DNA of 64,000 nucleotides, from NCBI GenBank assembly GCA_022791975.1, contig JAAWAC010000041.1:124001-188000 (forward strand), read 5' to 3'. The notes under the pieces are model-generated. The model saw only the letters and a program-made list of their open reading frames with translations. It had not been told where the DNA came from and did no database searches. The stretch is from Lachnospiraceae bacterium (lineage in GTDB: Bacteria > Bacillota > Clostridia > Lachnospirales > Lachnospiraceae). This document shows positions 1 through 64,000 of the stretch, piece by piece; position 1 is the first letter of the stretch, and the number at the start of each line of letters is the position of its first letter. A program made the translations under genes and the position numbers.

Positions 1-303
1 AATACCCCCTATGTGGGAGATCAGGATCATATGGGGAGTATGGAACTGCCAGACGGGAGCCCCTGGTTTCGCGGGGAGCATAAAGAGACCTGGGATTGGC
101 GGATTATGCACCTGATGAAAGGGCTGGAGAGGAAGCTTGGCAATTACAGCCATGTGACTTTTATTCCCCTGGCTCTTATGCATGACAGCGCCCATAATTT
201 TGACCAGGGGGAGGCCCTGCACCCCAATGAGAACGGGGATTCCCAGTTTGCCTCCTGCATGTATGGAGTGTATTGTGGAACGCTGGAGGGACAACTGCGG
301 TAA
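1..303 (+). CDS. C-terminal fragment of SGNH/GDSL-type hydrolase (truncated by window start)
   Basis: Open frame from window edge to TAA; 'HPNENGDSQFA' resembles the C-terminal catalytic-His block of SGNH hydrolases. Confidence 0.55.
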   Translation, partial: NTPYVGDQDHMGSMELPDGSPWFRGEHKETWDWRIMHLMKGLERKLGNYSHVTFIPLALMHDSAHNFDQGEALHPNENGDSQFASCMYGVYCGTLEGQLR

Positions 304-322
304 ATAGCGAGGAGAAAATGGT

Positions 323-1999
323 ATGGTGCAACGAATGCATAGACAGATAATCCGGATTCTGGAAAAGGGATATGGGGTGTTTTTCGGGGCAGCCTGCCTG
401 GTTCTGGCCCTGTTTTGCTTTTATCATCTGGATGTAAAATATGTGGATTCCTGGGACGAGGCTCGCCACGGGGTAAACGCCTATGAAATGCTGGAGAATG
501 GAAATTTTATCCAACACACCTATAATTATGAGGTGGATACCTGGAATCTGAAGCCCCCTTTAAGCTATTGGGGGATTCTCCTGGGGTTTGGGATGTTTGG
601 CTGTTCTGTATTTGGGCTTCGGTTCTATTCGGCCCTTTGTTACCTTCTCACAGGAATCGTGACCGGATTGTGGGTGGGGAAAAGAAGCCGGGTCGGGGGC
701 ATCCTGGTTCTGGGCTTTTTCTGTGCCAATACCCTACCTCTGTATGCGCATTTGGCCAGAGCCGGAGACGCGGACAGCCTGTATCTCATGCTGTTTACCT
801 TTGCCATGCTTTCCATGCTGGAGCTCTCGAAGAATAAAAAATATCTCTATGTGTGTGGCCTTTGCTTTTCCCTGGCCTTTTTGACCAAAAGCTGGCATGC
901 TGGCATGCTTGTGGCTATTGGGGGATTGTTTCTTTTGGTCACTGGGGAAATACGTCGTATCAAATGGAAAGAGTGGGGATTGTTTCTGCTGAGCATTTTT
1001 CTGCCCCTGGCCCTGTGGTTTGGATGGAGATATGGGGCGGATGGCCTCATGTTTTTCCGGCAAATGATAGAGGTGGATCTGCTGGCCCGCACGGGAACTG
1101 CCAATTTTGAAGGCCATAGTGGGCCTGTTTCCTTTTACTGGGAGATGGTGTTTGGAAATACGGCCTATATCTATCCCTGGGTACTGGGAGTCTGTGTGCT
1201 GGGCGGTTTGGCTTTGCTTGTGTATTTGATAGCCCAAAGGAATAGAAGCGCAGGCGCAAAGAACGTGGTGCAGGAAAGAGATAAAGACGAAACCAATGGA
1301 ATTTCAGAGAGAACAGCAGGGGAAGGCATTCCGGATAACACATCCAGCTCACTCCTTTGGCAATATGGCTGGGGGCTTGGCCTCTGGTTCGGAGTTGTGT
1401 TCTTTGGATTTTCTCTTATGAAGACCAAGCTGATCTGGTATTGCTATCCGGCCATTGTCCCGGTGTTTGTGCTGGCAGCTTTGATTTTGGGCAAGTGCAT
1501 AGGCTGGGACGGGGGAGAGCCTGGAGAGGAATCCGGGGAGATACAGGAGAATCACACAAAAACTGTAAAAAATTGGAAAAATCAAATATTGCCCGGAATG
1601 CAGCTTTTGCTGATAGTGGGCTGTGTGGTGGTGGTGTTGCATTTTATGAAAGGAGCCTATGAGACGGCGATTCGGGATGTGCATGGAGATGGATTTCAGG
1701 ATTTTCTTAAGCTTAGCGCCAGTCAGGACAGCGCCTATGCCGGGTGGGACGCCTATATCCAGGTGCCCGGGGAGAAGCCGGAGCAGTTGGGGGACTGGGA
1801 CCAGAACCGCCTGTTTCTGGCAGAGATCAGCGGAAACTTCCGCTGTAAGGATGGAGGTGTGGTGGCCTTTTTGCAGGCGGGGCCAGGGTGCGTGATCTAT
1901 CTGGATCGGGAGAATTATGCGGCATTTGCAGAGGAGCTTTGGGACTGTGAGGTGTTGTATTTAAATGAAGGGTATCCTTATGTGGTGCTGGGGCGGTAA
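323..1999 (+). CDS. GT39/ArnT-like integral membrane glycosyltransferase
   Basis: 558 aa, multiple hydrophobic segments, N-terminal loop 'VDSWDEARHGVNAYEML' typical of PMT/ArnT GT-C enzymes. Confidence 0.75.
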   Translation: MVQRMHRQIIRILEKGYGVFFGAACLVLALFCFYHLDVKYVDSWDEARHGVNAYEMLENGNFIQHTYNYEVDTWNLKPPLSYWGILLGFGMFGCSVFGLRFYSALCYLLTGIVTGLWVGKRSRVGGILVLGFFCANTLPLYAHLARAGDADSLYLMLFTFAMLSMLELSKNKKYLYVCGLCFSLAFLTKSWHAGMLVAIGGLFLLVTGEIRRIKWKEWGLFLLSIFLPLALWFGWRYGADGLMFFRQMIEVDLLARTGTANFEGHSGPVSFYWEMVFGNTAYIYPWVLGVCVLGGLALLVYLIAQRNRSAGAKNVVQERDKDETNGISERTAGEGIPDNTSSSLLWQYGWGLGLWFGVVFFGFSLMKTKLIWYCYPAIVPVFVLAALILGKCIGWDGGEPGEESGEIQENHTKTVKNWKNQILPGMQLLLIVGCVVVVLHFMKGAYETAIRDVHGDGFQDFLKLSASQDSAYAGWDAYIQVPGEKPEQLGDWDQNRLFLAEISGNFRCKDGGVVAFLQAGPGCVIYLDRENYAAFAEELWDCEVLYLNEGYPYVVLGR

Positions 2000-4137
2000 C
2001 GCCATATCCCCCATACAATCCCCCCACAGAGAAGCAACAGTACAAGGGCCAACAAAATATAGACCTTTTGATTAAAATATGTGGTGACCTGGTATTCGTA
2101 TACGGCGAAGGCCAGGTCGCCATTTTTTTGCTCTTCCCCGGCAATGGTCAGGGTACCCTGGGGATACAGATCCTGATTGCCGGTATGGTAATACAAAAGC
2201 TGGAGGCTGTCCTCCCCGTGAATATAACCGGGCCATAGGGTGATGGTATAGGTGGTCTCCTCTTCTGGAACCACCAGGTCAAAGGAAAAGACATACCACT
2301 TATTTTTTTCCACCATGCCAGACAGGAAACGGTCGTTGTCGTAGACCAGATTACCTTTTTCGTCTGCAATAGACACACAGAAGGCAGATTGGTTGTATTC
2401 TCCCACGGGATTCAGGGCATGGATGGCCAGGCGGTTGAAGGGCTGATCCGTGACAAAGGTCTGGGTATAAACCTCCTCATATTCCTGAATATAGGTGCGG
2501 TCATTGTCATTATCCTGATACTGATGGACCCGGTACAGATTTTCCTCAATGGGAGTTTCCACCAGCTGCTTCTGTCCTAAAATGAGAAGGACCAGCAGAC
2601 AGGCCAGACCGGCACTTAAGGAAATGCGGCCAACAGCCAGGAAATTCCTGATTTCCAGAACCTTCCATATACAGAGAAGCTGGTCTGCCATTAAAACCAG
2701 GGTCAGGAAGAGAAAGCCAATGCTGTAGAGAGGATTGGTTTCCCAGATAAGGTGAAAAGCCATAGCGCCCAAAAGAGACAGCTGGAGAACAAAGGCTGGG
2801 GTTTGTTCCCTGAAACGGCGCCAGGAGAAAAGAATCAGCAGGGCACCAGCTCCCAGGACCAGCATTTGCAGAACCCGGAATACCTGGGCGTAAATGACCA
2901 GCAGGCCGTCCTTATTGCCCAGCAGGTACTCGTAGAGGCGTCCATACTGGCAGGCGCTATTTTCCGCCTCGTAGGTGTCGGTGCCGTCCACCCAGGTATT
3001 CAGAAGCTTGCGTCCCATAAGAGAAAGCATTCCCCCAGGCCCGGCTTCCTTGACCCGCTCCGTCAAAAGCTTGAGATCGGCGCTGACTTTTTCTTCTTTG
3101 GTAGGGAAGCTGTAGGTATACAGCTCGTCCGACTGATCGAAGGCACCGTCCCAACGCATACCCATCATAACCCAGTGGATTGCCGGGAACCCAGTGTTTT
3201 TGTAGTCAAACCTTACATAATGGTTCACCGCGGCGCTCCACAAGCCCAGGGTGAGGGCACAGGAAAGCATAAAAGCCGCCCCGTTGACCAGAAGGGGACG
3301 TAGAGCATGAGACCGGATCTGTTTTTGCAGGGAACAAAAAGCAGCAATGCCTATGGCAATCAGGGCGATCAGAGTGGTGGCCCGAAATTTATAGCCCATG
3401 AGAAGCAAAAAAACTAGAAGAAAAGTCCTGGCAGGCTGAAACCGGTCATTTTTTTGTCTCATTTGGAAAAACAAAAGGAGGGCCCCCATAAAAAAGGGCA
3501 TGGAAAGGGTAGAAGTATAGTAAAATCCTGCCCACACATAGGTGGCCGGGCATGCGGCGCAGAGCAACAGATAGAGAAGATTTGCGGAGGGCTCTTTTCG
3601 GATACAGGTGACAATCCCACTGCCTAGCAGCAAAGAGAGATCCAAAAGCCCTACGTTTAGCAGCTGAACAAACAGCATATAATGATCAGCAGGCAGCCCC
3701 AGAGAAGAGGCCAGGGAGAGAAGCTGGTATGTGAAGATAGTAATGGGGTAATTGTTGGTATAGCGAGCAAAATAGCCATTCTCATAGGTTGGAGATATGG
3801 TGTGGGTGGACAGCATCTCTACAGCCTGATCAAAGGTTTTCAGGGCATCGTAGCGAAGGATGGGCCTAAAATAGAGAAGGAAACCCAGTTGTCCGGCCAG
3901 AATCAGTCCTAGCATTCCCCATTTGGCTAATTTTTGTACAGGCTTTTGGCAGTGGTTCAGCCGCCTGTAAATCAGATAAAGTCCATAAAATAGAAACAAG
4001 ACACCGATCCCTATGAGAAGCAGCCTGATAGCTGGCATGTCGCCGGCCCTCAAAAAGGTACTGTCCCAGCGGACAAAGCCAAAAGCCGCAATATAGAAGG
4101 TAAACAGGGCGAGAAGAAAAAGGGTTAAGCTGTACAT
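1978..4137 (-). CDS. Large polytopic membrane protein, GT-C-like
   Basis: 719 aa, many TM segments followed by an extracellular beta-rich region; converges on the preceding gene with 22 bp overlap. Confidence 0.65.
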   Translation of the reverse strand: MYSLTLFLLALFTFYIAAFGFVRWDSTFLRAGDMPAIRLLLIGIGVLFLFYGLYLIYRRLNHCQKPVQKLAKWGMLGLILAGQLGFLLYFRPILRYDALKTFDQAVEMLSTHTISPTYENGYFARYTNNYPITIFTYQLLSLASSLGLPADHYMLFVQLLNVGLLDLSLLLGSGIVTCIRKEPSANLLYLLLCAACPATYVWAGFYYTSTLSMPFFMGALLLFFQMRQKNDRFQPARTFLLVFLLLMGYKFRATTLIALIAIGIAAFCSLQKQIRSHALRPLLVNGAAFMLSCALTLGLWSAAVNHYVRFDYKNTGFPAIHWVMMGMRWDGAFDQSDELYTYSFPTKEEKVSADLKLLTERVKEAGPGGMLSLMGRKLLNTWVDGTDTYEAENSACQYGRLYEYLLGNKDGLLVIYAQVFRVLQMLVLGAGALLILFSWRRFREQTPAFVLQLSLLGAMAFHLIWETNPLYSIGFLFLTLVLMADQLLCIWKVLEIRNFLAVGRISLSAGLACLLVLLILGQKQLVETPIEENLYRVHQYQDNDNDRTYIQEYEEVYTQTFVTDQPFNRLAIHALNPVGEYNQSAFCVSIADEKGNLVYDNDRFLSGMVEKNKWYVFSFDLVVPEEETTYTITLWPGYIHGEDSLQLLYYHTGNQDLYPQGTLTIAGEEQKNGDLAFAVYEYQVTTYFNQKVYILLALVLLLLCGGIVWGIWRYRPSTT

Positions 4138-4244
4138 AGATCCTCCTGTATGAAAAGCAAAAATTATTTTTGTTTTATTTTATCCCAATATAAAGAAAAA
4201 GGCAAAGGATAATGGTACAATTTTGCTGAAAGGAGGGGATTTTC

Positions 4245-4655
4245 ATGTCAAAATACTATATGGCAGAGAATCTAAGAAGATTAAGAACATTTTATGACTA
4301 TCGACAAAAAGAGGTAGCCGATCAACTGCACATTTCCCGTCAAGCTTATTCCAATTATGAGCGGGGAACCCGAATGCCGGATATGCGGATCGCTGTCCGG
4401 TTGGCAGAATTCTATCAAATAACTCTGGACTGTCTGGTTTTAGCCAAAGACCCGGTCAAAAGGCTAATGGATCAGACACGGAGAGAATATAAGGCACTGA
4501 CGCCGGTGGGCAGCCTGATTCCCATAAGCGGGCCTGAGACGAAAATGTTGCTGCGTTACAAGCGGCTTTCCCGGGAGGAGCAGGAGGGAGTACAGGAGTT
4601 TGTCAGATTCCGGGAGGAGCATCTTCGCAAAAAGAACCGAGAGCGGAGAAAATAG
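4245..4655 (+). CDS. XRE-family helix-turn-helix transcriptional regulator
   Basis: N-terminal 'LRRLRTFYDYRQKEVADQLHISRQAYSNYERGTRMPDMRIAVRLAEFY' is a canonical HTH_3; good RBS (aaaggagggg). Confidence 0.9.
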   Translation: MSKYYMAENLRRLRTFYDYRQKEVADQLHISRQAYSNYERGTRMPDMRIAVRLAEFYQITLDCLVLAKDPVKRLMDQTRREYKALTPVGSLIPISGPETKMLLRYKRLSREEQEGVQEFVRFREEHLRKKNRERRK

Positions 4656-4693
4656 GTGCAAAAAAGCCGGCTCATAGACGGCGGGACGAAGTA

Positions 4694-4736
4694 CAGGCCA
4701 AAGGACAGGAAGCTTTGGCCTGCATTCTCCTTCTTT
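4694..4736 (+). terminator. Intrinsic terminator after XRE gene
   Basis: Perfect 10-bp arms CAGGCCAAAG (4694-4703) / CTTTGGCCTG (4713-4722), followed by pyrimidine-rich CATTCTCCTTCTTTT. Confidence 0.7.
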
Positions 4737-4761
4737 TCCCACTTCTTTCTTGAAAAATTAT

Positions 4762-4790
4762 TTGCTATTCTGTCAAAAACAGTATATAAT
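4762..4790 (+). promoter_or_regulatory. Sigma-A-type promoter of the EPS operon with an internal dyad
   Basis: TTGCTA (4762-4767) - 17 nt - TATAAT (4785-4790); dyad CTGT-CAAAA-ACAG (4770-4782) between the boxes. Confidence 0.75.
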
Positions 4791-4827
4791 GTCACATGTA
4801 TATCTACGGCTTAAGAGGAATAAGAAA

Positions 4828-6696
4828 ATGAATCTGGAACATTTTGTGGAAAAGAACGCGCCCAAAAACAGGATTGCGCTTTTAGTGGTCATGGATATTA
4901 TCCTGATTACCTTATCCGGCTTTTTGGCTTTATATATTCGTTATGATTTTCGCTTCAGCAATATGGAAATGCAGTATGTTCACTATGAGCTGGAGCTACT
5001 GCCACTGAATCTTATTTTTACCCTAATGCTGTTTGTGATGTTTCGGCTGTACCGAAGTGTGTGGCGGTTTGCCAGCAGTACCGAGCTTTTGAATGTGATT
5101 GGGGCCTGTACGGCCAGCATTGCAGTACAGATTTTTTACATGTCTGTTCTCCGGCTGCGTATGCCCATAAGCTATTACCTGATGAAATATGTTTTGCTTA
5201 TTATAGAAATCGGTACCCTGCGGTTTACCTACCGTATTTTGCGGATGATGCAGGAGTGGCGGTTTCGGGAGCATAAGGATTTACGGAAGAGGACCATGGT
5301 GGTAGGCGGCGGCGAGGCGGGAGCCATGATTATCAAGGAGCTGCAAAACAGCCGTTATCTGGACCAGGATGTGTGCTGCGTGGTGGATGACAATGGAGCC
5401 AAGCAGGGGAAATATATCCGGGGCGTGAAAATCATGGGCGGGCGCAAGGATATTTGCCGGTTGGCCCATGAGCTGGAAATCAATGAGATTGTGGTGGCCA
5501 TGCCTTCTGCGCCTCAGCGGGAGATACGGGAGATACTAAATATTTGTAAGGAAACCAACTGTGAAATGAAAGTGTTGCCCGGCCTGTATCAGATGATCAA
5601 GGGTGAGGTTAGCATGTCTAAGCTTAGAAAGGTGGAGATCGAGGATCTTCTGGGTCGGGAACCTATTCGCATTCAGCTGGATCAGATTATGCAATATGTG
5701 TCTGGCAAGGTGGTGCTGGTCACTGGTGGTGGCGGATCCATTGGAAGCGAGCTCTGTCGGCAGATAGCAGCCCACAGTCCCAGACGCCTGATTATTGTGG
5801 ATATTTATGAGAATAATGCCTATGATATTCAGCAGGAATTGAAACACAGTTATCCGGGGTTAGATTTGGTGGTGCTTATCGCTTCTGTGCGGAATACCCA
5901 CCGCATAGAAAGCATTTTTCAAACCTACCAGCCGGAAATTGTCTATCACGCGGCAGCTCATAAACATGTGCCTCTGATGGAGGACAGCCCTAATGAGGCT
6001 ATCAAGAACAATGTATTTGGCACCTACAAGACGGCCAGAGCGGCGGATAAGTATGGGTGCAAGCGCTTTGTGTTGATTTCCACGGACAAGGCGGTAAATC
6101 CCACCAATATTATGGGAGCCTCCAAGCGAATCTGTGAGATGATTGTGCAGACTATGAATAACCGCTCAAAGACAGATTTTGTGGCGGTTCGCTTTGGAAA
6201 TGTGCTGGGAAGCAATGGCAGCGTGTTTCCCCTGTTTAAAAAGCAGATTGAGCAGGGCGGTCCTGTGACAGTGACCCACCCAGATATTATTCGGTATTTT
6301 ATGACTATTCCGGAGGCTGTGTCTTTGGTGCTCCAGGCGGGCGCCTTTGCTAGAGGCGGGGAAATTTTTGTGTTGGATATGGGGGAGCCAGTGCGGATTG
6401 TGGATCTGGCCAAAAACCTGATTCGCCTGTCAGGCTTTAAGCCCTATGAGGATATAGACATTCAGTTTACGGGATTGCGTCCCGGAGAAAAGCTATATGA
6501 GGAGCTTCTTATGAGTGAGGAGGGGCTCCAGGAGACGGAAAATAAGCTGATTCACATAGGGAAGCCCATTGAGATGAATGAGGAGCTCTTTTTGCGGCAG
6601 TTGGAGGAGCTAAAGCGGATTGCCAATGAGGATTCAGCCAATATCCGGCGGAAGGTGAAGGAGATTGTGCCCACCTACGTGATAAAGCAGGAGTAG
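4828..6696 (+). CDS. Nucleoside-diphosphate-sugar epimerase/dehydratase, CapD/EpsC-type membrane protein
   Basis: N-terminal TM segments, 'VVGGGEAGAMIIKEL' and 'VLVTGGGGSIGSELCRQI' Rossmann motifs. Start moved from 4750 to 4828 because the predicted promoter lies at 4762-4790. Confidence 0.9.
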   Translation: MNLEHFVEKNAPKNRIALLVVMDIILITLSGFLALYIRYDFRFSNMEMQYVHYELELLPLNLIFTLMLFVMFRLYRSVWRFASSTELLNVIGACTASIAVQIFYMSVLRLRMPISYYLMKYVLLIIEIGTLRFTYRILRMMQEWRFREHKDLRKRTMVVGGGEAGAMIIKELQNSRYLDQDVCCVVDDNGAKQGKYIRGVKIMGGRKDICRLAHELEINEIVVAMPSAPQREIREILNICKETNCEMKVLPGLYQMIKGEVSMSKLRKVEIEDLLGREPIRIQLDQIMQYVSGKVVLVTGGGGSIGSELCRQIAAHSPRRLIIVDIYENNAYDIQQELKHSYPGLDLVVLIASVRNTHRIESIFQTYQPEIVYHAAAHKHVPLMEDSPNEAIKNNVFGTYKTARAADKYGCKRFVLISTDKAVNPTNIMGASKRICEMIVQTMNNRSKTDFVAVRFGNVLGSNGSVFPLFKKQIEQGGPVTVTHPDIIRYFMTIPEAVSLVLQAGAFARGGEIFVLDMGEPVRIVDLAKNLIRLSGFKPYEDIDIQFTGLRPGEKLYEELLMSEEGLQETENKLIHIGKPIEMNEELFLRQLEELKRIANEDSANIRRKVKEIVPTYVIKQE

Positions 6697-6723
6697 GCAA
6701 GCAGAGCCGGGAGATGGTGATTG

Positions 6724-7233
6724 ATGTGGTATGTCATTCAGGTGCGAACTGGAACAGAGGAGAGCATCCAGATTCAGTGTGAAAAGAATATTTCCGGAAA
6801 GATTCTTAAGGAATGCTTTATTCCCCGCTATGAGGAGCAGCGGAAATATCTGGGGGAATGGCGTATTTGTCAGCGAACGTTGTTTCCAGGGTATCTGTTT
6901 TTGGTGTCGGAGCACTTGGACGAGCTATATCAGAGCCTAAAGCATGTGATTGGCTTGACCAAGCTTTTGGGCACTGGCCGGGAGATTATTCCCCTTTCCC
7001 AGGATGAAATACAGTTCCTTTTGCGTTTTGGAGGGGAGGAACAGCTGGTAAAGCTTTCCCAGGGCATCATTGAGCAATCCCGGGTTCGGGTTCTCCTTGG
7101 CCCTCTTCAGGGAATGGAGGGGTATATCCGGAGGATTGACCGCCACAAGCGGAAGGCTTATCTGGAAATTCCCATGTTTGGAAGGATTTTGAATGCTCAG
7201 GTTGGGCTGGAGATAATGGAGAAATGTGAGTAG
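6724..7233 (+). CDS. loaP: NusG-family transcription antiterminator, LoaP type
   Basis: 'MWYVIQVRTGTEESI...LFPGYLFLVSE...VIGLTKLLGTG...GPLQGMEGYIRRIDRHKRKAYLEI' matches the NGN + KOW layout of clostridial LoaP; located in the EPS operon. Confidence 0.85.
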   Translation: MWYVIQVRTGTEESIQIQCEKNISGKILKECFIPRYEEQRKYLGEWRICQRTLFPGYLFLVSEHLDELYQSLKHVIGLTKLLGTGREIIPLSQDEIQFLLRFGGEEQLVKLSQGIIEQSRVRVLLGPLQGMEGYIRRIDRHKRKAYLEIPMFGRILNAQVGLEIMEKCE

Positions 7234-7253
7234 GGAAAGGAGAAAGGTTTTAC

Positions 7254-8771
7254 ATGAACGAAGGCCAGAATGCATACGAGAAGGAGATCAATTTAAAGGA
7301 GCTTTTGTTTTACTGCCTGAAAAAGTGGCGCACTATTTTGGCAGCCATGGTTGTTCTGGCTGTGTTAGCTGGGGTGTATAAATATATATCCACAGGTAAG
7401 AGCAATCAGGCAAAGTTGGAAAGACAGGCAGAGGAAGAAAAGGATGGGAAAGAGAAGGTGGAGGATATTCTGGATGAGTCCCAGGATGTCATCAATGAAT
7501 TGAAGGCAGAGCATTACCGGCTGGTGATTGCTCAGTCCGAGGAGGCCCTTGAGAGACAGAAGGATTATCTGGACAACTCTGCAATCATGAAGCTTGATGG
7601 AAATCACTTGCAGACAGGCACTCTGATCTTTTGCATGGATTTTCGGGAGGGAGACAGCGACGCTTTGGATGCTCTGGTGGCAGCCTACCAGGCCTATGTA
7701 ACCGATGGCCGTCTGGCTGGGGAGCTTGAGAAGGCCGGAGAAGGCATTTCCACTGCGGAGCTACAGAAGCTTATTCTCTTTTCCGATGATAAATCCACTG
7801 TACGGCTCCAAAACAGTGGTACCAATGCTGTTGGGAAGAGCATGGGGGAGCTTCAGCTAAAATTGGCCGGACAGCATGTGTTCCAGCTTCGCATATTTGC
7901 ACCAGATGAAAAGCTGTGCAGGAAGTATTTGGAGACAGCAGAGCGTGTTATTTTGGCATATGGGGAGGAGCTACGCCAGGAGGTGGCGGAGCATGGCATT
8001 AAGGTATTATCCTCCACCCAGTCGGAGCAGATGAGCACGTGGATTTCTGATTACCAGAGCCAGCTTTTGGCAGAGTACAGAAGCGCCGTAGATAATCTAA
8101 ATGTTTTACAGACCACCTTAAAGCAGATGGAGGAGCCGGAGGAGCTGTTGGAGGAAGAGGAAGCGCCAGAAGATGAGGACGCAACTCTGGTTCTGGAAAG
8201 TCCTGGAAGATCTGGAATAAAGTTTGCAGTGGTGGGTCTGGTGTTAGGAGCTTTTCTGGGAGCCTTTGTGTGGATGCTGGTGTATATTATGAGCAGCCGG
8301 CTCCAGAGCGTGGATTCCTTTGAGGAAGAGTTTGGCATGAAGCTGGTGGCCAGGATAAGCGGCCAGACCCAGGAGGGAAAGTGGTTCGGTTTTCTGGATC
8401 GATGGATTCAACGAATGGAGGAGGGCGCTTTTGGGAATATTCCCTTTGAGGAGCAGATGAAAATTGCCTCCGCCAATGTAAAAGCCGCTTTAGCCAAAAA
8501 TGAGGACTTGAAAAAAGTTATGCTTGCTGGTACAATAGCGGGGAAAGATGCAGAGGCTATGTGTGCGCAGTTGACGGCAGATGTGGAAGGGGTTGCCTTC
8601 TCCGACTACAAGCAGGTGGTGTTCTGTGCAGCTGATCTGGAGGAGCTTGCCCAATATGATGGGGTGCTGTTCCTGGAGAAAAAAGGCGTATCTGTGTCTG
8701 AGCTTATCCGCCAGGAGCGGGAGCTGGCCAAGTGTCGGAATGTAACGGTGCTAGGAACAGTAGTGGTGTAG
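7254..8771 (+). CDS. Wzz-like chain-length determinant protein with a degenerate CpsD-like C-terminal region
   Basis: N-terminal 'EKEINLKELLFYCLKKWRTILAAMVVLAVLAG', coiled-coil middle, second TM ~8220-8310, cytoplasmic tail '...DLKKVMLAGTIAGKDAE...DGVLFLEKKGVSVSELIRQERELAKCRNVTVLGTVVV'. Confidence 0.8.
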   Translation: MNEGQNAYEKEINLKELLFYCLKKWRTILAAMVVLAVLAGVYKYISTGKSNQAKLERQAEEEKDGKEKVEDILDESQDVINELKAEHYRLVIAQSEEALERQKDYLDNSAIMKLDGNHLQTGTLIFCMDFREGDSDALDALVAAYQAYVTDGRLAGELEKAGEGISTAELQKLILFSDDKSTVRLQNSGTNAVGKSMGELQLKLAGQHVFQLRIFAPDEKLCRKYLETAERVILAYGEELRQEVAEHGIKVLSSTQSEQMSTWISDYQSQLLAEYRSAVDNLNVLQTTLKQMEEPEELLEEEEAPEDEDATLVLESPGRSGIKFAVVGLVLGAFLGAFVWMLVYIMSSRLQSVDSFEEEFGMKLVARISGQTQEGKWFGFLDRWIQRMEEGAFGNIPFEEQMKIASANVKAALAKNEDLKKVMLAGTIAGKDAEAMCAQLTADVEGVAFSDYKQVVFCAADLEELAQYDGVLFLEKKGVSVSELIRQERELAKCRNVTVLGTVVV

Positions 8772-8836
8772 TTCGCAGTAAGTATGGCTGCGGCGCAATG
8801 TTCGTATGATAGAAATATAAATTAGGTAAAATCCAG

Positions 8837-8874
8837 GTTCTCTCAAATCGTCGCCTTGTCGCGTTTGGGAGAAC
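8837..8874 (+). promoter_or_regulatory. Leader RNA hairpin, candidate LoaP recognition element
   Basis: GTTCTCTCAAA (8837-8847) pairs with TTTGGGAGAAC (8864-8874), 11 bp with one G-U; no T-tract after it, so not a terminator. Confidence 0.55.
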
Positions 8875-8997
8875 GGGATGTTATATTGGTATGGGGAAAA
8901 TCTGGCTATGTGAAGGCGGAGTGGCGAAGCACGGCTATTTTTCGGAAGAAGTTTGGCAGGTTTATGGAAAAAAATAGGATGTGAAAGAGTTTTAGGC

Positions 8998-9038
8998 AGC
9001 TTGTGGGAAAATGGATTCTCACAGGCTGATTGTTTTTT
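8998..9038 (+). terminator. Intrinsic terminator/attenuator upstream of the glycosyl operon
   Basis: AGCTTGTGGGA (8998-9008) pairs with TCTCACAGGCT (9017-9027), 11 bp with two G-U, 8-nt loop, followed by GATTGTTTTTT. Confidence 0.75.
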
Positions 9039-9075
9039 GGAGAAGTTTTCAAACACAGTTTCATGGAGATACAGA

Positions 9076-10866
9076 ATGGCTAAGAAAATAAATAAAAAGA
9101 AGATAGTAGGAACGATTGCGCTTTTTGCGGGCATGTTTGCTATTATGACAGTCATTGCAAAGAAAAGGGTGGAGAAGGAGCAGATCAATAAGGAAAATCC
9201 TTACATAGGGAAGGATGGGGAGAAAGAAGAACCAACGGCCTATGAGAGAGTGGGGAAGCCGATCATAGACAGAGGACTATCCTTTGTTGGATTGCTGGTA
9301 TTGTCGCCGTTGTTTGCCGTTATTTCTATTGCCATTTTTCTGGATGATCCGGGAACAGTATTTTTTACACAAAAACGAGTGGGTAAAGATGCAAGATTTT
9401 TCTGCCTGCATAAGTTTCGAAGTATGAAAATGTCTACCCCTCATGATGTTCCCACGCATCAGCTAGATGATCCAGAGCAATATATTACAAGAGTGGGAAG
9501 GTTTTTAAGAAAGACAAGCTTAGATGAGCTTCCACAGATTTGGGATATATTCAGAGGAAAGATGAGTGTCATTGGTCCCAGACCTGCATTGTGGAATCAG
9601 GCGGATTTGGTAGCTGAACGGGATAAATATGGAGCAAACAAGGTGCTGCCAGGCTTGACTGGATGGGCCCAAATCAATGGAAGAGATGAACTGGAGATAT
9701 GTGAAAAAGCGAAATTAGACGGGGAATATGTGAAGCATTTAAGACAGGGCGGTTTTGACGCTCTGTTTTTTGATTTGAAATGTTTTTTTGGAACTATCAA
9801 GGCAGTGGCGAGCAGTGATGGGGTGGTAGAAGGTGGAACAGGAGAAATGCACAAAAATTGTGAGATACCCACAGATTCTGTTGATGCCGAGATTGAAAAT
9901 TATGGTTACAAAAAAAGCTTTCATATTAACAAGGAAGGCTTCAAACATGTCTTAATTACAGGTGCAAACAGCTATATTGGGGAAGCCTTTGAGGCCTATG
10001 CAAAGAGATGCTATCATAAAAATTTTGTTATTGATACCGTGGATATGATAGATGGAACATGGAGGGAAAGGGATTTTTCCGCTTATGATGCAGTGTTCCA
10101 TGTGGCTGGTCTGGCCCATGCGGATGTTGGAAATGTCGATGAGGAGACAAAGAAAAAATATTATGAAGTGAATACGAATCTGGCTATAGAAACAGCTAAG
10201 ATGGCTAAGGAATCTAAAGTCAAACAGTTTGTGTTTATGAGCTCTATGATTATTTATGGGGAATCTGCACCCTATGGGAAGAAGAAAATCATTGATGAAC
10301 ATACAGTTCCTGCCCCTGCAAATTTTTATGGGGACAGTAAGTGGCAGGCGGATAAGGGTGTGAGACAACTGGAGACAGAAGCGTTTCATGTGGCTGTGCT
10401 GCGGCCGCCGATGATTTATGGACGAGGGAGTAAGGGGAATTATCCGGTATTGGCCAAGCTGGCCAAAAAACTGCCCGTATTTCCTGCTGTGGAAAATCAG
10501 CGTTCCATGCTTTTTATTGATAATTTGTGTGAGTTTTTATGTCTGTTAATATTGAGCGGAGAAGGCGGCGTTTATTTTCCTCAGAATGCGGAGTATACCA
10601 GCACAACAGCATTGGTTGAAAGAATTGCGGACACCACATGGCATCCTATGAAGTTTACAAGATTATTGAATCCGGCTGTGGCTGCTGCGGCACATATTCC
10701 GGGAAAGACAGGAGACTTGACAAATAAAGCCTTTGGAAACAGTATTTATGCCCAGCGATTATCTCGTTATGACGGTTTACATTATCATGTTGTTGACCTG
10801 GGGGATTCCATAGAGTTAACGGAGGCAGATACGTTCAGTGAGACAGAACTGGAAGAAGGAGCGTAA
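9076..10866 (+). CDS. Fusion: monotopic phosphoglycosyl transferase (bacterial sugar transferase) + NAD-dependent epimerase/dehydratase
   Basis: 'DRGLSFVGLLVLSPLFAVISIAIFLDDPGTVFFTQKRVGKD...KFRSMK...RKTSLDELPQIWDIFRGKMSVIGPRPAL' then 'HVLITGANSYIGEAFEAY...YGDSKWQADK'. Start at 9076 (MAKKINKKK) rather than 8953, since the latter would run through the terminator. Confidence 0.85.
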   Translation: MAKKINKKKIVGTIALFAGMFAIMTVIAKKRVEKEQINKENPYIGKDGEKEEPTAYERVGKPIIDRGLSFVGLLVLSPLFAVISIAIFLDDPGTVFFTQKRVGKDARFFCLHKFRSMKMSTPHDVPTHQLDDPEQYITRVGRFLRKTSLDELPQIWDIFRGKMSVIGPRPALWNQADLVAERDKYGANKVLPGLTGWAQINGRDELEICEKAKLDGEYVKHLRQGGFDALFFDLKCFFGTIKAVASSDGVVEGGTGEMHKNCEIPTDSVDAEIENYGYKKSFHINKEGFKHVLITGANSYIGEAFEAYAKRCYHKNFVIDTVDMIDGTWRERDFSAYDAVFHVAGLAHADVGNVDEETKKKYYEVNTNLAIETAKMAKESKVKQFVFMSSMIIYGESAPYGKKKIIDEHTVPAPANFYGDSKWQADKGVRQLETEAFHVAVLRPPMIYGRGSKGNYPVLAKLAKKLPVFPAVENQRSMLFIDNLCEFLCLLILSGEGGVYFPQNAEYTSTTALVERIADTTWHPMKFTRLLNPAVAAAAHIPGKTGDLTNKAFGNSIYAQRLSRYDGLHYHVVDLGDSIELTEADTFSETELEEGA

Positions 10867-10871
10867 CACGA

Positions 10872-12122
10872 TTGCAGACAATTTGGATTATTGATCATTA
10901 TTCGTCAGAACCGAAATATGGGGGGATATCTCGTCAATTTGACTTTGCCAGGGAGCTGGGAAGGCGGGGATATCATGTGGTGATTATTGCATCTGGCTTT
11001 TGTCACTTTACTCATACCTATATAGCAGACAAGCCAGTAAAGGTTAGTACATTGGATGAAAATGTTCACTATATTTATATAAAGACCAGCAGCTACCAGG
11101 AAAATGGCGGTCTTGGGCGCGGGAAAAATATGCTTGATTTTATGAGAAAGGTTATCAAGTATGAGGACATTATTGCCAGACGCTATGGAAAACCAGATGC
11201 TGTAACTGGCTGTTCTGTTCATCCTTTGGCCTGGGTAGCGGCTTACAAAGCTTCCAAGAGATTTCAGGCACGCTTTGTGGCAGAGGTGAGAGATTTCTGG
11301 CCCAGAATCTGGGTGGTTAGTGGAGACAAGAAAAAGACCGATCCCATGGTATTGTTTTTTGATACTATCCAGCGGTGGGCTTTTCGACGTGCTGACCGTA
11401 TTATTTACTCCATGTATCACGGAGATAAATATCTTTGCGGAGAGTTAGGCGTGCCAAAAAGTAAGGCATACTTAATTGGACAACCCATGGATTGTGAAAG
11501 ATTTGACGAAAATTGCAAAAGGCCGGATTTGCTTCCAGATGAAATACGCCAGTTCATAAAGGATTCCTTTGTTTGTTCCTTTGCAGGCTATTATATGGCG
11601 TATGAGGGCGTTTATGTTATGCTGGAGGCGCTTAAGATATTAGAGGCCAAAGGATTGCCTGTGAAAATGGTATTTGTAGGTTCTGGACAGGAGAAGGAAG
11701 GGATGGAGCGATATATCAAAGATCATCATCTTCACCATGCACTTGTTTGGGACAGAATTCCTAAGGAGGCGGTACCAGCACTTATTTCACGGTCTGATAT
11801 CTGTATGGCCCATTTAGAGGTTGAGGGACACAAGGAAGTATATAAATATGGCGTATCAAAAAACAAGGTAAACGAATATTTGTATTCAGGAGCATGCACC
11901 CTGTATGGATTTCTGTATAGAGATGATGAGGTGGCTGCAAGCGGCGGCGGCCTGATGTTTGAGCCTTATCATGCAGCGGATTTGGCGGAGAAGATTGAGA
12001 TGGTATATCACATGCCGGAATCCCAGCGAAAACAGTATGGCATAAGGGGACGGGAGTATATTAGAGCCAATCACAGTGTGGAGGTATTGACAGACCGGAT
12101 GACAGAGGTGCTTTTCGGATGA
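10872..12122 (+). CDS. Glycosyltransferase family 4 (WbuB-like)
   Basis: 'YGGISRQFDFARELGRRGYHVVIIASG' and C-terminal GT4 'KYGVSKNKVNEYLYSGACTLYG'; TTG start. Confidence 0.75.
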   Translation: MQTIWIIDHYSSEPKYGGISRQFDFARELGRRGYHVVIIASGFCHFTHTYIADKPVKVSTLDENVHYIYIKTSSYQENGGLGRGKNMLDFMRKVIKYEDIIARRYGKPDAVTGCSVHPLAWVAAYKASKRFQARFVAEVRDFWPRIWVVSGDKKKTDPMVLFFDTIQRWAFRRADRIIYSMYHGDKYLCGELGVPKSKAYLIGQPMDCERFDENCKRPDLLPDEIRQFIKDSFVCSFAGYYMAYEGVYVMLEALKILEAKGLPVKMVFVGSGQEKEGMERYIKDHHLHHALVWDRIPKEAVPALISRSDICMAHLEVEGHKEVYKYGVSKNKVNEYLYSGACTLYGFLYRDDEVAASGGGLMFEPYHAADLAEKIEMVYHMPESQRKQYGIRGREYIRANHSVEVLTDRMTEVLFG

Positions 12123-13819
12123 GTAAAATGGATAAGGCGTGGCTTTACTGGAATACAATTCGAAGCCTCAGGCCAGTACAGATCAGGTATCAGATAAAGA
12201 ACCGGATATTGAAAAACCAGAAAAAGAAATTAGCAGGCCGGATAGAAAAGCTGAGGGCGCCGGAAATTTTGGAGACTCCCCATATTTTAATACCGGAGCT
12301 GGACTGTGAAAAAGAATATTTACGGCGATTTCGTGTAGAGGAACTGCTGGAGAACCAAATAGACCTTCTCCATGAAATGCATGTTATAGAAAAAAACTGG
12401 AAGGTATCGTCGGCTTCTCACTTGTGGAACTATAATCTTCACTATTTAGAATTCCTGATTCCATTAGCAGCAAAATATAAAATCACAAAGGATGAGAGAT
12501 ATTTTCTTAAGTGGAAGGAACTACTGGAGTCCTGGATGGAACAAGCCACTGGTGACAGTCTGGAGCCATATACCATATCCATGCGGATTCCCAATCTGTT
12601 GATTTGTAGGGAGCTGCTGTCAGAAAAAATCAAAAATACACAATTAGAACAAGCCCTAATCACATCTATTTATCAGCAGTATCGATATTTACTATATGCG
12701 CAGGAGAAGGCGCTTCTTGCGAATCACTATTTTGAAAATTTGAAAACTCTGGTAATCTCCAGTCTGTTCTTTCATGAGCTGGAAACATACCATAAATATT
12801 TTGATCTGTTTTTAAAGGAGATAGAAGAACAAATCCTTTCTGACGGGCTTCATTTTGAAAGAAGCCTTATGTACCACAAGATTATTTTGGAAGATATTTT
12901 ACGGGTTTATGTGGTGCTGAAAAGCTCAAATCACCTGTGTGATGGGGAAAAGCTAGTTCCCACAATAAAAATTATGACAGCAGCTATGGTGAATTTGGAG
13001 GAGGGGTTCCCTAGAACGCCTCTTTTTAATGATTCCGGAAATAATGTGAGTAAAAAAAAGGATTCCCTACTTAGGGCAGCACAAAAAATTTGCGGGTACG
13101 AAAAAACAGCGATTAGAAGCTTTGAAGCATCAGGATACTATAAGCTTCATCAAGGAGAGACGACAATTCTTTTTGACTGTGGGGATATCGGGCCCTCCTA
13201 TATGGGGGGACATGCCCACTGTGATTGCCTCAGTTTTGAATTATGCGTCCAAGGAAAGGCCCTGTTTGTGAACTCTGGTACTGGCCAGTATCAGGGAGAG
13301 CTTCGGCCTTTTTTTCGCAGTACGGCGGCACACAACACGATTATGATAGATGATAGGGAGCAATCGGAGCTGTGGGGGGAGCACAGAGCAGCCCGACGGA
13401 TAAGAACAGCGAAAGGAGAGCTGAAAGCCAAGACACTGGTTGGAAGCTTTCAAAGCTACCAGGGCGATCTTTTTCGAAGAAGCTTTACATGGAAAAATGA
13501 GAGAACCTTGGTTATAAGGGATGAATGGAGGGCTTACCACACGGGAAGGCATATGGCAAGACAATTTCTGCATCTTGGGCCAGATTTCTGTTACAGACGA
13601 AATGGAAGCCAGATCGAGGTTTGGGAGGGAAAGAGACAATGGGCAGTTATTTGGCTTCCAGCTAAGAGCGATTATCTCATTCATACAGAGGGACAGCTGA
13701 CTAACTATGCGGAAAATTTTGGGGAATATGGGAAAAAACAGGTTTTGGAAATCCGCACACCCTTTCAGGATAAAGCCTGGTCACAGATTGAAATTGAAAT
13801 AAGAACAGGAGAACAATAG
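12119..13819 (+). CDS. Heparinase II/III family protein (no recognisable signal peptide)
   Basis: 'NYNLHYLEFL', 'NHYFENLKTLVISSLFF', 'GGHAHCDCLSFELCVQGKALFVNSGTGQYQ...RSTAAHNTIMIDDREQSE' are heparinase II/III motifs; ATGA overlap with upstream gene. Confidence 0.85.
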   Translation: MSKMDKAWLYWNTIRSLRPVQIRYQIKNRILKNQKKKLAGRIEKLRAPEILETPHILIPELDCEKEYLRRFRVEELLENQIDLLHEMHVIEKNWKVSSASHLWNYNLHYLEFLIPLAAKYKITKDERYFLKWKELLESWMEQATGDSLEPYTISMRIPNLLICRELLSEKIKNTQLEQALITSIYQQYRYLLYAQEKALLANHYFENLKTLVISSLFFHELETYHKYFDLFLKEIEEQILSDGLHFERSLMYHKIILEDILRVYVVLKSSNHLCDGEKLVPTIKIMTAAMVNLEEGFPRTPLFNDSGNNVSKKKDSLLRAAQKICGYEKTAIRSFEASGYYKLHQGETTILFDCGDIGPSYMGGHAHCDCLSFELCVQGKALFVNSGTGQYQGELRPFFRSTAAHNTIMIDDREQSELWGEHRAARRIRTAKGELKAKTLVGSFQSYQGDLFRRSFTWKNERTLVIRDEWRAYHTGRHMARQFLHLGPDFCYRRNGSQIEVWEGKRQWAVIWLPAKSDYLIHTEGQLTNYAENFGEYGKKQVLEIRTPFQDKAWSQIEIEIRTGEQ

Positions 13820-13822
13820 AAA

Positions 13823-15043
13823 ATGGTTAATGTTATAGGTTTGGGATATATCGGGCTTCCTACCGCCCTGATGTTGGCATCTCACGGAGTTGAGGTTATT
13901 GGAACAGATTACAATGAGAAGCTGGTAGAGACTTTGAAGGCAGGGAGGACCACCTTTAAAGAGGAGGGGCTGGAGGAATTATTTAAAAGCGCAGTGGATG
14001 CGGGAATTCAATTTACCACCAAATACCAGGAGACAGATACGTATATTGTTTCTGTTCCCACACCCTATGATAAGTTTTCCAAAAAGGTAGATGCCTGTTA
14101 TGTAGTGTCTGCGGTTCAGGATGTATTAAAGGTGGCTCCAAGAGGAGCAGTTATTATCATTGAATCCACAGTTTCTCCAGGTACTCTTGATAAATTCATA
14201 AGGCCAGCTATTGAAGAGACTGGACGCAGAATCGGTACAGATGTATCTCTTGTTCACGCTCCAGAGCGGATTATACCGGGAAATATGGTTTATGAGCTGC
14301 TTCACAACAATCGGACCATTGGAGCCGATGACAGAGCCATCGGAGAGAAGGTGAAGACTCTCTATGCTTCCTTCTGTCAGGGAGAGATTGTGGTGACAGA
14401 TATCCGCACTGCAGAGATGACGAAGGTGGTGGAGAATACTTACCGTGCAGTTAATATCGCATTTGCCAATGAGCTGGCGAAAATATGCCGGCATGACAAT
14501 ATGGATGTGTATGAGATTATCCGCATCTGCAATATGCACCCAAGAGTAAATATCTTGCAACCAGGGCCTGGAGTAGGAGGGCATTGCATTTCAGTAGATC
14601 CCTGGTTTTTGGTTGGAGATTATCCAAGTTTGGCAAAGGTGATCGATGAATCCATGAAAACCAACGATGGAATGCCGGATTTTGTGCTGAATCGTATCTA
14701 TGAGATTATGAAGGAAGAAGGGCTTACAGATATCACCAGGGTGGGGCTGTATGGGTTGACTTACAAGGAGGATGTGGATGATATGCGTGAGAGCCCTACG
14801 CTTCAGCTTTTAGAATCTCAGGAGCGCCATTTGGCTTCTGGATTAAAGGTTTATGATCCGCTTATTACAGAAAATGCAGTTCCCAATCAATTTCATAGCT
14901 TGGAAGAGTTTTTGAATGCGGTGGATATGGTTGTGGTTATGGTGGGGCATGAAGAGATTAAAAACAATATGGAGAAGCTGAAGGGGAAGGTTGTATTGGA
15001 TACGCGGCATATCTGTGGGTTTGACAAGGTTTACAAAATATAA
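13823..15043 (+). CDS. Nucleotide-sugar dehydrogenase, WecC-like (UDP-ManNAc dehydrogenase)
   Basis: 'VIGLGYIGLPTALMLASHGVEVIGTD', 'ESTVSPGTLDKFI', 'PGPGVGGHCISVDPWFL' active-site Cys block. Confidence 0.85.
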   Translation: MVNVIGLGYIGLPTALMLASHGVEVIGTDYNEKLVETLKAGRTTFKEEGLEELFKSAVDAGIQFTTKYQETDTYIVSVPTPYDKFSKKVDACYVVSAVQDVLKVAPRGAVIIIESTVSPGTLDKFIRPAIEETGRRIGTDVSLVHAPERIIPGNMVYELLHNNRTIGADDRAIGEKVKTLYASFCQGEIVVTDIRTAEMTKVVENTYRAVNIAFANELAKICRHDNMDVYEIIRICNMHPRVNILQPGPGVGGHCISVDPWFLVGDYPSLAKVIDESMKTNDGMPDFVLNRIYEIMKEEGLTDITRVGLYGLTYKEDVDDMRESPTLQLLESQERHLASGLKVYDPLITENAVPNQFHSLEEFLNAVDMVVVMVGHEEIKNNMEKLKGKVVLDTRHICGFDKVYKI

Positions 15044-15186
15044 ACTGATGAAAGTGAAATTTTGTATATGGAACAAGATTTGCTTTTAAAGGATTTATGA
15101 TACCTTTATTTGCGCTATATATTGAGACAAGTAATTAGATTGGTAGTTTATTTCGTGGATACGTTTTACTGAGAGGAGTTAAAAAT

Positions 15187-17307
15187 TTGAAGCAGCTATT
15201 TTTATCAGTCAGTGACGGCTCTGTAAGTATGGTGGAGACGCCGGCTCCTACTGTTAAAGAAAATACCGTTATTATTGAGACATTGTATTCCGTAGTCAGT
15301 GCAGGAACGGAGCGATCGCTCACATCTTTTGGCGGAAAGAATCTAATACAGAAAGCCATGGAACGGCCAGACCAGGTGAAAAAGGTTACGGAAAAGATGT
15401 CTACAGACGGCATTCTTACAACGGTGGAGGCAGCCTTTGGAAGGTTAAAAGATCCGATGCCTATGGGATATACAGCAGTGGGCAGAGTGGTGGAAACTGG
15501 AAGAGGTGTGACAGAGGTTGCCGCAGGGGATATAGTTGCGGCCGTAGGACAGGCTTATCACAGTGAGGTAAATCGGGTTGGCAAAAATTTGGTGGTCAAG
15601 GTTCCAGATGAGGTGGAGGATCTGAGACAGGCAGCCTTTTCTGCATTGGGCGGGATTGCCTTAGAGGGTATCCACCAAGCGGAGATTATTCCGGGTGAGA
15701 CGATAGCAATAGTGGGACTGGGACTCCTTGGACACATCACAGCGCGGATCTTGGATGCCTATGGGTGTGATGTAATTGGGTTTGACGTGGCAGATAAGAC
15801 GTTGCCAGATACCCGACTAAAGGCTTTTATCAATTCCACGGATGATCATGCGGCGGAGCTGGCACGCTCTTTGACACACGGCAGAGGTGTGGATAAGGTG
15901 ATTATCACAGCGGCAACGGATTCCAATGCTCCTATTGATTTGGCGGAGGAGATTACCAGGGATCGGGGAATCATCTGTATGATTGGTGTGACCCGGATGG
16001 AGCTTGACCGCAGACCATTCTATCAGAAAGAGCTCAGCTTTAAGATAGCCCGGTCCTATGGCCCCGGAAGGTATGACAGCAGCTATGAGGAGGCGGGAAC
16101 GGATTATCCCATTGGATATGTAAGGTTTACAGAGGGGCGGAATGTGGAGGAGTTTTTGCGACTTCTTGCTACAAAGCGCTTAAGGATTGGTGATTTGATT
16201 ACCCACACACTTTCATTTTCGGATGCCACAGTAGCTTATGAGATGATTACGAAAAATCCGAGGCATGAGAAGTATATTGGTGTAGTTTTAAAATATGAGG
16301 AAAATCAGGCAAAATGGGATAGTGTGGTAATGAATGTTGCCGCTGCTTCCATTGGCAAAAAGGTTGTAAATAAACACCAGATTAATCTTGGTTTGATAGG
16401 CGCGGGATTGTTTGCTCGGACTACAATGCTTCCAGTGATGCAGGCCAGCGGCCTGTACCATTTTAAAGGGCTGGCAACTACGGGAGGAATTGCGTCAGCC
16501 CAGGCAAATGAGGTATTTCCTTTTGATTATACCACCAGCGATTATCGGAAGCTTTTGGAGGATGCAGACATTGATCTAATAGCCATCTCCACACAACACA
16601 ACAGTCATGGGAAGTTTATTGTGGAGGCTTTGGGAGCTGGGAAGAATGTCTATGTGGAGAAGCCACTGTGTTTGACTTTGGAAGAATTGTGTCGGATTGA
16701 GGAGGCTTATAAGAATAGTACAGGAGAGTTGTTTTGTGGATTGAACCGAAGACATGCTCCTCTGATAAAAGAAATCAAGAGGGAATTGCAGACAGATAAA
16801 ATCCCAGCCATATATGACTATATTGCCAATGCCGGATATATTCCGCCAGAACACTGGACCCAGGACGAAACCAAAGGCGGTGGCCGGATTATCGGGGAGG
16901 CAGTGCATTTTATTGATACCATTCAAAGCTTAGATGGAAGTGAGCTGGTGGAGCTGAACCTGTCTTTTGCGGCAAATCCCGCTTACCCGAAGAGGGATAA
17001 TGCGGTGATTAGTCTTCGTTTTGCTTCCGGAGCTGTGGGGACAGTTGTTTATACTTCTATGGGGAGTAAGAAGTATCCTAAGGAGCAGTTGAGAGTGTTC
17101 AGTAATGGATCGGTGTATGTGATGGATAATTATGTGGGGCTTTCAAAGTATGGGAGCAGTAAGAAGAAGGAGACGAAGCTTAAGCAGGATAAGGGGATTG
17201 GGGATGAGTATCGGTATATTTTTGATGTGGTGAGTGGGAAGAGGGGGAATGGGGTTATTCGAGATGCTTTTGTGGGGCATAGATTGTTGTTTGAGGCGAT
17301 GAGATAA
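15187..17307 (+). CDS. Bi-domain oxidoreductase: MDR alcohol-dehydrogenase-like domain + Gfo/Idh/MocA domain
   Basis: N-terminal 'MGYTAVGRVVETGRGV...IAIVGLGLLGHITARIL'; C-terminal 'INLGLIGAGLFARTTMLPVM...GKNVYVEKPLCLT'. Confidence 0.85.
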   Translation: MKQLFLSVSDGSVSMVETPAPTVKENTVIIETLYSVVSAGTERSLTSFGGKNLIQKAMERPDQVKKVTEKMSTDGILTTVEAAFGRLKDPMPMGYTAVGRVVETGRGVTEVAAGDIVAAVGQAYHSEVNRVGKNLVVKVPDEVEDLRQAAFSALGGIALEGIHQAEIIPGETIAIVGLGLLGHITARILDAYGCDVIGFDVADKTLPDTRLKAFINSTDDHAAELARSLTHGRGVDKVIITAATDSNAPIDLAEEITRDRGIICMIGVTRMELDRRPFYQKELSFKIARSYGPGRYDSSYEEAGTDYPIGYVRFTEGRNVEEFLRLLATKRLRIGDLITHTLSFSDATVAYEMITKNPRHEKYIGVVLKYEENQAKWDSVVMNVAAASIGKKVVNKHQINLGLIGAGLFARTTMLPVMQASGLYHFKGLATTGGIASAQANEVFPFDYTTSDYRKLLEDADIDLIAISTQHNSHGKFIVEALGAGKNVYVEKPLCLTLEELCRIEEAYKNSTGELFCGLNRRHAPLIKEIKRELQTDKIPAIYDYIANAGYIPPEHWTQDETKGGGRIIGEAVHFIDTIQSLDGSELVELNLSFAANPAYPKRDNAVISLRFASGAVGTVVYTSMGSKKYPKEQLRVFSNGSVYVMDNYVGLSKYGSSKKKETKLKQDKGIGDEYRYIFDVVSGKRGNGVIRDAFVGHRLLFEAMR

Positions 17308-18425
17308 TGGGAATTGTAACTGGTTTGAGGAAAGTGGTTCGTTATAATAGCTTGTATGGCTTCAGGAGAACAGTTATCAAGGTAGCAGGGAGAACAAGGA
17401 ATCACAAATTAAAAATCTTTTTTCCAGTAAAACAACGGGAGAAGGATATATCCTTGATAGGATGCGGACAATTTGGTTTTTCTACCATATCATACTTTCT
17501 TTATAAAAAAGTGGGAAGCCAATTTTTAGAATGTTACGATATTAATAAAGAAAAAAGCCTTTCAACTGCAAGGTTTTGGGGGTATAAGATCTGCAAGAGT
17601 GCCCAGGAATTAATTTCTAACCATAAGTGCAAGTATGTGTATATTGCTTCAGATCATTATACTCACAGCAGGTATGCAATAGAAGCTATAAAAGCAGGCA
17701 AAATCGTTTATTGTGAGAAGCCAATTTCTGTCACCAGAGATCAGTTGTTGGAGCTTGTAAACGCAATAAAGCAATATCATGCAGAGATTTATTTTGGATA
17801 TAACAGACCTTTTTCAAAAGCTGTAGATGACTTAATACCTTATATTAAAAATTGTAAAGCACCAATGACTTTAACCTGTTTTATTTCAGGCCATAAGCTG
17901 TCTGCGGACCATTGGTATAACGATCCAAAAGAAGGAACCCGGATATGTGGAAATCTTGGTCACTGGATCGATCTATCCATGTATTTATTTGAGCAAAGAG
18001 GGGTAGAGCCGGAAATATATGATATTAACATTACTTATTCTAGTAAGGATGAGTTGGATGATAATATTGCAGTTTCCTATAGAACAGAACATGGAGATTT
18101 GGTTACACTGGTTCTAACCTCGCGTACAGAGCCCTTTGAAGGAATTAATGAGACCATTAATCTGCAATGTGGGAATGTGATTTCAAAAATAGATGATTTT
18201 CAAAGGCAAACCTTATGGATTGGAGAGAAAAGGCAGTTACTAAAATACAATCCTAAAGATGTTGGGCATTTAAGGGCCATTAATCAGCCATTTATTGATA
18301 AGAAGCGAAGAGTGAATACTGTCATAAAGTCAACACTTTTGATGTTAGAGATTAAAGATATGGTGATGAACGTGGAAGAAAGCAGGCGATATGATTTGAA
18401 GGAAGATAATAAATTTTTGTTTTAA
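17307..18425 (+). CDS. Gfo/Idh/MocA family oxidoreductase
   Basis: 'SLIGCGQFGFSTISYFL...AIKAGKIVYCEKPISVT...GNLGHWIDLSMYLF'; TAATG junction with preceding gene. Confidence 0.8.
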   Translation: MGIVTGLRKVVRYNSLYGFRRTVIKVAGRTRNHKLKIFFPVKQREKDISLIGCGQFGFSTISYFLYKKVGSQFLECYDINKEKSLSTARFWGYKICKSAQELISNHKCKYVYIASDHYTHSRYAIEAIKAGKIVYCEKPISVTRDQLLELVNAIKQYHAEIYFGYNRPFSKAVDDLIPYIKNCKAPMTLTCFISGHKLSADHWYNDPKEGTRICGNLGHWIDLSMYLFEQRGVEPEIYDINITYSSKDELDDNIAVSYRTEHGDLVTLVLTSRTEPFEGINETINLQCGNVISKIDDFQRQTLWIGEKRQLLKYNPKDVGHLRAINQPFIDKKRRVNTVIKSTLLMLEIKDMVMNVEESRRYDLKEDNKFLF

Positions 18426-18458
18426 TATAAAGTAGTTGAAAAGAGAGGGGCAGTATAA

Positions 18459-19325
18459 ATGGACAAGGAAAGAAAAGCTTCTGTGTCAGTAATCATCCCG
18501 TTCTATTCACATGCAGATTGGCTGGAAGAGGCGCTGGACAGTGTTTTATTACAGACATTACCAGCATATGAAATTATAGTTATTAATGATGGTTCAAAAG
18601 AAGATTTATCAAAGCTTATAGAAAAGTATAAGGATTCGGTGACATTTCTTCAACAAAGAAATCAAGGGGCGGCGGCAGCCAGAAATCTTGGAATTGAAAA
18701 TGCAAGTGGTGATATTGTGGCTTTTTTAGATTCTGATGATCTGTGGGAGCCTACTAAATTGGAAATACAAGTTGGTGAAATGGAAAAGAATAAGTATATA
18801 TGGAGTGCCAGTGCGTATAAGACATTTGGATGGGGCAAAAGTGAATATATCAGGCCTTATTGTTCAAAGAATCTATGCTGGGAGCATTTATACAATACAG
18901 CAAGAATAGCTACACCTGCTGTTGCTGTATATCGAAGTGCTCTTGAAAAAAACAGATTTGCAGTTGATATGAAAAATGGACAAGACACATTTCTTTGGTT
19001 TAAATTGGCGAATTTATATAGATTAGGCGTAATAGGCGAGCCACTTGTTCGAGTACGGAAAAGAGAAAACAGCACTTATAGGAATACGAATTTATGGATA
19101 AAGACTAGAGCAATTTTGTGGGAAAAGATGAGTGTAACCTGTGAACTTATACTCCCCAGAAGATTTTTAACAAAGACAGCTTACCGCATTGTTTCGTTTG
19201 TTTATAAAAGAATGCTATGTTCTAAATGCAATTTTATCGATAAGTTGTTATTTATAGTATCCTGGGGATTGTTTAAAATAGATGAGTTTTTCTTAAGGAT
19301 AAAAGAACCTAATATTATTGGATAA
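18459..19325 (+). CDS. Glycosyltransferase family 2
   Basis: 'VSVIIPFYSHADWLEEALDSVLLQTLPAYEIIVINDGS...FLDSDDLWEPTKLE'. Confidence 0.9.
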   Translation: MDKERKASVSVIIPFYSHADWLEEALDSVLLQTLPAYEIIVINDGSKEDLSKLIEKYKDSVTFLQQRNQGAAAARNLGIENASGDIVAFLDSDDLWEPTKLEIQVGEMEKNKYIWSASAYKTFGWGKSEYIRPYCSKNLCWEHLYNTARIATPAVAVYRSALEKNRFAVDMKNGQDTFLWFKLANLYRLGVIGEPLVRVRKRENSTYRNTNLWIKTRAILWEKMSVTCELILPRRFLTKTAYRIVSFVYKRMLCSKCNFIDKLLFIVSWGLFKIDEFFLRIKEPNIIG

Positions 19326-19357
19326 AGAGAGTTGACTTTGACAAGAGATATGAAATA

Positions 19358-20452
19358 ATGAAGAAAAGAATTGTTTTTATAATTAGAGATTTAAATCATG
19401 GTGGAGCGGCAAAAATGTTGTCATATGTTGCAAATGTAGCTGCTGAAATATCAGATGATATATTTATACTTGTAATTAATGATGTTTCGAATTATAGTCT
19501 TGGAATCAAAAAAAATATTACAATAAAGATAATTGAAAAAACTGGAAAGCCATTAAATAAAATAAGTCGTGTTATTAATACAATAGGAAAAATTAAAAAA
19601 GAAATAAAAGAACTAAATCCGGATATACTGATTCCATTTGTTAGTGGTAATGTAATATATACTTATTTAGCTGTAAGAAATAAATATTATATTATAGGGG
19701 CAGAGAGGGGAAACCCCGAAGCCCTTCCGTTTAGGTTAAAAATATTGTGTAAATATATATATCCAAAATGTAATTATATGCTGTTTCAATCAAAAGGAGC
19801 AGCAGATTTTTATTTTAAGGGAAAAAAGGGAAAATACGAGATTATTCCAAATCCCTGTATTCTTCTATTGAATCAAAATAAAACCAAAAACAAGGGTCAT
19901 AAGATAAAAATTGTGTCGTCTTCTAGGCTTGCTAGAGAAAAGAATTTGGATATATTACTTAGGGCATTTCAAAAATGTAGAGCAAGGGATAGAGCAGAAT
20001 TGTTTCTATATGGAGAAGGAAGAGAGGAACAATTCTTAAAACAACAGACACATGCCTTGAGGTTAGATGACAAAGTATTATTTTGCGGAAAAGTAGACAA
20101 TGTGTCAGAGCAAATTTGTGATGCTGATATTTTTGTACTTGTATCCAGTGGTGAAGGAATGCCAAATGGATTGATAGAAGCAATGGCATTGGGAATTCCA
20201 TGCATTACAACTAATTGTATGACAAATAACACAAATTCTTTAGTAGTTGATGAAGTCAATGGTTTAATTGTAGAAAAGAGGAATGTAGATGAATTGGCTT
20301 TTGCATTGGATAGACTTGTGTATGAAACAGGACTGGCAGAACGATTATCCCAAAATGCCATAAAAATAAGAGAAGATTTATCAGAACAAAAGATACATAA
20401 GAGGATAACTGAGTTTTTAAATAAAATATTGGTTGATGTGGAGGGCGCTTAA
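19358..20452 (+). CDS. Glycosyltransferase family 4
   Basis: 'IIRDLNHGGAAKMLSYV', 'SSRLAREKNLDILLRAF', 'DIFVLVSSGEGMPNGLIEAMALGIPCITT'. Confidence 0.9.
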   Translation: MKKRIVFIIRDLNHGGAAKMLSYVANVAAEISDDIFILVINDVSNYSLGIKKNITIKIIEKTGKPLNKISRVINTIGKIKKEIKELNPDILIPFVSGNVIYTYLAVRNKYYIIGAERGNPEALPFRLKILCKYIYPKCNYMLFQSKGAADFYFKGKKGKYEIIPNPCILLLNQNKTKNKGHKIKIVSSSRLAREKNLDILLRAFQKCRARDRAELFLYGEGREEQFLKQQTHALRLDDKVLFCGKVDNVSEQICDADIFVLVSSGEGMPNGLIEAMALGIPCITTNCMTNNTNSLVVDEVNGLIVEKRNVDELAFALDRLVYETGLAERLSQNAIKIREDLSEQKIHKRITEFLNKILVDVEGA

Positions 20453-20456
20453 TTTC

Positions 20457-22343
20457 GTGTGTGGTATTTGTGGCTATGTAACTTTAAAAAAAATAAGGCA
20501 AGATATACTTGGTATGATGAATGACGCTATGCTCCATAGAGGACCCAATGATTCTGGAATGGAACAATTCCAGTTAGGAGAATATCAGATAGGGTTTGCT
20601 CAAAGGCGCTTATCGATTCTGGACTTGAGTGAATTAGGACATCAGCCCATGTTTTCGGCATCAGGAAATAGCTTAATTACTTTTAATGGTGAAATTTACA
20701 ATTTTAAAGAGATAAAAAAGGATTTAATAAAAAAGGGAGTTGCATTTAAATCACAATGTGATACAGAAGTTATTTTGGAAGCTTATGAAATATATGGTGA
20801 GGACTGTGTAAATAAGTTTAATGGAATGTTTGCGTTTGCTATTTTTGATTTGAAGAAAGAGACTATATTTCTGGCAAGAGACAGATTGGGGAAAAAGCCG
20901 CTTTATTATTATTACAATTCTCAAAGCAAAGATTTTGCATTTGCATCAACTTTACAGCCAATTATGTTTTTCCCAGATTTTAAGAAAAAAATAAACAAAG
21001 AGGCATTGTACTATTTTTTTTATTACGGATATATATGTGAGCCAGCTTCAATTTTTCTTAATGTGTATAAGCTGAAGCCAGGGAGTACCTTAACGCTTCG
21101 ATTAAGTAATTTTGAAATATGTGAGCATTGCTATTGGAACGTTTATGAAGTGTATGACAGAATAAATACTGGCTTCTTTGAAGAATATAGTTTGGCAAAG
21201 TCCGCTTTAAAAGATGCACTAACAAAAGCTGTTGAGAGAAGGATGATTGCAGATGTCCCTTTAGGAACATTTTTGAGTGGTGGGATAGACTCCACTTTAG
21301 TGACAGCAATTGCGCAAGGGATTTCTGATAAGAAGATAAACACGTATTCCATAGGCTTTCTGGATAAAAAATATGATGAATCTATATATGCAGAGGAAAT
21401 AAGCAGGTATATAGGTACGGATCATCATAGCTTTATTGTGTCTGAAGAAGATTTATTTAAAATGGTGGATGAATTACCTAAATATTATGATGAACCATTC
21501 AGCGATAGTTCTCAATTACCCTCTATGATGGTTTCTAGGATGGCCAGGAAGGATATTACTGTGGCGCTTACAGGAGACGGCGGAGATGAATTGTTCTGTG
21601 GATATGCAGTTTATGACACCCTTTTACAAATGGAAAGATATAAAAAAGCTACCCGTTTTTTATACCCTGTCAGAAAAAACAAATTAATTCAGAAGCATCT
21701 ACCATCAAGACTTCTGTCAGTGATAAATGCATCTGATAATAGGGGGTGTCAGTGGGTATCAACTGCACGAAAACGATTATTGGATGAGCTGTTGGTAACG
21801 GGAATTGAGAGTGTACAGTATGATGAAGATCAAATGAAAACAAGTACGAATATTCAAATGCGCAGAATGCTGCTGGATATGTCCACATATTTGCCTGGAG
21901 ATATATTACATAAGATGGACAGAGCATCCATGAAGTATTCATTGGAATCGAGGAGTCCTATCTTAGACTATGAGGTTGCAGAGTTATCCTTTAGAATACC
22001 CCATTCCTTTAAATATAAAAACGGGGAGAAGAAATATATCTTAAAAGATTTAACATATGATTTTGTACCAAAGGAGTTGTTAGACAGACCTAAAAAAGGG
22101 TTTTCTATACCATTAAGAAAAATATTAAAAATTGACAGCACAATGAAAGAGCTAGAAAAGTATACAAGTAAAGAATTTGTAAATCGGCAAGGCTTATTTA
22201 ATTATAATGCAACTAGAAAAATAATGGGTATGGTAGACGGAACAAGAGAACAATGTGAGCAATCCTATATTAATAATGCTGTGAATATTATGTGGAATTA
22301 TCTGGTGTTTCAAAAATGGTATATGTGTTATATAGGTGAATAA
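20457..22343 (+). CDS. asnB: Asparagine synthase (glutamine-hydrolysing)-like amidotransferase
   Basis: GTG start at 20457 gives (M)CGICGY with Cys2 nucleophile; 'MLHRGPNDSGM', 'SGGIDSTL', 'TGDGGDELFCGY'. Confidence 0.9.
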   Translation: MCGICGYVTLKKIRQDILGMMNDAMLHRGPNDSGMEQFQLGEYQIGFAQRRLSILDLSELGHQPMFSASGNSLITFNGEIYNFKEIKKDLIKKGVAFKSQCDTEVILEAYEIYGEDCVNKFNGMFAFAIFDLKKETIFLARDRLGKKPLYYYYNSQSKDFAFASTLQPIMFFPDFKKKINKEALYYFFYYGYICEPASIFLNVYKLKPGSTLTLRLSNFEICEHCYWNVYEVYDRINTGFFEEYSLAKSALKDALTKAVERRMIADVPLGTFLSGGIDSTLVTAIAQGISDKKINTYSIGFLDKKYDESIYAEEISRYIGTDHHSFIVSEEDLFKMVDELPKYYDEPFSDSSQLPSMMVSRMARKDITVALTGDGGDELFCGYAVYDTLLQMERYKKATRFLYPVRKNKLIQKHLPSRLLSVINASDNRGCQWVSTARKRLLDELLVTGIESVQYDEDQMKTSTNIQMRRMLLDMSTYLPGDILHKMDRASMKYSLESRSPILDYEVAELSFRIPHSFKYKNGEKKYILKDLTYDFVPKELLDRPKKGFSIPLRKILKIDSTMKELEKYTSKEFVNRQGLFNYNATRKIMGMVDGTREQCEQSYINNAVNIMWNYLVFQKWYMCYIGE

Positions 22344-22344
22344 G

Positions 22345-23622
22345 ATGCGGAACATAAAACATTTTCTGGTTTCTGTTTTCTTCTTTTTTTTTGTGTATGA
22401 TGTCCAGTTAAAAGGTCTGCCATCCTTGCTTTCATCAAGGAAGTTGTCATTGTTCTTCTTGGTTAGCCTATCAGTTCTTCATTATAAAAAAGGAAAGGGT
22501 ATCTTTTTAGAAATCTCTGGAATGAATGACAGAATGGAGTCTGTCTATAAAAGGTACTTGATAGAAATATCTTGTATTTGGTGCTATTCAATTATTATTG
22601 CCGTTTTGAATGGCCGGTTAAACGATAATTATGTAGATGCAAGAAATTTGACATTTTTTTTGTTGTATTCTGTTATAGCTCCCTTTTTTTTTAGATATTT
22701 GTTCAAGAATAGGGAAGAACTATTTAAAACATTAATTTCTGTAGGACTGATACAAACTGCTATTATATATGCTTTATTTGTTTTGCCGGGGCTTCCGATT
22801 ATATTTGATAAATTGTTTGAAACGGATGCGCGATTTGGATATACATCTACAATACGAGGCCGAGTTCTTGGGTTGGGCAGTGGAGGAGCAGCGTTATCAG
22901 TGTTACTATTTCTGTCTTTATATAGCTTAGGTTATTTTCTTTTTATAGAAAAGAATGTGATTTTCAACAGCCTGGCATATGCTTTAATTTTAGGAGCTAC
23001 ACTTCTTACTGGCAGGACAGGATTTTTTGCAGGCATTCTTTTAGCAATTATCATTGTATGTAAGAAGATATTGCGTATGAAGATAAAAAGAAAAGTGTTA
23101 TTTAAATTTTTTACCGTTTTTATATTTATAACAGTTATGATGGGAATTGCATTTGGATTTGCCATGAAAAATGCAATTTTAAGGGATAGAGTTGTACAGA
23201 TATTGAGTTTCATTAAAATAAGCAAAACTTTCTCTGTACATGGCGGCAATAGCTTTTTGCAGGATATTTTGAAGATGAATTTACCAGGATTTTCACTTGA
23301 ATTGCTATATGGCGCCGGATTTGGAAGAGGCTTATCAGTCACTGGAGTTGATGTGCAAAATGATATTGGGTATGTTCAAAGAATTTTTTCTCTTGGAATA
23401 TTTTTTGGTGCTTTTTTTTATCTGATTAATTTTATCTGCTTTTGGAAAATATCGTCCAAAGTTAAAAAAATAAATTTTAGATTTTATTATCGCATTTTGA
23501 TCTTCGCGCTATTTGTATTTGAATTAAAAGAAGCTTTTTTTTATTACTATCTAGTTCCTTCAATTATTTTGTTAATCGGTCTCATCGACATACCTGACAA
23601 AGAATACAATAGGGACCCATAG
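22345..23622 (+). CDS. O-antigen/capsule polymerase-like membrane protein (Wzy candidate)
   Basis: Polytopic hydrophobic protein; position in cluster; 'GATLLTGRTGFFAGILLAII' resembles Wzy/WaaL signature. Confidence 0.65.
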   Translation: MRNIKHFLVSVFFFFFVYDVQLKGLPSLLSSRKLSLFFLVSLSVLHYKKGKGIFLEISGMNDRMESVYKRYLIEISCIWCYSIIIAVLNGRLNDNYVDARNLTFFLLYSVIAPFFFRYLFKNREELFKTLISVGLIQTAIIYALFVLPGLPIIFDKLFETDARFGYTSTIRGRVLGLGSGGAALSVLLFLSLYSLGYFLFIEKNVIFNSLAYALILGATLLTGRTGFFAGILLAIIIVCKKILRMKIKRKVLFKFFTVFIFITVMMGIAFGFAMKNAILRDRVVQILSFIKISKTFSVHGGNSFLQDILKMNLPGFSLELLYGAGFGRGLSVTGVDVQNDIGYVQRIFSLGIFFGAFFYLINFICFWKISSKVKKINFRFYYRILIFALFVFELKEAFFYYYLVPSIILLIGLIDIPDKEYNRDP

Positions 23623-23675
23623 TGATTTAAGTTAAGAATCGTGTTTTACAAATGTAAAAGGAGAACATAGAAATA

Positions 23676-24992
23676 ATGTATTGTGAATTATATGAGGAAT
23701 TATTGAAGCATAATGAAAAACTATCATTAGTGGGACTTGGTTATGTAGGGATGCCTATAGCTGTTGCATTTGCAAAAAAAGTAGAGGTTATTGGGTTTGA
23801 TTTGAACAGTGAGAAGATTAATCTGTATAAGTTAGGAATTGATCCTACGAAGGAAGTAGGAGATGAAGCAATTAAGTCTACCACTGTGGGATTTACAGAT
23901 GATGAGACAGAGCTTAGGAATGCAAAATTTCATATAGTTGCAGTACCTACTCCGGTAAATTCTGATCACACTCCAGATCTTTCCCCAGTTAAAGGTGCAA
24001 GTACTATTCTTGGTAGAAATCTTACAAAGGGCAGTATAGTAGTGTTTGAGTCTACTGTTTATCCGGGAGTTACGGAAGAAATTTGTGTTCCCATATTAGA
24101 AAGAGAATCCGGATTGATATGTGGTGTAGATTTTAAAGTGGGTTATAGCCCTGAGCGTATAAACCCCGGTGATAAGATACATCGACTTGAAACAATTAAA
24201 AAAATAGTTTCTGGCATGGATAAAGAGACATTAGAGATTGTGGCAAAAGTATATGAGCTTGTAGTGGAAGCTGGCGTGCACAAAGCAGAGTCAATTAAGG
24301 TTGCAGAAGCTGCAAAGGTTATTGAAAATAGTCAGCGGGATATTAATATAGCTTTCATGAATGAATTATCTATTATTTTTAATAAGATGGGAATTGATAC
24401 GAAGGCAGTACTTGCTGCAGCAGGTACAAAGTGGAATTTTCTAAATTTTTATCCGGGACTAGTTGGAGGGCACTGTATAGGTGTAGATCCTTATTATCTA
24501 ACTTATAAGGCTGAGATGCTTGGCTATCATAGCCAGATTATTCTGTCAGGAAGAAGGATTAATGATGATATGGGAAAATATGTAGCAGAGAATTGTGTTA
24601 AAAATTTAATTGCTGCTGATAAAACTGTTAAAAATGCAAACGTAGCAATTCTTGGATTTACATTTAAGGAAAATTGCCCTGATACACGGAATACGAAAAT
24701 AATAGATATTGTAAATGAATTAAAGGAGTACAATATTAATCCGGTTATTGTGGATCCAGAAGCAGATAGTAAAGAGGCAGAACGGCTTTATGGTGTTCAG
24801 TTTATGGATATTAGAAAAATAAGAGATATGGATGCAATAATACTTGCAGTAGCACATCGCAAATTTTCACACTTACAAATAGCTGACATAAATAAATTGT
24901 ATGGATCTGGGAAAAAGGTTTTGTTAGATATTAAAGGGTTACTGGATCGCAAAGAGTTTGAAACTGCAGGATATAGCTATTGGAGATTATAA
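23676..24992 (+). CDS. Nucleotide-sugar dehydrogenase, TviB/WbpO-like
   Basis: '[31 protein letters not shown]', '[18 protein letters not shown]', '[22 protein letters not shown]'. Confidence 0.88.
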
Positions 24993-25012
24993 TATCAAAG
25001 GAGTATACATCA

Positions 25013-26005
25013 TTGGCATATAGAAATTTAAAATTTCCAAAAAATAGTATATTTTTGGTTACAGGAGGAGCGGGATTTATTGGCAGTAATTTGTGTGAGG
25101 CAATATTAAATCTAGGATATAAAGTCCGGTGCCTTGATGATCTTTCCACAGGAAAATCAGAGAACGTTGCTATATTTGCGGATAATCCAAATTATACATT
25201 TATCAAAGGTGATATTAAAGATTTGCAAACTTGTATGGCAGCATGTGAGGGTGTGGATTTTGTACTCAATCAAGCAGCATGGGGAAGCGTTCCGCGTTCC
25301 TTAGAAATGCCGCTTTTTTATTGTGCTAATAATATTATGGGCACTTTAAATATGTTGGAAGCAGCAAAACAAAATGGTGTAAAAAAATTTGTATATGCAT
25401 CAAGTTCGTCTGTTTATGGCGATGAGCCTGATTTGCCTAAAGTTGAAGGGCGTGAAGGAAATTTACTGTCCCCCTATGCGGTTAGTAAACAGGCAAATGA
25501 GGAATGGGCGAAGCAATATACACGCCATTTTGGTTTGGACACATATGGTTTGCGGTATTTTAATGTTTTTGGCAGAAGGCAGGACCCTAATGGAGCATAT
25601 GCGGCAGTGCTCCCTAAATTTATTAAACAGCTTTTGAATGGTGAAACGCCTACTATTAATGGCGACGGAAAGCAGAGCAGGGATTTTACCTACATTGAAA
25701 ATGTTATTGAGGCAAATCTTAAAGCATGTCTGGCTGAGCATAATGCAGCAGGAGAGGTTTATAATATAGCATTTGGGGGGCGGGAGTATTTAATTGATAT
25801 TTATTATGGTTTAGTAGATGCATTGGGAATTAAGGATTCGTATGGCAATCGCCTGGAACCGAATTTTGGGCCGGAGCGGGCAGGAGATATTAAACATTCA
25901 AATGCCGATATTAGTAAGGCGAAAGAAAAATTGGGTTATGCTCCGGAGTGGTCTTTTGAACGAGGAATAAATGCGGCCATTGAATGGTATAAGGATATGA
26001 AATAA
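25013..26005 (+). CDS. NAD-dependent UDP-HexNAc 4-epimerase, TviC/WbpP-like
   Basis: 'IFLVTGGAGFIGSNLCEAIL', 'YASSSSVYGDEPDLPK', 'LSPYAVSKQANEEW'; AAAGGAG at 24997-25003 supports TTG start at 25013. Confidence 0.85.
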   Translation: MAYRNLKFPKNSIFLVTGGAGFIGSNLCEAILNLGYKVRCLDDLSTGKSENVAIFADNPNYTFIKGDIKDLQTCMAACEGVDFVLNQAAWGSVPRSLEMPLFYCANNIMGTLNMLEAAKQNGVKKFVYASSSSVYGDEPDLPKVEGREGNLLSPYAVSKQANEEWAKQYTRHFGLDTYGLRYFNVFGRRQDPNGAYAAVLPKFIKQLLNGETPTINGDGKQSRDFTYIENVIEANLKACLAEHNAAGEVYNIAFGGREYLIDIYYGLVDALGIKDSYGNRLEPNFGPERAGDIKHSNADISKAKEKLGYAPEWSFERGINAAIEWYKDMK

Positions 26006-26029
26006 TGGAGAAGTGTGATGAGGAGATTT

Positions 26030-26846
26030 ATGAGTAGAATAAGGTGTATTGATTACCTTAAAACAATTGCAATTATTGGAGTATTTTTATTTCATATTGG
26101 GCTAATAATGGGTATTTAGGAGTGGAAGTTTTTTTGTGATTAGCGGTTTCCTTTTTATAAAGGGTAATAGAAAAGAGTTAGAAAATAAAAGTTTTGCACC
26201 TATCAAATTTATTATTAGTAGAATATCAATATTCTGGCCTATGATTGCAATTGGCGGCATGCTTGTACTCATTATCGGATATTTTAATATGCTGCCAGAT
26301 AATTATGAAAATTTGGCGCAGTCAATTATCGCATCAAATGTATTTTTGAATAATGTTCTTCAAGCAATAACAACAAAAAATTATTGGGATGTAGTTAATA
26401 TATATAAACCATTGATGCATACCTGGTATGTTAGTGTACTTCTTCAATCATTCGTATTTCTTGCAATTGTGCTATGGATAGCCAGTAAAATATCAAAGAA
26501 GGATAGAACAAGAAATATACTAATAATATTATCATTAATATCTTTTATTTTGTATATATCGCCAATTTTTTTGTGTCTGATAAATTTTACTATTTTCCTT
26601 TTAGACTTTTTGAGATTACAATGTGAAGCCTGATAGTATATATTCCGCCAATTAGGTTTCGGGGGGAGATTAGAGAAAACGATAGAGCTTATAGGTTATA
26701 TTGGCATCTGTATTGTGTTGTTTGCAATGTTTACAAATCTATATTCTATTCCCAAGTGGTTAATTTTGATTATTGTCGTGGCGGCGACAGTTTTGATTCT
26801 CTATAGTCATGGAAATATTAGAGGTGATTACAGAATAAATGATTAA
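26030..26846 (+). pseudogene. Decayed acyltransferase family 3 (OafA-like) gene
   Basis: 'IRCIDYLKTIAIIGVFLFHIGL' / 'NNGYLGVE' / 'FVISGFLFIKGNRKEL...ISRISIFWPMI' lie in different frames; several frameshifts and stops. Confidence 0.8.
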
Positions 26847-26988
26847 GAATTTATGGAACTAGGATTGGATTACATGAACTGGATAGTGCTTACTTTTGGA
26901 ATTACAATTTTGTTTTTTGTTGATTTGATGCACGAAAAGGGAAAAGGTATTTCTGAAATTATGGAAAGGCAAATGCTGTGGTATATAT

Positions 26989-27823
26989 ATGATTATTCAA
27001 GAAGCAGCAAAGCATAATGATTTAAAGCATATTTACCTGGAATTGTATTTTAATGTTGCATGCAGTTTCTATAAGGATAGAGGGCAGTTAACACAAACTT
27101 ATATTATAGCAGATTATTTACACCCATCTCTGACTAAAATCAATTATTTGTTAAATGCATCCTCCAAGAAGCATTACGTTAACAGCTTTATTGTAGCAAG
27201 GAGAAATTGGGATAAGTTGTTTGATATAAATTATATTGGTGAGTTGATATCTAAGAAACAGACAGATACATATAGGAATTACGGATACGAATATATAACT
27301 GGAGATACAGAGTGGTATGCCGGAAAGGGATTTGTGGCTAATAAGGTTAGGATTGATAGATGGAATTTATTTTTAGAGGGAGGTGGGGAAGGATTTGATT
27401 TTAACAATGTCTCTACTGATTGGATAGAAACACTTGGAGATATTATTAGATTTTGCGAAAAAAAGGATATTTCACTTACACTTGTATCAGCACCTATGTC
27501 AAACTTTTATTTATCAAGGGGGCAATTATGATGAGTACATTGATTTGGTTAATAATATTTTAAAAGATACAAATGTTGAATATCTTGATTTTAACATATG
27601 CAAAGAAAAGTATATTCCAAACGCATCCGAATTATTTAAAGATGTTGACCATTTGAATTATGAAGGAGCTCAGATTTTTAGTAAAGTGTTTTTAGATTAT
27701 ATAAATGGTGTGGTATCTAAAGAAGAACTTTTTTATGCATCCTTTAAAGAAAAAAGGGAAAACTTATACCGACAGTATTTGGAATTATTTGTGAAGATAA
27801 GCAAAAACAAAATGGAGAGTTAA
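26989..27823 (+). pseudogene. Decayed SGNH/DltD-like (DUF1574-like) protein gene
   Basis: 'SLTLVSAPMSNFYLSRG' frame is interrupted near 27525 and continues as 'GNYDEYIDLVNNILKDTNVEYLDF...FKDVDHLNYEGAQIFSKVF' in another frame. Confidence 0.7.
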
Positions 27824-27828
27824 GTAGG

Positions 27829-28026
27829 ATGTGTAAAATTATTTCAAGTGAAGAAATGGAGTATTCAATCCAATTAGAAACAAGTAACGATGAATATATC
27901 AAAGTACAGGATTTCTCGGAAAATGATATATTTTATGTTTCTCCAGATAGTCACGGTGTTTGTACAATAACGTATCGTTCGTTATATAACAAAGAGATGG
28001 AACATTCCGTAGATATTAATTGTTGA
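27829..28026 (+). CDS. Small hypothetical ORF, possibly a gene remnant
   Basis: 65 aa ORF directly after the pseudogene pair; no recognised domain. Confidence 0.3.
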   Translation: MCKIISSEEMEYSIQLETSNDEYIKVQDFSENDIFYVSPDSHGVCTITYRSLYNKEMEHSVDINC

Positions 28027-28130
28027 GATATGAATGAATAAAACAAAAAATTTAAATAAATAAAATGCGATGGAAAGAAAATTGTTTTATTTAGGAAAAA
28101 TTAAGTGGAAAGAAGGATTTTTATTATTTT

Positions 28131-29597
28131 ATGGATTTTAATGATAATAAAATTATGAAAGGATTTTTCTGGAAATCGTTAGAACGTTTTGGTGTATTGG
28201 GAGTCCAGTTTATTTTGAGAATTGTTCTTGCAAGGCTATTAGATCCTGAACATTATGGTATTTTGGCATTGATGATGGTTTTTATCACAATAGCAAATGT
28301 ATTTGTTCAAAGTGGATTCAACACGGCTTTGATACAAAATAAGGATGTAGAAGAGGAGGATTATTCATCTGTTTTTTGGATTTCGTTGGGAATCGCAGCT
28401 ATTATATATGGAATCATTTTTTTGTCAGCTCCTTTAATTGCTCATATTTATAAGATGAGTAGTATTGTGGCACCACTTAGGATATTGGCACTGATGCTTT
28501 TTCCTGGAGCACTAAATTCTGTCCAGTTTGCAAAAGTGTCCCGAGAAATGGACTTTAAAAAGGGATTTTATAGTAATCTTACAGGTTGTTTGGTTTCGGG
28601 ATTCGTTGGCATTATAATAGCTTATAAAGGCGCCGGACTGTGGGCACTTGTAGTACAAAGCATATTAAATGTGTGTGTTATATGCCTTGTAATGAAATTT
28701 ACAGTGAAATTGAGAATTTGCCTAAAATGTAACTGGAGCCGTATCAAGGCCCTGTTTTCATATGGATGGAAACTGGTGGTTTCAAGTCTGTTGAATTCAG
28801 TAGTTGAGGATATTCGCAGTCTGGTTATTGGAATAAAATATAATTCAGATACACTGGGAAATTATAATCAAGGTATGCAGCTTCCCCAATATGCTATGAA
28901 TGTGATACAGAGTTCTGTTTCTGGTGTTATGCTGCCAGCCATTTCAGAGCAGCAATCAGAAAAAGCAAAAGCAAAACAGATTATGAAAAATGCAATTAGT
29001 TTGGGGGCTTTTATTATTTTTCCTTTAATGGCTGGGATAGCTGCGGTCGCACCTTCTTTCGTTGATATTTTGCTCACGAGCAAATGGCTGGGATGTGTTC
29101 CATATATGAGGATATATTGTTTAATATTTGCATTTTATCCTATCTATACTTGTAATTTACAGGCGATTAATGCAATGGGGCGAAGTGACATTTTCTTAAA
29201 ATTGGAGCTCATAAAGCAAGGATACAACCTGGCGGTGATTACGATTGCCGTATTTTTTTTCCAGACACCAATGGCGATTGCAGTATCTGCGGTATTGTGC
29301 ATACCAATTAATTTATTCATAAATGGGTATCCAAATAAGAAATTAATTGATTATCCAATATCAGAACAAGTATGTGATTTTATTCAGCCAGGGATTATAT
29401 CCCTTGTCATGTTTGGAGTTTGCTATTTTATAGAGTTTTTTGGGTTTTCAAGTATTATTACAATTCTTCTGCAAATAGCCGTTGGATTTATATTCTATAT
29501 TACAGCCTCTCTTATTTTTAAGAGCTCTTCTTTTGGGAAAATATTAATGGTATTAAAAGCATTAATGGAAAAGAATTGGAATAAGGAGGTCATATGA
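28131..29597 (+). CDS. Polysaccharide flippase (Wzx/WzxC-like, MOP superfamily)
   Basis: 'GFFWKSLERFGVLGVQFILRIVLARLLDPEHYGILALMMVFITIANVFVQSGFNTALIQNKD' is the typical WzxC-like N-terminus. Confidence 0.9.
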   Translation: MDFNDNKIMKGFFWKSLERFGVLGVQFILRIVLARLLDPEHYGILALMMVFITIANVFVQSGFNTALIQNKDVEEEDYSSVFWISLGIAAIIYGIIFLSAPLIAHIYKMSSIVAPLRILALMLFPGALNSVQFAKVSREMDFKKGFYSNLTGCLVSGFVGIIIAYKGAGLWALVVQSILNVCVICLVMKFTVKLRICLKCNWSRIKALFSYGWKLVVSSLLNSVVEDIRSLVIGIKYNSDTLGNYNQGMQLPQYAMNVIQSSVSGVMLPAISEQQSEKAKAKQIMKNAISLGAFIIFPLMAGIAAVAPSFVDILLTSKWLGCVPYMRIYCLIFAFYPIYTCNLQAINAMGRSDIFLKLELIKQGYNLAVITIAVFFFQTPMAIAVSAVLCIPINLFINGYPNKKLIDYPISEQVCDFIQPGIISLVMFGVCYFIEFFGFSSIITILLQIAVGFIFYITASLIFKSSSFGKILMVLKALMEKNWNKEVI

Positions 29598-30565
29598 ATA
29601 AAGAACATGCAGAAGTAGACGTTTCAATTATCGTACCGGTTTATAATCATGAAAGATATGTAGAGCAGACATTGAAGAGCATTATTAATCAAGAAACAAC
29701 ATATACATATGAAATATTAATTGGGGAGGATTGTTCTCCAGATCATTCTAAAGACGTGATCAAAGGCTTTGAAAAAGAGAATCCGGAAAAAATCCGTGCC
29801 TTTTATCGAGAGCAGAATATGGGAGGCACGCGAAATATTTACGAACTTTTTATGGTGGCGCGGGGAAGATATGTTGCTGTACTGGAAGGTGATGATTATT
29901 GGATAGATAAATATAAAATTCAAAAACAGGTGAGCTTTCTTGACAAGCACCCAGAATATATTGGAGTTGCCTCTAATTTTTCTATTATAGATAAATATGG
30001 AAATATCGTAGAAGAAAGATGTATATCAAGTAATCATCTGAATTGCGGATTTTTATGGAAAGATTTTTTGAGCCGGGGGTTTGAATTTCACACTGCAACA
30101 TTAATGTATCATAATATTTACTTGGAGGAAAAGGATTATAGTATTTTTTATAAAGCCCACGAATTAGTAGGAGATCTCACGGCTCTGACGCTTCTGTTGA
30201 ACCGGAGCAATATATATGTAATGGAAGATGTTATGTCTGCATATCGAAGAATCATTGATAAATCAGAAACAAATGCATGTTCGATTGCAGACAGAGATCC
30301 AGCTCTTTCATCAATGAAAACTGTACGACAATATGTGATGTTGCAACCCTATCTATATAATAAAAATGATTTTGATTACTTAATTGCTTCACATAAAATG
30401 ACTTTTTTGAAACGGATGATAAGACACAGAGACGGATATACGTGGAAACGTTGGAAAAAATTATGCTATTTAGGTGGACATCGCACGAATTTACTTATAA
30501 TAGCGGTCTTTTCAAAAAAGTGTCTGCAAAAGTGTACTAATAACATGAGAAAGGTAGGAAAATGA
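29594..30565 (+). CDS. Glycosyltransferase family 2
   Basis: 'VSIIVPVYNHERYVEQTLKSIINQETTYTYEILIGEDCSPDHS...LEGDDYW'. Confidence 0.9.
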   Translation: MNKEHAEVDVSIIVPVYNHERYVEQTLKSIINQETTYTYEILIGEDCSPDHSKDVIKGFEKENPEKIRAFYREQNMGGTRNIYELFMVARGRYVAVLEGDDYWIDKYKIQKQVSFLDKHPEYIGVASNFSIIDKYGNIVEERCISSNHLNCGFLWKDFLSRGFEFHTATLMYHNIYLEEKDYSIFYKAHELVGDLTALTLLLNRSNIYVMEDVMSAYRRIIDKSETNACSIADRDPALSSMKTVRQYVMLQPYLYNKNDFDYLIASHKMTFLKRMIRHRDGYTWKRWKKLCYLGGHRTNLLIIAVFSKKCLQKCTNNMRKVGK

Positions 30566-31671
30566 AAGAAAGAATTTTAGTTACAAAATCAATACTTCCG
30601 GAACTTGATGAATATATGGATGAAATTCGAGAGATTTGGGATTCTCACTGGCTGACAAATATGGGAGAAAAACATAAAAAATTGCAGTCGGAATTGAGAA
30701 AATTCTTAGATGCAGAAAATATAGAGTTATTGACAAATGGACATATGGCGTTAGAACTGTCTATGCAGGCATTAGGCTTAAAAGGGGAGGTGATCACTTC
30801 CCCTTTTACTTTTGCCAGTACGACACATGCTATTGTCAGAAATCATTTGACTCCAGTATTTTGTGATATTAATAAAGATGATTTTACTATAGATGCAGAT
30901 AAAATAGAAAATTTAATTACAGATAAAACAAGTGCTATTATCCCTATTCATGTTTATGGAAACATTTGCGAGGTACACAAGATACAAAAAATTGCAGATA
31001 AATATGGTCTGAAAGTAATTTATGATGCTGCGCATGCATTTGGTGAGAACTATAGGGGGGAAAATATAAGCCATTTTGGAGATGTTTCCTGTTTTAGCTT
31101 TCATGCAACTAAGGTATTTCATACCATTGAGGGCGGGGCAGTATGCTATGACGATTTAGACTTTGGTAAACGGTTGGCAAGGTTAAAAAATTTTGGAATA
31201 AAAACTGAAGAAGTGGTAGAAAGTGTTGGAGCAAATGCCAAAATGAATGAATTTTGTGCGGCTATGGGGCTATGTAATCTGAGGCATTTCAAGGATGAAA
31301 TTGCAAAAAGAAAAAGAGTAGTGGATTTTTACCGTAAATATTTAGAAAATATTGAGGGTATTCAATTAAATATCATACAGGCTGAGACAGTATCAAATTA
31401 TGCATATTTTCCAATTGTGTTACATGAAAAAGAGTTTGGAAGCAGCAGGAATGAAGTGGTGGCAAGATTGGAAGAGCATAATATTTTTCCAAGAAAATAT
31501 TTTTATCCGCTGACTAATACTTTTGGCTGCTATCATGACAAGTATAATGCTGAGAATACGCCTGTAGCCTTGCATATTAGTAAAAGGATTTTGACACTTC
31601 CCTTGTATCCGGATTTGCCTTTGGATGTTGTTGAGAGGATATGCGAAATTATTTTAGATTGTAAGAAATAA
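30562..31671 (+). CDS. DegT/DnrJ/EryC1 (VioA-like) sugar aminotransferase
   Basis: 'LTNGHMALELSMQALGLKGEVITSPFTFASTTHAI', 'DAAHAFG', 'FSFHATKVFHTIEGGAV' PLP-lysine motif. Confidence 0.88.
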   Translation: MKERILVTKSILPELDEYMDEIREIWDSHWLTNMGEKHKKLQSELRKFLDAENIELLTNGHMALELSMQALGLKGEVITSPFTFASTTHAIVRNHLTPVFCDINKDDFTIDADKIENLITDKTSAIIPIHVYGNICEVHKIQKIADKYGLKVIYDAAHAFGENYRGENISHFGDVSCFSFHATKVFHTIEGGAVCYDDLDFGKRLARLKNFGIKTEEVVESVGANAKMNEFCAAMGLCNLRHFKDEIAKRKRVVDFYRKYLENIEGIQLNIIQAETVSNYAYFPIVLHEKEFGSSRNEVVARLEEHNIFPRKYFYPLTNTFGCYHDKYNAENTPVALHISKRILTLPLYPDLPLDVVERICEIILDCKK

Positions 31672-31883
31672 TAGAATGAGGTGAGAAGTTTGAAAAAGTC
31701 ATGTGTTTTAACTGATAATGGATATTTATGAAGAATTTCAGGAATTATCACATGAGAATTATATAAAATATAATTTTGAATTTTATTATTTGAAAAATAA
31801 TAGAGAATTCCGAAAGAAATATATAGAGCAGAAAATTTTAGAGCAATAAGTCTGAGTGAGATAAACGGAAAGGAGTATACCGA

Positions 31884-32585
31884 ATGAAAGTAGGAATAAT
31901 GCAGCCATATTTTTTTCCGTATTTAGGATATTGGCAATTAATAAATGCTGTTGACACATTTGTAATATTAGATGATGTTAATTATATTAAAAAAGGATTT
32001 ATTAACAGTAACTCAATACTGGTCAATAATGAGGCATATAAATTTACTATTCCTTTAGAAAAAGCGTCTCAAAATAAATTAATCAATGAAACAAAATTAA
32101 ATTTTTCCCAAAAAGATAAGGAAAAATTTTTGAAAACGATATACATATCATATAAAAGATCCCCTTTTTTTGATGCAGTATACCCTGTGATTGAACATTC
32201 TATATTATATGATAACAGCGATTTAACAGAGTATATTAAATATTCTATTGACCAGACAAAATTGTATCTTGGCATAACAACAGACATTGTATATTCTTCT
32301 AAAATTAAAAAAGACAATACACTAAAAGCACAAGAACGAATTATAGAAATTAATAAAAAATTAGGCGCCTCAATATATATAAATGCAAATGGAGGACGAA
32401 GCTTATATAGCAAATTAGATTTTGAGCGTAATAAGATCGAACTGAAGTTTATTCAAATGGAGAGGGTAGTATATGAACAGCTAAAGAATAAGTTTGTTCC
32501 AAATTTATCAATAATTGATGTTTTGATGTTTAATTCTATTGACAGTATTAAACAATTATTGGATCAATATATACTGTATACATAA
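31884..32585 (+). CDS. WbqC family protein
   Basis: 'MKVGIMQPYFFPYLGYWQLINAVDTFVILDDVNYIKKGFINSN' is the WbqC signature. Confidence 0.88.
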   Translation: MKVGIMQPYFFPYLGYWQLINAVDTFVILDDVNYIKKGFINSNSILVNNEAYKFTIPLEKASQNKLINETKLNFSQKDKEKFLKTIYISYKRSPFFDAVYPVIEHSILYDNSDLTEYIKYSIDQTKLYLGITTDIVYSSKIKKDNTLKAQERIIEINKKLGASIYINANGGRSLYSKLDFERNKIELKFIQMERVVYEQLKNKFVPNLSIIDVLMFNSIDSIKQLLDQYILYT

Positions 32586-32677
32586 GAATAAGTTTTATTA
32601 TAAATGAAAGTATTAGAGTTAAAGATTTTAGCTGTTAAGTAAAAACGATTTGAATAATATAATAGGGGGAGATTTTT

Positions 32678-33340
32678 ATGAATTTTGCTTTTTATATATC
32701 TGGAAAATCGAATAGATTATTTCATTATTTGACGCACTTTTACAAGCAGAGAGAGTTAAATATTAAACTAGTAGTATCAGATAATATTTTGGATAAAAGA
32801 TTGGAAAGTATATTAAATCAATTCGGTATTTCTACTAAAATTTATGAATATAAAAAATTACTGGGGAAAACATACAAGGAAAAAAATGAAGTTTTATCTG
32901 ATAGAATTTTGCAAGAATTAGAGGAATTTCAAATAGACTATTGTTTGTCCTTTGGCTCTCATTTGCTTTCGGGATTGTTACTGGATAAATATAAAAATCG
33001 ATTAATAAATTTTCATCCGGCTATTCTTCCTATGTATCCGGGAAAGAATGCCATTGATCAAGCAGTATGTGCAGGGAATACATTTTTAGTTGGAAATACA
33101 GTGCATTTTATAGATGAGGGAGTTGACACAGGAAAAATCATAATGCAGAGCGTTATTCCCTTGGAAAGCTTTTATAGTAATAATAATGATTATGATGCTA
33201 TTTTGAATTTACAAATTGAAATGCTTGATAAATTGCTTCTTATTTTAGAAAAAGATAGAATTGTAATAAAAGATGGGAGAGTCAAAATCATTGGAGCAGA
33301 TTATAATAGAAGTAACTTATATCCAGCTATAACATTTTAG
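32678..33340 (+). CDS. Formyltransferase-family protein (sugar N-formyltransferase candidate)
   Basis: 'INFHPAILPMYPGKNAIDQAVCAGNTFLVGNTVHFIDEGVDTGKIIMQ' resembles the formyl_trans_N fold catalytic Asn/His/Asp region. Confidence 0.8.
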   Translation: MNFAFYISGKSNRLFHYLTHFYKQRELNIKLVVSDNILDKRLESILNQFGISTKIYEYKKLLGKTYKEKNEVLSDRILQELEEFQIDYCLSFGSHLLSGLLLDKYKNRLINFHPAILPMYPGKNAIDQAVCAGNTFLVGNTVHFIDEGVDTGKIIMQSVIPLESFYSNNNDYDAILNLQIEMLDKLLLILEKDRIVIKDGRVKIIGADYNRSNLYPAITF

Positions 33341-33427
33341 TATAAATAAGAGATAAAGAGATTGTAAGTTTGAATATTAAAGATGTTTAAGTGGAGAAAA
33401 TGTTATGACTAGGAGGTCAAGAGTTGA

Positions 33428-34558
33428 TTGTTAAAAGAAAAAATATTAATGAGGGAGCAAAATAGAGATTCATCAATAGAGATATTCCGAATTATTACAA
33501 TGATATGTATTATTGCTCATCACTATGTAGTAAATTCCGGAATTTTAGAAGAGATTACAAGAGAAAATATAATGTCACTAAATACCTTATTTAGTTTGGT
33601 GTTTGGCTGGGGTGGGAAGACAGGTATTAATTGCTTCGTCCTAATAACAGGATATTTTATGTGCAAGTTAAATATTAGCATCAAAAAGTTTTTAAAATTG
33701 TTTCTGGAAATAGAATTTTACAACATTATATTAAGTTTAGCTTTTATTGTAAGTGGATATGACTCTTTTTCATGGAGTGGATTTATAAAGACCATCGTGC
33801 CTGTGTATGATCTTGGCACAGGCTTTGTTAGCTCATATTTGGTATTCTATTTGTTTATTCCTTATCTTAATTTACTTATAAAAGTAATGGAAGAAATTCA
33901 ACATATAGGTCTGATTTTAGTATGTCTCTTTTGTGGAATGTTATTACAGACCTTTTTCGTTGTATCAAATACATTTAGTTATGTGGGATGGTTCATGGTA
34001 TTATATTTTATTGCGTCATACATCCGATTGTATCCTAAGAGATTTTTTGAAGACAGGAGATTATGCATTATACTATTTGTTATGTCATTATTGTTGTCTT
34101 GGGGGAGTGTTATATTTAATGCCTATATATATGCAAAATGGGGAATAAGAATTCGTTTTTACCGTTTTGTAGATACGAATAGAATATTGGCAGTATTAAC
34201 AGCGGTGAGTGCGTTCTTATTTTTTAAGAATTTACATTTAAAACATTGTCCAATAATTAATAAATTTGCTGCATCAGTTTTTGGAGTTTTGCTGATTCAT
34301 GCAAATAGTGACATAATGCGTAAGTGGTTATGGCAGGATGTATTGAGGAATGTACAGGCGTACCATAGTAATTATTTATTGATTCATGCCTTTACTTCTG
34401 TTATTGGCATATATGTAATTGCTACTTTTATTGATATGCTGAGGATTAAGGTCTTAGAAAGACCTTTTTTTAATTGGTACGATAGAGTTTTGGACAGGAA
34501 GATAAATCTGAGAATTCAAGATATTGAGAGATTATTACAAAAAGTGGTAGGGAAATAG
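33428..34558 (+). CDS. Acyltransferase family 3 (O-acetyltransferase-like) membrane protein
   Basis: 'IEIFRIITMICIIAHHYVVNSG' and 'GINCFVLITGYFM' motifs; upstream AGGAGG at 33411. Confidence 0.8.
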   Translation: MLKEKILMREQNRDSSIEIFRIITMICIIAHHYVVNSGILEEITRENIMSLNTLFSLVFGWGGKTGINCFVLITGYFMCKLNISIKKFLKLFLEIEFYNIILSLAFIVSGYDSFSWSGFIKTIVPVYDLGTGFVSSYLVFYLFIPYLNLLIKVMEEIQHIGLILVCLFCGMLLQTFFVVSNTFSYVGWFMVLYFIASYIRLYPKRFFEDRRLCIILFVMSLLLSWGSVIFNAYIYAKWGIRIRFYRFVDTNRILAVLTAVSAFLFFKNLHLKHCPIINKFAASVFGVLLIHANSDIMRKWLWQDVLRNVQAYHSNYLLIHAFTSVIGIYVIATFIDMLRIKVLERPFFNWYDRVLDRKINLRIQDIERLLQKVVGK

Positions 34559-34572
34559 GAACAGGAGGAGAT

Positions 34573-36960
34573 ATGAACTTTTTGAAAATGTTTCCAAATT
34601 CGAAAAGAATTGTCGTGTTAGTTCTTTTAATAATTATATTCATAAGAGTGGGATACATTTTTCTTGGAGAGGCCGAAAAAGAATATTATACATCTGGAGA
34701 CATTGCTTTAGAAGATACAAAAGAAGTACTCTGTAGAAATATTTCTCAAACATTTTTATTAAAGGATAAACACTTAGATAGTGTAGAGTTTATCCTAAAT
34801 GGAATATCAGAAAAAGAGACAGGGTTTATAACTGTTACAATATTCTCCGAAGGACAAAAGATTTATCAGACAAATCTATCTTTGAAAAATATTGAAAATC
34901 GTGAGTGGAAACAAATATTTGTGAATTTGACAGGAAAACTGGAAAGGGAATATAAGATTAGCTTTGATGCACAAGACTGTGTTAAAACCCCTAATATTTT
35001 GTTGACAGATACATATAATGCTAGTTCTGAAGCCCTAATAAGTTATTCTGATGAAGTGGAAATGAATAAACAGGTGGCGTTAAAATATAGGTATCTGGGT
35101 GAACCAACAAAATTTAATAAGGGGAAACACCTGTTTTTTTGTTGTATAAGCTTTTTAATCATAGTGGTTTTTTTATATTATATCGAACTAATATATAATA
35201 AAGTAAAGGGGCTAGGTTATAGATTATATTTACTGAAGGAATTCCAGGTAATTGCGACTGTGCTTGAACTAGGTGCTTGTATTATTATTTTGCATTTTAG
35301 TAAACTTGAGCTGATAACAGCTACTAAAATAGTTTTTTATTTAATATCTGTGTTTAGTGTATGGAAATTGAAAGAGAACAAAATAGGGGTGATAAAAGGA
35401 TTAACAGATAGACCATGGAAGAGAATAAGTTTATATATGCTATATGTCTATGGGGCATTTTGTTTAGTTGGACAAAGACTGTTAATTTATCCATTAAATT
35501 TAAAAGTCACAGCCCTTGATTGTTTTGTATTTTTAGTGACAATTATTTGGTTTATTCCAGTGGTAGATTCATTGATATATGTGTTTGATTATTTAAGTAA
35601 GAGAGTAGCTCAAAAAGAGAATAAAAAATGGAAAAATTTTAAGTTTTTAATCATATGCCTTGTACTGTTATTGCTACCAGCAGGTATTAATCTTTATGCA
35701 TATAATCCAGGTATTTCTACAGAAGATACATTTGGGTGTATGGTTGAAAATGCACACAATTTGAGAGGTATGCTGGATTGGCATCCTGCATTCTATTGTA
35801 TGGTACTTAAAGCAATTTTAAATGTATGGGATTCCACTTATTCCGTTATATTTGTTCAATATTTTTTCTGGGCGTATGTTATGGCAGAAGGTATCTTTTA
35901 TCTTCGAAAAAAAGGGATTCGCGATAGTGTGCTTTTAGCTATAGCATTTTTACTTGGAATTTGCCCAGCTAATTTTTTATTTATAAATACAATATGGAAG
36001 GATATACCATATACACTTTCGATACTGTGGAGTGTAATTATTCTGGCAAAATTAACTTTGGATTTTAAAGAATATAAGAGAAAGTGGTATATATATTTAG
36101 AACTTTTTGTCTCACTAAACGGAATATTTTTATATCGAAAAAATGGCATAGTACCATTTATTTTAATCGTTATAGCAATACTAATTTTTTTGTGGAAAAA
36201 CAAAAGAGTTTTGGTCACTTTAGCAATTACTATGGCTGCAATAGTGACAATTAAAGGGCCTGTTTATCAGTATTTTGAGGTTGAGAATCCAGGGAAATTT
36301 GGAATTTATATTGGTTTAAGCCAGGATATTCTGGGCGTATATTATGCTGGAGGAGAGGTTTCAGAAGAAACTTTAAAAATGATAAATATAATGACATCAT
36401 ATAATATTGCAGAGTATGATTATGTACCTACATGGTCAAGATCTTCTTACAGATTAAATGTTCAACCAATGGAATTTATTAAAAACTATTTAAACACATT
36501 TATTAAGAATCCAATAATTATGACAAGAGCCATAATTGCTCGGGAAGACTTGTTATGGAATGTTTATCCAGGACAAGATGCAATTATTAGTTGTGTTAAT
36601 TGTACAAAAACAATGGATGATTTTGGTGAGTGGAATAATTACTATCCCAGAAGAGTTTATAACAATCTTTATCCAATTATGGCCAGGCTTACAGCATATT
36701 CAGCAAATAATCAGTTATTTGCCTCAATTATATGGAGATGTGGTTTTTTATCTCTGTTAACTTTGGGGGCAATATTGATAATGATATGGACTAAGGGTAT
36801 TAAGAGATATTTACTAATCACAATACCTATAATAGGGCATATTTTAAGTCTTTTGTTATCAACAGGTTGGACAGATTTTCGGTATTTTTGGCCTATAAAT
36901 ATTGTGAATGTATTTTTACTCCTTTTTATAAATGTAGTACTTAATGAGAAAGGTAATTAA
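34573..36960 (+). CDS. Large polytopic membrane protein (DUF6020-like / GT-C candidate)
   Basis: 795 aa, numerous TM helices; 'YNPGISTEDTFGCMVENAHNLRGMLDWHPAFYCMVLKAI'. Confidence 0.6.
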   Translation: MNFLKMFPNSKRIVVLVLLIIIFIRVGYIFLGEAEKEYYTSGDIALEDTKEVLCRNISQTFLLKDKHLDSVEFILNGISEKETGFITVTIFSEGQKIYQTNLSLKNIENREWKQIFVNLTGKLEREYKISFDAQDCVKTPNILLTDTYNASSEALISYSDEVEMNKQVALKYRYLGEPTKFNKGKHLFFCCISFLIIVVFLYYIELIYNKVKGLGYRLYLLKEFQVIATVLELGACIIILHFSKLELITATKIVFYLISVFSVWKLKENKIGVIKGLTDRPWKRISLYMLYVYGAFCLVGQRLLIYPLNLKVTALDCFVFLVTIIWFIPVVDSLIYVFDYLSKRVAQKENKKWKNFKFLIICLVLLLLPAGINLYAYNPGISTEDTFGCMVENAHNLRGMLDWHPAFYCMVLKAILNVWDSTYSVIFVQYFFWAYVMAEGIFYLRKKGIRDSVLLAIAFLLGICPANFLFINTIWKDIPYTLSILWSVIILAKLTLDFKEYKRKWYIYLELFVSLNGIFLYRKNGIVPFILIVIAILIFLWKNKRVLVTLAITMAAIVTIKGPVYQYFEVENPGKFGIYIGLSQDILGVYYAGGEVSEETLKMINIMTSYNIAEYDYVPTWSRSSYRLNVQPMEFIKNYLNTFIKNPIIMTRAIIAREDLLWNVYPGQDAIISCVNCTKTMDDFGEWNNYYPRRVYNNLYPIMARLTAYSANNQLFASIIWRCGFLSLLTLGAILIMIWTKGIKRYLLITIPIIGHILSLLLSTGWTDFRYFWPINIVNVFLLLFINVVLNEKGN

Positions 36961-37023
36961 CTCATATCTATAATTTAAAACTTTATAAATTGATGAAAGT
37001 AGAAAAGCTGGTTAGGAGAAATA

Positions 37024-38142
37024 TTGATGCGAGTATTGGCGGTATTTGGTACCAGACCAGAAGCCATTAAAATGTGCCCTCTGGTATTGGAAATGAAAAA
37101 GCATAAAGAAATAGACTGCAAGGTATGTCTTACAGGTCAGCACAGAGAAATGCTACGACAGGTAATGGAGGCCTTCAGAATTCAAGAGGATTATAACCTG
37201 GATATTATGCAAGAGCGGCAGACGCTCACTACAATTACTATAAGCATACTTGAAAAAATGAATATAGTTTTGCTTGAAGCAAAGCCAGATATTGTTTTAG
37301 TTCATGGTGATACTACCACTTCTTTTGCAGCAGCATTGGCGGCTTTTTATCAGCAGATCTCGGTAGGACATGTGGAGGCAGGGCTTCGCACAGGAAATAT
37401 TTATTCGCCGTTCCCGGAAGAAATGAACCGTTTGCTGACAGGCAGAATTGCCACTTATCATTTTGCACCTACAAAGCGGAATGGGGAGAACCTGGTAAAA
37501 GAGAATGTTAAGAAAAATATTTTTATTACAGGCAACACAGTAATAGATGCGTTTAAGATCACCGTAAAAAATGATTACAAATTTAGTAATCCTGTTTTAC
37601 AAGAGTTGGATTATGCAAAAAACAGAGTGATTTTGGTTACAGCTCATAGAAGAGAGAATCTGGGTGAGCCATTGGAGCAGATTTGTCGTGCTCTCAAACG
37701 GCTGACAAAAAGGTATCCAGATATAAAGATTGTCTACCCAGTTCATTTAAATCCAACAGTACGGGAAACAGTATATCGGATATTACATAATAATTCCCAA
37801 GTAGAATTATTGGAACCACTAGATGTATTAGACATGCATAATCTGATAGCCAGGAGTTTTATGGTAATGACAGATTCTGGGGGACTTCAGGAGGAAGCTC
37901 CATCTTTTGGAAAGCCAGTCCTGGTAATGCGCACAGAGACTGAACGACCAGAGGCTGTGGAGGCAGGGACAGTAAAGATAACAGGAGTAAAAGAAGAGGA
38001 TATTTTTAACGTAGCCAGTGGACTTTTAAGCAATCTTGAGAAGTATTCCCAGATGGCAAAAGCAGTTAACCCCTATGGGGATGGGCATGCCAGTGAGAAG
38101 ATTGTAAAAATAATTTTGAAATCAAAGGCCAATAAAAAGTAA
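37024..38142 (+). CDS. wecB: UDP-N-acetylglucosamine 2-epimerase (non-hydrolysing)
   Basis: 'VFGTRPEAIKMCPLVLEM', 'VLVHGDTTTSFAAALAAFYQQISVGHVEAGLRTG', 'DSGGLQEEAPSFGKPVLVMR'. Confidence 0.93.
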   Translation: MMRVLAVFGTRPEAIKMCPLVLEMKKHKEIDCKVCLTGQHREMLRQVMEAFRIQEDYNLDIMQERQTLTTITISILEKMNIVLLEAKPDIVLVHGDTTTSFAAALAAFYQQISVGHVEAGLRTGNIYSPFPEEMNRLLTGRIATYHFAPTKRNGENLVKENVKKNIFITGNTVIDAFKITVKNDYKFSNPVLQELDYAKNRVILVTAHRRENLGEPLEQICRALKRLTKRYPDIKIVYPVHLNPTVRETVYRILHNNSQVELLEPLDVLDMHNLIARSFMVMTDSGGLQEEAPSFGKPVLVMRTETERPEAVEAGTVKITGVKEEDIFNVASGLLSNLEKYSQMAKAVNPYGDGHASEKIVKIILKSKANKK

Positions 38143-38825
38143 AATATTACCCGAAATGAAAATGTTTCCTGATACATAAATATAAATTTAAAAAACATGA
38201 AATTAGAGATAAAGGGATAGACATATGCTTCTTAATTCATATAGTTTTGTTTTTCTTTTCGGTAGTATAAAAAATTTTGTTTTTATTAAGCTAGTTGAAT
38301 CAAAAGTTTCATATACTATAGTAAGATGGATAAATGACATGGAATTCAATGTCAAAGATAGATAGAAAAGGCAGAAGATTTACACATTACAAAATTCAAA
38401 AGCTTTTTGAAACTAAGTCGATCAGATATAAACTTCTTATAAAAACAGAGTTATTTCTATAAATATCTAAATATTTGTCAGAATTTTCAAATATAGCTGT
38501 AACTATGGAAGTATTATTTTGGAATTCGTATTGCTACAAGTAACAGAGCATATTTTGGTTAGGGCCTTTTATTTTTTATTTAGTACAATAGGCTGAATCA
38601 AATAATTTGTAAGAAATGGTAAAGAACAAAGAAAATATATGGCTAGAGGAGAATTTTATGTAAGTTTATTTTGATGGATGAAGCTTTTGATAAATAATCT
38701 AAAAATCAAACATGGACAATAAATCTCCCGACTTTTCGTCCTTTCTTCTCTTTATCCCCCCAACTTTCCCGTCGATATTTAACAAGAGAGGATTCCTCTA
38801 AAACGAGGAAAAAGGGAAAAGATCC

Positions 38826-40442
38826 ATGGCAAGTATCAAAGAACTGACTAACACACCAACAGCTTCCCCATCGGCCACCACTGAAGCCGAAGCCGCGAAA
38901 TTAAACCTAAAGATAGAAACCCAGCATGTGCTGCTGGCAGAGTCTGCAAAGCAGATGGAGGAGACAAGAGAGCGGCTGGAAGAGAATCGGGAGGCCCGGG
39001 AGGGAGAGCTGGAGGAGAAACGTGCAGGGCGAGAGCCCCAGGATACAGCTCAGCTTTCCAGACAGAGTAAATGGTTTGGTATGGAAGGAAAGCATATGGT
39101 GAATGCCCATGAGAAATGGGTTCTGGAGATGGAAAAAGAGCTCTGGGAGGCATTGCTCTTATGGACGCCAGTGTCTGGAGGGGATCTGGGCAAGCAACTG
39201 GGGCAGCTGTCCCAGTTGTACTTGGCGCTTTTGGAATCTGTACTTATACACACCATGGGGGAGGAACAGAGCATTCAGATTGGGCGGCTGGATATGGTGC
39301 TAGCCCAGAAATTGAACCTGCTTTTGGACAAAAATCTTGAGGAGCTGGAGAGCTTTCTGGAGCAAAACGGACAGACAAAAGGGCTCGGAGCTATAAAGGC
39401 GGCCCTTTATAAGCGGACGGCCGGAAGGGCAATCTCTCCCAGGGAAGCAGAGACATTTTTTGCGAAAGGAAAGGGACATGGAGCTGGAAAAACCGGCACA
39501 GTCGGAGGAGCTGGTTCCTATGGAACTGGGATTAAGACAACCGAAAGTAACAGAGGGTCAGGAGCAAACTCCAGGGCCACGGCCGGAAGTGGAATCTTAG
39601 CTGGGAGTCAGACTGAGAGGGGCCTAAGAGGAGCCGTGACAGAGGAAGGTATGATTTACCGTCGCTCAAAAGGGGGAAATATCCAGGTCAATCAGGGCTT
39701 CCAGACCCAGAAAAGAGCCCAGGAGCAGCTGGCTGGACGGAGAAGTGTAGCGCTTGAAAGCGGAAAGGGGAGCCTGGCGGGGAGATCCCTTACGGAGGCA
39801 AACCGATTTGCAGAACATCTGAATGGCCGGGGAAATTTGTTTAAAAATCCGGGCATTACGGCCCAGAATGAGGAGATCCAGGGTTTGCTTTCTGCGGTCA
39901 CATATATAAAGGGACAGGTATATGCCTCCGCTTCCAGCCGGGAGGCAGTCTTGGTAACGCCCCTTAAGGGTGCTATCAATCAGATGGTTGACGCTTATCT
40001 ATCTAAAAAGGGCGCTTTTGATGTGTACTATTATACCATAGGCATATATGAGAGAACGAAAAATCCCCAGAAGGCCATGGAAGAGGGGAGTGCATACGCG
40101 TATAAGCAGTTTCTTGCAAAAAAAGGGCAGAGCGCCCTAGGTGTGCAGCCAGCCTACTCGGACCAGGCTGGGTTTTTCCGGATGCTCCAGGATCAGAATA
40201 TGGAAGCAGACTTAAAAAGAGGACTGCGAATTTTGGAGGAAAACTGGAGAGAATTTTTATTAGCCTTGGGGGAGGGAAGGAACAAAGGTGTTTCCCTGGC
40301 AATGCAGAGACAGAGCCTGTGGGGCAGTCTCATGGGGCCAGGAGGGGCAAAAAAGACCTCCAAGGGAAAGCTTTTTTGGACCGGAGCTGCCTGCCTTTGT
40401 ATTTTGGTGGCAGCATATTTTTGCTTTCGCATGTTTATTTAA
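38826..40442 (+). CDS. Hypothetical protein: coiled coil, Gly/Ser-rich linker, C-terminal tail anchor
   Basis: 538 aa ORF; single hydrophobic C-terminal segment 'LFWTGAACLCILVAAYFCFRMFI'; no N-terminal signal; no recognised domain. Confidence 0.65.
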   Translation: MASIKELTNTPTASPSATTEAEAAKLNLKIETQHVLLAESAKQMEETRERLEENREAREGELEEKRAGREPQDTAQLSRQSKWFGMEGKHMVNAHEKWVLEMEKELWEALLLWTPVSGGDLGKQLGQLSQLYLALLESVLIHTMGEEQSIQIGRLDMVLAQKLNLLLDKNLEELESFLEQNGQTKGLGAIKAALYKRTAGRAISPREAETFFAKGKGHGAGKTGTVGGAGSYGTGIKTTESNRGSGANSRATAGSGILAGSQTERGLRGAVTEEGMIYRRSKGGNIQVNQGFQTQKRAQEQLAGRRSVALESGKGSLAGRSLTEANRFAEHLNGRGNLFKNPGITAQNEEIQGLLSAVTYIKGQVYASASSREAVLVTPLKGAINQMVDAYLSKKGAFDVYYYTIGIYERTKNPQKAMEEGSAYAYKQFLAKKGQSALGVQPAYSDQAGFFRMLQDQNMEADLKRGLRILEENWREFLLALGEGRNKGVSLAMQRQSLWGSLMGPGGAKKTSKGKLFWTGAACLCILVAAYFCFRMFI

Positions 40443-40451
40443 ATTTTCTAC

Positions 40452-40480
40452 TGGACACATTCCAATTTTTGTGCTATTGT
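40452..40480 (+). promoter_or_regulatory. Sigma-A-type promoter
   Basis: TGGACA (40452-40457) - 17 nt - TATTGT (40475-40480), upstream of ATG 40509. Confidence 0.5.
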
Positions 40481-40508
40481 GTTCATAAAAAATAAAATAG
40501 GTGATTTT

Positions 40509-42272
40509 ATGAACAAAACAGAAAAAGACACCCTGCTATTTTTAAAGAATCATTCCTTTCTAAATCAGAGAATTGTGGCAGAGCAGATGAAGCTTTCTCT
40601 GGGAAAGGTGAATCAAACTCTTCGGTCTTTGCAAGACCAAGGCTATTTAAAAGGGGAGATGAATCTTACAGATAAGGCTCTAACCCTATTTTCTGAGCAT
40701 GCACCCCGGCGAGCCGTGATTCTTGCGGCGGGGTATGGTATGCGGATGGTGCCTATTCACAGAGAGACGCCCAAGGGATTGCTTCAGATAAACGGGGAGC
40801 CTCTCATAGAACGGCAAATCCGCCAGCTTCAGGAGGTAGGAATTACAGATATAACGGTTGTGGTGGGCTTTATGAAGGAATCTTATGAGTATCTCATTGA
40901 CACCTATGGGGTAAAGCTTCTAATAAATATGGAATATGCAAAGAAAAACAATCTCCATTCTCTGAATCTGGCTAGCGATAAAATCGAGAATACTTATATT
41001 ATTCCTTGTGATATCTGGTGTCAGGAAAACCCCTTCTGCAGGAATGAATTGTATTCTTGGTATATGGTCTGCGAGCTGGTGGATGATGAGAGCAGCGTGC
41101 GGGTAAATCGAAAGCAGGAGCTGGTAAAGACGAATCGCGGCGGCAATCAAATGATAGGGATCTCCTATGTGACTGGAGACACAGCTGTGGAACTTAAAAA
41201 TCGTATCGCACAGATGGATGGGGATTTCCGCTGGCAGAATAGTTTCTGGGAGGAGGCACTGTTTTTGCAGGACAAAATGATCGTATTTGCCAAAGTTGCC
41301 AGTTCTCTTAGCACCTACGAAATTAACACCTATGAGCAGTTACGGGAGCTGGATGCATCCTGTCGACAACTCCATTCCCAGACCATACAGCTGATAGCTC
41401 AAACCCTGCAAGTATTGGAGGAGGATATCAGGGATATTACGATTTTAAAAAAGGGCATGACAAACCGATCATTTTTGTTTACATGCAGGAATCAATCTTA
41501 TATTATGCGGATTCCAGGGGAGGGAACAGAGCAATTAATAAATCGCAGACAGGAGAGCCAGGTTTACGAAGCGATTAATGGATTGGGGATCAGCGATGAT
41601 CTGTATTATATCAATCCGGAAAATGGATGCAAAATCACCGCATTTCTGGAAAACGCCCGAACCTGCGATCCGGAAAATTTGGAGGAGGTCCGGGCCTGTA
41701 TGAAGCGGCTTCGGGAATTTCATAAGCGAAATCTTAAGGTGGAGCATACCTTTGACCTTTATCAGCAGATAGAATTCTATGAAACTCTCTGGAATGGAGC
41801 TTCTTCCTGCTACCAGGATTACAATGAGACTAAGGGGAAGGTTTACAGGTTGAAAGGATACATAGATAGGCAACCTAAAGAGTGGACCTTGACCCATATA
41901 GACGCAGTGTCGGATAATTTTCTGTTTATTCCCGGAAATCCAAGCGAAGAGGAGGAAATTCGTCTGATTGATTGGGAATATGCGGGAATGCAGGACCCTC
42001 ATGTGGACATTGCCATGTTTGCTATTTATGCCATGTATGACCGGGAGCAGGTAGAAAAACTGATAGAAGCCTATTTTTCAGAGGGCTGTGATCCTGCTGT
42101 GCGCAGAAAGATTTACTGTTATATTGCAACCTGTGGTCTGCTTTGGAGTAACTGGTGTGAGTATAAGCGCCAGTTGGGGGTGGAGTTCGGTGAGTATTCC
42201 ATCCGGCAGTATCGGTATGCCAAAGAATATTACAAGATTTTCCAGGAGGAACAGCATGAGCTATCTTGTTGA
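40509..42272 (+). CDS. Winged-HTH + nucleotidyltransferase (LicC-like) + choline/ethanolamine kinase (LicA-like) fusion
   Basis: N-terminal 'LNQRIVAEQMKLSLGKVNQTLRSLQDQGYL'; 'AVILAAGYGMRMVPIHRETPKGLLQINGEPLIERQI'; C-terminal 'LTHIDAVSDNFLF...IRLIDWEYAGMQDPHVDIAMFAIY'. Confidence 0.85.
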   Translation: MNKTEKDTLLFLKNHSFLNQRIVAEQMKLSLGKVNQTLRSLQDQGYLKGEMNLTDKALTLFSEHAPRRAVILAAGYGMRMVPIHRETPKGLLQINGEPLIERQIRQLQEVGITDITVVVGFMKESYEYLIDTYGVKLLINMEYAKKNNLHSLNLASDKIENTYIIPCDIWCQENPFCRNELYSWYMVCELVDDESSVRVNRKQELVKTNRGGNQMIGISYVTGDTAVELKNRIAQMDGDFRWQNSFWEEALFLQDKMIVFAKVASSLSTYEINTYEQLRELDASCRQLHSQTIQLIAQTLQVLEEDIRDITILKKGMTNRSFLFTCRNQSYIMRIPGEGTEQLINRRQESQVYEAINGLGISDDLYYINPENGCKITAFLENARTCDPENLEEVRACMKRLREFHKRNLKVEHTFDLYQQIEFYETLWNGASSCYQDYNETKGKVYRLKGYIDRQPKEWTLTHIDAVSDNFLFIPGNPSEEEEIRLIDWEYAGMQDPHVDIAMFAIYAMYDREQVEKLIEAYFSEGCDPAVRRKIYCYIATCGLLWSNWCEYKRQLGVEFGEYSIRQYRYAKEYYKIFQEEQHELSC

Positions 42273-43152
42273 CAATGCTGTGATCCTGGCCGCTGGTACA
42301 TCCAGCCGGTTTGCGCCTATTTCCTACGAAAGGCCCAAAGCATTAATTCCAGTAAAGGGAGAAATTCTCATTGAGCGTCAGATCCGTCAGATTTTGGAAG
42401 CTGGGATACCCAAGATTGCCGTGGTGGTGGGATATAAAAAGGAACAATTTGTGTATCTGAAAGAGAAATTCGGGGTTACCTTGTTGGAGAATCCGGAGTA
42501 TCTCACGCGAAATAATAACGGAAGTATTTATGTGGCGCGAAATTTTCTGAGAAATACTTATGTTTGCTCAGCAGATAACTATTTTGTCCGAAACCCCTTT
42601 GAGAGACAGGTGGAGGAGAGCTATTATGCTGCTCTCTATTCGGAGGGGCCTACCAGCGAGTGGTGTATGAGGGAGGATGAGAAGGGGTATATCAAAGAGG
42701 TACAAATCGGTGGAACAGGGGCTTGGTATATGTTGGGACATGTATTCTGGTCTGAAAAGTTTAGCCAAAATTTTTTGCATATTCTTGAGGAGGAATACCA
42801 GTGGCCAGAAACTCGGGATAAATTGTGGGAATATATTTTTATAGAGCATCTGGAGGAACTTCCCATGAAGCTTCGAAAATATCATTTGGGGGACATTTAT
42901 GAGTTTGACTCCCTGGACGAACTTCGGGAATTTGACCCAGCCTATAAAATTTCCAGTGGATCGGTTATTTTGGCAGATCTGGCAAAAAGACTTAGATGTA
43001 GAGAGGGAGAGCTGGTTGGGATAAGTCCTTGGAAGAATGAAAAAGGTGTGACTATTGGAATAGAATTTCAGGGCCCTGAAGGCTTGTATCAATATCACTA
43101 TGAGACAGAAAGACTGGAGGAACTGGGAAGATTTTCTATCTTTGCTTTTTGA
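42256..43152 (+). CDS. Nucleotidyltransferase (LicC-like CTP:phosphocholine cytidylyltransferase family)
   Basis: 'NAVILAAGTSSRFAPISYERPKALIPVKGEILIERQIRQILEAGI'; AGGAGGA RBS at 42244-42250; start 42256 replaces 42088. Confidence 0.82.
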   Translation: MSYLVDNAVILAAGTSSRFAPISYERPKALIPVKGEILIERQIRQILEAGIPKIAVVVGYKKEQFVYLKEKFGVTLLENPEYLTRNNNGSIYVARNFLRNTYVCSADNYFVRNPFERQVEESYYAALYSEGPTSEWCMREDEKGYIKEVQIGGTGAWYMLGHVFWSEKFSQNFLHILEEEYQWPETRDKLWEYIFIEHLEELPMKLRKYHLGDIYEFDSLDELREFDPAYKISSGSVILADLAKRLRCREGELVGISPWKNEKGVTIGIEFQGPEGLYQYHYETERLEELGRFSIFAF

Positions 43153-43165
43153 TAGACAGTCTTGT

Positions 43166-43388
43166 ATGTTCTATTATTACAGAGCTATTGCTGGAAGCGG
43201 CACCTTTAAGGCTTTAACATTACCTATTCTGTATGGTCAGTTATATTTGCCTTTTTGTTGCTGCATACGGTGTGTCAGATTGGAAGAGTATTGTCTGTGG
43301 AGGGATAATTGCGTTGGGAGCCCCTGTGGCCGCAGCGGTTCTTCGTGAGTGGAGAAGGCAATGTAAGCGAAAAAGGTTGTTAATATAA
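43166..43388 (+). pseudogene. Remnant of a DMT/EamA-like (possibly LicB-type) permease
   Basis: 'MFYYYRAIAGSGTFKAL' / 'NITYSVWSVIFAFLLL' / 'YGVSDWKSIVCGGIIALGAPVAAAVLREWRRQ' in successive frames. Confidence 0.5.
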
Positions 43389-43589
43389 AAAATCCATGGT
43401 AAACTAAACAAAATAGTGCTGCCTGTCCAAAGGGGTAGGTTTCAAGTGGTTAGATAGGCGATTTCTTGGATGGCTTAGATAGAAATTATAGATTACACTA
43501 TCAATATGAGTGTGTTCATGAAATAAGCAGAAAGGAGGATTCCTCTCACAGTTAGGAAGAGCTTTGCATCTGGGCCTGGAATAAATAGA

Positions 43590-44429
43590 TGGCGCTAGAA
43601 AAGCTTTTAGTGGCCGAAGCCTTGAGTCTTATAAAGACCTTTGGATTTGCTGGGGAGGTAGGGAACTTTAAGGGGGAATATCTGGTCTGCGATTGTGATT
43701 TTGGAATCCCAGAACTAAGGATTGGGGTATCCAAGGTAGACTAGAAATTCTGGGAATATTTGTTGGATGCTATGCCTGATGACGGAATGCTTTCAAGCAT
43801 TGATTTCCAAGGAAAGGTTTATAGATCAGATCATAAATGGCAGAAGCAGGTCGACAAGTCCATTCTCTTATCTAGGGTGAGGAGGTCCCTGGGTATTACT
43901 ATGCTGTGAGCATTGGGATTTGCGCCAAGGAAGGAATTCCTATTCCTTCTAAATCGATACGCTTCGGAGCCAGTTGGAATCTGTGCACTGGCTGAGACTG
44001 ATTCACAGTTATTTTTCCAAGGCCATCCAGCAGGTAATTAATTTGTATACGGATCGGAAGAACATCTGAGAGAATGTGGGGAGTTGAAGGAATATTCGTT
44101 GTGTATGATGAGGCTATGAGTTTTACCGCTTGTTAAGGGCAGCTGGCTCAGAAGAGTTGCCAATAGAAATGCGTGGCTTGTGTAGGAGTTGCAAAGGCTC
44201 TTCTAAGCACTCTTTGTGGTGTTGGTTTACAAGGTGTACAGGTTCTGGGGAAACCGGTATGCTCATAATAAGGGACTGGAAGGAGGGAAAGCCTGGGGTG
44301 GAGCCGATTATGGATGATGGTGAACGGGACTTCACTGCGGGACCTTTTGGGTGGTATTTAGGAGGCGTCGGTCATTTTGAAAAGAAGTACAGGGAGAATC
44401 AGAAGACAGGCATAGGAAGTCGGAGTTAA
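43590..44429 (+). pseudogene. Decayed coding sequence of unknown origin
   Basis: 'MALEKLLVAEALSLIKTFGFAGEVG...' ends at a stop, then continues through stops and frames ('GEEVPGYYYAVSIGICAKEGIPIPS...'). Confidence 0.4.
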
Positions 44430-44510
44430 ATTCTGAAAATTTAAAACATAAGCCAGGCGGCAGAGATAGATTAGAAAATACTTTCCAATTTGATTGATAA
44501 TTAGGCCAGT

Positions 44511-44539
44511 TTGCTATCTCCTTTTTTTTATGATATACT
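44511..44539 (+). promoter_or_regulatory. Sigma-A-type promoter of the second polysaccharide locus
   Basis: TTGCTA (44511-44516) - 17 nt - TATACT (44534-44539), upstream of 44568. Confidence 0.65.
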
Positions 44540-44567
44540 TAATAAATTAAGAAAAAAGTAGAAGTGG

Positions 44568-45794
44568 TTGGCGAAAGGAATTAAAAGGGTGTGTTACAAA
44601 AAGAAAAGATGTTCTTTAGTATGGGTAATTAATATTTTAGCATTATTTTTAATTTCATTAAAAGTATTTGGGTTATCTAATCATATTATTTTGATATGGG
44701 TATTATTATTTGAGATTTATTTTGCCATAGAAGAAAAAAAAATCTTATTTGACAAAAAGGCATTACTTCTTTTACTCTGTATGACTATTCATACATTAAA
44801 TTATAAACTTTTCGGAGAAAAATTGACTTTTGGTAAATGTTTAGATTTAATTTTATTGCCGGTTGGTTTTTATTTAATGGGAAAACAGATGGTATATTTT
44901 CCAATAAAAGGGAAAATATCTGTTCAACGACTTCGTGTAGTGGTTGTTTCAATATTATTGGGACAAATAATTTTAAGCGGATTAGAGTTATACGCATATT
45001 TTAGAGATCCAAATTATCCACTTAGAGTTTGGGCAGATTTTTGGAAAGGGGAAGAGCTATATGCCACAGAATACAGTTTTTATGCTGTTATATGGGTTTC
45101 ATTGCTGTTCTATAGTATCTGGATTATACGGAAAAAGTGGAAATTGGGATTAGGACTTATTGTAGGAATTATTATTATAAGTTATATGAATGTTTTAAAT
45201 GGAAATAGAATGAACCTGGGAATTATGTTAGTGGTTTTTGTTTTTAGTTTTACTTTGTTACTATTTCTTAATAGGAGAAATCCTAAAAAAATTAGAATAT
45301 TTTTAGTGGCCTTTGTGTGCTTTGTAGGTGCAATAGGGTTATTAATTAAGATGAATGTAGGCGGTATACAGAAGGAGCCATACTTTCAGAGACTTTTGAT
45401 TTTATGGCATAATGAGCGTTTCGAAATTTATAAGGATGTTCTGCATCAGATGCCATTGCATCTTTGGGGAGGGACACAGATGGAGCTGGGAAGTTATGGA
45501 CATGCTCATAATATGTGGTTGCAGATGTATAATGATACTGGAATTATTACCTTTACATTGATGGTAGGATTTACAGTTTTTAGCCTGACAGACCATATTC
45601 AGATAATTATCAGAGAAGCTGTGGAAACAGAAATAAAATATTTACTTTCTGCTATTAGCTTAGGACTGCTGCTTTATCTCACTTTTGAAGTAGGAGGAAG
45701 AGGGGTTCCAGATTTTATTATGTTATATACATTTTTTGCAGGTATTACAGCTGAAATAGTAAATGTCAGCAGAAATAAGAAAAAGGACTTATAA
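44568..45794 (+). CDS. O-antigen polymerase/ligase-like membrane protein (Wzy candidate)
   Basis: Polytopic; 'GHAHNMWLQMYNDTGIITFTLMVGF' matches the Wzy/WaaL 'HNxxLxxxxxxG' loop. Confidence 0.75.
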   Translation: MAKGIKRVCYKKKRCSLVWVINILALFLISLKVFGLSNHIILIWVLLFEIYFAIEEKKILFDKKALLLLLCMTIHTLNYKLFGEKLTFGKCLDLILLPVGFYLMGKQMVYFPIKGKISVQRLRVVVVSILLGQIILSGLELYAYFRDPNYPLRVWADFWKGEELYATEYSFYAVIWVSLLFYSIWIIRKKWKLGLGLIVGIIIISYMNVLNGNRMNLGIMLVVFVFSFTLLLFLNRRNPKKIRIFLVAFVCFVGAIGLLIKMNVGGIQKEPYFQRLLILWHNERFEIYKDVLHQMPLHLWGGTQMELGSYGHAHNMWLQMYNDTGIITFTLMVGFTVFSLTDHIQIIIREAVETEIKYLLSAISLGLLLYLTFEVGGRGVPDFIMLYTFFAGITAEIVNVSRNKKKDL

Positions 45795-45795
45795 A

Positions 45796-47343
45796 ATGGA
45801 ATTTAATAAAAAATCCCGTAAACGCAATGCGATATTGACATCTGGAGCAGGTGTCATCAATCAGTTATGCAATGTTATTTTTTCCTTTGTTTATCGAACT
45901 ATTTTTTTGTATATTTTGTCAGTAGAATATTTAGGAATTAGTGGTCTATTCTCAAATATTATGCAGGTTTTTTCACTGGCAGAATTAGGGATTGGTAGTG
46001 TAATTGTATATCGCATGTATCAACCTATTAAAGATGGTAATATTAATAAAACAGCATCATTAATGAATTTTTATAAAAATTTTTATCATACATTGGGTGT
46101 TGGAATTTTAGTATTTGGAGTACTATTAATTCCTTTTTTGCCATATTTGATTCATGATTTAAACGAGGTACCCGATGATGTTAGCATAAATACCATTTAT
46201 TTTTTGTATGTGTTTCAAAGCGCCAGTAGCTATCTCTTTGTATATAAGCAATCTTTACTTCAGGCAGATCAAAAAGGGTATATGGTGGCTTTACTAGGAG
46301 CTGGAACTATTATTATTAAGAATGCCGTTCTTATTTTAGTTTTAGTAATGAGCCATAATTATACTTTAACATTAACAGCTGGCATTTTTACAACAATAAT
46401 AATTAATTTTAGCTTTAATTTTTATATTACAGCAAAATATAAAGAAGTATTTGAAAGTAAAGAAAGGTTAGACAAAGAAGAAAGGCTTTCTATATTTAAA
46501 GATACATTAGCACTAGTATGTCATAAAATAGGACAAACGATAGTATTCACTTCCGATAATTTAGTACTTTCGGCTTTTGTTGGCGTTGCAGCAGTAGGGC
46601 GATACTCAAATTATTCATTGATAATATTGTCTGTTGCCTATATATTGAATGCAATAATGGGGGAATTTACATCATCTATAGGAAATTTTATGTTATCTGC
46701 TGATATGGTGTCTAAAAAGAAGTTGTATGAAAGACTTCTTTTTTTAAATATGTGGCTCACATCTTTTTGTACAGTGGCGTTATACGAGTTGCTAAATCCA
46801 TTTATCCAAGTTTGGAAAGGGCAAGAATATTTATTTAATCGAGAGATAGTCTTGCTTTTGTCTATAGATTTTTTTATTAGAACAAGTCGAATAATAAATG
46901 GCTCTTTTATAAATGCTGCAGGACTTTTTGTAAAAGATAGAGGAAGGCCTCTAATAGAGGCAGGAATTAATTTAATCCTATCCATTGTTTTAGTAAAAAA
47001 GATTGGGATTGCTGGTGTATTTATTGGTACGATTGTAAGTGTATTATTAACTGCATGGTGGAGGGAGCCTTATTTATTAAAAAAGTATTTAATACAGAAT
47101 TCACTTTGGCGTTATTATTTACTTGTAATAAGGTGGAGTATGCTGAGTATTTTGGTAGTTATGGTAATCGATAATGTGTTTGCAGTTTGGCCTTTAAATT
47201 TTATGTGGCTGGTATTACGTTTTATGGTTTGTGCAGTAATTGCAAATGCATTTTATACTATTTTTATGTGGAGAAATAGTGATTTTAGGTATTATATTGT
47301 TCTTATTAAAAGGTTAATAACCTGTAAATGGGGAAAAATATGA
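45796..47343 (+). CDS. Oligosaccharide flippase (Wzx-like)
   Basis: 'RNAILTSGAGVINQLCNVIFSFVYRTIFLYILSVEYLGISGLFSNIMQVFSLAELGIGSVIVYRMYQPI'; start moved to 45796. Confidence 0.88.
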   Translation: MEFNKKSRKRNAILTSGAGVINQLCNVIFSFVYRTIFLYILSVEYLGISGLFSNIMQVFSLAELGIGSVIVYRMYQPIKDGNINKTASLMNFYKNFYHTLGVGILVFGVLLIPFLPYLIHDLNEVPDDVSINTIYFLYVFQSASSYLFVYKQSLLQADQKGYMVALLGAGTIIIKNAVLILVLVMSHNYTLTLTAGIFTTIIINFSFNFYITAKYKEVFESKERLDKEERLSIFKDTLALVCHKIGQTIVFTSDNLVLSAFVGVAAVGRYSNYSLIILSVAYILNAIMGEFTSSIGNFMLSADMVSKKKLYERLLFLNMWLTSFCTVALYELLNPFIQVWKGQEYLFNREIVLLLSIDFFIRTSRIINGSFINAAGLFVKDRGRPLIEAGINLILSIVLVKKIGIAGVFIGTIVSVLLTAWWREPYLLKKYLIQNSLWRYYLLVIRWSMLSILVVMVIDNVFAVWPLNFMWLVLRFMVCAVIANAFYTIFMWRNSDFRYYIVLIKRLITCKWGKI

Positions 47344-48299
47344 TAGAATTGAGTATAATTATACCTGTATATAATGTGGAAAAGTATGTTAAGCGGTGCA
47401 TTGAATCTGTTTTAAATCAATGGCAGAAGGAATTTGAGATAATTCTGGTTGACGATGGGTCTTTGGATCAAAGTGGGGTAATTTGTGAAGATTACAAAGA
47501 AAGATATCCCTTTATTCGTGTGATTCACCAGAAAAATAAAGGATTGTCTGAGGCACGTAATACTGGAATTCGTGTTGCAAAGGGACAGTATCTCGCTTTT
47601 TTAGACAGTGATGATTTTGTGAAAAATAATTCATATCAAAAAATGTTGAAGATAATTAAGGAGCAACAAGTAGATATTGTTGTAGGAGAAGCAGTGTCAT
47701 ATGTGGATGACAATCATATATATCTGAAGAAACAGAGAGATTTTTTGAAGGAAGGAAAGTATGATGCAAAGGAATTTTTAGTAAATTGTTTGAAAGATGA
47801 TGTGATGGTGATGTGTGTTCCTTTTAATTTGTACAGAAAGGAATTGATTATTGATAATAATCTTTTTTTTGAAAGAGGCCTGCTACATGAGGATGAGCTT
47901 TGGACACCACAAATATTTTTAAATGCTATGAATATTTATTACTGTAAAGATATATTTTATTATCACTATACCCGTGCGGATTCCATTACGCAGAGAAAAG
48001 ACCTGAGTAAGAATGGTCAGGATCTGCTTTATATTTGTAATAAATTGGATGATATGTATTCGTTAATTGAAGGTGAATTGGGAAAACTGTTACGAGATTA
48101 TTTATCTATGATTTATATGGGTGGGGTTTATAGTGGAAAACTATACAGAAAAGATAGACGATCATTGATAGATAAAAGATTTCCCCTCTGCCATGCCTAT
48201 AGGCGTAATACGTTAATTAAAGCGTATATTTTTCGGTTGAATCTACATCTTTTTTGTGTGACTTACTATTTATTTAATTGTTTTAAACGAAAACATTAA
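47340..48299 (+). CDS. Glycosyltransferase family 2
   Basis: 'LSIIIPVYNVEKYVKRCIESVLNQWQKEFEIILVDDGSLDQSG...FLDSDDFV'; ATGA overlap. Confidence 0.9.
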   Translation: MIELSIIIPVYNVEKYVKRCIESVLNQWQKEFEIILVDDGSLDQSGVICEDYKERYPFIRVIHQKNKGLSEARNTGIRVAKGQYLAFLDSDDFVKNNSYQKMLKIIKEQQVDIVVGEAVSYVDDNHIYLKKQRDFLKEGKYDAKEFLVNCLKDDVMVMCVPFNLYRKELIIDNNLFFERGLLHEDELWTPQIFLNAMNIYYCKDIFYYHYTRADSITQRKDLSKNGQDLLYICNKLDDMYSLIEGELGKLLRDYLSMIYMGGVYSGKLYRKDRRSLIDKRFPLCHAYRRNTLIKAYIFRLNLHLFCVTYYLFNCFKRKH

Positions 48300-48315
48300 A
48301 CTGAAGGTAAAGATA

Positions 48316-49398
48316 ATGGATAGGAAATTAGTAAAAATTAGTATTATTGTTCCTGTTTTTAATATTGCTTCTTATGTTAAAAAATGTATAGAATCTATAT
48401 TATCTCAAAGCTTCGATGAATATGAACTTATTTTAGTTGATGATGGTTCTACAGATGAGAGTTTAAAAATATTGCAGGATTATGAAAGATTAAATAGCAA
48501 GAAGATCAAAGTAATTTCTCAGAGTAATCAAGGGCAGGGCGAAGCAAGAAATGTAGGAATAAAGATAGCAAAAGGGGAATACTTACTATTTGTAGATGGT
48601 GATGATTATCTAGCGCAAGAAGCATTAACATATTTAGCTTATATAGTAAAAAGGGAACAAGCTGATGTAGTAGCTTTTGATTTGGCTAACGTAGATTATA
48701 ATGGAAATATGTTAGGGGTTTTATCTGGCGTTTCAAAAGAGGGAGGATTAAAAGAGCAAACAGTAAAAGAATATTTAATTACAATCCCTCCTACACCATG
48801 TAAACTTTGGAAAAAGGATTTATTGTTAAAGAAAGATATATGGTTTCGTAGTAAGGTTTGGTATGAGGACCTGGAGTTTACAATGAAGGCATTAGCCCAC
48901 GTTAAAAAAATTTATTATACTCCCATGCAGTTGTATTTTTATGTACATCGAAATAATTCTACGATGAATAATAAAATATTTGTAGAAAAAAATTCTGATA
49001 TATTTACAGTTTTTAATGGTATTATAGATTATTATAAAAAACAGGGAATTTTTCAGATATATATAAAAGAGATAGAATACTTAGCTGTTTTACATGTACT
49101 TTATTATGCTACAGTGCGTGTAAATAGAATTGATAAAAGTTCAACTTTACAAAAAGAAATTTATGAATATATTACCAAAAATTTTCCAACATTTAAAGAT
49201 AATTTATACTTGGATTTATTAGAATCTGATCAAAGAAAAGAACTAAATTATATTATAAATCAAAGGTATGATTTACTTTACAGAAAATATTTTTGGAGTA
49301 GAAAGCTAAAAGATGATTTTAAGCAAATAATAGAAGAAAGAGGATTTGATTTTATAATAAATATCTATAAAAAATATAAATGCTTTAGTATAAAATAA
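48316..49398 (+). CDS. Glycosyltransferase family 2
   Basis: 'ISIIVPVFNIASYVKKCIESILSQSFDEYELILVDDGSTDES...FVDGDDYL'. Confidence 0.9.
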   Translation: MDRKLVKISIIVPVFNIASYVKKCIESILSQSFDEYELILVDDGSTDESLKILQDYERLNSKKIKVISQSNQGQGEARNVGIKIAKGEYLLFVDGDDYLAQEALTYLAYIVKREQADVVAFDLANVDYNGNMLGVLSGVSKEGGLKEQTVKEYLITIPPTPCKLWKKDLLLKKDIWFRSKVWYEDLEFTMKALAHVKKIYYTPMQLYFYVHRNNSTMNNKIFVEKNSDIFTVFNGIIDYYKKQGIFQIYIKEIEYLAVLHVLYYATVRVNRIDKSSTLQKEIYEYITKNFPTFKDNLYLDLLESDQRKELNYIINQRYDLLYRKYFWSRKLKDDFKQIIEERGFDFIINIYKKYKCFSIK

Positions 49399-49409
49399 GG
49401 ATAGGATAA

Positions 49410-50522
49410 ATGAAAAGAATTTTATTTGTAATTGGTAGCTTAAAAGGCGGGGGAGCTGAAAAAGTTCTTTTAGAAACTGTAAAAGGTTTAAATAAAGAGA
49501 AATATAGCATTACTGTTATGCCTATTTGGGAAGCCGGAATTTATTTAGAGGAAATGAAAAGTTATGTAAAAGTCATAGGAATATTTCATGGAAATTGGAG
49601 AAATAAATGGTTAGAGCAAATTGCAGAAAAGTTGATGATGCGTATATTCCGTTTAATCCCCGCCATTTTATTACACTATTTTTTTATTAGAGAAAAGTAT
49701 GAAATAGAAATAGCTTTTATAGAAGGAATGAGTACTAAAATTGTTTCAGGGTCTACAAAAAAAACAACTAAATTGCTAGCTTGGGTTCATGCGGACATGC
49801 AAAGACATACCTACTCAACTTTTGCATTTGCTAGTTTGAAACAAGAAAAAAAGGCATATCATAAATTCGATCAGATTTTATGTGTTTCTAATCTATGCAA
49901 AAAATCATTTGAAGAAAAATATGGATGTACAGCAAAAGTACAATATAATGTTTTAGATGAGCAAGAAATTTTGAGAAAGGCAGAGGAGCCTATACCTCAA
50001 AAGTTTGATTCTGAATATATAAATTTAATTTCTGTTGGGCGTTTGTCTTATGAAAAGGGATATTTACGTTTACTTATTGCATTTTCAAAATTAAATAATG
50101 CAAAGTTGAGATTATACATTTTAGGAGAAGGGGAGCAAAAAAGTGATTTAGAGAAGAAAATAGAAGAATACCATTTACAGGAACAGGTATATTTGTTGGG
50201 ATTTCAAAAAAATCCATATGCCTATATGAAGAGAAGCGATATATTTGTATGCTCTTCGTATTCTGAGGGATTTAGTACGGTAGCCACAGAGGCAATTATA
50301 CTTGGGATGCCGATAGTAACAACGGCATGTGCAGGGATGCAAGATTTGTTAGGAGATTCTGAATATGGAATTATTTGCCCAAATAATGAGGAAGGATTGC
50401 TTCAGGGCCTTAATCAGATTTTAAATGTGGATGAACGCCAAAAATATACAGAACAAGCGAGATTAAGAAGTTCTTATTTTAAAAAGAAAAAAAGAATACA
50501 AGAAATAGAGAAATTACTTTAA
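49410..50522 (+). CDS. Glycosyltransferase family 4
   Basis: 'FVIGSLKGGGAEKVLLETV', 'VGRLSYEKGYLRLLIAF', 'DIFVCSSYSEGFSTVATEAIILGMPIVTT'. Confidence 0.9.
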   Translation: MKRILFVIGSLKGGGAEKVLLETVKGLNKEKYSITVMPIWEAGIYLEEMKSYVKVIGIFHGNWRNKWLEQIAEKLMMRIFRLIPAILLHYFFIREKYEIEIAFIEGMSTKIVSGSTKKTTKLLAWVHADMQRHTYSTFAFASLKQEKKAYHKFDQILCVSNLCKKSFEEKYGCTAKVQYNVLDEQEILRKAEEPIPQKFDSEYINLISVGRLSYEKGYLRLLIAFSKLNNAKLRLYILGEGEQKSDLEKKIEEYHLQEQVYLLGFQKNPYAYMKRSDIFVCSSYSEGFSTVATEAIILGMPIVTTACAGMQDLLGDSEYGIICPNNEEGLLQGLNQILNVDERQKYTEQARLRSSYFKKKKRIQEIEKLL

Positions 50523-50546
50523 TTTTATAATTTTGGAGGAGGTCTG

Positions 50547-51290
50547 TTGAAAAGAGAAACTATTCCTATATGTGATATATTAGGAGTTCATATTGCTGCA
50601 GTTGATATGGAAAGTACATTATGCTTTATTCATAAAAATTTGGAAAGACTCCGAGGAAGCTACATTTGTATATCTAATGTTCACACAACTATAATGAGTT
50701 ATGAAAGTGAAACTTACCGTTGCATCCAAAATGGAGCGATATTGGCATTGCCTGATGGCAAGCCTCTTTCTATTCTTTGTAGGAAAAGAGGGTTTTCGGA
50801 AACTTCAAGGGTTGCCGGACCAGATTTAATGAATGAGATATTTAAATGTTCTAAAAAATTTGGCTATACTCATTATTTTTATGGTAGTACATCGGAGACA
50901 TTAAGGCTTTTAAAAAAGAGGCTAATTACAGATTATCAATTATCTATTGTAGGAATGTATTCGCCTCCTTTTCGGGAACTTACAAAGGAGGAAGATGAAG
51001 TGATTATTAACAAAATAAATCAAGCGAAGGCAGACTTCGTGTGGATAGGCCTTGGAGCGCCTAAACAAGAATGTTGGATGTATGAACATCAAAATAAACT
51101 GAATGGTTTGATGATTGGTGTTGGTGCTGGCTTTGATTATTTTGCTGGAAATATTAAACGAGCACCTGCATGGATGCAGAAATGTAGCCTGGAATGGGCA
51201 TATCGACTTTTACAAGAGCCTAAACGATTATTTAAGCGATATTTAATTACTAATACGAAGTTTATTTGGTTACTAATTCGAAAAAAATAG
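50547..51290 (+). CDS. WecG/TagA/CpsF family glycosyltransferase
   Basis: 'ALPDGKPLSILCRKRG...RVAGPDLMNEIF', 'WIGLGAPKQECWMYEH', 'GVGAGFDYFAGNIKRAPAWMQKCSLEWAYRLLQEPKRLFKRYL'. Confidence 0.93.
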   Translation: MKRETIPICDILGVHIAAVDMESTLCFIHKNLERLRGSYICISNVHTTIMSYESETYRCIQNGAILALPDGKPLSILCRKRGFSETSRVAGPDLMNEIFKCSKKFGYTHYFYGSTSETLRLLKKRLITDYQLSIVGMYSPPFRELTKEEDEVIINKINQAKADFVWIGLGAPKQECWMYEHQNKLNGLMIGVGAGFDYFAGNIKRAPAWMQKCSLEWAYRLLQEPKRLFKRYLITNTKFIWLLIRKK

Positions 51291-51311
51291 CGCAGTCGGG
51301 AGGAAAGGGGA

Positions 51312-52346
51312 ATGTTAAATTTTTGTACTTTGTTTGATAGTTGCTATTTAGATAAAGGGATTGCGCTTTATCATTCACTGGAGCAGGTATCAAATAATTT
51401 TATGTTATATACCTTTTGCTTTGATGATAGATCCTTCAAAATTTTGAAAGACAAGGCATTTACACATATGGTATTGTTACATCATTCTGTTTTTGAGACT
51501 AATGAATTATTAAAGCTAAAACAAGAACGTTCAAAAGCAGAATATTGTTGGACCTGCACACCAGTTATTATAGAATATGTGTTGAGCAATTTTTCAGTAG
51601 ATAGCTGTACATATTTAGATTCTGATTTATACTTTTTTGTAGATCCACAAATTTTGTTTGATGAGATAGAAAGGAATAAAGCTGATGTAGTAATAGTGCC
51701 ACACAGATTTAAAAATAACAAAAATGGACGTAAGATGGAAGAACGGAATGGAAAATATTGTGTTCAATTTAATTATTTTCGTCAAACAGTAAATGGAAGA
51801 AAAGTATTGAATTGGTGGAAAGAAAAGTGTTTTGAGTGGTGTTTTGATATACCAGATTTAGATAGAATGGGAGATCAAAAATATTTAAACAGTTGGGTTG
51901 ACCATTTTGACGGAGTTTACGAATTACAATATCTGGGAGGAGGTGTAGCACCATGGAATCTGGAGCAATATAAAATTTGTGATGATCGGAATAACCGATG
52001 GTTAATGCAGGACAAATACGGCAAAAAGTTTAAACTGGTGTTTTATCACTTTCAAAATATGCGTTATTTGCCAGGTAATAAAGTAAATATTAAGTCTCAA
52101 ACAAAAAATAAAGAGTTAAAATATAGTATTTATATTCCATATTTAAAAGAAATTGAAGAAATTAGAAAGAACTTGCAGAATGAATATAGCCTATTTTTTA
52201 GGCCGGGAAATATTCAACGTTCCAGTAATGCATTTCTTGGCTTTCTCCAAAGAAAATTTGCTGCATTTAAAATTCAAACAATATCAGATATAGTCGACTT
52301 AAAAAAGTTGGATAGATATTTAAAATGGAAGAGAGATTTAAAATGA
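51312..52346 (+). CDS. GT-A-type glycosyltransferase
   Basis: 'MLNFCTLFDSCYLDKGIALYHSLEQVSNNFMLYTFCFDD' and DxD 'CTYLDSDLYFFVDPQILFDEI'. Confidence 0.7.
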   Translation: MLNFCTLFDSCYLDKGIALYHSLEQVSNNFMLYTFCFDDRSFKILKDKAFTHMVLLHHSVFETNELLKLKQERSKAEYCWTCTPVIIEYVLSNFSVDSCTYLDSDLYFFVDPQILFDEIERNKADVVIVPHRFKNNKNGRKMEERNGKYCVQFNYFRQTVNGRKVLNWWKEKCFEWCFDIPDLDRMGDQKYLNSWVDHFDGVYELQYLGGGVAPWNLEQYKICDDRNNRWLMQDKYGKKFKLVFYHFQNMRYLPGNKVNIKSQTKNKELKYSIYIPYLKEIEEIRKNLQNEYSLFFRPGNIQRSSNAFLGFLQRKFAAFKIQTISDIVDLKKLDRYLKWKRDLK

Positions 52347-53470
52347 ATTGGGCAATTTTAGAATTATATTGTGGAAATTCTGGAAAGTTAGGATATTATA
52401 ATAGCCAAGAATTAGGGCTTGCCCGAGCGTTAGCACAAAAAGGTATTAATGTTTCAATAATATATCCTATAAATCGGCAGAAAAGAATGGATATTCAAGA
52501 AATAGAAGAGCGAATTGTAATCTTGCGAGTACCTAGTTTTAATTTAGGAGTTCATTCATTTTACAATCTTAAATTTTTGCTAGAAAGAAAAATAGAAGTG
52601 GTACAATTAAACAGTGATAATCAAATATATGCACCTATGGTAATGAAATTTTGTCAAAAAAATGGTATTCTTTTGTATAATTATGTTGGAACAGTCTATA
52701 GCGATTCGAAAAATGCTATAAAAAAGCAAATTATGAAGTTGATTTCTATTAGAAATCTTAGATACTATAGAAAAAGTATTGTATTGGCAAAGACAAATGC
52801 TGTAAAAAAGAGTTTAGGTGATAAACGGGTTGATAATGTGCAGATAGTTCCAGTTGGGTTGGATATTACTAATATTAATACTGAATGTAGTGCTAAAAAG
52901 GATCTAAAGAAGGAGTTAGGAATTCCTGAAAATAAAAAAGTTTTGTTATTTGTGGGAAGATTAGAACATTATAAAAGGCCATTTGCAGCTTTGGAGTTGT
53001 TAAATAGATTAGGGCAGGATTATTGTCTTGTTGTTATTGGAAGCGGGAATTTAAAGATGGAATTTTGTGCAAAAATTCAATCAGATTTTAAATCGGGCAG
53101 GGTTTTTTATTATGAAAGAATTCCAAATTCTGAAATGTATCGATTTTATCGTATATGTGACTATTTTGTGAATTTTAATATACAGGAAATATTTGGAATG
53201 AGTATTTTGGAAGCGATGTATCAAAAGTGTATAGTTATAGCAAGAAGAGCACCTGGACCTAATGAAATTATTGAAAATGGAATTTCCGGTTTTCTTTGCG
53301 ATAATGACGAACAAATGGTAAATATAATAAAAAATAGAAATGAAAATCAAATAGGGGAACATGCGATGGAGCGAGTAGTTAAATGTTTTACATGGAATGA
53401 AAGTGCAGACAAAATTTTACAGATAGTAAATGATAGGTTGCGTTATAAAAAAGCTGTATTAAAGGTATAA
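52343..53470 (+). CDS. Glycosyltransferase family 4
   Basis: '[21 protein letters not shown]', '[44 protein letters not shown]'; ATGA overlap. Confidence 0.85.
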
Positions 53471-53496
53471 AAATTTATAGAAAGGAACAACCCCAA

Positions 53497-54681
53497 ATGC
53501 AAATCACCATAGCAGGCACCGGATATGTAGGCCTATCCAACGCCGTATTATTGTCCCAACACAACCAGGTCCAAGCCGTGGACATTATCCCAGAACGGGT
53601 ACAAATGATCAACAACAAAATATCTCCCATTGTGGACAGAGAGATCGAGGAATACTTTGCAGAAAAAACTTTGCACTTGCATGCCACAACGGATGCTCAG
53701 GCAGCCTATGCCCAGGCAGACTTTGTCATAATTGCCACGCCTACCAATTATGACCCAAGGAAAAACTACTTTGACACCTCCTCTGTGGAGAATGTTATCG
53801 AGTTGGTGCTCCAGGTAAACCCCCAGGCAGTGATGGTCATAAAGTCCACGGTTCCCGTAGGGTATACAAAATCTGTCCGAGAGAAATACAAAACGAAGAA
53901 TATCATGTTCTCCCCGGAGTTTCTTCGGGAGGGGAGGGCTCTGTATGATAATCTATATCCATCCAGAATCATTGTAGGCACTGATTTACAGGATCAGGAT
54001 CTGACAGAAAAGGCCCACCAGTTTACAGAGCTGCTAAAGGAGGGAGCTATAAAAAAGGAAGTGGAGGTGTTATTCACTGACTTTACGGAGGCAGAGGCAG
54101 TGAAGCTTTTTGCAAATACCTTTCTGGCTTTGCGGGTGTCCTTTTTCAATGAGTTGGATACCTATGCGGAGGTCCGCGGTTTGAATACCAAACAGATTAT
54201 TGAAGGTGTGTGTCTGGATCCAAGAATTGGAAATTACTATAACAATCCTTCTTTTGGCTATGGAGGTTATTGTCTTCCCAAGGATACCAAGCAGCTGTTG
54301 GCCAATTTTGATCAGGTGCCAAACAATATTATTGGTGCTATTGTAGATGCCAACCGCACCCGAAAGGACTTTATCGCAGAACAGATACTGGAGCGAAATC
54401 CCCAAACGGTGGGAATTTATCGGCTGACTATGAAATCCAATTCGGATAACTTCCGGCAGAGCTCCATCCAGGGAGTTATGAAGCGGATAAAAGCAAAGGG
54501 CATTGAGGTGGTGCTCTATGAGCCTAACATGAAGGAGGAGACCTTTTTTAACAGCCGGGTAATTCGGGACTTTGAAGAGTTTAAGAGGAGAGCCGATGTC
54601 ATTCTATGCAATCGTTATTCCGAAGAGCTGGAGGATGTAAAAGACAAGGTATATACTCGAGATATTTATTTCAGAGATTGA
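53497..54681 (+). CDS. ugd: UDP-glucose 6-dehydrogenase
   Basis: '[37 protein letters not shown]', '[15 protein letters not shown]', '[21 protein letters not shown]'. Confidence 0.92.
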
Positions 54682-54742
54682 AAAAACAGATAGAAAATTT
54701 TTATGACTATGTTTTCCTGTATAGAAGATCTCAAAACAAAGC

Positions 54743-54798
54743 AAAAAAGACTGCCATGCAGCCTGGCCCCAAAAGCCCTTCTGCATAGCAGTCTTTTT
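54743..54798. terminator. Bidirectional intrinsic terminator between ugd (+) and the zinc-ribbon genes (-)
   Basis: AAAAAGACTGCCATGCAG / CTGCATAGCAGTCTTTTT inverted repeat with one mismatch, A-run and T-run on the two flanks. Confidence 0.85.
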
Positions 54799-54830
54799 AA
54801 ATTAGACAAGTGTTACGCAATCTTTAACCC

Positions 54831-55271
54831 CTATTCCATCAATTTTGTACCACATTTCCGGCAGAATTTCACAGGGGTTTCATACCCAGTGCCACAGTTG
54901 GGGCAGACCATAGCAAAGTCTGTGGTAGCTGCTGCTTCCTCGACGGCCATATTTCCAAGGATCTGATTGTCCCGGGCATCAATGGAGGCCAGCTCCTCGT
55001 TCAGCTTCTCGATTTCTCCGTTTTTCTGCTGAATGGAGATAAAGAATTCAACCAGTTGAGAAGTATCCGTGTCATTGTTAAGCCACTTTGTATAAGCCAA
55101 TTCTCCGATGGAAAGAGACAGCTGCTGTATCTCAGACTGAATGGTGTCAATATGTGTTTTAATTTTGGCCTTCTCCAGGGAAGAGGAGGTCTTTACGCTG
55201 ATGGTTGTAACACCGCGGTTTAAGGAAGATTTGAATTTCTGAAAAGCATCACCAGCCATAATAATATTCAC
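54831..55271 (-). CDS. Zinc-ribbon protein with helical N-terminal region
   Basis: C-terminal 'CPNCGTGYETPVKFCRKCG'; coiled-coil-like upstream region. Confidence 0.75.
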   Translation of the reverse strand: MNIIMAGDAFQKFKSSLNRGVTTISVKTSSSLEKAKIKTHIDTIQSEIQQLSLSIGELAYTKWLNNDTDTSQLVEFFISIQQKNGEIEKLNEELASIDARDNQILGNMAVEEAAATTDFAMVCPNCGTGYETPVKFCRKCGTKLME

Positions 55272-57516
55272 CTCTCATTTTAGAATCATTGATAGGGATA
55301 ATTGCCACAACATCATCGTCAAGCTTCTGTGCCTTTCCTTTTCTGTAAAGGTACAGAGTTCCTTTATAATAGTTGCTGCTGTAATCATACAGGTAGAGAA
55401 CATCACCGTTATCCAGGGACAGGAATTGATGGACATCATCGGCGATTTTTGTGCTCTTGCCATTTTTAGAGGTTTTTAAGGTGCCATAGCTCCGCTCACT
55501 GTTCCAGTCTGTGTAGTACAGAAGGGAACCAGAATCCTCGGAATAGGAAACAGAATACAGGGAAACATCGTAATCAATTTCTTTCTGGTCCAGGAAGAGA
55601 TCACCCTTTCGAGAGTCATTGTCAACATTTTTGTAATAAATCAGTTTATCACCCGAGACAAAGTAGAGAGAGGAGTTATATACTTCGCTGTCATAGAGAG
55701 AGGGAGAGTTAATGGACTTGGAAGAAATCTCCATTTTATACAAATCTCCATATCCATCCTCTGCCACTTCGTCCAGAAAATACACTGCGTCACCAGCTGG
55801 CGTGATACGGAAGGCCTGGGCCTGTATCTGGTCAATGACAGTCAGCTCATTTTTTACAGCCAAATATCGCTCAGAAACAGAATAGAGAGCCTCCTGTACC
55901 AAGTCATAGACCTGATAGGTATTCTCCAGCTTGGAGAGCTTGATTTGGGGCGTTTCTGACTGGTTGTAAACAGGCAGGGTCAATACGGGGCTGTCTGCGG
56001 CGTAGGTAACGTCATATTCGTCAGAAAGTCCATCGGTAACAAGGCTTTCCTCAGTTCCATTATAAAAATACAGCAGGTAGGCAGTCTCATCCATGGTCAT
56101 TTGGTTCAGCTCTTCCCGCATGCGATCGCGCTGTACCTTTTCCTGATAAACCTGTTTGTCCTGCTCGTAGACCTGATAGGCCAGCTCATACTGTTTTACA
56201 GCAGCGTTGTACTCATCAGTGGTTTCAAAATCCCAGTAGGAAGGATACTCCGGCCGCTCTGGCTCCAGCATAATAGAATCAGAGGCTGCCATATCATCCT
56301 CCACATAGTCCATGAGGGGTTTCTGGGTATTCTCTGCCTTGGTATAATAGATCTCGCCAGAGTCATAGACGGTTACCACACGGGATACATCGGAAGCGAT
56401 TTTTTCCTTGTCGCTGCCATCGTCTGCCTGTCTGTAGAGACCGCCTTCTTTGATATAGTAAATCACGGAAATATCCTCAGACACGTAGACCAGACTGGAA
56501 ATATCGCTGGCCAGCTTGTTGGTGTCCTTACCAGCCCTCCAGATATAATAGCCATCTTCATTGTAATAGCCAATCTTTTTGCCATCCTCAGAGACCTGGA
56601 AACTCATTACGTCGGAAGCAATTTTTTCCTTTTCCTCCAGGTTATGCTGGTAAAGGATACCGTCATAACCCTTCAAATAGGTGACGCAGTTTCCGGCCTG
56701 ATTAACAGTATAGAGCATCACATCCGAGTCAATACGAATAGGCTCCTGCTTGGGCTTTTTCATATTCCGGCAGTACAGAGTAATTCCGTCAGAATCGCTT
56801 CCCAGTCTGTCAGGATAAAAGATTCGCTTTCCGTCCTCGCTAAAGGTAATGTAGGAGCCAAGGGTATCGGCAGCGTAAGCCATCTCTGCATCAGATACAT
56901 ACTCTCCATTGGCTAACTTTGAGGTGATCTCTAAAGGCTCCTTTTTTGAGAGCTCCGAATAGAAAACCTCTCCATCCCGAAGGTACAGGCCATAGGGCTT
57001 ATCGCCACCACCCTTAAGGAAGAGGGAGGCAATAAAAACAAGAAGCAGCACAGCCACCAGACCAATTCCGCCAAACAGAAAGGCTTTCTTGGGAATAGGC
57101 TTCTTTGGTTTGACTTTTGTGTCAGTGGGAACAAGGGAGTTTGTGATGGAAGCTCCACAGTTCTGGCAAAAGGCAAACTCGGTGCTAGTTTTTTGTCCAC
57201 AGTTGGGACAGAAGATAATCTCAAAAATTTTTGAGCCACAGCCGTCACAGAACTGTGTGCCCTCCGGAAGCTTTTTCCCACAGTTGGGGCAGGAAATCTG
57301 TGTTCCGTTATTTTGAGGAGCTTCTATGACCAGAGGGGCTTCGGGAGTAGTATCCTCTAAAATGGAGGCTCCACAGCTTTGACAGAAGGCAAACTCAGTG
57401 CTGGTCTTTTGACCGCAATTTGGACAGAATATGGTTTCAAAAATCTGGGAGCCACAGTTGTCGCAGAATTTAGTGCCTTCCGAAAGCTCTTTGTTGCATT
57501 TCGGGCATGTAATCAT
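55249..57516 (-). CDS. Membrane protein with four N-terminal zinc ribbons, one TM and a large beta-rich domain
   Basis: Repeated 'CPKC...FCDNCG...FCPNCGQKTSTEFAFCQSCGA' modules, TM 'AFLFGGIGLVAVLLLVFIASLFL', then repeats such as 'EKIASDVxxFxVSEDGKKIGYYNEDG'. Confidence 0.8.
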   Translation of the reverse strand: MITCPKCNKELSEGTKFCDNCGSQIFETIFCPNCGQKTSTEFAFCQSCGASILEDTTPEAPLVIEAPQNNGTQISCPNCGKKLPEGTQFCDGCGSKIFEIIFCPNCGQKTSTEFAFCQNCGASITNSLVPTDTKVKPKKPIPKKAFLFGGIGLVAVLLLVFIASLFLKGGGDKPYGLYLRDGEVFYSELSKKEPLEITSKLANGEYVSDAEMAYAADTLGSYITFSEDGKRIFYPDRLGSDSDGITLYCRNMKKPKQEPIRIDSDVMLYTVNQAGNCVTYLKGYDGILYQHNLEEKEKIASDVMSFQVSEDGKKIGYYNEDGYYIWRAGKDTNKLASDISSLVYVSEDISVIYYIKEGGLYRQADDGSDKEKIASDVSRVVTVYDSGEIYYTKAENTQKPLMDYVEDDMAASDSIMLEPERPEYPSYWDFETTDEYNAAVKQYELAYQVYEQDKQVYQEKVQRDRMREELNQMTMDETAYLLYFYNGTEESLVTDGLSDEYDVTYAADSPVLTLPVYNQSETPQIKLSKLENTYQVYDLVQEALYSVSERYLAVKNELTVIDQIQAQAFRITPAGDAVYFLDEVAEDGYGDLYKMEISSKSINSPSLYDSEVYNSSLYFVSGDKLIYYKNVDNDSRKGDLFLDQKEIDYDVSLYSVSYSEDSGSLLYYTDWNSERSYGTLKTSKNGKSTKIADDVHQFLSLDNGDVLYLYDYSSNYYKGTLYLYRKGKAQKLDDDVVAIIPINDSKMRGEYYYGW
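57130..57516 (-). repeat. Tandem intragenic duplication of a zinc-ribbon pair
   Basis: Two near-identical peptide blocks (CPxCxKxLxEGTxFCDxCGSxIFExIFCPNCGQKTSTEFAFCQxCGASI) with corresponding DNA similarity. Confidence 0.8.
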
Positions 57517-57678
57517 GTTTTTCTCCTTCTTTATGATGATAGTTAATGAAAAAAATATATGCTAACAATTCCAGTAAAACTGTCTTAAAACCAGCAAAAT
57601 ACGTATCAGGCGGAGTTTAAGTATGGCAGCTTTCTTGGAACTGGTATGCTTATCAGATTGAAATGTAGTGGATATGAA

Positions 57679-57715
57679 GAATAAGATATTTCGACGAAAT
57701 TCCCCCCTCTTATTC
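57679..57715 (-). promoter_or_regulatory. Nested dyad/stem-loop just downstream of the zinc-ribbon operon promoter
   Basis: GAATAAGA (57679-57686) / TCTTATTC (57708-57715) enclosing the perfect dyad ATTTCGACGAAAT (57688-57700). Confidence 0.5.
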
Positions 57716-57721
57716 ATACTG

Positions 57722-57750
57722 ATTTTACATAATGTTGCAGCATTTGTCAA
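57722..57750 (-). promoter_or_regulatory. Sigma-A-type promoter for the zinc-ribbon operon
   Basis: On the minus strand TTGACA (57750-57745) - 17 nt - TAAAAT (57727-57722) with extended TGt. Confidence 0.75.
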
Positions 57751-57797
57751 TAAGCGGGGGTAAGGGAAGATACATTTGAACAGTATGGAATTGTTTA

Positions 57798-57839
57798 CAG
57801 CCGGTGACGTATTATAGTACGTTTGCCGGCTGCTTTTTT
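57798..57839 (+). terminator. Terminator-like hairpin upstream of the recombinase gene
   Basis: CAGCCGG (57798-57804) / CCGGCTG (57826-57832) with inner ACGTA/TACGT, followed by CTTTTTT. Confidence 0.65.
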
Positions 57840-57883
57840 CTTTCCTATATATAATCAAAGAAAAAAGAAAGGATGGTTACATT

Positions 57884-58915
57884 ATGGAAAGAAAGGAGCA
57901 GTTTCTCACAGCAATGCTGCAACAGCTGAGTCCCCCCAGAGGAGGAAAAAACAAACGGATAAAGCTTTCCTGTTGGGCCAAAGAATGGTTGGAGGGAGTA
58001 CGGCTTCGGGTAAAGGAGTCCTCCTATGTGAAATATTGTAATCTGTTGCAGAATCATATTTTACCAGAGCTGGGGGAATGGACAGCAGATCAGCTGACAA
58101 CTGGGGCCATTGAGCGGTTTGTGCAGCAGAAGCTGGAGCATGGTAGAAAGGATGGGACAGGGGGCCTGTCAGAAAAGACGGTAAAGGACATTTTAAATAC
58201 CTTAAAAGAAGTCTGCCTGTATGCGGCCAACTGGGATTTGGAAATCCCCTGCCATTTTGAACAGATTAAAATCCGGCGCAGAGACGGGGAAGTACGAATC
58301 CTTACCAGACAAAAGCAGCTGGAGCTGGCACAATTTCTGGTAAGTGACAATAGCCTGACCAAGCTGGGAATTCTCTTGAGCCTGTATATGGGGCTGCGGC
58401 TGGGGGAGGTATGTGCCTTGCAGCGGGGCTGTATTTCCTATCATGAGGGGGTTTTAAGCGTCCGCTCCACCATGCAACGGATTCAGAATCTGAAGGAGGA
58501 GGAACCCAAAAGAAAAAAGAAAACCAGAATCATTATCACAGAGCCCAAGAGCAGCAGCTCTGTACGGGATATTCCCATACCACCTTTTCTGCTAAAACGT
58601 CTGGAGCCTCTTAAGGATCTGCCAGAAAATGCATACGTTCTCACAGGCAGTGAGAGCCGTTTTATAGAGCCCCGAACCCTGGAAAATATTTTAAAACGAT
58701 ATTTGCAGGAATGTGAGCTGGAGGGCGTGAACTATCATGTGCTCCGGCATACCTTTGCCACTCGCTGTATCGAGGATGGATTTGACGTGAAGTCCCTAAG
58801 CGAAATTTTGGGACACGCCAGTGTGAATATTACCCTGAACCGCTATGTGCATTCCTCCCTGGAACAAAAGCGGAAGCATATGGAAAAGGTGGGAGAGGAG
58901 ATCAGGCGCTCCTAA
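57884..58915 (+). CDS. Tyrosine recombinase (phage-integrase family)
   Basis: 'LSLYMGLRLGEVCALQ' (R), 'YHVLRHTFATRC' (HxxR), 'LGHASVNITLNRYVHSS' (H...Y); SAM-like N-terminus. Confidence 0.92.
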   Translation: MERKEQFLTAMLQQLSPPRGGKNKRIKLSCWAKEWLEGVRLRVKESSYVKYCNLLQNHILPELGEWTADQLTTGAIERFVQQKLEHGRKDGTGGLSEKTVKDILNTLKEVCLYAANWDLEIPCHFEQIKIRRRDGEVRILTRQKQLELAQFLVSDNSLTKLGILLSLYMGLRLGEVCALQRGCISYHEGVLSVRSTMQRIQNLKEEEPKRKKKTRIIITEPKSSSSVRDIPIPPFLLKRLEPLKDLPENAYVLTGSESRFIEPRTLENILKRYLQECELEGVNYHVLRHTFATRCIEDGFDVKSLSEILGHASVNITLNRYVHSSLEQKRKHMEKVGEEIRRS

Positions 58916-58927
58916 CGGGCGCCTTTT
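58904..58927 (+). terminator. Short intrinsic terminator overlapping the recombinase stop codon
   Basis: AGGCGC (58904-58909) / GCGCCT (58919-58924) then TTTT. Confidence 0.5.
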
Positions 58928-60330
58928 CCCATAAAAACTACCCAAATCGTCATAAGCAGGATGCGAATATCCGAGGACAGGGACCAGTGGTCGATGTATT
59001 CCAAATCAAGCTTGACGATTTCCCGGAAATCTGTGATTTCACTGCGTCCGCTCACCTGCCACAGGCCTGTAAGACCTGGTTTAATGCTTAAGCGCCTGCG
59101 GTAATAAAGCTCATACTGCTGAAATTCCTCTATGGTGGGGGGACGAGTTCCCACCAGGCTCATCTGTCCTAGGAGGATATTGAGAAACTGAGGCAGCTCG
59201 TCCAAGCTAGTTTTTCGGAGAAAGGCTCCCACCCGGGTAATGCGGGGGTCATTCTCCAGCTTAAAAATAGGCCCGTCCATCTCATTTTTTTTCATAAGCG
59301 CCTGCTTTTTTCTCTCTGCGTCCACATACATGGAGCGAAATTTGTAAATCTTAAAATAGCGCCCGTTTTTTCCCACCCGTTTCTGGGAAAAGAATACAGG
59401 TCCTGGGGCATCAAGCTTAATGGCCAGGGCGATAAAGGGAGTCAGAATCCCGGTAATGAGAAGGCCCACCAAAGACCCTATAATATCTATAATTCGCTTT
59501 ACCAGCAGGCGGCGGTAATCAAAGGCGGCGGCCTCATAGGAGAGCACCGTAAAGCCGGCAAAGCTTTCTGCTGTTTTGTGGGTCAGAATGTTGCTGAAAA
59601 TATCCATATTTACATGAACGGTAACGCCCATACTCTGAAAGGAGGTGATAATCTCCTCCAGATCCCGGGTGGAATAGTCTGGCAGATGGATAAAAACCTC
59701 GTCCACCAGGGCTGTTTTCAGATACTCATACAGATGCTTCCGGTCAGAGAGCACAGGAATATCTTGAATGGATTCTCCGATTCTGTCCGTGTCCAGTAGC
59801 ACAAGACCTGTCACCTGGAAGCTCCACTCCGTGGAGGAAGAGATTTTGCTTAAAATTTCCTCCGCCAGGGGGGAAGTGCTGATGACAATAAGCTTATTGC
59901 TGTTTACACTGTTGCGGTAGACGGACACAAAAAATTTCTTTAAAAGTAGATGCCCCATATAGGTAAAGCAAATGTTGTAGATAAAAAAATAGATAAAAAC
60001 CAGGCGGGAGAAATCCTGAAACTTGGTGACAAACAAAAAGGAGCCCAGAGTCAACACCAGGATAGAATTGTATTTCATGATTGCAATAAGCTCCACATAA
60101 TAGCCCCTCTTAAAAAAGGAGGCGTTCCAGTCAAAGAGATAGTGGGCCAGCAAATGGAAGAACAGAATGCAGAAAATGGTAGTCAGGTAATCCTCCGAGT
60201 AATCGGAGTGCAGAAGGGAGCCTCCCCGGGTAAAAAGGCCCAAAAGGTAAGAGAGGACGATGGAGACACACTCAATGCCCAGGATGGAATAATTTTGGAC
60301 GATTTTTTCTTTTTGGCTGAGATTGGACAT
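58912..60330 (-). CDS. Polyprenyl glycosylphosphotransferase (WcaJ/CpsE-like initiating sugar transferase)
   Basis: N-terminal TM bundle; 'KRIIDIIGSLVGLLITGILTPFIALAIKLDAPGPVFFSQKRVGKNGRYFKIYKFRSM...TSLDELPQFLNILLGQMSLVGTRPP'. Confidence 0.92.
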   Translation of the reverse strand: MSNLSQKEKIVQNYSILGIECVSIVLSYLLGLFTRGGSLLHSDYSEDYLTTIFCILFFHLLAHYLFDWNASFFKRGYYVELIAIMKYNSILVLTLGSFLFVTKFQDFSRLVFIYFFIYNICFTYMGHLLLKKFFVSVYRNSVNSNKLIVISTSPLAEEILSKISSSTEWSFQVTGLVLLDTDRIGESIQDIPVLSDRKHLYEYLKTALVDEVFIHLPDYSTRDLEEIITSFQSMGVTVHVNMDIFSNILTHKTAESFAGFTVLSYEAAAFDYRRLLVKRIIDIIGSLVGLLITGILTPFIALAIKLDAPGPVFFSQKRVGKNGRYFKIYKFRSMYVDAERKKQALMKKNEMDGPIFKLENDPRITRVGAFLRKTSLDELPQFLNILLGQMSLVGTRPPTIEEFQQYELYYRRRLSIKPGLTGLWQVSGRSEITDFREIVKLDLEYIDHWSLSSDIRILLMTIWVVFMGKGAR

Positions 60331-60388
60331 GACTTTTCCTCAATTCCCTGATTAATTTCATTAAGATTGTAGCATTTCATAGAATCCC

Positions 60389-60418
60389 TTGTCAAATAGA
60401 ATGAAAGTGTTATATAAT
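60389..60418 (+). promoter_or_regulatory. Sigma-A-type promoter
   Basis: TTGTCA (60389-60394) - 18 nt - TATAAT (60413-60418) upstream of 60468. Confidence 0.6.
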
Positions 60419-60467
60419 CAAAAAGATTACTTGTGCCCTCCATTTGGTTAGAGAAAGGATAAAAGTG

Positions 60468-61664
60468 ATGGATATTGCTAGACGAATCTGCTTAAAACTT
60501 TTTCTGTTGCTGGCCTTATTTTTTCCAGCATTTTACAGCGTGTTTGATGCGGATTATTTAATTGAATATTATGGGGGATTTTCCTGGGCTTATGCATTCC
60601 TGGTTCTATCCATGATACTCTTGTTATTACAAAAAAAATTTCGGAAGCCGAATTGGTATTTCTGGCTAATATTGGCAGGGATTGCGGGATATAATTTGCT
60701 TTTTACCTATTATAATGTTCGCTATTTGCACTGGTATGGGGAGCAGATAAACAATACCATCGCATTTTTATTTTTTTTATGTCTCATAGGCTTTGACAAT
60801 ACGATAATGGATAAAGACCAGGATATCATTCCGTTTTTGATAAAAGCGGCTGTGATTTCCAATCTTTGCAGTATTCTGTACTTTATTTTCGGTTATACCA
60901 GTCTGGTAATCTGTAATAATCATATTATTTTTGGGAAGTTACCAGAGGATTTTTATGAATTTCGGCATTATTGGGTTTATAGCCATAAGAGTGATTATGC
61001 TTTGATGCTTATAGGTTTTCTGGCCCTCTGCATTCGTTATAAGGATCGATTTTCAAAGAAAACATGGTATTTTTTCAGCCTTGGGGTGTTCTTGACCTCT
61101 TTGGTGCTCACCCATTCCTGGACTGGTGTCTTGGGAGCTTTCGTTGTTTTCGTGGGAAGTCTGCTGGACAGGATAAATTGGCGCCAGGTAGTTATAAAGA
61201 AGATTCATATAGCAGGTGGCTTATTTGCCATACTTTTGGTGGCAGCAGGTGGTAGGATACTGCTGGCAGAGCGGAATTTGCTCACTTTAGGCAATCGCCT
61301 TCCCATATGGAAAGGGGCGCTTAGAACTATTGGGGAATATCCCCATGGATGGGGCTATTATTTTGGTGAGGTATTGATCGATTGTGGCGGTGGGCTTGCT
61401 GTCAATAATGCTCACAATATTTTTTTAAATGCCATGCTGCGGTTTTCTGCCCCTGTGGGAATCTGTTTTACGTTGCTGTTTGTCCTTATTTTGGCATATG
61501 CTATTTATAAGTGTAGAAGCTGGATGGGAGCTGGACTTTGTGCGGCTTCCTTTATGCTTTTGAATATGGATTATGCCCTGATGAATTATGAAGTGGCTAT
61601 GTTTTTGTTGATTATATTCCTGGTTTGTTTGTATGAAGGACAGGGAAATCAAGCAAAGAAATGA
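60468..61664 (+). CDS. O-antigen polymerase/ligase-like membrane protein
   Basis: Polytopic; 'LTHSWTGVLGAFVVFVGSLL', 'NNAHNIFLNAMLRFSAPVGICFTLLFV' Wzy/WaaL motif. Confidence 0.75.
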   Translation: MDIARRICLKLFLLLALFFPAFYSVFDADYLIEYYGGFSWAYAFLVLSMILLLLQKKFRKPNWYFWLILAGIAGYNLLFTYYNVRYLHWYGEQINNTIAFLFFLCLIGFDNTIMDKDQDIIPFLIKAAVISNLCSILYFIFGYTSLVICNNHIIFGKLPEDFYEFRHYWVYSHKSDYALMLIGFLALCIRYKDRFSKKTWYFFSLGVFLTSLVLTHSWTGVLGAFVVFVGSLLDRINWRQVVIKKIHIAGGLFAILLVAAGGRILLAERNLLTLGNRLPIWKGALRTIGEYPHGWGYYFGEVLIDCGGGLAVNNAHNIFLNAMLRFSAPVGICFTLLFVLILAYAIYKCRSWMGAGLCAASFMLLNMDYALMNYEVAMFLLIIFLVCLYEGQGNQAKK

Positions 61665-61689
61665 AAGGGGCAGGGAAAGGGCAAAGATA

Positions 61690-63276
61690 ATGAAGAGAGG
61701 ATATAGAAAAATATGTCTGGGAAAAACAGCAGGTATTTTATTTTTTATATGCCTGGTTCAGCTGTTTTTACAGGGATACTATGGGAAACAAAAAACCTTT
61801 TTAATGTGCGATGAGTTGTTTACATATACCTCCTCCAATAATGCACAGATTCAGGCTTTTGATATGCCTTTAAATGAATGGCTGGATAGAGAGTGGTATC
61901 TTTCTCAGGGAGCAGCTATGGAGGGGCATACCTTTGACTATGGGATTCCTTACCGGAATCAGGAAGCAGATGTACATCCGCCGTTCTATTATATGTTGAT
62001 GCATACACTTTGCTCGTTTGTGCCTGGTAAGATCTCTATCGCTGTAGGGGTCGGGTTAAATATGGCACTGATGGTGGGATGTACCATACTGCTGTATCTG
62101 ATTTCCAGAGAGATCTTTAAGAATCGTGTCATTGGGCTTGTAGTTGCTGGTTTGTTTGGTGTAACCTATGGGGCATGTAATACGGTGCTTTTTGTTCGCA
62201 TGTATACCCTTTTTACTCTCTTGATTTTGGTCCATACCTATATTTATTTAAAATTTTTGGAGGAAGAGAGAATAAGCCTGAGAGTATATGTGCTTTTAGG
62301 CGCGACTTTGGTGCTGGGAGTTTTGACTCACTATTATTTTATACTGCTGGCATTTTTTCTGGCTGTATGGTACTTTGTAAAGTTTTGGCTACAGAGATGC
62401 TTTCGGGAGCAATCTTACTTGCATGTGACTGCGGAGCTGAGTGCATTGATTTGCCTAGCTGTTTTTCCGGCAATGTGGAATCATATTTTTAATGACTATC
62501 GGGGAAAGGGAGCACGGCAGAGTTTGTTAGAGCTGAGTGGCTTTCGTGGAAACTTAAAAGCCATGTTCCAGATTCTCAACGAGCAGCTGTTTGGCGGTTT
62601 CTTTTGGCTGGTTTTTGGTGCGGCAATTCTTCTGTTGGTGATATATCTGATGAAAAACAGATCATTTCCCTGGAAAGATCTGGGAAAGCTATACCCGATA
62701 TTTTTTATGACAGCCGCCTATTTTATTTTAGTAACCAAGATAGCGCCTTATATGACAGATCGCTATCTGATGCCCTTATATCCTTTTATCTATATAATTG
62801 TGGTTGGAGGATTTTGCTGGTTTTTGGGGAAGCTGATTTTGCCGCAAAGAGCAATGGCTCTTTGCGCAGTGGCTTTTTTGGGAATGTCCGGGGCAAAATT
62901 AATTAGAGATACGCCGGGATATGTGTATCCTGAGTTTCCAGAGCATTTGCAGCTTGCATCGGAGTATTCGGATACGTATTGTGTATATATTGACAGGGAA
63001 TATAATTGGTGGGAGTATTACGATGTTATTCAGCTGTTGAAGGAGTATAAAGGCTTTTATTGTATTTCCTATGGAAATATTACAGCAGATATAGAAGTTG
63101 CCATGCAGGCTCTGGAGGAGGAGGAAAAAGTAGTGGTATATGTGGGAGATTCGGAGCTAAATGAGGAGATTACAGCCTATATCCAGGATACGGTGGGGGC
63201 AAATGAGATGGAGCTGCTGGACGAATATGATAGGTGGAAAATTTATCTGGGGATAAGGGGAAGTGATGAACGATGA
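61690..63276 (+). CDS. GT39-like membrane glycosyltransferase
   Basis: 'CDELFTYTSSNNAQ', 'HPPFYYMLMHTLCSFVPG' and many TM helices typical of PMT-like GT-C proteins; start moved to 61690. Confidence 0.7.
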   Translation: MKRGYRKICLGKTAGILFFICLVQLFLQGYYGKQKTFLMCDELFTYTSSNNAQIQAFDMPLNEWLDREWYLSQGAAMEGHTFDYGIPYRNQEADVHPPFYYMLMHTLCSFVPGKISIAVGVGLNMALMVGCTILLYLISREIFKNRVIGLVVAGLFGVTYGACNTVLFVRMYTLFTLLILVHTYIYLKFLEEERISLRVYVLLGATLVLGVLTHYYFILLAFFLAVWYFVKFWLQRCFREQSYLHVTAELSALICLAVFPAMWNHIFNDYRGKGARQSLLELSGFRGNLKAMFQILNEQLFGGFFWLVFGAAILLLVIYLMKNRSFPWKDLGKLYPIFFMTAAYFILVTKIAPYMTDRYLMPLYPFIYIIVVGGFCWFLGKLILPQRAMALCAVAFLGMSGAKLIRDTPGYVYPEFPEHLQLASEYSDTYCVYIDREYNWWEYYDVIQLLKEYKGFYCISYGNITADIEVAMQALEEEEKVVVYVGDSELNEEITAYIQDTVGANEMELLDEYDRWKIYLGIRGSDER

Positions 63277-64000
63277 AAGCTTATATTAAACAAAATGGCT
63301 GGCAGCTGGCCTGCTATATGGGACTTATGGTTTTGCCGCTGCTCTGTTGTATGGTATATTGCTTAAAGACAGGAAATTCCATGTGGGATATCTATCTGCC
63401 AGCATCTCCGTGGAATGATGAGCTTATTTATTATAAAGAGACAGAGGGAATTTTGAAATATGGAATGCCCCAGGGATATTTTGGGTATAGTGAGAACCAT
63501 GCTCTGGCAGGCTCACTTTCTGTTTGGAGCCCTGCTCTTCTTTTGCCCTGGTGCATTTGGGGGACCTTTTTTGGATGGAATTTATTGTCACCTATCTGGT
63601 GCAATCTGGTATTCACCATGCTGGCCATGGCGTTCTTTTGTGGTATGGCTCGTCCCACCAAAAAACAGTGCTTTTGGATTGCTGTTTTTTACTCTTTTTT
63701 CCAATATTTTAATCGCTATATATTGTCTGGATTAATGGAAATTCCCGTATATGCATTTGTGATTATGGCTTTGGGACTGATTTATTCCATAAAAAAATCA
63801 TATTCTGGTAAAAAGATAGTGGCACTTTATGTGATTTTAACTATCTTGACATTAATGCGCCCTTATATGCTTTTATTATCTGTGATACCAGGGTATTTTT
63901 TAATGAAAAGGAAGAAAAAATGGATAGGTATTGGAATAGCTTTGGTTATTTTGCAGTTGGTTTTATACTTTTCCATGACACATTATTTCTGTTCGCCTTA
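63273..64000 (+). CDS. Membrane protein, GT-C-like, truncated by window end
   Basis: ATGA overlap with upstream gene; frame 'MKAYIKQNGWQLACYMGLMVLPLL...WNDELIYYKETEGILKYGMPQGYFG...' remains open to 64000. Confidence 0.65.
   Translation, partial: MKAYIKQNGWQLACYMGLMVLPLLCCMVYCLKTGNSMWDIYLPASPWNDELIYYKETEGILKYGMPQGYFGYSENHALAGSLSVWSPALLLPWCIWGTFFGWNLLSPIWCNLVFTMLAMAFFCGMARPTKKQCFWIAVFYSFFQYFNRYILSGLMEIPVYAFVIMALGLIYSIKKSYSGKKIVALYVILTILTLMRPYMLLLSVIPGYFLMKRKKKWIGIGIALVILQLVLYFSMTHYFCSP

Follow-up and report, generated by a model that had tools for sequence, protein, structure and literature searches.

A two-part leader element beside loaP that probably marks where LoaP loads onto RNA polymerase

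The locus and its leader element

The locus described here raises the question of how the antiterminator LoaP finds RNA polymerase, on which a 2025 biochemical study identified a hairpin that is required and a pause that helps, and no recruitment sequence (PMC12691694). The window, by which we mean the whole 64,000-nucleotide stretch of Lachnospiraceae DNA that was analysed, spans 124001-188000 of contig C4 in a 66-contig draft genome that is 87% complete, so that further LoaP targets may be missing from it. The genes around loaP are as follows.

4245-4655, + strand: HTH regulator (RstR-like), the first gene ahead of the cluster (Pfam HTH_3)
4750-6696, + strand: PglF-like nucleotide-sugar dehydratase, Polysacc_synt_2 (Pfam E 2.7e-123)
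6724-7233, + strand: loaP, NusG-paralog antiterminator (NCBIfam NF033641 antiterm_LoaP; nearest solved relative 8f5g)
7254-8771, + strand: Wzz-like chain-length protein, judged only from an N-terminal membrane segment and position
9076-10866, + strand: first assembly gene, a sugar-1-P transferase fused to an NAD epimerase domain (Pfam Bac_transf, Epimerase)
10872-38142, + strand: downstream glycan genes, by family searches

The product of loaP scored 172.5 bits against NF033641, for which the curated cut-off is 125, and it thereby qualifies as a LoaP protein; its match to 8f5g, the closest solved relative, had an E value of 6.5e-21. A sequence-only reading of this DNA had placed a LoaP-type gene at 6724-7233, then wzz, and the next gene at 9076 after a leader hairpin and a terminator. 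The LoaP assignment is borne out by the family score and the start at 9076 by an ATG with GGAG upstream, while the name wzz is only partly supported, as the Wzz-like N-terminal membrane segment and the place of the ORF at 7254-8771 agree with it but family searches with this ORF gave no match that met a curated cut-off. The glycan cluster 3' of the terminator is about 29 kb long, and 10872-38142 contains genes for glycosyltransferases, UDP-sugar dehydrogenases, a flippase, an aminotransferase, an acyl- and a formyltransferase, and a UDP-GlcNAc 2-epimerase. Tandem loaP pairs are also present elsewhere in this genome.

Ahead of the first assembly gene lies a two-part (bipartite) leader element, followed by a terminator, and these consist of the following parts.

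8828-8944, + strand: whole LoaP leader element (model R1, 97.2 bits; syntenic copies in two congeners)
8831-8879, + strand: hairpin 1, with conserved core 8848-8863 (UCGUCGCCUUGUCGCG), AAA/UUU closing and a covarying outer stem
8878-8885, + strand: AUGUUAUA box, consensus G-A/U-CAUA, also in RAGATH-28 (CAUA)
8901-8920, + strand: hairpin 2, UCUG-G-CU / AG-G-CGGA, with an internal mismatch that is common among other members
8922-8930, + strand: fixed motif UGGCGAAGC, GC-GNA-GC, 1 nt past hairpin 2; proposed pause / non-template DNA signal
8931-8942, + strand: tail ACGGCUAUUUUU, consensus A-Y-R-C-C-Y-U5 from alignment column counts
8997-9038, + strand: intrinsic terminator, a 13-pair stem plus ATTGTTTTTT, from folding and terminator scans

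The 97.2 bits were obtained with a model whose training set included the window sequence. The hairpin that had been proposed at 8837-8874 is exact in its stem (8837-8847 with 8864-8874), with the correction that the stem continues outward through 8831-8834 and 8876-8879. Its core has the consensus AAAUCGUCGC-NUN-GYCGCGUUU and is set in a variable stem, and when 8830-8880 was folded the energy was -22.3 kcal/mol (z -3.8), with none of 200 dinucleotide shuffles as low. The window's hairpin-1 core occurs only once in this genome, and the window LoaP therefore probably acts only at this site. Hairpin 2, which starts about 20 nt after hairpin 1, and the UGGCGAAGC motif were both absent from the sequence-only reading. 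Folding of the short motif as DNA gave no stable structure with the parameters used, except for the T variant; d(GCGAAGC) hairpins are known for their high stability.

Twenty-two copies of hairpin 1 were aligned without gaps. Standard pairs make up 84% of the 19-pair stem, and the double-change cells number 93, compared to 33.5 in shuffled alignments, none of 500 of which reached the observed count, and to no more than 40 on sliding the alignment. Covariation of the 8837-8874 stem in related loaP leaders had been named beforehand as a check on the hairpin, and it was clearly passed; the core pairs too change in concert (C-G to U-A). Both helices covary in 49 elements that lay outside model building, where 283 double-change cells were counted compared to 96 when shuffled and at most 77 when slid. 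Having been made to fit the structure, that alignment is biased towards it.

Relatives of the element and its association with loaP

The orthologous locus was found in two genomes of the same genus, in which LoaP is 73% and 59% identical to that of the window, and the leaders of both have the core AAAUCGUCGC-M-UUG-Y-CGCGUUU in an otherwise different stem, with UGGCG(A/G)AGC about 55 nt after the core. Nearly all of the loaP loci examined in the genus, tandem pairs included, have UGGCGNAGC and directly after it AUACCYUUUU or a near match; the exception is one locus (G001:C61, L045) whose sole motif copy sits in an unrelated stretch. Across 60 loaP loci of the family, 44 copies of UGGCG(A/G/T)AGC were on the sense strand and a single copy was on the opposite one. 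When the 34 nt upstream were folded, a hairpin ended at, or 1 nt before, the base adjoining the motif in 45 of 53 modules, where shuffles lead one to expect 14.8, and many copies of hairpin 2 consist of four pairs, one mismatch and further pairs, like that of the window.

A covariance model was built from 18 elements and searched in 397 genomes of the family. LoaP above the cut-off is carried by 24 of the 28 genomes with a strong match (E<=1e-4) compared to 46 of 397 overall (Fisher p 7e-22). Eighty loaP loci were fetched by protein similarity, and at 56 of the 71 that had not been used for the model the element was recovered on the sense strand, no further than about 1 kb from loaP; one match was off target. 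Loci with the element extend to other orders and include Erysipelotrichales and Ruminococcaceae, and one Actinomycetota locus had the motif only; in a separate class-wide sample around an Erysipelotrichales genome the element was present at 6 of 8 loaP loci (E<=3e-5). A loaP match on a Bacillus thuringiensis plasmid was left aside. Of 250 genomes from the phylum of the window, none but two LoaP carriers gave a match at E<=1e-4, and the element was absent from the core nusG loci examined. Covariation and recovery by the covariance model together establish a conserved leader hairpin that is linked specifically to loaP.

Strong matches away from loaP either stood at the end of a contig or preceded glycan genes, such as those for an aminotransferase, a sugar-transferase or a sugar-dehydrogenase; two cases (L197 and L200) were unclear. 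Mostly heading glycan operons as they do, those far from loaP fit the role of LoaP targets in trans. The class of hairpin 1 tracks the LoaP tree, with 6 changes compared to 29.8 when shuffled, and this may reflect merely the inheritance of neighbouring DNA.

Proposed mechanism and competing explanations

We consider it quite probable that the element at 8828-8944 loads the LoaP encoded 1.6 kb upstream, which then carries polymerase past the terminator. Binding of hairpin 1 by the window LoaP, the pause and the read-through are inferred, as no transcript, binding or termination data stand behind this reading. Transcription from before loaP would make LoaP and the Wzz-like protein and would then reach the leader, where hairpin 1 on emerging would be bound by LoaP. 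At the second module polymerase is predicted to slow, with hairpin 2 at the RNA exit, about 12 nt short of the RNA 3' end, and with UGGCGAAGC within the bubble, and LoaP would be handed to the polymerase paused there; the modified complex would pass 8997-9038 and transcribe the assembly genes, and without LoaP most transcripts would be expected to end at that terminator. Since loaP lies upstream of the element in the window, production of LoaP and the Wzz-like protein would not depend on read-through, and gating would be confined to the assembly genes.

In a hairpin-stabilised (class I) pause the RNA hairpin stands 11-12 nt before the RNA 3' end. Hairpin 2 would sit 12 nt before the Y of the conserved Y-R step, which is class I geometry if polymerase stops there, 2 nt past the motif, and there are no pausing data. 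This geometry, together with GC-GNA-GC lying in the bubble, leads to our proposal that hairpin 1 names LoaP and that the second module sets when and where it is transferred. To regard this module as a pause and DNA signal of the ops kind remains a hypothesis. The module could instead work as RNA only, hairpin 2 and UGGCGAAGC being a second protein site (for NusA, NusB/S10 or the LoaP C-terminal domain) with no special pause or DNA signal. We regard this as a real possibility, though we lean against it. In its favour, the motif is transcribed, its distance from the RNA hairpin, in which an internal mismatch recurs, is fixed, a stretch rich in C and U comes after it, the letters of the module resemble ops no more than chance allows, and RNA binding is already known for LoaP (PMC12691694); yet a motif of about nine bases, self-complementary as GC-GNA-GC and placed where the bubble would be if hairpin 2 is a pause hairpin, fits a pause equally well.

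The terminator has its stem at 8997-9028, followed by ATTGTTTTTT. Neither of the two scans that include it (3800-9300 and 8700-28600) gave a stronger terminator-like site, and none of 200 dinucleotide shuffles of its sequence folded as well; hence in the window an intrinsic terminator does stand between the hairpin and the first assembly gene. The sequence-only reading was right, as far as sequence goes, in calling a hairpin with a tail ending at 9038, and its larger claim of an antitermination switch holds in outline, given the covariation and the linkage to loaP, but it was drawn too small, as the element is bipartite and the place of the hairpin inside the operon is unusual. After the element elsewhere, terminator-like sites were found in 37 of 98 cases compared to 12 in shuffles, but the opposite strand had 28, which is barely fewer, so that the terminator has not been shown to be general.

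The position of the element also varies. In the window it comes after loaP and wzz, inside the operon, in the 59% relative it lies between wzz and loaP, and in the 73% relative between the PglF-like gene and loaP. It is upstream of loaP in 70 of 87 other loci, where LoaP would consequently control its own operon in a self-reinforcing manner, and the order in the window is unusual among relatives. As the element precedes loaP in most relatives, its placement here would be a rearrangement, and one could argue that the terminator merely ends the loaP-wzz transcript, the downstream genes having their own promoter and the element being a relic of the ancestral order. A weak promoter-like site (TTGGCA-16-TAGGAT, 8953-8980) could be cited in favour, although it is upstream of the terminator, and for the interval from the terminator to 9076 the scans listed no promoter-like site. 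The window element is moreover intact (97 bits) and stands with the terminator in the order that a switch needs, and we therefore think the relic explanation unlikely.

Phage copies and comparison with known systems

At gathering thresholds Rfam gave no match in the window and none to the element at five loci with good covariance-model matches, and Rfam families other than RAGATH-28 gave no match of interest. The window gave a full-length match to RAGATH-28 (RF03052) of 21.9 bits, which is below the gathering score of 45.3. RAGATH-28 has a hairpin, a CAUA box, a second hairpin and AUGGCGAAGC in the same order as the window element, in which UUAUA and GUGGCGAAGC are the counterparts that satisfied this test of order, whereas the core of its hairpin 1 is GGUUGAUUCGUCC, unlike that of the window. 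Five RAGATH-28 copies at or above the threshold (54.4, 64.7, 46.9, 52.4 and 49 bits) all lie directly after a phage LoaP-type gene, three of them having been found without reference to LoaP, and a terminase follows the copy in all three that were checked by family search. Two more phage LoaP loci had weaker matches. A literature search found no mention of RAGATH-28, and no source consulted assigns a function to the family. This orphan family is a related element and likely serves LoaP; that phages use the same signal with their own LoaP to turn on late genes is one part of a joint reading that, taken whole, falls somewhat short of being probable.

That the element is instead a self-cleaving ribozyme or ligand riboswitch that lies near loaP by chance is very improbable. 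In favour of it, RAGATH-28 came, as its name records, from a screen around ribozyme-associated genes, and some phage copies have twister ribozyme matches in their vicinity. Against it, conservation is confined to a short hairpin and a 9-nt motif, the linker varies in length and there is no multi-helix core, and the consistent partner is the LoaP gene, in chromosomes and phages alike.

A two-hairpin element thus stands beside loaP in gut bacteria of many kinds and in some phages of these bacteria, and it probably shows the site where LoaP loads onto RNA polymerase. With a fixed signal in a fixed place at more than 80 loci, the question of LoaP recruitment becomes testable by point changes. If our reading is true, changing GGCGAAGC to GGCTTTGC or altering the hairpin-1 core should cause loss, swapping a relative's outer stem into hairpin 1 should have no effect, and opening and re-closing hairpin 2 should give loss and rescue. 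RAGATH-28 would gain a likely role, LoaP would extend to the control of phage genes, and LoaP targets, including copies far from loaP, would become searchable in gut bacteria whose surface glycans shape their interaction with the host.

The EAR element lies in the leader of the Bacillus eps operon, where it serves processive antitermination in the making of exopolysaccharide, and it is a different RNA from the window element. The LoaP system of the Bacillus velezensis dfn/mln operons has, like the window, a LoaP-family protein, a leader hairpin, an intrinsic terminator and a long biosynthetic operon (PMC12691694). The B. velezensis protein needs and binds the leader hairpin and relieves NusA-dependent intrinsic termination, acting against NusA, and in vivo it benefits from a pause that falls after the hairpin and ahead of the terminator; a search for a non-template recruitment sequence in the region before the hairpin found none (PMC12691694). 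The dfn hairpin has a UNCG tetraloop whereas the window core UCGUCGCCUUGUCGCG has none, as judged in the 22-sequence alignment at hand, a conserved second hairpin with UGGCGAAGC is not described in the main text of PMC12691694, and the window type has glycan operons and phage genes as its targets. The loaP genome scan brought up no Bacillus dfn locus, and without a letter-by-letter comparison it is not excluded that hairpin 1 is a variant that the dfn authors had already recognised.

RfaH is recruited at ops, where it reads a small hairpin in the non-template DNA and polymerase pauses at C9 and U11 (PMC5995543). The ops sequence, GGCGGTAGCGTG, causes a class II pause in which no RNA hairpin takes part, and like the second module it is a short signal with GGCG and AGC before a T-rich stretch and a self-complementary GC...GC loop (PMC5995543). 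Taken as an ops sequence (GGCGGTAGCGT) the module failed, UGGCGAAGC being one base short and the similarity score being equalled by 13-24% of shuffles; the similarity is thus not significant and ops is used here only as an analogy. RfaH differs in that it reads DNA and counters Rho, not intrinsic termination, and it resembles LoaP in being a specialised NusG paralog that serves long operons, glycan operons among them (PMC5995543).

Glycan cluster genes of the window

Two genes of the glycan cluster may be noted:
9076-10866, a fused gene that joins a sugar-1-phosphate transferase domain to an NAD-epimerase domain
12119-13819, a heparinase II/III-like lyase gene within the glycan assembly cluster
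Whereas these transferase and epimerase domains are fused in the window, in the two congeners they are apparently encoded by separate adjacent genes.

Leader elements at other loci

At four loci (L194, L196, L199 and L203) the LoaP leader element was found without loaP close by, upstream of a DegT aminotransferase gene or other glycan genes, which suggests that there are LoaP regulons acting in trans.

Four more loci in the window's own draft genome, G000 (L038-L041, on contigs C8, C32, C66 and C35), each carry a tandem pair of loaP-like genes with the 3' module between them. Their first hairpin is unlike hairpin 1 of the window and in three of the four it is of the ACAGU...GACUGCGA type. In L270 and L273 (Clostridiales VE202-01 and Thomasclavelia) the 3' motif is UGGUAAAGU, where G-U type pairs jointly substitute for both GC pairs of GC-GNA-GC.

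Phage LoaP-type genes and RAGATH-28

RAGATH-28, the related RNA family, lies directly 3' of phage LoaP-type genes at L049/L290, L293, L294, L295, L297, L299 and L300, and the next gene, where checked, is terminase. This arrangement is likely to be a phage antitermination switch. Three of these loci have matches to the twister-P1 ribozyme a few kb upstream.
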